From a virus, in the IMG/VR virus record IMGVR_UViG_3300030109_004712, positions 1-29,107 of that record: 29,107 nt of DNA, one strand, 5' to 3'. Both the position numbers and the translations under genes were made by a program. Under the pieces are notes generated by a model. It made no database searches, was not told where the DNA came from, and worked only from the letters and a program-made list of their open reading frames with translations. This document shows, piece by piece, positions 1 to 29,107 of the stretch. How positions within the stretch are numbered: position 1 is the stretch's first letter; every line of letters begins with the position of its first letter.

Positions 1-3000
1 AAAAGGTAAAAAACTTTGATTATAAAACCCAAGACCATTTTGTATATATTCTATTTGTAAAATAATTTCTTTTTCTTCTTTTGATAATTTGTCAAATTCT
101 GCTTTGTAGAAATTTATAGCGCTTTCGTTTAATGCTTCTTTATTTGCGACTTTCGGATTGTATCTTATGTTTATTGAAGACGGCTTATAATCGTCGGCTT
201 TTGTATTAACATCACTTTGTACCGTTAATAATTCATTTAAAAATTTATTATCTGGATTTTGTATTTTTAAATTTATAAACTTATTATATAATGACATATT
301 ATTATTTCCAAAAGTATCAACAGTATTTATTTGTTCTGACAACAAGCCTTCAAATTCTGAATTTATTATTTGTCCCATTTTAAGAACCTGATAGTCTTTA
401 ATTATTTTTTCTATAACTTCTATGTTCTTTTTACCTACATATTTTTGTGCAAGTTCCATGAACCTTTGAGATTCACCTGTTCTCATAAAATCTGTCGCGT
501 ATGACTTTGTCAATGATAATTGCAACATATTTTCTGCGTGTTTAACCAATGGATTGTTTTTTACACGCACCATATCACTGTCATTTAATGCTGAATTAGG
601 TGCATTTATTTTGTCTATTAAATTTTCTACAAAATAACTATTGTCATTAATGTTTTTTGAAAAATCTATTGCCTGTGTAATACTGTAAAGCTCATTATTT
701 ATATTATCAATAATCTTTAACGTATCGCTAACCTCTTTACTTACAGGCAATTTAGTTTTTTGTTTTGTTTCTAACTCTATAGTAAAAGCATCTTCTTTGT
801 TCTTAAAATAATTTTTAACATCTTCTGTATTGTAAAATTCAGCTATTGTTTTTAAGTCAAAACCCATTCTTAATAAAATAGCAAAATGTGAAGCAGTCTT
901 TTGTGTTATACCTAATCTAAAAGCGTATTGATGTTTAGCATTGTCTAATGCTATATTCAATGCTTGTGCGACAGTAAACCAGGTCATATTGTCATTATCT
1001 TGTATTCTGTCTATAGTTGTTCCTGCAATAGTAATTGGCTGATTAAGTTTTACATTTTCGTGTGCTACAATGTTTAAAGTTTTATTTAATGAAGCAATAG
1101 TACCTATGCTTTTTTTAGCTGGTATGTTATCATTATAGTATTGTGAATCTCCATATGGTGTTAGTTGACTGTATCTTTTAGATTTATTACCTTTCTCTAT
1201 TTCATTAAGTATTTGGTCTACTTCATTTTCAAAATCAATAGCTTTTTCTCTTCGTATTTTGTATTCTTCTGAAGAATAAATTTTGTAAATATTGTCAAGA
1301 ATTTTATTTACTCTTTGTTTTTTTGGTGATAATATTGGTTCTACTCCAACATATTCTGTAAATTCACTTGGATATTGTGTTTGCACATATATTGCGTCTC
1401 CATCTAAATCTGAACCTTTAATTTTTGATATTTCTTTTGGAATTGTAATTATAGACCTTGGACTATTGTTTTTTGATTTGGTGTGAAAATCTTTGACTAT
1501 ATATATTGCATTAGATGGAGGTCCGTGTACAGGTATTCTTGTTCCCAAAAATAAAGTACCTTTTTTCATTTTCATTTTATCTGTTCTATAATAATCTGGC
1601 ACTACAGCTTCACTAACAACGTAATCTCCTTTGCCTTGCTCAGATAGCTTTTCTAATTCAACTGCTAGTTCTGGGTCTTCATTTGTTTCAATCAACTCAT
1701 CTACTGTTACAAAAAATTTTAAATTCCATCCTGCACTTCCTCCTTGTATACCTATAGAGCCAGGACCTTGTAATGCACCAGCGTCATTTGATATTCTATT
1801 GTTGTATATTTTTTTAATTTTATTATATAGTATTGGTAAATGTCTACTGGCTATTTTAGATAACTCTACATTTTCTAAACCAAAACCCTCTTCTGTTATA
1901 TTTCCAACAAGTTCATTTTTTTCTTTTTTAAGTAAATTTAAAATTTGCTGCTTATCTTTGTTATTTAACTTATCATTATTTTTTATAATGTTTGTTGAAT
2001 TATTTTCTAATGTTTCTTCTAGGTCAGCTATAACGTTATCATATATTTCAGACATTAATTGTTTGTTTGATTCTGATATAACCCCAGGCAAAATGTTTGG
2101 TAATATTTGGCTTCCAAATTTTCTTTCCTGTCTTTTTCTATCTAGTTCAACCTGTATGCCTAAACCATTTCCATCAATACCTACCCATCTATAAGTGTCG
2201 GTTCCTTTATCTCCATCAAAGTACAATTCATTTTGTTTTTCATTGATAGTATTTATATTGTCTTCAAGGTTATGTATAAAATCATTATTGTATATTTTGG
2301 CAGAAGATTTAAAAGTAGCTATAACCATATGACTATGGTCTTTATCTATTCCCTGGCTTTCAGCAATCACCTCTTGTCTCGCCCTAATATCTTCTGCTAT
2401 TTTTTTTAATACAGGATTTTTGCCTTCTTCTTCTTCTGTAATTGTTTGTACATTAAATTTTAAATATGTTGGTCTTTTGTATAAATTTTTGTTTTTGTTG
2501 TTTGTTTCAATATTATAATAAACAAACTTATAAACCTCACCAACATCAATTACATCAGCAAATGAATTGTTTATATGCTTGGCCTGTTCTTGTGTAATAT
2601 AACCTACACCGTCGGTGTCCAAAATCTCAGCAGGCGTTCCTATATTTTCTCCTAAATCTTGGTAAACTAATATTTCTGCTGGAGTATCCTTGAACGGTTG
2701 TGTGTGCATAGCGGATGCTCCTTTTGCCCTTTTAATATAGTCTTTTTCATCCTTAAAATATTTGTGTTCTCCAATTAAAGATTCTTGTAAATAAAATTTT
2801 TGTATTATATTGTTTTTTACATAATCTTCAATTTGCTTACGATTGACCCTTTTTACCAATATATCTTTAAATTCATTTTCTTGCACTTCTTCAATTATTT
2901 TAATAACCTGATTATTTACATTTAAATCAATTACTAAGTCTCCGTTTGAATATGTTTTGTTTCCATACAGTTCAACAAATTTGTTATACTCTTTCTCAAG

Positions 3001-6000
3001 TGTCTTTCCCGTAAGTTTTGGCATTAATACATAATAACTTCTTTTACTGTCTGCTAAAGTACCTATACTTTGATAATAATATTTATCAGAATTGGCGTAA
3101 GAAAACAATTCTACAATAAGTTTTTCTGTGCTTGATAAACCGTCATATGATTTTTTCTTTCCTGTAGGTAATGAAAATAACCCACCATTTTGTAACAATT
3201 CTATATCTATTCCTGCGACTATCATTCTATAAACAAAATTAGCGTTAGTGTCATAATCTTGTTTGAATTTATCTGGATTTGCTTCGTACTGTTCTTTTAA
3301 ATTTCTTAATGTTTTATGTAAAGAGCTTTCTTTGTTTAATATAGATACTCTATTATTGTTTACGTCTTGTATGCCTATAACATAATTTTGTAATCTTGAA
3401 TTTTCTAATATTCCTCTGTATACATCTTTAAAGCCACCAATGTGCTGCACCCCAAAAATTTTATTGTAAAATTGATTTTTATTTTCATTTATTATATCAT
3501 GAACATACATCAACCCTTTAGTCCTATAATTTATTTTTTGAGTTTTTATAGTTTCTAAATCTAAGTGTGTTAACTCGTCAATTCCAGCAAATACTTTACG
3601 CATTATTTGTATTGCTTCTTCTGGGCCAATATTATCTTTTAATATGTTTTCTATTTGTTTGTGATAATCTGGGTTGTTTCTTAAGCTGCCGTGTTTTTTC
3701 TTTGCACTTTCAGTAGCAGCGCTTATCCATCTTTTTTCTATTGAGCTTAACATTGCCTTGCCTGTAATTTTTCCTATTTTGTTCTGGTCAAAATTAAAAA
3801 ACTTTTCTATAACTAAGCCTGAGTAGTTTAAAGCAAACCCCTCTAATATAAAATCTACTCTGTTTTTATATTCTTGGCTTTCTTCTAAAAATTTAATAAA
3901 GTCTTGTACTATCTCAACATCAGAATCTCTAAGTATTTCCGCATACTCTGCTGGAGAAGCTGCTCTGTTTGCAAATGATGTTTGTAGAAAAACTTTTCTT
4001 AGTGTGTTTAGCTTAACCAGATTATCTTTTGTGCTTCTGCTTTCTGAGTATGCATTTAATATATCCCTATATTTTTTACTTTCACTCCAGTTTTTATCAT
4101 CGTAATTTATTCCTATATCTTCATCTTCTTCTATTACTGTGTCTTCTAATTCTAAAAATTTATCTAAAGTATCTGTAATTTTCTTTTGCTGAAGTCTTGC
4201 CTTTATATGATTTTGTATAAGTTTTTGTGTTTTTTCATCTACATCAGGCGCTCCTAGCTCTTCATACAGGTCTCTTGTTATGTTTATTAGTTTTACATTG
4301 TCATTGACTTTCTCATTTTTATATTTGTCAATAATTTTTTCTAACTGTGCCTGATACGATATTCTCTTAAATAATTTTCTTTTGTAGTTTATCTTTTTAC
4401 CTTTTTTTGAATTTGTTACATTTGGAACTACAGATTTGTCTGCAAAGTTTGCTAACACATATTCAAAAGCGCTTTCAAGTGTCATGTCTTTTGTTTGGGG
4501 CACAGCAATGGTCAATAACTGTTTTGCTTCTTCTTCAGTTGGAGCACCCTTTTTAGTAGACTTCCACATTTTTTTAATTTCATTTTCAAACTGCTCAACA
4601 TCTTTTTTATTAGGAAGTATAGAGTTAATTCCGTCTTTAGCATATCTTTCTAATGTAAATGCAAACGTTTCTTCTAATATACCCTCTTGTTGTGCTTCCT
4701 TAAGTTCTGTAGCTAATTTATTATCTACTATAAATTTATTAAAGTTGGTAAAAGCAATCAGCATGTCCTTTTCATTTTTAGCATCTTTAATTGCTTTTAT
4801 TACAACGGCTAATTCTGAATCAGTACCTTTGTTGATTTTCTCTTCTAATATATAATATATTTCTCCTGATGTAAGATTTTGTTTTCCAAACTTAAACATT
4901 ACATAATCAGGATAATTTTCCTTTATAGTATTGTAAAGCTCAGTTTTTACTAAAAGCTTATTAAGTGCCTTTATAAATGGTGTGTTTTTGTTTATTTGAT
5001 AATAAGGATGCCCTAATTCATGTATTAGGCCTGTTTGTAGGGCTTCGTTGGTTGTTACTAGTACCACACTACTCATGACTAATGAAGTTTGCTTAAATCC
5101 AAAAGAATCTAAAAACTCATCTTCTACAACTACTATTTTTTTGTTTGGAAATTTTTTGTTTATGTGGTCTCTAAGAGCTACTTTGACGTAATTATATTTA
5201 TCAAGCTTAAATTCTGCTTCACTAAATCCAGAATCTTCTCTATATTTTATTTTATCAAATAGTGTTGAAACTGCTGCTTTTGTTTTGGAAGCTGCGCTGT
5301 ATAGAGTTTTGTATATTACTGAACCAACTGTTTTTAAAAGACTGTCTTTAGAGTCTTCTACTTTAATTTGGTCTTTTTTTTTTACGTCTTCTTTAGACTC
5401 AACCCCTTGCATTTTATTATAAAGTTCATTAAACTGCTGTTCAGTTAAAGTCCTTATAGGCAAGCCTCCTGCCGCATCTGTAGCTATTTCTGAAACTGTA
5501 TAAAAAATACTACCATCTGTCATTTCTTCTACTACTATTCTGTATCCTTTACCTTCGTATTCAAAAGATTCAGTTCTGGTTTTTGCTAAATCAGTTTTTT
5601 TATCATATTTTTTATAATTTGGGTTGCTGTCTTTTCCTTCTATTCTTTCATTATAACCTGAATTTTCTGATTCAATATCATTTCTAATATCTTCAGGTAT
5701 AGGGTTTTCTTTTTGTGTTGTTTCTGCTTGTTCTTGTGTTTCAGTTACATCTTGGAATTCTGCGTCTATAGTTTCTTCCATAGTGGCATCACTATTGTTG
5801 TCATATTTATTTTTGACGTACTGCCTTACATAATCATATAAAGCTTTTGTTTTTCCTTTAATGTCTGATGCTTTTACAGCAGCAACAGCGGCTGCTTGAG
5901 CCTCAGCTAGTGTCATTTTTGATTTGTCAACGGCAGTATTTACTACGCTTCCTACACTAGTCATAATTGACTTTAAATTTTCGCCTTGTTTTTTTGCAAA

Positions 6001-8088
6001 TGCACTATCTTTAAATTTAGTTGCAGCTGCTTTTAATTCTTCTGATATTGTTTTTACTGTTTCTTTTGGTGCTTTAACTGCATCTACAACTTTAGTTGCA
6101 GCATCTTTTACTGCTCCTACTGCTCTTTGTATTATACCAGGTTTTTCTTCTTCTGCTTTTTCCACTTCTTCTTTTGAAAACTTTTCGTATTCTTCTTGTG
6201 ATAAACCTGTAGAAGATTTTTTAGGCACACCCTCCTTAGTTAGCTTCTTTCTTTTTAATTTATATATATTGGCTATTCTTGATTCCGATGTAGCAATATT
6301 TTTTCTTATGGCATTCTCTGCTACTTCTCCAAACTCTTCTTCTATTTGCTCAAGTCTTTCTTGTAAACCTTGTGGGTCATTTTTAAATATTTCATTTGCA
6401 TTTTTTATTGCTTCTTCCTTGCTTTCCTTTAAAACTTCAAGTTGTGTTTTTTGTTCTTCTACATAAAGCTGCTCTCTAAATATTTCAGCCTTTGCATTGT
6501 CCATTAAATTTTCTTCTACATTGTATCTATTGTAAATTTCTTCATATTTTTCAATAGCCTGAATATAAGCGTCATGTGTTTCTTGTGATATTCTGGTGTT
6601 TGATAATTGGTCTGCTAAGAAGGCTCTAGCGTAGTCTCCACTTCCATTATGGTCTATAATTGATTCTGCTAAAGCTTTTTCTGTATACTTCAATTCCCCA
6701 AGCTCGTTTTCTCCGCCTATTATATTATTTGCTTTCTTTTTCTTTTCTCCTAATTGATAGCTTCTTTCTGCTTGAGCATCTATAAAACCACCCTGAGCAC
6801 CCATAACTGCACCTAAAGCAAAAGAACTTACTCTTGTTTCCATCATTTCTGGCGAAGCAAAAAATTCACTATATGACATAAAGTCATCGCCTTGATTTTC
6901 AGCTATAGCTTTTCTTTTAATCCATTCTTGATATACTTCTTGATATTGCTCAAAGCCACCTTCAACTGCCGCAAGCCCTGCTGTGTTAGCTAGTATAGGT
7001 GATATTTTAGCTAAAAAAGATTTTTTGTCTGCTCCGAATTTTGATAAGCCAGCAGTAATTCTACCTAAACCTCCAAAAGCAATTCCAAATTGCACTATGT
7101 CAAATGCCATCCATTTCATATTGTCTAAATAAACGTTTGCCGCTATACTCTCTGCTGCTTTATCTCCTAAGCCTTTTTCTTTTGCTTCTCTCATTGCTTC
7201 TCCTGCAACATATGCCCCTTCTGTTAAGTTACCAATCGTACCTCCCCCAATTAAAGTTGAAGTAAGTTTACCCGCTTTAGTTAATTGAACTCCTTTTGTG
7301 CCCGCATCAAAAGCTAGTTTTCCTAATATACCTGAACCTTTTGTTTTAAATTCATAGCCCTTAAGCCCTTTGCCCAACTTCCCATATTTTCCTGCTGCTC
7401 CTATCAAAAGTCTTCCTCCTAGTCTTGCTCCACCAAAATATGGAGCAACAAAAGATATAGCGTAAGGCAATAACCTTGCAACTTTAGTAGACCAAAATTC
7501 TTCATTTGCTAAATCTGCCCAAGTAACTTCGTCTAAAGATGCGTCTGCATATACTGCATTATTATTTTGTATTTTTTTTCCTGTTTCTCTTAACCAATTA
7601 CCAATACTAGTTTCTACTTTTGCTTCCCATGGTGTAATTAAAGCTGCAAGAAAATCAAAAGAATTTCCCGTACCTTCAACTAAATCACCCCAACCCGCAA
7701 CAAAACTTCTTGATGCGTCTGACCTAAAACCGCCTATTACTGCGTCAGGACTTGCAAATTGCTGGTCCTCTGCTGTGCCTCTTTGCAGCTCCCTTATTGG
7801 CTGTATGTCTCTTTGTTGGATTGCTTGACTTGCTTGCTGTCTAGCCTGTATATCTAGTCTATTATCTTGAGCAGCTCGTACATTTCTTAAATCTCTTAAC
7901 TGACTTAAATTAAATTTTTTTGTTTGTGGTTTTGATAATCCTTGGTCATATTTTTCAATATCGTCTTCAGGCTCTCCTACATCTAATCCAGCAGCTTTAC
8001 GTTCTTGGAAATCTAATACCTTCTTAGCATTGCTAATAGCCTTTGGGTTTCTAAACGCAAGGGTTGAAAATAAATCTATTTTATCCAT
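1..8088 (-). CDS. Giant virion RNA polymerase / metalloprotease polyprotein (3' end outside window)
   Basis: I translated this frame by hand from the ATG at 8088. It stays open for 2696 codons to position 1 with no stop, so the C-terminus lies outside the window. Seen in order: hydrophobic Gly/Ala-rich stretches at about residues 203-234 and 324-347; charged coiled-coil-like helices at about 500-640; alanine-rich amphipathic helices at about 646-760; a zincin signature HELGH at 1023-1027; a basic cluster followed by FGSQ at about 1984-1994; RIPVH at 2184-2188; and GSDLDGD, with aspartates at 2227, 2229 and 2231. The last two match the order and spacing of the catalytic double-psi beta-barrel of cellular RNA polymerase beta' (RAPTLH, then NADFDGD) and of eukaryotic RNA-dependent RNA polymerases (DLDGD). 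crAss-like phages such as phi14:2 package a giant single-chain polymerase of this superfamily, so I infer a virion-ejected early-transcription polymerase. The start overlaps the previous stop (TAATG), implying translational coupling. The polymerase call is strong; the protease and membrane roles are less certain. Confidence 0.85.
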   Translation of the reverse strand, partial: MDKIDLFSTLAFRNPKAISNAKKVLDFQERKAAGLDVGEPEDDIEKYDQGLSKPQTKKFNLSQLRDLRNVRAAQDNRLDIQARQQASQAIQQRDIQPIRELQRGTAEDQQFASPDAVIGGFRSDASRSFVAGWGDLVEGTGNSFDFLAALITPWEAKVETSIGNWLRETGKKIQNNNAVYADASLDEVTWADLANEEFWSTKVARLLPYAISFVAPYFGGARLGGRLLIGAAGKYGKLGKGLKGYEFKTKGSGILGKLAFDAGTKGVQLTKAGKLTSTLIGGGTIGNLTEGAYVAGEAMREAKEKGLGDKAAESIAANVYLDNMKWMAFDIVQFGIAFGGLGRITAGLSKFGADKKSFLAKISPILANTAGLAAVEGGFEQYQEVYQEWIKRKAIAENQGDDFMSYSEFFASPEMMETRVSSFALGAVMGAQGGFIDAQAERSYQLGEKKKKANNIIGGENELGELKYTEKALAESIIDHNGSGDYARAFLADQLSNTRISQETHDAYIQAIEKYEEIYNRYNVEENLMDNAKAEIFREQLYVEEQKTQLEVLKESKEEAIKNANEIFKNDPQGLQERLEQIEEEFGEVAENAIRKNIATSESRIANIYKLKRKKLTKEGVPKKSSTGLSQEEYEKFSKEEVEKAEEEKPGIIQRAVGAVKDAATKVVDAVKAPKETVKTISEELKAAATKFKDSAFAKKQGENLKSIMTSVGSVVNTAVDKSKMTLAEAQAAAVAAVKASDIKGKTKALYDYVRQYVKNKYDNNSDATMEETIDAEFQDVTETQEQAETTQKENPIPEDIRNDIESENSGYNERIEGKDSNPNYKKYDKKTDLAKTRTESFEYEGKGYRIVVEEMTDGSIFYTVSEIATDAAGGLPIRTLTEQQFNELYNKMQGVESKEDVKKKDQIKVEDSKDSLLKTVGSVIYKTLYSAASKTKAAVSTLFDKIKYREDSGFSEAEFKLDKYNYVKVALRDHINKKFPNKKIVVVEDEFLDSFGFKQTSLVMSSVVLVTTNEALQTGLIHELGHPYYQINKNTPFIKALNKLLVKTELYNTIKENYPDYVMFKFGKQNLTSGEIYYILEEKINKGTDSELAVVIKAIKDAKNEKDMLIAFTNFNKFIVDNKLATELKEAQQEGILEETFAFTLERYAKDGINSILPNKKDVEQFENEIKKMWKSTKKGAPTEEEAKQLLTIAVPQTKDMTLESAFEYVLANFADKSVVPNVTNSKKGKKINYKRKLFKRISYQAQLEKIIDKYKNEKVNDNVKLINITRDLYEELGAPDVDEKTQKLIQNHIKARLQQKKITDTLDKFLELEDTVIEEDEDIGINYDDKNWSESKKYRDILNAYSESRSTKDNLVKLNTLRKVFLQTSFANRAASPAEYAEILRDSDVEIVQDFIKFLEESQEYKNRVDFILEGFALNYSGLVIEKFFNFDQNKIGKITGKAMLSSIEKRWISAATESAKKKHGSLRNNPDYHKQIENILKDNIGPEEAIQIMRKVFAGIDELTHLDLETIKTQKINYRTKGLMYVHDIINENKNQFYNKIFGVQHIGGFKDVYRGILENSRLQNYVIGIQDVNNNRVSILNKESSLHKTLRNLKEQYEANPDKFKQDYDTNANFVYRMIVAGIDIELLQNGGLFSLPTGKKKSYDGLSSTEKLIVELFSYANSDKYYYQSIGTLADSKRSYYVLMPKLTGKTLEKEYNKFVELYGNKTYSNGDLVIDLNVNNQVIKIIEEVQENEFKDILVKRVNRKQIEDYVKNNIIQKFYLQESLIGEHKYFKDEKDYIKRAKGASAMHTQPFKDTPAEILVYQDLGENIGTPAEILDTDGVGYITQEQAKHINNSFADVIDVGEVYKFVYYNIETNNKNKNLYKRPTYLKFNVQTITEEEEGKNPVLKKIAEDIRARQEVIAESQGIDKDHSHMVIATFKSSAKIYNNDFIHNLEDNINTINEKQNELYFDGDKGTDTYRWVGIDGNGLGIQVELDRKRQERKFGSQILPNILPGVISESNKQLMSEIYDNVIADLEETLENNSTNIIKNNDKLNNKDKQQILNLLKKEKNELVGNITEEGFGLENVELSKIASRHLPILYNKIKKIYNNRISNDAGALQGPGSIGIQGGSAGWNLKFFVTVDELIETNEDPELAVELEKLSEQGKGDYVVSEAVVPDYYRTDKMKMKKGTLFLGTRIPVHGPPSNAIYIVKDFHTKSKNNSPRSIITIPKEISKIKGSDLDGDAIYVQTQYPSEFTEYVGVEPILSPKKQRVNKILDNIYKIYSSEEYKIRREKAIDFENEVDQILNEIEKGNKSKRYSQLTPYGDSQYYNDNIPAKKSIGTIASLNKTLNIVAHENVKLNQPITIAGTTIDRIQDNDNMTWFTVAQALNIALDNAKHQYAFRLGITQKTASHFAILLRMGFDLKTIAEFYNTEDVKNYFKNKEDAFTIELETKQKTKLPVSKEVSDTLKIIDNINNELYSITQAIDFSKNINDNSYFVENLIDKINAPNSALNDSDMVRVKNNPLVKHAENMLQLSLTKSYATDFMRTGESQRFMELAQKYVGKKNIEVIEKIIKDYQVLKMGQIINSEFEGLLSEQINTVDTFGNNNMSLYNKFINLKIQNPDNKFLNELLTVQSDVNTKADDYKPSSINIRYNPKVANKEALNESAINFYKAEFDKLSKEEKEIILQIEYIQNGLGFYNQSFLPF

Positions 8089-9953
8089 TATCTATTTAAA
8101 TATTTTGACCAAAGTTTTGCTCTTTGTTTAATTATATCAGCTCTATCAGGGTTACTTTCTTGTAACCACCTAAAGAAAGCATTTGTATCACCACTTTTTA
8201 ACATTTCATAATATTCTTTAATTTCAGGATTTTCTGAAGATGCTATTAAACCAAAAGCTTCTATATCTTGTGTCAAATCATCAAATTGTGTTTCTGATTT
8301 TGGGTTTAAATTATCTAAAATTTCTGACAATACCAAAGGTAACATTTTTTGGTTTATACCGATAGACACCATGCTTGTATTTAAATTTTTTCCAAAAACA
8401 TCGTATACTTGGTCAGCGCCGCCTTCCATGCCTCCAGCATATAGTGTTGCTAACTTTTCTTTAGTTTTTATTATAGATTTTTGTTTAACCGCTTCTTTTT
8501 CTCTTAATTGATTATTTCCTGCTAATTGATTTTTTACAGTTGAAAAAGCATCATTAACGTTTTTATCGCTAGCTAAAGTTGCTAGTAAACTTTCTGACAT
8601 TTTTATCTCTTCATAATATACGTCGTCAAATATAATGTCACTTTCTTCATAGGCCGCGACTAATGTTGTAGTAAATTGAATGTTAGAATAATTTTTCTTT
8701 ATTTCTTCCATTTTTGATTTGTTACCCTTAGTCAATAAAAAGGTTTCTTTTTCACCAGTATCTATATTTTCACCAAAAACTTTTTGCGCAATAAACATAC
8801 CTTGATATTCTAAATCATAGGAATCACTTTCAACATCAAAAAAACCTACATCATTATCTTTTATTTCATCACCTCTAAAATTAAATAATCCTACGGCTTG
8901 TTTGTCATTTATTTCTATACTGCCATTCTTTTTTCTTTCAAGCTTTCCATTTTGCCCACCATTTTGATGACCAAGTATTATCAATTCAATGCTAGGTGCA
9001 TTTGTCAAAACTCTGTTGGTTGCGTTGAGCTGTAAGCCATTCTTAACTGGGGGTGGTCTGTTATCGTCATAACCAAAAGCACTGTCCATAGCTATGTCTG
9101 AACCAGATGTGCCTCCTTCATATAAATCCACATAATTTTGACTTGCAGGGTCAGATATTACTGGAGCTCCTTGCAATAGGTTGACTAGCATGGTTCCTGG
9201 TGTTGTTTCTATTTCCATAGTACCAAACATTGGCATTCCTTCATCAAAATTTGTAGCACTTCTATACCAGTTTAATATGTACGCCTCTGGAGTGTTTTCA
9301 GGATTTAAACCAGTATCCCTTCTAAAATTATCCCATACCGCATGCTTGTTATTATTGTAAAAATCTCTAATATCAACTCTTTGATTTACAGGTAATCCGT
9401 CTAAAAATTCAGATTTTGACATTTCACTCATTGTTCCCCTGTATGTAATTCTATCTACTTCACCTCTTTCGTAAGCCTGCAAATTAGCTATATCACTTGG
9501 AAATAAGTATGCATGAGTTTCTCCATCTGCTTTTGCCTGAAACATTTTAGCCAAGTTATCTTGATTTTGACTTAGTCTTGTTACAATTTCGTTGTTATTT
9601 AATTTGTACTGATAATCAGCAACTAATCTATCCAAACCATTTGCTACAGCTCTTTCATATGAACCATACTTTTTAATCATGTCGTTTATTGGAGTCATCA
9701 ACTCTTGTGCGTAGTTTTGAACTGCCTCTTTATCTTGAGGCCTAACCCCTTTGCCTCTAACTACAGATTGCGCTAATTTATTAGCCTCATCTATAACTTG
9801 TTGTTGATTTAATCTATAATTAGTTTCATTACGCATATCCTGCTCTTGTTGAGCAAGAATTCTTTCTGCTATAGCTAATTCTTGTTGTTTAGTTTGTTTT
9901 TTATCAGCACTGCCAAAAAACCCTCTTAATGATGTATAACCTCCAAAATCCAT
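8088..9953 (-). CDS. Putative internal virion (cargo) protein, 621 aa
   Basis: I do not recognise a named family. The protein is soluble-looking, with no signal peptide or membrane segment. The first 140 residues are rich in Gln, Lys and Glu and probably helical (coiled-coil-like), and the rest is mixed. It lies between the lysozyme-domain gene, 3 nt upstream, and the giant polymerase gene, whose ATG overlaps its TAA by one base. In crAss-like phages, genes at this position between the muzzle and the giant polymerase encode proteins carried inside the capsid and ejected. That role is inferred here from position and helical composition only. The start at 9953 is the first Met after the upstream stop and has an A/T-rich leader without a Shine-Dalgarno sequence. 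Confidence 0.75.
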   Translation of the reverse strand: MDFGGYTSLRGFFGSADKKQTKQQELAIAERILAQQEQDMRNETNYRLNQQQVIDEANKLAQSVVRGKGVRPQDKEAVQNYAQELMTPINDMIKKYGSYERAVANGLDRLVADYQYKLNNNEIVTRLSQNQDNLAKMFQAKADGETHAYLFPSDIANLQAYERGEVDRITYRGTMSEMSKSEFLDGLPVNQRVDIRDFYNNNKHAVWDNFRRDTGLNPENTPEAYILNWYRSATNFDEGMPMFGTMEIETTPGTMLVNLLQGAPVISDPASQNYVDLYEGGTSGSDIAMDSAFGYDDNRPPPVKNGLQLNATNRVLTNAPSIELIILGHQNGGQNGKLERKKNGSIEINDKQAVGLFNFRGDEIKDNDVGFFDVESDSYDLEYQGMFIAQKVFGENIDTGEKETFLLTKGNKSKMEEIKKNYSNIQFTTTLVAAYEESDIIFDDVYYEEIKMSESLLATLASDKNVNDAFSTVKNQLAGNNQLREKEAVKQKSIIKTKEKLATLYAGGMEGGADQVYDVFGKNLNTSMVSIGINQKMLPLVLSEILDNLNPKSETQFDDLTQDIEAFGLIASSENPEIKEYYEMLKSGDTNAFFRWLQESNPDRADIIKQRAKLWSKYLNR

Positions 9954-9956
9954 TTA

Positions 9957-11729
9957 TTATTCTATATTTGATTCTAATCCAGGTGCAGTAAATCCTGTCA
10001 TTTTATTATTTATATAATCTAAATATTTTCCGTATGGCCCCTGCATAGCCCTTCTGTCACTTATACCATCCATAACATATGAAAAAGCACTAGATGCAAA
10101 TTCTCCTGCCGCCTTTTTATTTTGTAACTGCATTGATAGTTCTTCTTGTCTTTTTGCTAAACTTTTGTTTGCGTTGTACTCTTCTGCATATTTTAATAAT
10201 CCTAAATGATTACCCTGATTTTCTCTTTTTACTCTTGCGTCTTCTGCTGCAAACTTAAGTAAAGCATTACTACGATTTGCATCTAAAACTCCTGAGCCTG
10301 CTAAAAACTTAGCTCTATCACCAGCTGTACCTCTAACCATATTATCCAAGCCTGTTCTGTAAGCCATATCAATGTCATCTCTTATAGCTCTTTCTTCCTC
10401 TGGTGTAAAACCTATTTTAGATAGTTGTTCTGAATTATACATATATTGTTTGAATGCAGCTGACAATTCAGGATAATCAGGTACATTAATTTTTTTCATA
10501 GAATCTTTATATCCTTTAGCTCCCATAACACCTGCAATAATAGAAGAAACACCACCTAAACTATCAATTAATCCACCTAAATCACCTAGTGCAGTTCTTT
10601 GCTTTGGTTTTGGCTGTTCTTTTGTATCAAGCTGTGCTTCTGGTTCTGTTTGTACAGTAGTAGGAACTTTTAAATCAGCATCGTACTTATTCCTTTCTTC
10701 AGCAGTTTCAAATATTCTACTTTTATCTTTTGATAAAAATCCATAGCCATTATCTTCTAAATACTTACTATATTCTTCATCGCTTAAATCATCAACGTTT
10801 ATTTCAGCTTCTTTTTCTTCAATCTCTTCAACCACTTCAGCTGCCCTTTGTTGTTCCTCTTGCTGTTTTCTTTGGTTATATCTTTTTCTTGCGTCTCTTT
10901 GTAATAGTAGTTGCGTATAATTAGGGTCCTCTCTATCTACAATACCAAAGGGAGTAAGCCTTTGCCCTCCTCTTACTAAAAAATCACCATCATCACCAAT
11001 AATATAAAACTCTCCATCTCCTTTTGCTCCTTGTGGTCTTTGTTTAAATTTTAACAAACTAGGATTGTCACCAATCTGTATTGGTCTAGCTAAGTCTACT
11101 TTGTCATAATTTTTATAAAAATCATCCCAGCTAGTAAATTTTTGAACTATACCCTTATTTTCTTCAACGCTTCTTTCTATATCGCTTCTGTCAACATCTT
11201 CTCCTTGTGGGACACCTCCTGATATTACTTCACCATCAGGCCCTATTATTGGTGGGCTGTATGTTACTTCTGGAGCTTCTTCTTTTTTTGGTTCAAACCA
11301 ATCTTCATTTTTATAATCTTCTAATACAGCAATTCTTTCTTCTGCTTTTTTTTCTTTGTCTTGTGGTCTTTCCCAATTTATTGTAAACCATTTAGATGCT
11401 TCTTCTGGTGTACTAAATTGTATACCCATGTAGGTTTGAGTATCTTTTTCTGTTAATGCATAATCTATTTGACCTTTCCAATTAGTTTCCCAATCTTTAT
11501 TTTTATACCTGTCATTTCCTTGTTTGTCTTTACCTGTAATCCAATCAAGCATTGCATCCCTACGCGATAGATTATGTTGAAATAATCCATAAGAAGCTCC
11601 ATTGTCACCTATATTGTTTACAATAAAAGAACTTTCTGCCTGTATATTTACAATCATACCTAAGGCATGATTTCTTGTCAAACCTTTACTAATTAAATAA
11701 TTATATATTTTTTCTTTAGAAACTGTCAT
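9957..11729 (-). CDS. Virion-associated lysozyme with long C-terminal virion domain, 590 aa
   Basis: The N-terminal 140 residues look like the phage tail lysozyme fold: a helix ending in the probable catalytic Glu32 (NIQAESSF), then GDNGASYGLFQ at 42-51 and an Arg-rich helix. In this family (Pfam 'phage tail lysozyme', lysozyme/transglycosylase-like) the Glu after the first helix cleaves the peptidoglycan glycan strand. A Pro/Glu-rich linker follows, then a Gln/Glu-rich coiled coil around 290-320, a Gly-rich hydrophobic stretch (LIDSLGGVSSIIAGVMGAKG) around 385-405, and a helical C-terminus. The gene overlaps the upstream 513-aa gene by 4 nt (ATGA). Location among ejection genes suggests local cell-wall opening at infection rather than host lysis, and no holin is nearby. 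The lysozyme domain is well supported; the function of the C-terminal 400 residues is unknown. Confidence 0.85.
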   Translation of the reverse strand: MTVSKEKIYNYLISKGLTRNHALGMIVNIQAESSFIVNNIGDNGASYGLFQHNLSRRDAMLDWITGKDKQGNDRYKNKDWETNWKGQIDYALTEKDTQTYMGIQFSTPEEASKWFTINWERPQDKEKKAEERIAVLEDYKNEDWFEPKKEEAPEVTYSPPIIGPDGEVISGGVPQGEDVDRSDIERSVEENKGIVQKFTSWDDFYKNYDKVDLARPIQIGDNPSLLKFKQRPQGAKGDGEFYIIGDDGDFLVRGGQRLTPFGIVDREDPNYTQLLLQRDARKRYNQRKQQEEQQRAAEVVEEIEEKEAEINVDDLSDEEYSKYLEDNGYGFLSKDKSRIFETAEERNKYDADLKVPTTVQTEPEAQLDTKEQPKPKQRTALGDLGGLIDSLGGVSSIIAGVMGAKGYKDSMKKINVPDYPELSAAFKQYMYNSEQLSKIGFTPEEERAIRDDIDMAYRTGLDNMVRGTAGDRAKFLAGSGVLDANRSNALLKFAAEDARVKRENQGNHLGLLKYAEEYNANKSLAKRQEELSMQLQNKKAAGEFASSAFSYVMDGISDRRAMQGPYGKYLDYINNKMTGFTAPGLESNIE

Positions 11730-13267
11730 GCTTTACCTTGTTTTTTCCAACTCTCTATATTCTTTTTTATAATCTTTGTCATTTCACTGTTGCTCATTCC
11801 AGGTTTAAATTGTTTACTTGCTTGGTGATAAATACCAGCTCCATTATCTGCTTTTAAACCTGTGTCTTTTCCCTCTTTGTCAAGTACGGCTCCAGTAGAC
11901 ATAATAGGCATCGGATTACTATCATGACTTGCATTACCTTTTGTTACTTTACCTTCAGCTAAAGTTTGTTTCATTAAGTTTGCTGGAGTTTCTTTATCTC
12001 CTTTTGCAATAGCTTTTTCTATTTTAGCTTGTCTTTTTGCTGGCATTATAACTTCATTGCCCGTAACTTCTGCTACTTTCATTCCTTTTTCAGCTGTTTT
12101 GTAAAAACTATCCTGCTCTTCTTGTTGTCTTTGTAAAAATCCTCCAGCATCTCCTGCATCTCCTCTTCCTTCTATTAATGCGCTTCTTTGAGATGCACCT
12201 GCTAAAAACTGCCCCTGGTTTATAACAGGATTAGGATTCATTGGAGCTCCTTGTAAAAATCCTTGATAATTAACAGCAAAAGGATTAGAAAAAAACGGAG
12301 TTGGCGCTGAAGTTATTTCATTTTCTTGAAATCCCATAGAACCCATACTTGGAGAGCCACTTGTTTGTGTAGAGCCGTAACCTGGTGCTGAACCTCCTGT
12401 TTGCCCTGTTCCCATACCCTGATAATTAAAATGATAACCTCCGTGTGCGTATGACGGAGTGTAAGCCATAGCTGAGGTTTGCTCCATACCATATGGATTG
12501 TCAAACATGCTTCTCATTTTTAAATATTCTTCTTCCTCGGCTTGTGCAGAAAAATCTTCTCTATTTTCAGCATACAATTCAGCTATTTCTCTTTGTCTTT
12601 GTTCTTTTGCAGCTTTTATAGCTGCCTTTTGCTTCTTTTTACCTGCTCTCCATCCAAAAAATGCTCCTGCCGCTATTCCTAAGGGTCCTGCCACACCTAA
12701 TAATGAAGCTATTGTTGCTCCTGTTCCTGCTCCTTGTATTCCTGAGCCTAATTGCTCTGCCGCTGTATATGTTGTAGGGTCGTCATCACCAAATATTTCT
12801 TTTATACCATAACCCACTAATGCCGTTCCAATTCCTGGTCCTACTCCAGCAGCTGTCCCGCTTGTTATATTTCCATAGTATTTAGAAGCCGCAGCCCCTA
12901 AGGTAGTGGATGCTCCGCTACGCCCGAATGTACCTTCTGCAAAAGGTATTTGTTGTGAAGAAAAACTTGCATTTGGAAATCCTTTTCTTAATAAAGAAGA
13001 GGCATATGGTTCCCATTTACCGTAGTTTGCTGCAAGTGTCCCCAAAGCAGTCACAGTAGCTGTATCAGCTGCTGTTGTATCTGGCTCTTCAAATTGACCT
13101 CCTGCCTGAACTATTGCTTGGTCTAAAGAACTTTTTTTATCTAAGACATCGCCATAATTTTTATAAGCCTCAAATGAAGGGTCTACTCTTTTGTAAAAAT
13201 CTTCATCTTTTTGAGTATAATCTGTATACCCTTGTTGTTCTAATTTTCTTAAATCTCTTATTGACAT
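11726..13267 (-). CDS. Glycine-zipper membrane/ejection protein, 513 aa
   Basis: The middle of the protein is strongly Gly/Ala-rich, with GxxxG spacing from about residue 120. It culminates in a hydrophobic segment at about 178-205 (ASLLGVAGPLGIAAGAFFGW) that is closed by a basic KKKQ cluster and a charged helix. This is a likely membrane-inserting hairpin or bundle. Residues about 265-320 are a Gly/Tyr/Ser/Gln low-complexity tract. The C-terminal 120 residues are soluble and charged. No signal peptide is present. It follows the muzzle gene with a 1-nt TAATG overlap and uses the only TGA stop in the window. I infer a DNA-ejection or pore-forming virion protein, comparable in role (not in shown homology) to internal ejection proteins of P22 and T7. 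A simple holin is less likely, given the size and position. Confidence 0.75.
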   Translation of the reverse strand: MSIRDLRKLEQQGYTDYTQKDEDFYKRVDPSFEAYKNYGDVLDKKSSLDQAIVQAGGQFEEPDTTAADTATVTALGTLAANYGKWEPYASSLLRKGFPNASFSSQQIPFAEGTFGRSGASTTLGAAASKYYGNITSGTAAGVGPGIGTALVGYGIKEIFGDDDPTTYTAAEQLGSGIQGAGTGATIASLLGVAGPLGIAAGAFFGWRAGKKKQKAAIKAAKEQRQREIAELYAENREDFSAQAEEEEYLKMRSMFDNPYGMEQTSAMAYTPSYAHGGYHFNYQGMGTGQTGGSAPGYGSTQTSGSPSMGSMGFQENEITSAPTPFFSNPFAVNYQGFLQGAPMNPNPVINQGQFLAGASQRSALIEGRGDAGDAGGFLQRQQEEQDSFYKTAEKGMKVAEVTGNEVIMPAKRQAKIEKAIAKGDKETPANLMKQTLAEGKVTKGNASHDSNPMPIMSTGAVLDKEGKDTGLKADNGAGIYHQASKQFKPGMSNSEMTKIIKKNIESWKKQGKA

Positions 13268-16200
13268 TAATTATAGGATTTTCTAAACTTTGCAAGTATT
13301 GCAAAGATATTAAATTTTTCTTTAGTCTTAGCTGTTATAGTATTTTCTAGGTATGTCCCTCTCATTCTTTGTTTAAAGTTACCTGGATTAGAACCAATAG
13401 GGTTACCTCTTAGATTATATCTTAATATACCTTCTCTATATTTTCCTCTACCTAAAGCAGTTACATCTGGAGTTAAAATTATCTGTCTTTGTTCTTCAAC
13501 TAAATCTGTTTTAAAATCACTAAAATTTAATTGAGAACCCGTTTTAATAATTTGCATATTATCAAAAACTTTAGTATCCAAAGACGCATCATTTATTACG
13601 TGTGTTATTTTAGCATCTTGTATTAAAACATCATCATCAATAAGCGGCTCTACAGCTATTACTTTTGCCGCTATAGGTGTACCAAATGTAGGTATCTCAT
13701 CGTAGAAAAAATGGGTTTTGCCATTTCCTAAATCATCTAAAGGATGTTTTCCCCATTCCCATAATTCTAAAGACCCAAATGCATAACCTCTTGGATTTTG
13801 ATTCAATATACCTGTTGGATAAGAGCTTCTTCTTCTAGGTGTATATAATTTATTCATGTGTAAAATCCATTGCTGAGGTGCTACAGACCATTTTGTTGTA
13901 AATGCTTCAATATTCTCATTATAAATCAAATTAAAATACCCAGATGGATAACCATCTGCATCAATTTTTCTTGTTCTTGGTCCTCCGCTTGAATTTTGTG
14001 TGCTTTCTGCTTTAAATGTAAAAATTACATCTCTTTTTAAGGGGTCGTAGCCTGTTGATATTCCTTCAAAGGCTAAAGGTAAATCAGACTTATGTAATCG
14101 TTCTCTTCCAACTAGTTCGCCTAAAACTGTATTGTTAAAGTTTTGATTATCTAACAAATATTTATCTATTTGATTTTTAATCCCTTTACTGTCTGATAAA
14201 ATGTTAATTGCGTTGTTTTTAAAATTTATAATTTTTCTACTTGAAACATCAACAAAATAAATTGAATCTTCCGTAGTTAATAAACTGCTTTGATGTCTAG
14301 TCCCGTACTGTGTTGAAATATATGTATGTGATTCTATTGTTTCACCTGTACCAGTAAATAAAGATGTGCCTTGTGCTTCATCAGCTATAAAAGTTCTAGG
14401 ATTTACTAATAGTTTTCCAAATCCTTTATCTTGTGTAAAATATATTTCGTTTTGAAAATTAAATAAATTATTTATTTGACCTTGAGCAGCTTCTACATCA
14501 TGAAAATTAAATATTGGAAATGTTCTAAAAGCGTCAGCTGTTTCTCCTGACAATTTAGTTTCGGAATAAGCTATCTCAAATGGTAGCTCAATAAATTTAC
14601 ACCCTTCATCTGTAATTGTTAAATATCTTTGTAAATTATTTTCTTGTGAATAAACATCATTGTATATCCAATCATTAGTAAATGGAGCTGTAGTTAAATC
14701 AAAACCTTCTTCTGTATCTCCAGCGGCTAGATGTAAGCCTGAACGCATGTCTGTGTTTACATAAGATTCCACTGGAAATACATTCCAAGTTGAATATGAT
14801 TTATCGCTAAAAGGAGATAATGTTTTTTGATGTGAGTATAAATTTACAAAAGTATCTCCACCAGCCACTCTAGAAAGATGGTGCTCTGTGTCAATATCTT
14901 TATTTACTCTATGAAAGTTTCCTGCTGGAATATAAAGTGTATCATATATTGCATCCCTATTAGCTCCTCCGTATTGATTCTCATTTATACGTACAATACT
15001 ACATAAATATTTGTATGGTATTTTTTGATAATGAGCATCTAAAGTACTTGCCTTGCTTTGTGAATTGTCAAACGTGTCTTCAGTTAGTGCAGTCTTAATA
15101 TCTCTTAATATTAATGGAACTTGAGTTTCTACTATAATGCTTCTGGTTCCTGTCTGTATTGTTGAAACATTATCATACTCTGTTTCGTCTTTTGTTATAT
15201 CTGCGCTTAAAATACCAAATAAATTATTTTTTCTAGTTCCGCTTCTTTTTGTAAATCCTAATCCATGATTTGACCAACCATTATATAGTGACGTAGCCCC
15301 TTGTTTAAAAAAAGAAGGCGATATAATTTCTCCCGCTGTAATTTCTTTTGAATTACTTATTGCAGTAGATTGAACTAAACTTCTAGTAAACCCTACTTCG
15401 GATTGCGATGTCAAAGGGTAATAGGTTTTACCACTGTCTGTCACACCATCACTAGTGTAAGCTTTGTCTGCATATGCTCTAACAGTTAATGATTGATGCT
15501 GTAATGCTTTAACATAGCAATTAAAATACGTGTCATATACAGAAAATTTGTTTATTATAATTCCTGAATTTTTGTCTGCATCAGTTTCTTTTATAGCTGA
15601 AAACTCTACGCTATCATCCCTATTTGTTGTTGTTCCTGAACGAAGATGGTTTTCTGTAGTTAAGTTATTAGTATTATGTAGTTTTAAAATAGCATCTACT
15701 CTAAGTCTATCCCCATCTCTAAATTGATAAGGTCTAATTCCAAAAGCACTGTCTGGACAATCTAAAGTTCCTACGTGGTTATAGAATTGGTATGATGGGC
15801 CAAAAGAAACTCCTGATTTCCAAGAAAATTCATGACTACCACCATAATGACATTTACCAAAGCTTGATATTTTTGAACCTCCAATAAAATCATCTTCCAC
15901 AGCAGTGTCTCTAACATCACCTTCTTTGTAATAATTTGTCAAATTACTTGTATCGTCAAAATCGTCAGCTTTTTCTGTAGTTGTGTCTAATCCAAAGTAA
16001 CCATTTAATAAATCATCATATGCAACACTTACAGACTCAACTGGAGTATTAATATGTTCTTGTATATGGTCTAATTCTAAAGTTTCATTTAAATTTGCTC
16101 TAGTGTCATACCCATCTGCTCTGTCAGTTGTAGCTCCTGTAGGCTGTATACCGTACCTGTTAGAAAAATTGTATAAGCCTTGCTGAATTATACTTCTATC

Positions 16201-18390
16201 TTCTTCATTTCTTTCTGCTCTTACCACTCTAAACCCTGATATTTTATTACGTACATCATTTGGTATCCTAAATTCAAAATTTACATGCAAGTCAAACAAA
16301 TGATGTTGTGCTCTATCTCCTGGAGGCCTAAATCCTGCTCTTTGTCCAGTTAAAACAGATGAAGTACTACCATCATATCGTTGTGGGTCGTAATGCCTTT
16401 TGATATGTGGTACAGTTTCTCCCGAACTAATTGATAATCTGTAATCTTCTGTATGACTATTTTCAATGAAACTTGCATCTCCAGCAGCTGAACCTAATTG
16501 ATGATTAGATAAATCTAATTCATAGTGGGCATCATAATGCATAGGCATTTGTAAGTCGGAAATCCATAAAACATTACCAGGATTCCCGTTTAAATCATAA
16601 ATAAGAACTCCAAACCTGTAAGTTTCGCCTCTTTGATAACCCCTAAAAGAGCCAGCTATTTGTGGGTCCTTTGAACCACTAAAAGACAAGGTGCTCCTAT
16701 AAACTGTGCTTCCATTTACTACATTTGAAAATGTTGATGGGTCATTATCTCCAGCTATATTGTCTGTTTCTAAATCATCAGCCGATTCGTTTGCGTCAAT
16801 ATAGTTTGTTGTTGTCATTACACCACCATTATTGTATCTAGTGTCTGCCATTTTTCTTTTTAATGCAAAAGTTACTCTGCATCCTCCTAATAAGTTATTT
16901 GCAAAATCATAACTTTCTCCGCCTAGTACATTTCTTCTTACCCCACCAGCTAAAGGCTGCTGCCCTAAATATCTGTGTGCTCCAGCACTATAATCGTACG
17001 TACCTAAATCATCATAACTACCAAAACCATCTGTCCTGTCCTTACTAATGTCAATACCTACCGCTCCCGTATCATAATCAACTCCACCCAATCCTAAAGC
17101 AGTGCTAAATCCTTGCAAGTCACCACTTCCGTCTATATAGTAGTTTTTAATATCTTCTCCAAAATCACAAGTAATTCTAGCTTTATTTCCAGCTTGATTA
17201 AACCTTAATAAAACCACATTCCATTCTTTTTCAGTAATATAATTTTGATTTTGTCTTAAATTTGCAGCAAAAAGAATATTGTCTTTTATAGCTATATCTT
17301 TACAGACATCCCAAGTGTTACTTCTAATCAAAACATCTTCCAGTCCATTTTCAATAATATTTTCAAAATTAGTATGCTTGAATGTTATCGTGCTTGATGA
17401 GATAGCTCTTCTTGAAACTTTAGCAACTACTGGTGGTATATCTAAAGACTCCCATAATAAAGCATATAATTCAATGTTATCATAGTCTTGGTCTATATCA
17501 TATATTCTTATTGAAAATCCATCTCCCGATAACTGTCCTTTTGGTCCACCAAAATATGATTTATAGCTTGCGCTACTTTGATTACTAATATGCATTAAAT
17601 TACTTAATGGACTCATTCCTGTTTCAGCGCCATTATCATTTACATATTTATATCCATATTGGTAAACACCTACAGGCAATCTTCCAGACAAAATAGCATT
17701 CATCACTGGCTGATTCATATCTGCTTTTGGCGTAATGTTCAACTCATCTGGCTTAAGTCCGTATAAAGATTTGTTAATTAAGTTTAAAGTTCTTAGTGGA
17801 TTAACATTATCTGTAAAATATATTCTATTCAAACATTCGTTTTCTATAATACCTTCAACTTGTACAGAAACTTCAGGGGTCATGTTTAAATTTGGATGTG
17901 TATTAATTACTGTTGCACCATTATAATCACTTTCTTCCCATGCTACCTTTAAATCAGTTATTTTTTCAACTTCACCATCTTGGTTAAACTCAAGCGTTAA
18001 AAATATAGTTTTAAAATCAAACACATCTGTAGACTCGTCAGTTAAGCCTACTATTATTAAAAGTAATGTATTGTTGTATGAATAATGACCTACTATATTT
18101 GCATAATAGCCAGGTGCTTTACCAAATATTGCATTTTGAAACGGAAAATTTATAACACCCCCTTGCCAGTAAGTATTAAAAGCTTCTGTGTTTTCAATAG
18201 TCATTGCTGTATTGACTATATCTAATGTAAGTATATTACCGTTTACATTTTCTACAGTAAAAGTAGAGCCATCAGTGTTAATTAGCTGTATGTTTTGTGC
18301 GTCTCGGTATGTACCTGGCTCTTGGTATCTAGGGTCATTATCCGATACCATACCCTTAGTAAAAGTAGTGGGATTGCTTTTCTGTGCCAT
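13267..18390 (-). CDS. Tail muzzle/nozzle ('stabilization') protein, 1707 aa
   Basis: The N-terminus has the pattern I associate with the 'stabilization protein' family of Bacteroidota phages: FTKGMVSDNDPR at 10-21, then GTYRDAQNI at 26-34. A second family-like block, LPVGVYQYGYKY followed by NGAETGMSPLSN, lies at about 235-265. The rest is beta-rich, with many Gly, Asn and Asp turns and no membrane segment. In crAss-like phages the equivalent very long protein (gp44 in phicrAss001, as I recall) forms the muzzle at the distal end of the short tail, analogous to T7 gp12 or P22 gp10 nozzles. Its position after a ring protein gene and before the ejection genes agrees. Its ATG overlaps the upstream TAA (TAATG). 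Family membership is likely; the muzzle assignment is inferred from recognition and synteny. Confidence 0.8.
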   Translation of the reverse strand: MAQKSNPTTFTKGMVSDNDPRYQEPGTYRDAQNIQLINTDGSTFTVENVNGNILTLDIVNTAMTIENTEAFNTYWQGGVINFPFQNAIFGKAPGYYANIVGHYSYNNTLLLIIVGLTDESTDVFDFKTIFLTLEFNQDGEVEKITDLKVAWEESDYNGATVINTHPNLNMTPEVSVQVEGIIENECLNRIYFTDNVNPLRTLNLINKSLYGLKPDELNITPKADMNQPVMNAILSGRLPVGVYQYGYKYVNDNGAETGMSPLSNLMHISNQSSASYKSYFGGPKGQLSGDGFSIRIYDIDQDYDNIELYALLWESLDIPPVVAKVSRRAISSSTITFKHTNFENIIENGLEDVLIRSNTWDVCKDIAIKDNILFAANLRQNQNYITEKEWNVVLLRFNQAGNKARITCDFGEDIKNYYIDGSGDLQGFSTALGLGGVDYDTGAVGIDISKDRTDGFGSYDDLGTYDYSAGAHRYLGQQPLAGGVRRNVLGGESYDFANNLLGGCRVTFALKRKMADTRYNNGGVMTTTNYIDANESADDLETDNIAGDNDPSTFSNVVNGSTVYRSTLSFSGSKDPQIAGSFRGYQRGETYRFGVLIYDLNGNPGNVLWISDLQMPMHYDAHYELDLSNHQLGSAAGDASFIENSHTEDYRLSISSGETVPHIKRHYDPQRYDGSTSSVLTGQRAGFRPPGDRAQHHLFDLHVNFEFRIPNDVRNKISGFRVVRAERNEEDRSIIQQGLYNFSNRYGIQPTGATTDRADGYDTRANLNETLELDHIQEHINTPVESVSVAYDDLLNGYFGLDTTTEKADDFDDTSNLTNYYKEGDVRDTAVEDDFIGGSKISSFGKCHYGGSHEFSWKSGVSFGPSYQFYNHVGTLDCPDSAFGIRPYQFRDGDRLRVDAILKLHNTNNLTTENHLRSGTTTNRDDSVEFSAIKETDADKNSGIIINKFSVYDTYFNCYVKALQHQSLTVRAYADKAYTSDGVTDSGKTYYPLTSQSEVGFTRSLVQSTAISNSKEITAGEIISPSFFKQGATSLYNGWSNHGLGFTKRSGTRKNNLFGILSADITKDETEYDNVSTIQTGTRSIIVETQVPLILRDIKTALTEDTFDNSQSKASTLDAHYQKIPYKYLCSIVRINENQYGGANRDAIYDTLYIPAGNFHRVNKDIDTEHHLSRVAGGDTFVNLYSHQKTLSPFSDKSYSTWNVFPVESYVNTDMRSGLHLAAGDTEEGFDLTTAPFTNDWIYNDVYSQENNLQRYLTITDEGCKFIELPFEIAYSETKLSGETADAFRTFPIFNFHDVEAAQGQINNLFNFQNEIYFTQDKGFGKLLVNPRTFIADEAQGTSLFTGTGETIESHTYISTQYGTRHQSSLLTTEDSIYFVDVSSRKIINFKNNAINILSDSKGIKNQIDKYLLDNQNFNNTVLGELVGRERLHKSDLPLAFEGISTGYDPLKRDVIFTFKAESTQNSSGGPRTRKIDADGYPSGYFNLIYNENIEAFTTKWSVAPQQWILHMNKLYTPRRRSSYPTGILNQNPRGYAFGSLELWEWGKHPLDDLGNGKTHFFYDEIPTFGTPIAAKVIAVEPLIDDDVLIQDAKITHVINDASLDTKVFDNMQIIKTGSQLNFSDFKTDLVEEQRQIILTPDVTALGRGKYREGILRYNLRGNPIGSNPGNFKQRMRGTYLENTITAKTKEKFNIFAILAKFRKSYN

Positions 18391-19418
18391 TAGTAACTAT
18401 TTAATCCGTCATAAAATGGTGCATTGTGTGATGTTATAGGTATTTTTGAATTCCAAAGCTTTCCTATTTTAAGTAATTCAGCAGAATTTGGCATATTGTC
18501 ATTTCCTCTTGATTGAGAACATAGCCAATACCATCTTCTTTCCAAATCTTTTACTATATATTGAGGTACTTTAGCTGCATAATAATCTATCATTTTATAT
18601 TTCCACATTATATATGTAGCAACAGCCTCTTCATGTCCTTGCTTTACCATTGGCCACCCTTCTGGAGACATTGGTATGGCTAGGTAAGTTATTACTATAT
18701 CATCCGTGTATGATGTGCTTGAAAAATTTAATCTATTTCCATTTACATAATACCTGTCAAGTGTATTGGCTACTTTACTTTTATATTTAGAACTTGTTGG
18801 AGTTATTATATTATCACCTACTCTTACTGATAACATTTTTACCATATTATCTGGTAATCTTAATTGATTTGCATGATAACGCTCTTTTCCTCCTGATAAA
18901 TTGTGTGCACTTAGTTTCCCTTCTCCGCTACTTTCCAATGTTACTTGGTTTCCAACATCTCCATGCACATTATAAGTTAGAGTCAGTATCGCGTTGTTTG
19001 CATCTCCAGTTGTTGCAAAGTCACTTGTAGCTGTAATATTGGATATTGTATTATCAAAATTAGATTCGTTTATAACATCTAATAAATTTAATATCGTAAA
19101 TTTTGCATGTGATTTTATTGATTGTTCTGTATCTGATGCATTACCAATAATTTTATTAGCATCTCTAAAAAATATTTTAGTTCCGTTTATTGAAATCCAA
19201 GAATTGTGAGTTGGATTTGCCGTCCATGTTATAGTAGCAGTAGCAGCAGCAGTTGTATCAGAATAGGTTATTTCTTTTTCAAGAAAAGTTTGATTACTTC
19301 CTATGTATTGCTCAGCTTCAAAAGCCCATTCAGCCCATGAATCTATATTTTCAATCCAATTATTTAACCCTAGATTACGAGCTACATTATTAAAAACTCT
19401 ATTTACTGATATATGCAT
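18390..19418 (-). CDS. Tail ring/adaptor protein with inserted beta-domain, 342 aa
   Basis: Two separated parts look like the ring (head-tail connector) family placed before the muzzle in crAss-like phages. The first is an N-terminal helical part (residues 1-52, with WAEWAFEAEQYIG). The second is a C-terminal part (about 181-342) with LRLPDNMVKMLSV, DDIVITYLAIP, SPEGWPM and a final helical region. Between them, about residues 53-180, sits a Thr/Ala/Asn-rich block. It has the look of a small beta-sandwich found in many phage structural proteins: a strand pair ending INGTKIFF, then a helix with IKSHAKFTILNLLDVIN, then strands ending GDVGNQVTLES. It appears inserted into the ring protein. The coding region ends 1 nt into the muzzle start. 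The ring role is inferred from sequence pattern and gene order. Confidence 0.75.
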   Translation of the reverse strand: MHISVNRVFNNVARNLGLNNWIENIDSWAEWAFEAEQYIGSNQTFLEKEITYSDTTAAATATITWTANPTHNSWISINGTKIFFRDANKIIGNASDTEQSIKSHAKFTILNLLDVINESNFDNTISNITATSDFATTGDANNAILTLTYNVHGDVGNQVTLESSGEGKLSAHNLSGGKERYHANQLRLPDNMVKMLSVRVGDNIITPTSSKYKSKVANTLDRYYVNGNRLNFSSTSYTDDIVITYLAIPMSPEGWPMVKQGHEEAVATYIMWKYKMIDYYAAKVPQYIVKDLERRWYWLCSQSRGNDNMPNSAELLKIGKLWNSKIPITSHNAPFYDGLNSY

Positions 19419-19428
19419 AACTAATATT

Positions 19429-19908
19429 TTAAGCTGTTGTAGCTACTACAACTTCAACTTGCACATTAGCCGAAGCGGCCTTAAGAAATATCTCATCTAT
19501 GTCGCTCCATCCGCTAAATGCGCTTCCATTTGTGAAAGCTTCTACCTGCGTGTCTGTAAGTAATAAGCTAGAATCGGCATCAACTAATATTGCGGCAGTA
19601 TCTGCGCCAGTGTCTTCTAATATAACAGCAACACCATTTGTGTCATCAAGATTTGTAATTCTAATGTACTCTACTGCGCTTCTTAGGAATGTTCCAGGAG
19701 CCGAAGCTGCTGTTCCTCCAAAGTCTATTACTTTTACTTGATTTGTGTTTGGTAAATTTAGAACTCTAGTATTTAGTTGGTCTATATTTGCAAAAGTTTT
19801 TGTTACTGTTTGACTGTGCGTTCTATTATCAGCACTTGTACTGTGTGTCATTGTTAATGACTCAGTTATCGTTACTGTTAATGTACCGCCTGTAATTCTT
19901 GTTGCCAT
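19429..19908 (-). CDS. Small beta-rich virion protein, 159 aa
   Basis: I recognise no family by name. The protein is rich in Thr, Val, Ala and Asp, poor in Lys, and predicted to be all beta, with no signal peptide or membrane segment. Such composition is usual for tail or decoration proteins. It lies 10 nt upstream of the ring protein gene and 10 nt downstream of another small beta-type gene, so it is part of the tail/neck run. A tail-fibre attachment or ring-decorating role is possible but not shown. Confidence 0.75.
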   Translation of the reverse strand: MATRITGGTLTVTITESLTMTHSTSADNRTHSQTVTKTFANIDQLNTRVLNLPNTNQVKVIDFGGTAASAPGTFLRSAVEYIRITNLDDTNGVAVILEDTGADTAAILVDADSSLLLTDTQVEAFTNGSAFSGWSDIDEIFLKAASANVQVEVVVATTA

Positions 19909-19918
19909 ATTTTAATTT

Positions 19919-20245
19919 TTATACGTCTGTTAAACTGCCATACTCACTCAATGTTTTTAAGTGCTCATATGTTTGTCTTACAATATTTAAATTAGCTGAA
20001 TTAGCTACAGATGGCGTAAATGTACCTGATATTGTATAAACCGCCGAATCTGGATTAGCCGCATAAGCATCCGCATCTTTGTAAACCCTAGCTGAATAGT
20101 CAGCATGATTTGCTTTACTCCATGTTACTGTACCATCTTCAGCTTCTGTAGAAGTGTCTACAGCTCTGTGATGTACTTGCATAACTTTTAAATACGAACT
20201 TGATATTGTTAAACCTTTGTAGGTTAGTTCCCCTGATAATGCCAT
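19919..20245 (-). CDS. Small virion protein, 108 aa, unknown
   Basis: Function is not recognised. The sequence begins with a beta-type stretch (ELTYKGLTISSSYLKVM) and has a Thr/Ser/Ala-rich body with a short helical C-terminus (LNIVRQTYEHLKTLSEYG). It is co-directional, with 10 nt and 3 nt gaps to its neighbours, and its size and place suit a small tail or neck component. Membership in the structural operon is secure; the specific role is unknown. Confidence 0.72.
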   Translation of the reverse strand: MALSGELTYKGLTISSSYLKVMQVHHRAVDTSTEAEDGTVTWSKANHADYSARVYKDADAYAANPDSAVYTISGTFTPSVANSANLNIVRQTYEHLKTLSEYGSLTDV

Positions 20246-20248
20246 AAT

Positions 20249-20716
20249 TTATTTTTTTAATTTATTAATTTTATTTTTAAATCTTGCTAGAGGCATAATT
20301 TTACATCTTGCAAAATCTTTAGGTCTCTTCCATATTAATTTATAAAAGAAATCGTCAAGAATAGGCACTTTGTATTTAACCATTTTACCTAATTTATCTG
20401 ATTCTTTAATATCAACTCTTATATGAAAGGGTCTTCTATGTTCTTTTTTGTCCAAATATAAATAACCTAGTTTTTCAGGCAAATGAACTAATTCAAACCT
20501 TTCTGTCAAGTCTCTTATTAATATTTCTAAGAACCTTTTTATAATAGAATAAAAGACAGTATATGTCATGACTTTTGTTCTATATTTTTTTCTCCTTCTG
20601 CTCCACTTAGTATTAATTCTAAGCTCTCTTCTTACATTATTATATATATCTCTTAGAGATATGTATTTATCTTTGTGCTCTCTGTTGAACTTGCGTTCTT
20701 GTTGTGTCGTATCCAT
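20249..20716 (-). CDS. Small basic protein, 155 aa, crAss-like structural-block family (probable)
   Basis: The protein is very rich in Lys and Arg (for example SRRRKKYRTK at 39-48) and helical. It has a pattern I associate with small proteins in the neck region of crAss-like phages: SLRDIYNN near the start, a helix, then LPEKLGYLYLDK at 79-90. Role unknown; the charge suggests contact with DNA or an acidic partner. The only usable start (20716) makes the gene overlap the upstream ring gene by 50 nt. No Met or clear alternative start occurs between it and Met50, and the conserved-looking region begins near residue 20, so the overlap is probably real. Confidence 0.7.
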   Translation of the reverse strand: MDTTQQERKFNREHKDKYISLRDIYNNVRRELRINTKWSRRRKKYRTKVMTYTVFYSIIKRFLEILIRDLTERFELVHLPEKLGYLYLDKKEHRRPFHIRVDIKESDKLGKMVKYKVPILDDFFYKLIWKRPKDFARCKIMPLARFKNKINKLKK

Positions 20717-21587
20717 CTGTTACCATATCTGGTTGAGTGCTCAATGCTATTTGCATTTCTTGCATAACTTCTCTTGTTAAATCTGCTACTAAATAATCTG
20801 GAAATGGATAAACTTCATCATCATTTGCCCAATCTTGAAATTTTGTAGGATTTGAAAGTAATAAATTAGCGTTTACTCCGTAAAAAACTGGTATTGCTGT
20901 ATCATCTTGTTGATTAGATTGTCTGAATACAGATTGTAAATTTCTAATTACTAAAACTTGCTCTAAACCACCGCCTACAAAAGCAGAGTCATTTTCAATA
21001 TATGAAGTTATACTTTTTTTACCAAATCTGCTATATCCATGTCTAACTGATATGGTTTTATCTGTTACTGGAACGTCAATATGATTAACATTGTGATTGT
21101 TATTTCCTTTTCTTCTGCTTAATTTTAAATTTTTTACTCCGTACCCGTCAATATTTAAAATTTGTGGCAAAACAAGGTTTAATATTCCCATTTCGTCCCT
21201 TTGACCCCCTCTTTCTTCTGGATAATAGTCATTACCATAAAATTCTGCTGTATTTATAGAAGGTGCAGCTAAGGATGAGGCTAAAGATGCTGTTCTCTTA
21301 GAATATGCAACTAAAGAATTATTATCCCAACCATTTTGACTGATAGACCAAGTATAAAAAGCACTATCAAAATTATATTGACGATAATTCTCTGCCACAA
21401 ATGTAATTTTTTGTAAACATTCTTGAGGAACACCTTTACCTTCTGTCGCTAATTTTTTTAAAATTTTTGCTCTATGATAATGAATCCAAAATTTAATTTG
21501 TCTGATACCTACGTTTTCTTCTTCATTAGTATCGCCATTGTAAGCTAAATTTTTAATGTTGTATGCAATTTCGTTTAATGTAGCCAT
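20667..21587 (-). CDS. Ring/adaptor-type head-tail connector protein, 306 aa
   Basis: The N-terminus (LNEIAYNIKNL at 4-14, then IRQIKFWIHYHRAKILKK at 28-45) resembles a connector family that I recall from structural blocks of Bacteroidota podoviruses, where these proteins stack as rings under the portal. The middle is beta-rich and the C-terminus helical (DYLVADLTREVMQEMQIAL). A good promoter match lies directly upstream (21607-21637), and a hairpin separates it from the preceding gene, so it may open a transcription unit. Its 3' end overlaps the next gene by 50 nt. The ring assignment comes from pattern and position, not from a search. Confidence 0.75.
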   Translation of the reverse strand: MATLNEIAYNIKNLAYNGDTNEEENVGIRQIKFWIHYHRAKILKKLATEGKGVPQECLQKITFVAENYRQYNFDSAFYTWSISQNGWDNNSLVAYSKRTASLASSLAAPSINTAEFYGNDYYPEERGGQRDEMGILNLVLPQILNIDGYGVKNLKLSRRKGNNNHNVNHIDVPVTDKTISVRHGYSRFGKKSITSYIENDSAFVGGGLEQVLVIRNLQSVFRQSNQQDDTAIPVFYGVNANLLLSNPTKFQDWANDDEVYPFPDYLVADLTREVMQEMQIALSTQPDMVTDGYDTTRTQVQQRAQR

Positions 21588-21606
21588 AGGTATTGTAAAA
21601 TTATTA

Positions 21607-21637
21607 CAAATTTAGTGTTTTTTTCTCTAATAACAAA
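21607..21637 (-). promoter_or_regulatory. Bacteroidota-type promoter upstream of the 306-aa ring gene
   Basis: On the minus strand, TTTG (21637-21634) is followed after exactly 19 nt by TAAATTTG (21614-21607). This fits the Bacteroidota primary sigma factor consensus TTTG-N19-TAnnTTTG (known from Bacteroides). The -7 element ends 19 nt before the ATG at 21587, so a short leader is expected. It lies directly after the hairpin at 21638-21673. It is the only intergenic site here with both elements at correct spacing. Confidence 0.6.
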
Positions 21638-21673
21638 GATAGGCCTCTGCGTAAATATACACATTAGCCTATC
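21638..21673 (-). terminator. Hairpin after the 201-aa connector gene
   Basis: GATAGGC and GCCTATC pair perfectly over 7 bp around a 22-nt loop, starting 23 nt after the stop at 21697. The minus-strand RNA then reads UUUGUUAUU, which is U-rich, so intrinsic termination is possible. The same bases include the -33 element of the next promoter, so unit end and unit start are directly adjacent in the longest non-coding gap of the window (21588-21696). Confidence 0.45.
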
Positions 21674-21696
21674 AATGCAGCAGGGAGCTAAAATCT

Positions 21697-22302
21697 TTAT
21701 TGATTTATACCTCGCTCAGTTTCATTTATTTGCATTTCATAGCTTGGGTTTTCAATGTTTGCTAACATTTTTCTTGCAGCAATATTTAATATTTCTACCT
21801 GATAGTTTTCTTGTATTTTACTATCATCAAAAACCTCTGTAACTGTTGGTCTAAATAAATAAACCATTCTGAAATACGTTGTAGGAGCTGGATTACACAC
21901 AATTCCAAAATTACTTACTACAAATGAAGGATTTTCTGCATCGCTTTTGTTAAATGGGTCGCTTGTGCTTACATCTTCAATGTACTCTTTGTAACCTTTA
22001 AACTCTGCTTCATTATCTTCAAGCTTGATTGCTATTGGGTACATAAATTGACCATCTACTATTTCATATCTGTTTGGGTCCGTCCATGCAGCTATACTAG
22101 CATTATCTTCCACGACTATTTTATACAATCCTGTAAGAGCTGTTCTTGATTCTGAATTAAAGTCTATTTTATCGTAATACTTATTGATAAACTCTGTTAT
22201 TGATAGATTTAAAAATATTTCTTTTTCACTATCAGTAAAATATGGCTGGTCTGCCTTGTCTAATAATAAGTCTAAGTAATCGTTTGCTTCTGCTACATTC
22301 AT
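21697..22302 (-). CDS. Ring/adaptor-type connector protein, 201 aa
   Basis: The protein starts with a helical segment (AEANDYLDLLLDKAD, then FTDSEKEIFLNLSITEFINKYY) and has a beta-type middle. It ends with EILNIAARKMLANIENPSYE, which is characteristic of small connector proteins in crAss-like and related Bacteroidota phages, where they build one of the rings joining portal and tail. The start abuts the stop of the upstream 241-aa gene with no gap. The stop is followed, 23 nt on, by a hairpin and then a promoter-like sequence. The role is inferred. Confidence 0.75.
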   Translation of the reverse strand: MNVAEANDYLDLLLDKADQPYFTDSEKEIFLNLSITEFINKYYDKIDFNSESRTALTGLYKIVVEDNASIAAWTDPNRYEIVDGQFMYPIAIKLEDNEAEFKGYKEYIEDVSTSDPFNKSDAENPSFVVSNFGIVCNPAPTTYFRMVYLFRPTVTEVFDDSKIQENYQVEILNIAARKMLANIENPSYEMQINETERGINQ

Positions 22303-23028
22303 TTATTCCATGAGTTCTTTTATGCCCTGTGGAGTAGACGAATCTTTTTTTACTTCTATTTTTTCTTCTACCTCTACTGGTGTTGTTTCGCCTGTACGCA
22401 TTTGATGTTTCAACATTGCATATAAATCTGCATTTTCTTTTAACCAGATAATAGCTTGGTCATCTGTAAGCCCTATATTATTAGAACCGTGTTTCCAAAC
22501 ACCGTTTATTTTCGTTAAAACTTCTTTTTGCAAAGCATTTTTTAAGAAAATCCTGTGTTCTTTATCCACGTCTTCTAATGTTGAGGTAAATTTAGCTGGA
22601 TTGTCGCTAGCAAACTGTATTATTTTTGCTTTTAACATCATATCATCTAAATCAGGACTAAGCCCCATAAGAACTGACATATTTTTCAATTCATTAATAT
22701 TCAACATTGATGCAGTTGTAATAGCTTTTGCAGACTCAATAGAATCTTCAGCAGCTTTTTCTTGTTCTGCTTTCATGTCTTGAATTACAAATTTACCACC
22801 TCCTTTAATTAATGGATGGTCTTTAAGAAAATCGTATACTCTTCTATCGTCTTCATCATTTATATCTAATGATTTAACTGCATGAAACATTTCATAACCA
22901 CTAATTTCTTCTCCATTTGGGTCAATTAATATTCTATTTTTACCTCTTTCGTCTTTATAACTACCAAACTTTACGTAATTAAATTTTTCTAAATTCCTTG
23001 CTTTTATTAATACTATGTGTCTTTTCAT
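22303..23028 (-). CDS. Hypothetical structural-block protein, 241 aa
   Basis: I recognise no family. The N-terminal 85 residues form a compact mixed domain (MKRHIVLIKARN, then RILIDPNGEEISGYEMFHAV). The middle is helical with acidic patches, and the C-terminal 25 residues are Glu/Lys-rich and probably disordered. The leader carries CTTAAAAAATAATAA (23030-23044 on the minus strand), identical over 15 nt to part of the leader of the 99-aa head protein gene. Its place between head and connector genes suggests head completion or assembly, but this is not shown. Confidence 0.72.
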   Translation of the reverse strand: MKRHIVLIKARNLEKFNYVKFGSYKDERGKNRILIDPNGEEISGYEMFHAVKSLDINDEDDRRVYDFLKDHPLIKGGGKFVIQDMKAEQEKAAEDSIESAKAITTASMLNINELKNMSVLMGLSPDLDDMMLKAKIIQFASDNPAKFTSTLEDVDKEHRIFLKNALQKEVLTKINGVWKHGSNNIGLTDDQAIIWLKENADLYAMLKHQMRTGETTPVEVEEKIEVKKDSSTPQGIKELME

Positions 23029-23051
23029 TTTATTATTTTTTAAGTTCCCTG

Positions 23052-23258
23052 TTAAATTTTTATTCTTCTTTCTTTTTTATCTTTCACAACTTTGCCGTTT
23101 TCTATCCAAGTTTTATTCTGTGAATGTTTTTTCCACTTAAAACCAGATTGTCCACCAATATTAAAACGCACTTTATTTTTTTCTGCGCCTTCTTCTTGTT
23201 TTTTGTCCCATTCTTCTGGGTCTTTAGCAATACTTCTTAAATATTGTGCAAAATTCAT
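23052..23258 (-). CDS. Small basic protein, 68 aa, unknown
   Basis: The protein is Lys-rich with a helical start (MNFAQYLRSIAKDPEEWDKK) and a short beta-like tail ending KKERRIKI. No domain is recognised. It is likely to be a real gene: it fills the space between two well-supported genes, has a start preceded by a -7 promoter element (TATATTTG, 23263-23270) and a hairpin, and is co-directional. If transcription starts at the usual distance from that element, the mRNA would be almost or fully leaderless. Confidence 0.6.
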   Translation of the reverse strand: MNFAQYLRSIAKDPEEWDKKQEEGAEKNKVRFNIGGQSGFKWKKHSQNKTWIENGKVVKDKKERRIKI

Positions 23259-23262
23259 ATTA

Positions 23263-23270
23263 CAAATATA
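23263..23270 (-). promoter_or_regulatory. Bacteroidota-type -7 element, near-leaderless
   Basis: TATATTTG on the minus strand matches TAnnTTTG and ends 4 nt before the ATG of the 68-aa gene at 23258. The upstream -33 element is weak (TTTA at a spacing of 18). If used, the transcript would be leaderless or nearly so, or would serve mainly the next gene at 23028. Confidence 0.35.
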
Positions 23271-23279
23271 AAGAATTTT

Positions 23280-23300
23280 GGGAGAGCATAAAGCCCTCCC
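23280..23300 (-). terminator. Hairpin after the 166-aa head gene
   Basis: On the minus strand GGGAGGGC, the loop TTTAT and GCTCTCCC form an 8-bp stem. The single A-C mismatch seen on the plus strand becomes a G-U pair only in minus-strand RNA, which supports function in that orientation. It lies 25 nt after the stop at 23326 and is followed 9 nt later by a -7 promoter element. No long U tract follows. Confidence 0.45.
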
Positions 23301-23325
23301 TTAATTCAAATTTATTTACAGAATA

Positions 23326-23826
23326 TTATCCTGCAAATGTGATAGAACCAATAGCGCTCTGAATTGCTGTACAATACCAGAAAGTACCATCAGCTACCCA
23401 TTCCATTCTTTCGCCACCAATAGCAGCAGCTTCTACCGTTACTGTGTCTGCAAGTAAATTGCTGTCTCCGTCAGCACCAGCATCAGCAGTACTTAAAGCT
23501 ACTATCGTATCAGCAGTAGGTGAGCTAATTACAATATCACCAGAACCACCAGGAGTAGACGCTACAATCATAGTTAGCGTACCACCAGCAGTTGGAGGAG
23601 GTAAAGTAATAGCTGAATCAGAACTTCCAGTTTGTGATAAGAAAATAATTTTTCCAAAGTCATCATCTTTCAATACAGTTGTTCCGTCTGTACCAGCAAT
23701 AGACATTGTTGGTGGGACGTATTGTAATTGTGGTAGATGTTTAACTTCAGAACCAGCTACATTATCAACTTCTACAAAACCAGATATTGCTGTTCTCAAT
23801 CTATTAAAATCAAATTTTATTGCCAT
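23326..23826 (-). CDS. Beta-rich head decoration/fibre-like protein, 166 aa
   Basis: The first 20 residues contain a helix with charges (FDFNRLRTAISGFVEVDN). The rest is dominated by Gly, Thr, Ala, Ser and Asp and probably folds as a beta-sandwich or short fibre (SAITLPPPTAGGTLTMIVAS, ending WYCTAIQSAIGSITF). The composition and the location close to the capsid gene suggest an exposed capsid decoration or head-fibre protein. It is bounded upstream by an 11-bp hairpin and downstream by an 8-bp hairpin, so its transcript level could be set independently. Function is inferred from composition and place. Confidence 0.72.
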   Translation of the reverse strand: MAIKFDFNRLRTAISGFVEVDNVAGSEVKHLPQLQYVPPTMSIAGTDGTTVLKDDDFGKIIFLSQTGSSDSAITLPPPTAGGTLTMIVASTPGGSGDIVISSPTADTIVALSTADAGADGDSNLLADTVTVEAAAIGGERMEWVADGTFWYCTAIQSAIGSITFAG

Positions 23827-23853
23827 TTTTATTTATTTTAAAGTTAGTAAATA

Positions 23854-23890
23854 GAAGGCCTGCATAAAGGCATATCTTCTACAGGCCTTC
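23854..23890 (-). terminator. Hairpin 13 nt after the 99-aa head gene
   Basis: GAAGGCCTG and CAGGCCTTC form a perfect 9-bp stem. On the minus-strand RNA two further pairs (one G-U) extend it to 11 bp with a 15-nt loop. It follows the stop codon closely and precedes the decoration-like gene. The RNA after it is UA-rich but has no clean U tract, so it may be a weak terminator, an attenuator, an RNA-processing site or a 3'-end stabiliser. Confidence 0.45.
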
Positions 23891-23902
23891 GTTAATTAAT
23901 TA

Positions 23903-24202
23903 TTAAGCACTCTTAGCTACAGCAGCGATTGCAGTAACTTGTGGATGAAAATAAGTACCTGCAACTTGGTCACCTATATGGTAAACTCCTGTTGCGGATG
24001 CAGCCAAACGGCACAGTTCTTTTATAACTGTAGCAGCATGACCACTATTAACTGTTAAGTCAAAAGTACCTATTGCTCCATCATCTCCAACGTAACTATA
24101 TTCTACGTTTGTAGCTGAGGTTGCTCTTACAAACCTGATATGATTACCAGGCGTAGCGACAGCGTTTGTAGCGCTAATTCGCACATATAAACAATTTCTC
24201 AT
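23903..24202 (-). CDS. Small head protein, 99 aa, paralogue of the preceding gene
   Basis: It aligns by eye over nearly its whole length with the 108-aa product of 24228-24554: both share a Phe/Tyr-rich start with an Arg, a VEYSY/VEVYY strand, the motif GDDGA (39-43 here, 45-49 there), a T-V helix and a final V.D.V..Y segment. The two genes therefore look like a tandem duplication that has diverged strongly. The protein is small, Ala/Thr/Val-rich and beta-type. Placed straight after the major capsid gene, it is likely an auxiliary capsid protein. Its leader shares a 17-nt block with that of its paralogue. Confidence 0.75.
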   Translation of the reverse strand: MRNCLYVRISATNAVATPGNHIRFVRATSATNVEYSYVGDDGAIGTFDLTVNSGHAATVIKELCRLAASATGVYHIGDQVAGTYFHPQVTAIAAVAKSA

Positions 24203-24210
24203 AATTATTA

Positions 24211-24227
24211 TTTTTTAAGGGTTAATA
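24211..24227 (-). repeat. 17-nt leader repeat, copy before the 99-aa head gene
   Basis: TATTAACCCTTAAAAAA on the minus strand ends 8 nt before the ATG at 24202 and is identical to the copy at 24562-24578. It probably came with the gene duplication or serves as a shared translation-enhancing leader; A-rich leaders favour initiation in Bacteroidota. Confidence 0.7.
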
Positions 24228-24554
24228 TTAAGCACTAATAGTAAAAGCAGTAACTGCATTTGACTGACTTAATGATGAACTACAATATACATTGTCTACA
24301 TCATCAGCCACAGTAACAACACCTCTTCCATTAACCATAAGCTCTGCTATGGCTAATACAACAGTATGTTCGCTACCTGATGCCGTTAATAAATTTAAAC
24401 TACCAGCAGCTCCGTCATCACCCTCGTAATAAACCTCTACATCAGTATCTGCCGCAGTCGCTACTAGAGTTATTTTACTAGCAGGAATACACATCATAGA
24501 TGTTGTGCTATCACGAAAAAATAAAAATGCATTTCTTTTATTTGAACTCGGCAT
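24228..24554 (-). CDS. Small head protein, 108 aa, tandem paralogue
   Basis: This is the first of two tandem related genes following the major capsid protein. It carries GDDGA at 45-49 and the same strand order as the 99-aa neighbour. No signal or membrane segment is present. A capsid decoration (cement) role is inferred from size, composition and location. The leader is 25 nt, with the block TATTAACCCTTAAAAAA ending 7 nt before the ATG. Confidence 0.75.
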   Translation of the reverse strand: MPSSNKRNAFLFFRDSTTSMMCIPASKITLVATAADTDVEVYYEGDDGAAGSLNLLTASGSEHTVVLAIAELMVNGRGVVTVADDVDNVYCSSSLSQSNAVTAFTISA

Positions 24555-24561
24555 AATTTTT

Positions 24562-24578
24562 TTTTTTAAGGGTTAATA
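24562..24578 (-). repeat. 17-nt leader repeat, copy before the 108-aa head gene
   Basis: This is an identical copy of the block at 24211-24227. It ends 7 nt before the ATG at 24554 and starts just after the major capsid stop codon. The A run is longer here (12 A in total on the minus strand). Confidence 0.7.
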
Positions 24579-24579
24579 A

Positions 24580-26145
24580 TTACGATGCACTCAATATACC
24601 ACAAGACAATGGGTTTCTTACGATGATTCCAGATTCAGAAAGCAAGTGTGCTTCAAATTTGTCATCAGCGTTAGCCGCCATCATTGACTTTTGGTCATAT
24701 GGGTTAATCATTCCAGCTACATATTTTTTTATGAAGCTTCTGTTTACGTTTCCAGCACCTTTAGTGATAAGCTCAATATTAGAAACACCAGATGTTCTTC
24801 CAAAATCTAGGAATACCATCTTTCCTGATTCTTTAAGTCTAGTATCTCCAAAAGCATTTGTACCACCAGAAGATGAATGTAAGTTAGGGTCATCAAATAC
24901 TGGGCAATAAGCCATAGTTAATTTGTTACCTAATGCTGTATAAGATGTAAAGTTTGCGCCTAATTCAACGTCGCCACTTACACCTGACATTGAGCCGCCA
25001 GTAAAGCTTCCAGATGGAGCAATTAATAAATCTTTCATTGCTCTATGAAAAGCTAATCTACCTTCAGTTCCAGTCATTACAACATATTCGTTACCTTCTG
25101 CATTAGTTGCATTTAAAGATAATTTTGCTAAAAACTCAGTAATAATATCTTCTGTTAATCCACCCATTGAATAAGTAGCTTGATTAGAAGAATCAATTTG
25201 AGCTAATAGTCCATCACCCGTTACAACAGATGTAGCTTGAGTTCCTGATAAACCTAATGCAGATGTAGAATATGCACCTGGTCTTTGAACTGTAGTGTCA
25301 GTAACAGAAGTTCTACCATACCATCTTTGTAGTTCTTGCTGATACATGTACTCATCCATCATCATTTGCTCTTTAGTGAAGTACCATACTCTTTGTCCAT
25401 TGTTTTCAATCCATGTTACATCTGTAATGTCTTTTCCTGTTACAGAAATTTTCTTACGCATTGTTGTTAGATGATTAACATGAGTAGATGGATATACATA
25501 GTTTTCACCAACGTCAGCTCCATTTGACCCGTTAGGGAATGCAGAACCAATAGAAGCAATAATAGCTTCGTCAGCTATATCTCCTAATTGTAAAGGGTTT
25601 GCAGTTCCGTCTATCATTTCAAATTTAACTACAGAGTCAGTAGCAGCAGTTAATGTACCACCATTAGCAGCAGCTCTTACTACATCAGCAACTGGGTCTT
25701 CCAATACAAGTGCAGTAGCACCAGATTGAAATCTAACCATGTCAAATTTATTTAAGAAACTTCCAGTTCTTCCTGAAGTTTGTCCATCAAATGATAAGAA
25801 AAACACATCACCATCAGCATCCATAGATGTTAATGTATTTCCTGATACAGCAGATGCACCTGAATTTCCAGTTGAACCTACAAATGTTACACCATCAGTT
25901 GAAATCCATCCATTTGAATAAGAAGGAGTATTGTACCTTCCCATTACTTTCCACTCAAAAGAGTTATCCCCTAATACTTTTTCTTGTGCAAATCTTCCTG
26001 TTCTTTCTAATAAGAAGGTAGCAGAGTATCTAGGATATTGCTGAATTAAAGTTCTTGCAATCTCTGGGTATTGCATAAGAGCATTATTCAGCGAGTTTTC
26101 TGGGGCCGTCCCACTTCCGAACGTACCCGTATATACTTTAGCCAT
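24580..26145 (-). CDS. Major capsid protein, 521 aa
   Basis: The call rests mainly on position: after portal and scaffold-like genes and before small head proteins. Size and composition also fit HK97-fold capsid proteins of large podoviruses. The N-terminus is flexible (GSGTAPENSLNNALMQYPEI) followed by a helical arm with YPRYSATFLLERTGRF at 38-52. The body is Gly/Ala/Ser/Thr-rich with conserved-looking aromatic strands (FEWKVMGRYNTP at 63-74), and the C-terminus is beta-type (SGIIVRNPLSCGILSAS). No protease gene is seen in the window. A short A-rich leader without a Shine-Dalgarno sequence precedes the start, within an 89-nt gap. I am confident of the role but cannot place it in a particular capsid family. 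Confidence 0.82.
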   Translation of the reverse strand: MAKVYTGTFGSGTAPENSLNNALMQYPEIARTLIQQYPRYSATFLLERTGRFAQEKVLGDNSFEWKVMGRYNTPSYSNGWISTDGVTFVGSTGNSGASAVSGNTLTSMDADGDVFFLSFDGQTSGRTGSFLNKFDMVRFQSGATALVLEDPVADVVRAAANGGTLTAATDSVVKFEMIDGTANPLQLGDIADEAIIASIGSAFPNGSNGADVGENYVYPSTHVNHLTTMRKKISVTGKDITDVTWIENNGQRVWYFTKEQMMMDEYMYQQELQRWYGRTSVTDTTVQRPGAYSTSALGLSGTQATSVVTGDGLLAQIDSSNQATYSMGGLTEDIITEFLAKLSLNATNAEGNEYVVMTGTEGRLAFHRAMKDLLIAPSGSFTGGSMSGVSGDVELGANFTSYTALGNKLTMAYCPVFDDPNLHSSSGGTNAFGDTRLKESGKMVFLDFGRTSGVSNIELITKGAGNVNRSFIKKYVAGMINPYDQKSMMAANADDKFEAHLLSESGIIVRNPLSCGILSAS

Positions 26146-26234
26146 TTTTTTTAATTTATTTAATTATACATTATTTAATCTAATTGAATAAATCTTTTTC
26201 AAAATCCTAGCATTGCTTTATTTTGTCATCAATT
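26146..26234. other. AT-rich leader gap upstream of the major capsid gene
   Basis: This 89-nt gap is the second longest in the window. I see no strong hairpin and no exact TAnnTTTG element. A TATAAT-like hexamer is present on the minus strand but lacks a partner at -35. The last 15 nt before the ATG are almost only A and T. It probably acts as a leader for high capsid expression, but nothing specific is identifiable. Confidence 0.4.
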
Positions 26235-27260
26235 TTATTCTCTCATAAACGCGGCAGGGTCAAAAGCTTCGCTATCTTTTGTTTCAAAAGCTGGCTTTGA
26301 TTTCCCTTTAAGACTAGGAGAGGTTATTTTATTTAAGATACTGGCTTTGCCATCTTCTAACCCCTGTGCGCGAAGTATCTTTGCAAATTTATCTTTGTAT
26401 AGCAAAAACATAGCTACCTCAGACGCATTGGTATGAGATTTCCATATGTCTTGTTGCATATCACCCGATACAATATACTTGTATGCTTCTTGCTTGTCTT
26501 TATTATTTACTTTACCACCCATAAAGTTTTCCATTGTTTTGATGTACTGTTGAAGCTCTTTTCTGTTTTTGTCAGCTTGTTGCTTTTGAATCTTTTCTTG
26601 TTCCACAGCTTGTAATTGTTCTTGCTGTGCTTCTTGCTTTATAGCTGACTGTAACTGTCTTCTAATTCTATGTGCCTCCCTGATTAACAAACCTGAATCT
26701 TCCATTTTATCTAATGCTTCTTCAATTTTGTCTTCTGCCATTCCATCAGCTTTCATTTCTTCTGCTAATAGTTCTTTATCTGACAATTTTAAAAATTCTT
26801 TTAATTTTGATGTGTTGTCAGTTTGAGCTGGCTGTTCTGTTTCTTGCTTAGGTTGTAATTTTTCTTTAATTTCTTCTACTGAAGTATTTTCATCTAAGCC
26901 TAATGTTTTTGCAACTGACTTCCAATCTATATCCGCTGCTTCTTCTTTTTCTTCTGCTTTTGGTACAAGTTCATCATCCCAATCAACATCTTGTTCGTCA
27001 GCTTTTGCTTCTTCTTTTGTTTCAGTTTCTATAGAATCCCAACTAAATCCCTCTTCTTTTTCTTCTGATTGTTCAGCCATTTCTTCTTCTAAACCTTTAA
27101 CATCTTCAGTTGTGTCTTCAACTGCGTCTTCGGTTTTTGCTTCTTTCTTTTCTTCAACTGGTTCTTCAGATGTAAAAGCTGATGGGTCAAAGCCTGTTTC
27201 TTGTGTTTCTTCTGTTGTAGATTGTACTTCCTCTACTAATTTTGATTTTTCTTCTGCCAT
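26235..27260 (-). CDS. Acidic scaffold-like protein, 341 aa
   Basis: The N-terminal 150 residues are extremely Glu/Asp-rich and probably disordered, with short Trp-containing acidic patches (GFSWDSIE, DVDWDDEL, DIDWKSVA). The region from about 155 to 260 is helical and Gln/Glu/Lys-rich, a likely coiled coil. A mixed C-terminal part follows. The hexapeptide pattern FDPxAF occurs at both ends: FDPSAF at 24-29 and FDPAAF at 333-338. Placement between portal and major capsid protein, composition and coiled coil all fit an internal scaffold that guides capsid assembly. An alternative is a capsid-internal protein that stays in the virion. Confidence 0.78.
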   Translation of the reverse strand: MAEEKSKLVEEVQSTTEETQETGFDPSAFTSEEPVEEKKEAKTEDAVEDTTEDVKGLEEEMAEQSEEKEEGFSWDSIETETKEEAKADEQDVDWDDELVPKAEEKEEAADIDWKSVAKTLGLDENTSVEEIKEKLQPKQETEQPAQTDNTSKLKEFLKLSDKELLAEEMKADGMAEDKIEEALDKMEDSGLLIREAHRIRRQLQSAIKQEAQQEQLQAVEQEKIQKQQADKNRKELQQYIKTMENFMGGKVNNKDKQEAYKYIVSGDMQQDIWKSHTNASEVAMFLLYKDKFAKILRAQGLEDGKASILNKITSPSLKGKSKPAFETKDSEAFDPAAFMRE

Positions 27261-27286
27261 TGTTTTTTATTTTAGTCCCTATTTTG

Positions 27287-27294
27287 CAAATATA
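27287..27294 (-). promoter_or_regulatory. Bacteroidota-type -7 element upstream of the scaffold gene
   Basis: TATATTTG on the minus strand lies in the 44-nt gap between portal and scaffold-like genes, 26 nt before the ATG at 27260. No good TTTG lies at the -33 position (the best is TTAG at a spacing of 20), so this is a partial match only. Confidence 0.35.
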
Positions 27295-27304
27295 ATACTT
27301 TTTT

Positions 27305-29107
27305 TTATGAATTATCTAATACTGTCTGTGTTGCTTCTTGCATCTGTTCTTCAGTTGTTCCTACTGCGCCAGTAGTTCCTTCTTTATCTTTAGCTAACAT
27401 ATCTTTAAGAACTTCTTTATCCATTGCAACTCTTTCTTTTAAATCAGTAATGTCACGCTTATCGTCAGATGCTATTTCAGCTACTTGAACTCTAGCCTGT
27501 GCTCCTATCTCTGCAACTCTAATGCTTGTGTCATTATCCATCTTTTTGATTTCTGCATCAGCTTCTTTTTCTTGCATAGCAGCTTGTGCCTGAGCTTGTA
27601 ACATTTCTTGTTCTTGCTGTTTTTGAACAGCTACTTGTTTTTTCATTTCATCCATTCCTCTTTCAAGTACGTGTTCAGCTTCAGTCATTGTATCAGCTTT
27701 CATTACTTTAATTACATCAAGTAAACTGATTTGTCCAGATTGTAATGCCGCTTGCGATAATTGTTGTACTGCTTGCTTCATAGCATCATCTTTTCCGCTG
27801 TCTCCAACAAATACTCCAAAATCCTGTAATGCAATTTCTGGCATAACATTTAAGAATTTATATGCACCATCACCCAATATAACAGCTCCTTTTTTGCCTC
27901 CTGCCCATGACATTTTCATTAAGTTACATAGTCTTTCATATATTCTTTTCTTACACTGTACATGAGAATAGAACCAGCTTTCTGTAATAGTTGCTGACTG
28001 AACAACACTTCTTTGTACATTCCCTACATATTCATATTGTCCTACAGCTCCTTCTCTTTGTGGGCTTACTCCTGAAATATTTCCAGCAGTTTGTTCTAAC
28101 ATTAATTTTAAATTAATAAGTTGTTGTACAGATTGTGATAATGTAAAGTCAATTTGCTGAAACTGATTAAAGTTAGCCATTTGGCCACCCTCTTCTTTAG
28201 AATTAATAGGTATAATACCATCAGTTTTTAAATGATACAGAACAGTCTGCATATCCATACCTAAATTTGTAGGTAGTTGAGATGTGTCGTATACCACTGC
28301 TTTACCTCCAGAACGCGCCATAGCAAGTTCAATATGATACATAACTATATTATATAGCATTTGCACATTCTTTAATAAATCTACCATAGATAAAGAACGT
28401 CCTGTTGTATTGTTTCTAACTACACCAATATAAGATAAGCCTGTACTTCCAGCATCATCTACTGACCTTACTTGATTTGGTCTACGCTGTGCTCTTACTA
28501 AAACTCTACCACCAATCTTAGTTGCCTCCCATACATCATCTACATACCTTGTTTCAACTGTTTCGTTTTTTCTAGGCTTATAATCATCAGCAACTAATTT
28601 TTTAAATGGTCTGCTTGGGTCATACTTATTTTCAGATATTTTAAATTTTAAAGCTCTAACTGATTTCCATTCACAAGATATAACTCTAATTCTGTTCTCT
28701 GAATCTTCATACATATTAATCCAGTCTATATTGGAATTATAATTAGCTAGCTGGTCATGACTATAAATACGTGACATTTCTGCAATTATATTAACGTCTT
28801 CTTCAGTCAGCTCATCTCTATACTCATCTATAATTTCATTTAGTGATAACCATCTTTCTTCTCCAATCCAAGATGCATCATCTAAATAATCAGAGTTTAC
28901 ACCAATATCATATACTATGGCTCTTGGGTCTATTCTTCTTACTTGCGGGTCTCTATCAAGTATATCAACTTTAAAAAATTCTTTACCTGTTACTAATAAA
29001 TCTCTAAATCCTTCTTTAAATAAATCTTTATAATTATATCTATTTACTAAATATTCTAATCCGTCTTGAGCTGTTTCCTCTACCATTTCCTTATAGTTAT
29101 ATCTCAT
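27305..29107 (-). CDS. Portal protein (5' end outside window)
   Basis: The frame reaches the window edge. The ATG at 29107 is its first in-window codon, and the true start is probably upstream, because the visible part begins inside a domain. Portal-like features are a wing/clip-type beta region (RRIDPRAIVYDIG near 57-69), the segment ISGVSPQREGAVGQYEYV at about 345-362, and long helices. In portal families a related G.SPQ..G block precedes the helical stem/crown. From about residue 480 to 590 there is a long Gln/Ala/Lys/Glu coiled coil, as in the C-terminal barrel of many podovirus portals. The portal forms the dodecameric DNA gate and leads the head operon here. The call is based on these patterns plus the order portal, scaffold, capsid. 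Confidence 0.85.
   Translation of the reverse strand: MRYNYKEMVEETAQDGLEYLVNRYNYKDLFKEGFRDLLVTGKEFFKVDILDRDPQVRRIDPRAIVYDIGVNSDYLDDASWIGEERWLSLNEIIDEYRDELTEEDVNIIAEMSRIYSHDQLANYNSNIDWINMYEDSENRIRVISCEWKSVRALKFKISENKYDPSRPFKKLVADDYKPRKNETVETRYVDDVWEATKIGGRVLVRAQRRPNQVRSVDDAGSTGLSYIGVVRNNTTGRSLSMVDLLKNVQMLYNIVMYHIELAMARSGGKAVVYDTSQLPTNLGMDMQTVLYHLKTDGIIPINSKEEGGQMANFNQFQQIDFTLSQSVQQLINLKLMLEQTAGNISGVSPQREGAVGQYEYVGNVQRSVVQSATITESWFYSHVQCKKRIYERLCNLMKMSWAGGKKGAVILGDGAYKFLNVMPEIALQDFGVFVGDSGKDDAMKQAVQQLSQAALQSGQISLLDVIKVMKADTMTEAEHVLERGMDEMKKQVAVQKQQEQEMLQAQAQAAMQEKEADAEIKKMDNDTSIRVAEIGAQARVQVAEIASDDKRDITDLKERVAMDKEVLKDMLAKDKEGTTGAVGTTEEQMQEATQTVLDNS

Follow-up and report, generated by a model that had tools for sequence, protein, structure and literature searches.

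A giant phage protein with a DxDGD loop very probably joins a phi14:2-type virion RNA polymerase to homologs of its neighbors and a putative metalloprotease

The virion RNA polymerase (RNAP) of phage phi14:2, called gp66 in the literature, corresponds to gp77 (AGO48955) in record KC821624 and to PDB entry 6vr4. In that record, the genes for gp78, gp77, and gp76 are adjacent, and the annotation gives their products as virion proteins identified by mass spectrometry (KC821624). The phiCrAss001 virion contains gp47, gp49, and gp50, all three associated with the RNAP (PMC10172136). An RNAP gene reaching approximately 6,000 aa counts as a hallmark of the crAss-like group (PMC10136315). The RNAPs of crAssphage LMMB, cr1_1, cr56_1, and Dulem virus 42, all of which read D-F-D-[IV]-D at the catalytic loop, lie in chains of approximately 4,000 to 5,600 aa. 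The fusion of the RNAP to neighboring parts is itself already known, since LMMB has two fusion proteins, annotated as "RNAP catalytic subunit/RNAP subunit fusion" and "RNAP associated protein/zincin protease fusion".

Other giant or two-barrel polymerases share some of these traits. Flavobacterium phage FpV4 gp32, a virion structural protein of 4,287 aa, likewise combines a two-barrel motif and an HExxH within one giant chain, although it reads LDYDID and FRTPT and its HExxH comes after the motif, whereas that of the protein described here comes before it. P23-45 gp96 is a virion RNAP with DFDGD that unites the tape measure of a long-tailed phage, a metallopeptidase, and the polymerase in one giant chain (PMC10770324), but it has a different clamp. 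The RNA-silencing polymerases RDR2 and QDE-1 have two double-psi barrels per chain and a trigger-loop lysine, with DLDGD in RDR2; they are cellular RNA-dependent enzymes without virion modules.

The DNA analyzed here (the window) is a 29,107-base virus record with a single co-directional structural block. Ahead of a giant gene at its end, we found the following features.

27305..29107, minus strand: portal protein (phrog_6547, E 2e-91), its 5′ end cut by the window edge
24580..26145, minus strand: major capsid protein of the crAss type (Crass_capsid, PF23898, E 3.4e-37)
13267..18390, minus strand: muzzle/tail protein, homolog of phi14:2 gp82 (hhalign 96.9%, 1,061 columns)
8088..13267, minus strand: three co-directional genes (621, 590, and 513 aa) between the muzzle and giant genes, candidate cargo or ejection genes by position
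9957-11729, minus strand: second gene upstream of the giant gene (590 aa), encoding a phage tail lysozyme domain at its N terminus (PF18013, E 3e-18)

The phage thus carries the crAss-type capsid, portal, and muzzle expected of the Crassvirales. Its portal, which is approximately 766 aa at full length in relatives, was nearest to gut crAss-like portals (approximately 33% identity, E down to 4e-70). Profile comparison of the three cargo-like genes with phi14:2 gp79-81 was negative. Given the PF18013 domain of the 590-aa gene, this cargo block seems to include a part that cuts peptidoglycan. Judged by eye, two small adjacent genes next to the capsid gene, at 23903-24202 and 24228-24554 on the minus strand, resemble paralogs, having GDDGA in common and a similar layout, and perhaps encode head decoration proteins. 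The giant gene comes after the structural block, as the RNAP genes of phi14:2 do, and its features are listed below.

1..8088, minus strand: giant open reading frame (ORF), 2,696 codons in the window, ATG at 8088, 3′ end cut off
6892..7521, minus strand: N-terminal region homologous to gp78, residues 190-399 (blastp E 6e-6 to phi14:2 gp78)
5008..5022, minus strand: HELGH (residues 1023-1027), the HExxH of a putative zincin metalloprotease
4669..4674, minus strand: E1139-E1140, 115 residues past the HExxH, a pair that may provide the third zinc ligand, as in gluzincins
376..3345, minus strand: two-barrel RNAP core, residues 1582-2571 (VIA match to 6vr4 over model residues 42-1031)
2728..2742, minus strand: DYIKR (1783-1787), with D, Y, K, and R invariant, candidate basic residues of DPBB-B (the beta-like barrel)
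1375..1764, minus strand: double-psi beta-barrel DPBB-A with the catalytic loop, residues 2109-2238 (VIA match to the designed barrel 7du7)
1525..1539, minus strand: RIPVH (2184-2188), with R and P invariant
1396..1416, minus strand: GSDLDGD (2225-2231), the catalytic Asp triad, with Gly as in cellular and RDR enzymes, aligned to GSDFDID of phi14:2
934..948, minus strand: LDNAK (2381-2385), with K2385 as the trigger-loop Lys by alignment to phi14:2

No stop codon lies between the ATG and the window edge at position 1, in agreement with the preliminary description of this DNA, which had put the ORF at 2,696 codons or more, running past the window, and had proposed finding its C terminus in a longer contig. 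That C terminus is provided by the nearest relative (L003/L018, 75 to 76% identical, from an IMG/VR contig of 51,402 bases), whose gene is complete at 3,508 aa with the motif at residue 2150. It follows that approximately 810 to 890 codons lie outside the window, which leaves out the C-terminal quarter of the giant protein and all non-structural genes; from the relatives, we estimated a full length of approximately 3,500 to 3,700 aa. Against this same relative, the dN/dS ratio of the giant ORF was approximately 0.17 (dN 0.16, dS 0.97), showing that the frame is under purifying selection.

Very probably, residues 1582-2571 make up a DNA-dependent RNAP of the phi14:2 gp66 type, with two barrels in a single chain, fused to a gp78 homolog and a putative HExxH metalloprotease on the N-terminal side and, in the relatives, to a gp76 homolog on the C-terminal side. 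The two motifs that had first suggested a polymerase, RIPVH at residue 2184 and GSDLDGD at residue 2225, were both confirmed, and GSDLDGD is the sole DxDxD in the 2,696-codon chain. When the protein was shuffled 2,000 times, a DxDxD appeared in 43% of the shuffles and a DxDGD in 2.8%, but R-x-P followed by DxDGD 35 to 50 residues on appeared in none, so that the ordered pair is beyond chance, whereas DxDxD alone is not. In a 21-member family alignment, most members of which are approximately 20 to 30% identical to the window protein, R2184, P2186, D2227, D2229, G2230, D2231, K1786, R1787, and K2385 were invariant. H2188 was only nearly so, other members reading RIPTSK or RVPADK; what had been described as an Arg-Pro-His block is thus an Arg-Pro block. 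In phi14:2, the corresponding stretch reads RIPNQ. K2385 matches K1615 of phi14:2 (VDNAK; numbering checked), the trigger-loop lysine that is also found as K923 in RDR2 and K1119 in QDE-1 (PMC8713982).

Profiles of the family assigned three parts of the chain to three phi14:2 proteins, in the order of the phi14:2 genes. Among the phi14:2 proteins, the N-terminal piece matched gp78 only (hhalign 92%, 5e-7, 252 columns; L018 129-435 to gp78 124-403) and the core piece gp77 only (97.7%, 2e-12), the latter also matching the RNAPs of LMMB and cr112_1. The C-terminal piece, taken from relatives since it lies beyond the window, matched phi14:2 gp76 (95.5%, 1.5e-8, 282 columns) and, weakly, cr112_1 gp5. 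With gp78-, gp77-, and gp76-like parts sharing one chain, the transcription block in this lineage is a single polypeptide, whereas LMMB divides it between two genes and phi14:2 among three, the gp66 chain of the latter needing no gp78 or gp76 parts.

The HExxH domain is probably a metalloprotease, judging from its conserved residues: H1023, E1024, H1027, E1139, and E1140, the last two being candidates for the further conserved ligand expected of such enzymes, were all invariant. The HExxH stands 1,199 to 1,379 residues ahead of the motif in 44 of the 50 members that are long enough; in phi14:2, gp77 has no HExxH and gp76 has HEIMH. The structural model of this region was poor (pLDDT 55), and no zincin was among the matches listed by a fold search with that model. 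A sub-branch of six long members (L089, L090, L091, L092, L094, and L109) lacks the HExxH at the usual place while the chain is still complete, so the HExxH is not required everywhere.

These data bear on the possibility that the giant chain is a polyprotein, cut by its HExxH domain, once packed or ejected, into products like gp78, the RNAP, and gp76. The invariance of the HExxH and the downstream Glu pair in alignments of 20 and 21 members would fit such a role, as would the separate genes for the three parts in phi14:2. However, no cleavage site was identified, the six members without the HExxH remain single chains, the zincin fold model is poor, and the zincin of crAssphage LMMB lies in another gene. 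We therefore consider processing of this kind rather doubtful, though still the most credible of the alternatives.

The reading of the core as a phi14:2-type RNAP is borne out by its predicted fold. We modeled residues 1541-2696 with AlphaFold from 24 family sequences (pLDDT 74, pTM 0.69), and the best solved match of the model was the phi14:2 virion RNAP 6vr4 (VIA Z 18.4, root mean square deviation 3.9 Å, 877 residues), followed by P74 gp62 (Z 12.3), maize RDR2 (ZmRDR2, Z 12.1), P23-45 gp96 (Z 10.6, 316 residues), and QDE-1 (Z 10.3). Foldseek also put 6vr4 first (E 3e-17) and QDE-1 second (5e-7), and crAss-like proteins were best in a BFVD search. The designed double-psi barrel 7du7 matched model residues 569-698 (VIA Z 10.7, 2.2 Å, 85 residues), and designed double-psi barrels together with the p97 double-psi domain matched model residues 569-741, i.e., 2109-2281 of the window protein, at approximately 2 Å, which places a double-psi barrel on the motif. 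The preliminary description had made its polymerase reading depend on such a barrel, and the barrel is present in the model.

In sequence, the core is only approximately 16 to 18% identical to the phi14:2 RNAP. The profile-profile comparison with DFDxD crAss-like RNAPs, including that of phi14:2, nevertheless gave 99.6% (E 1e-23, 613 columns, hhalign) and paired GSDLDGD with GSDFDID and LDNAK with VDNAK. Searches of Pfam and PHROGs with the giant protein gave nothing above noise. Sequence searches of the PDB, in which this protein, a profile of 24 members, and the stretch around the motif served as queries, gave no polymerase match, and even 6vr4 was missed by the profile. When 50,697 phage records were searched by tblastn, the window protein matched Dulem virus 42 only, at the motif; family member L098 had no match, and member L107 matched annotated RNA polymerases of crAss001-like phages (E 1e-4). 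With a fold closest to 6vr4, homology of the core sequence, and the DxDxD triad, the protein belongs with the phi14:2 gp66 family. It departs from the narrower DFDxD spelling by reading DLDGD, a spelling that we do not treat as defining because FpV4 also departs from it. As a separate observation, reading TAG as Gln in Dulem virus 42 (L002) opens one frame of 5,634 codons at 7212-24116 with HEAFH and GSDFDVD; the record annotates many short hypothetical proteins there and misses this recoded giant crAss-like RNAP.

The preliminary description had also likened the motif to that of eukaryotic RNA-silencing polymerases. This likeness holds for the loop letters, which are the same as the DLDGD of Arabidopsis RDR2 (PMC8713982), but not for the whole fold, which is nearest to gp66. 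It could be taken to mean that the enzyme copies RNA templates as the silencing enzymes do, and RDR2 and QDE-1 are indeed among the best solved matches. On the other hand, the fold is clearly closer to the DNA-dependent phi14:2 enzyme than to either of them, so that membership in the RDR/QDE-1 family is not indicated, and the DNA-dependent P23-45 gp96 also has DFDGD, from which it follows that the DxDGD loop does not specify the template. An RNA-templated polymerase is thus very unlikely.

A giant chain with an HExxH domain in a structural block, together with the tape-measure precedent of P23-45 gp96, might suggest that the protein serves solely in structure or ejection, as an inner core, channel, or tail tape component with a polymerase fold that has lost its activity. 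This is just as improbable, because a divergent family keeps R2184, P2186, K2385, and all three Asp of the triad invariant, where drift would be expected had catalysis been lost. A role in ejection on top of catalysis would be compatible with these observations.

For the phi14:2-type RNAP that we favor, we infer the following course of packaging, ejection, promoter use, and activity in the host. Homology to the phi14:2 proteins suggests that the giant chain would be packed in the virion with the DNA, extruded via the portal and tail, and refolded in the cell, so that three proteins packed separately by phi14:2 would move as one polypeptide. The refolded RNAP would transcribe the early genes ahead of a host-dependent phase, using a presumed metal-binding triad (D2227/D2229/D2231) carried by one double-psi barrel, the basic residues of the second barrel, and K2385 as its trigger-loop lysine. 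The HExxH domain may aid envelope crossing or may cleave the chain into working pieces.

To our knowledge, crAss-like phages in general read DFDxD at the catalytic loop, which we checked on ten named or deposited records; nine of them have G[SA]DFD[IV]D, in keeping with the preliminary description, according to which crAss-like proteins often read DFDxD, and FpV4 has DYDID. Scans of IMG/VR for relatives of the window protein yielded 41 loci and then 63 loci, with complete members of approximately 3,500 to 4,150 codons from stop to stop, of which approximately 1,360 to 1,680 residues lie past the motif. All 55 relatives with a readable motif had D[LMK]DGD, and environmental relatives of the other kind had DFD[IV]D. 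The 63-locus scan used the motif among its patterns and is therefore biased toward DxDGD. A search artifact does not explain the dominance of DxDGD, since the 41-locus scan, with off-motif patterns, still gave 33 DxDGD, 6 DFD[IV]D, and 2 unreadable loci. A scan of genome contigs for a host-linked copy gave 303 pattern matches and no relatives. Four loci (L006, L008, L009, and L012) were chance matches of the GSDxDGD DNA pattern and were ruled out by context. Three viral contigs (L010, L013, and L014) with GCDFDGD[IS]LY look like a separate YonO- or RdRP-like phage polymerase family.

The proposal that DxDGD marks a distinct lineage gained support from a tree of 59 cores, in which a single branch with support of 100 parts 44 DxDGD cores from 15 with D[FY]D[IV]D; this tree is unrooted and has long branches, making any finer reading unsafe. 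The portals agree, being 56 to 91% identical to that of the window within the main lineage and 34 to 35% identical in DFD[IV]D contigs. The capsid profile scores approximately 120 bits in the DxDGD lineage versus 480 for DFD[IV]D phages, a difference that may put the lineage at a basal position in the Crassvirales or outside the order. One outlier, L113 (G039, 77,139 bases), encodes a giant RNAP with GADLDGD and RVPSNG, but its portal is merely 28% identical to that of the window, and it is possibly an independent or transferred case. While the RNAP family and giant fused RNAPs were already known, what is new is an environmental clade that is coherent and combines the DxDGD loop with a transcription block in one chain.

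Cellular RNAPs have the glycine of DxDGD. Since this glycine is also found in RDR2 and P23-45 gp96, the simplest reading would be that D[IV]D arose from an older DxDGD. The phi14:2 study reportedly proposed a phage origin of RNA-silencing polymerases. It is conceivable, though distinctly unlikely, that the DxDGD lineage diverged before the known crAss-like phages swapped the catalytic Gly for Ile or Val and is the surviving phage branch with the active-site chemistry nearest to the proposed ancestor of those polymerases. The glycine that RDR2, P23-45 gp96, and the cellular enzymes have in common is missing from the crAss-like enzymes that we checked, and the DxDGD lineage offers a direct comparison within the same fold, allowing one to ask whether the shift to DFD[IV]D changed catalysis or template choice. 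In addition, trees of two-barrel polymerases gain a deep branch with this lineage, whose one-chain arrangement provides a simple object for studying how a protein of approximately 400 kDa would pass through a portal.
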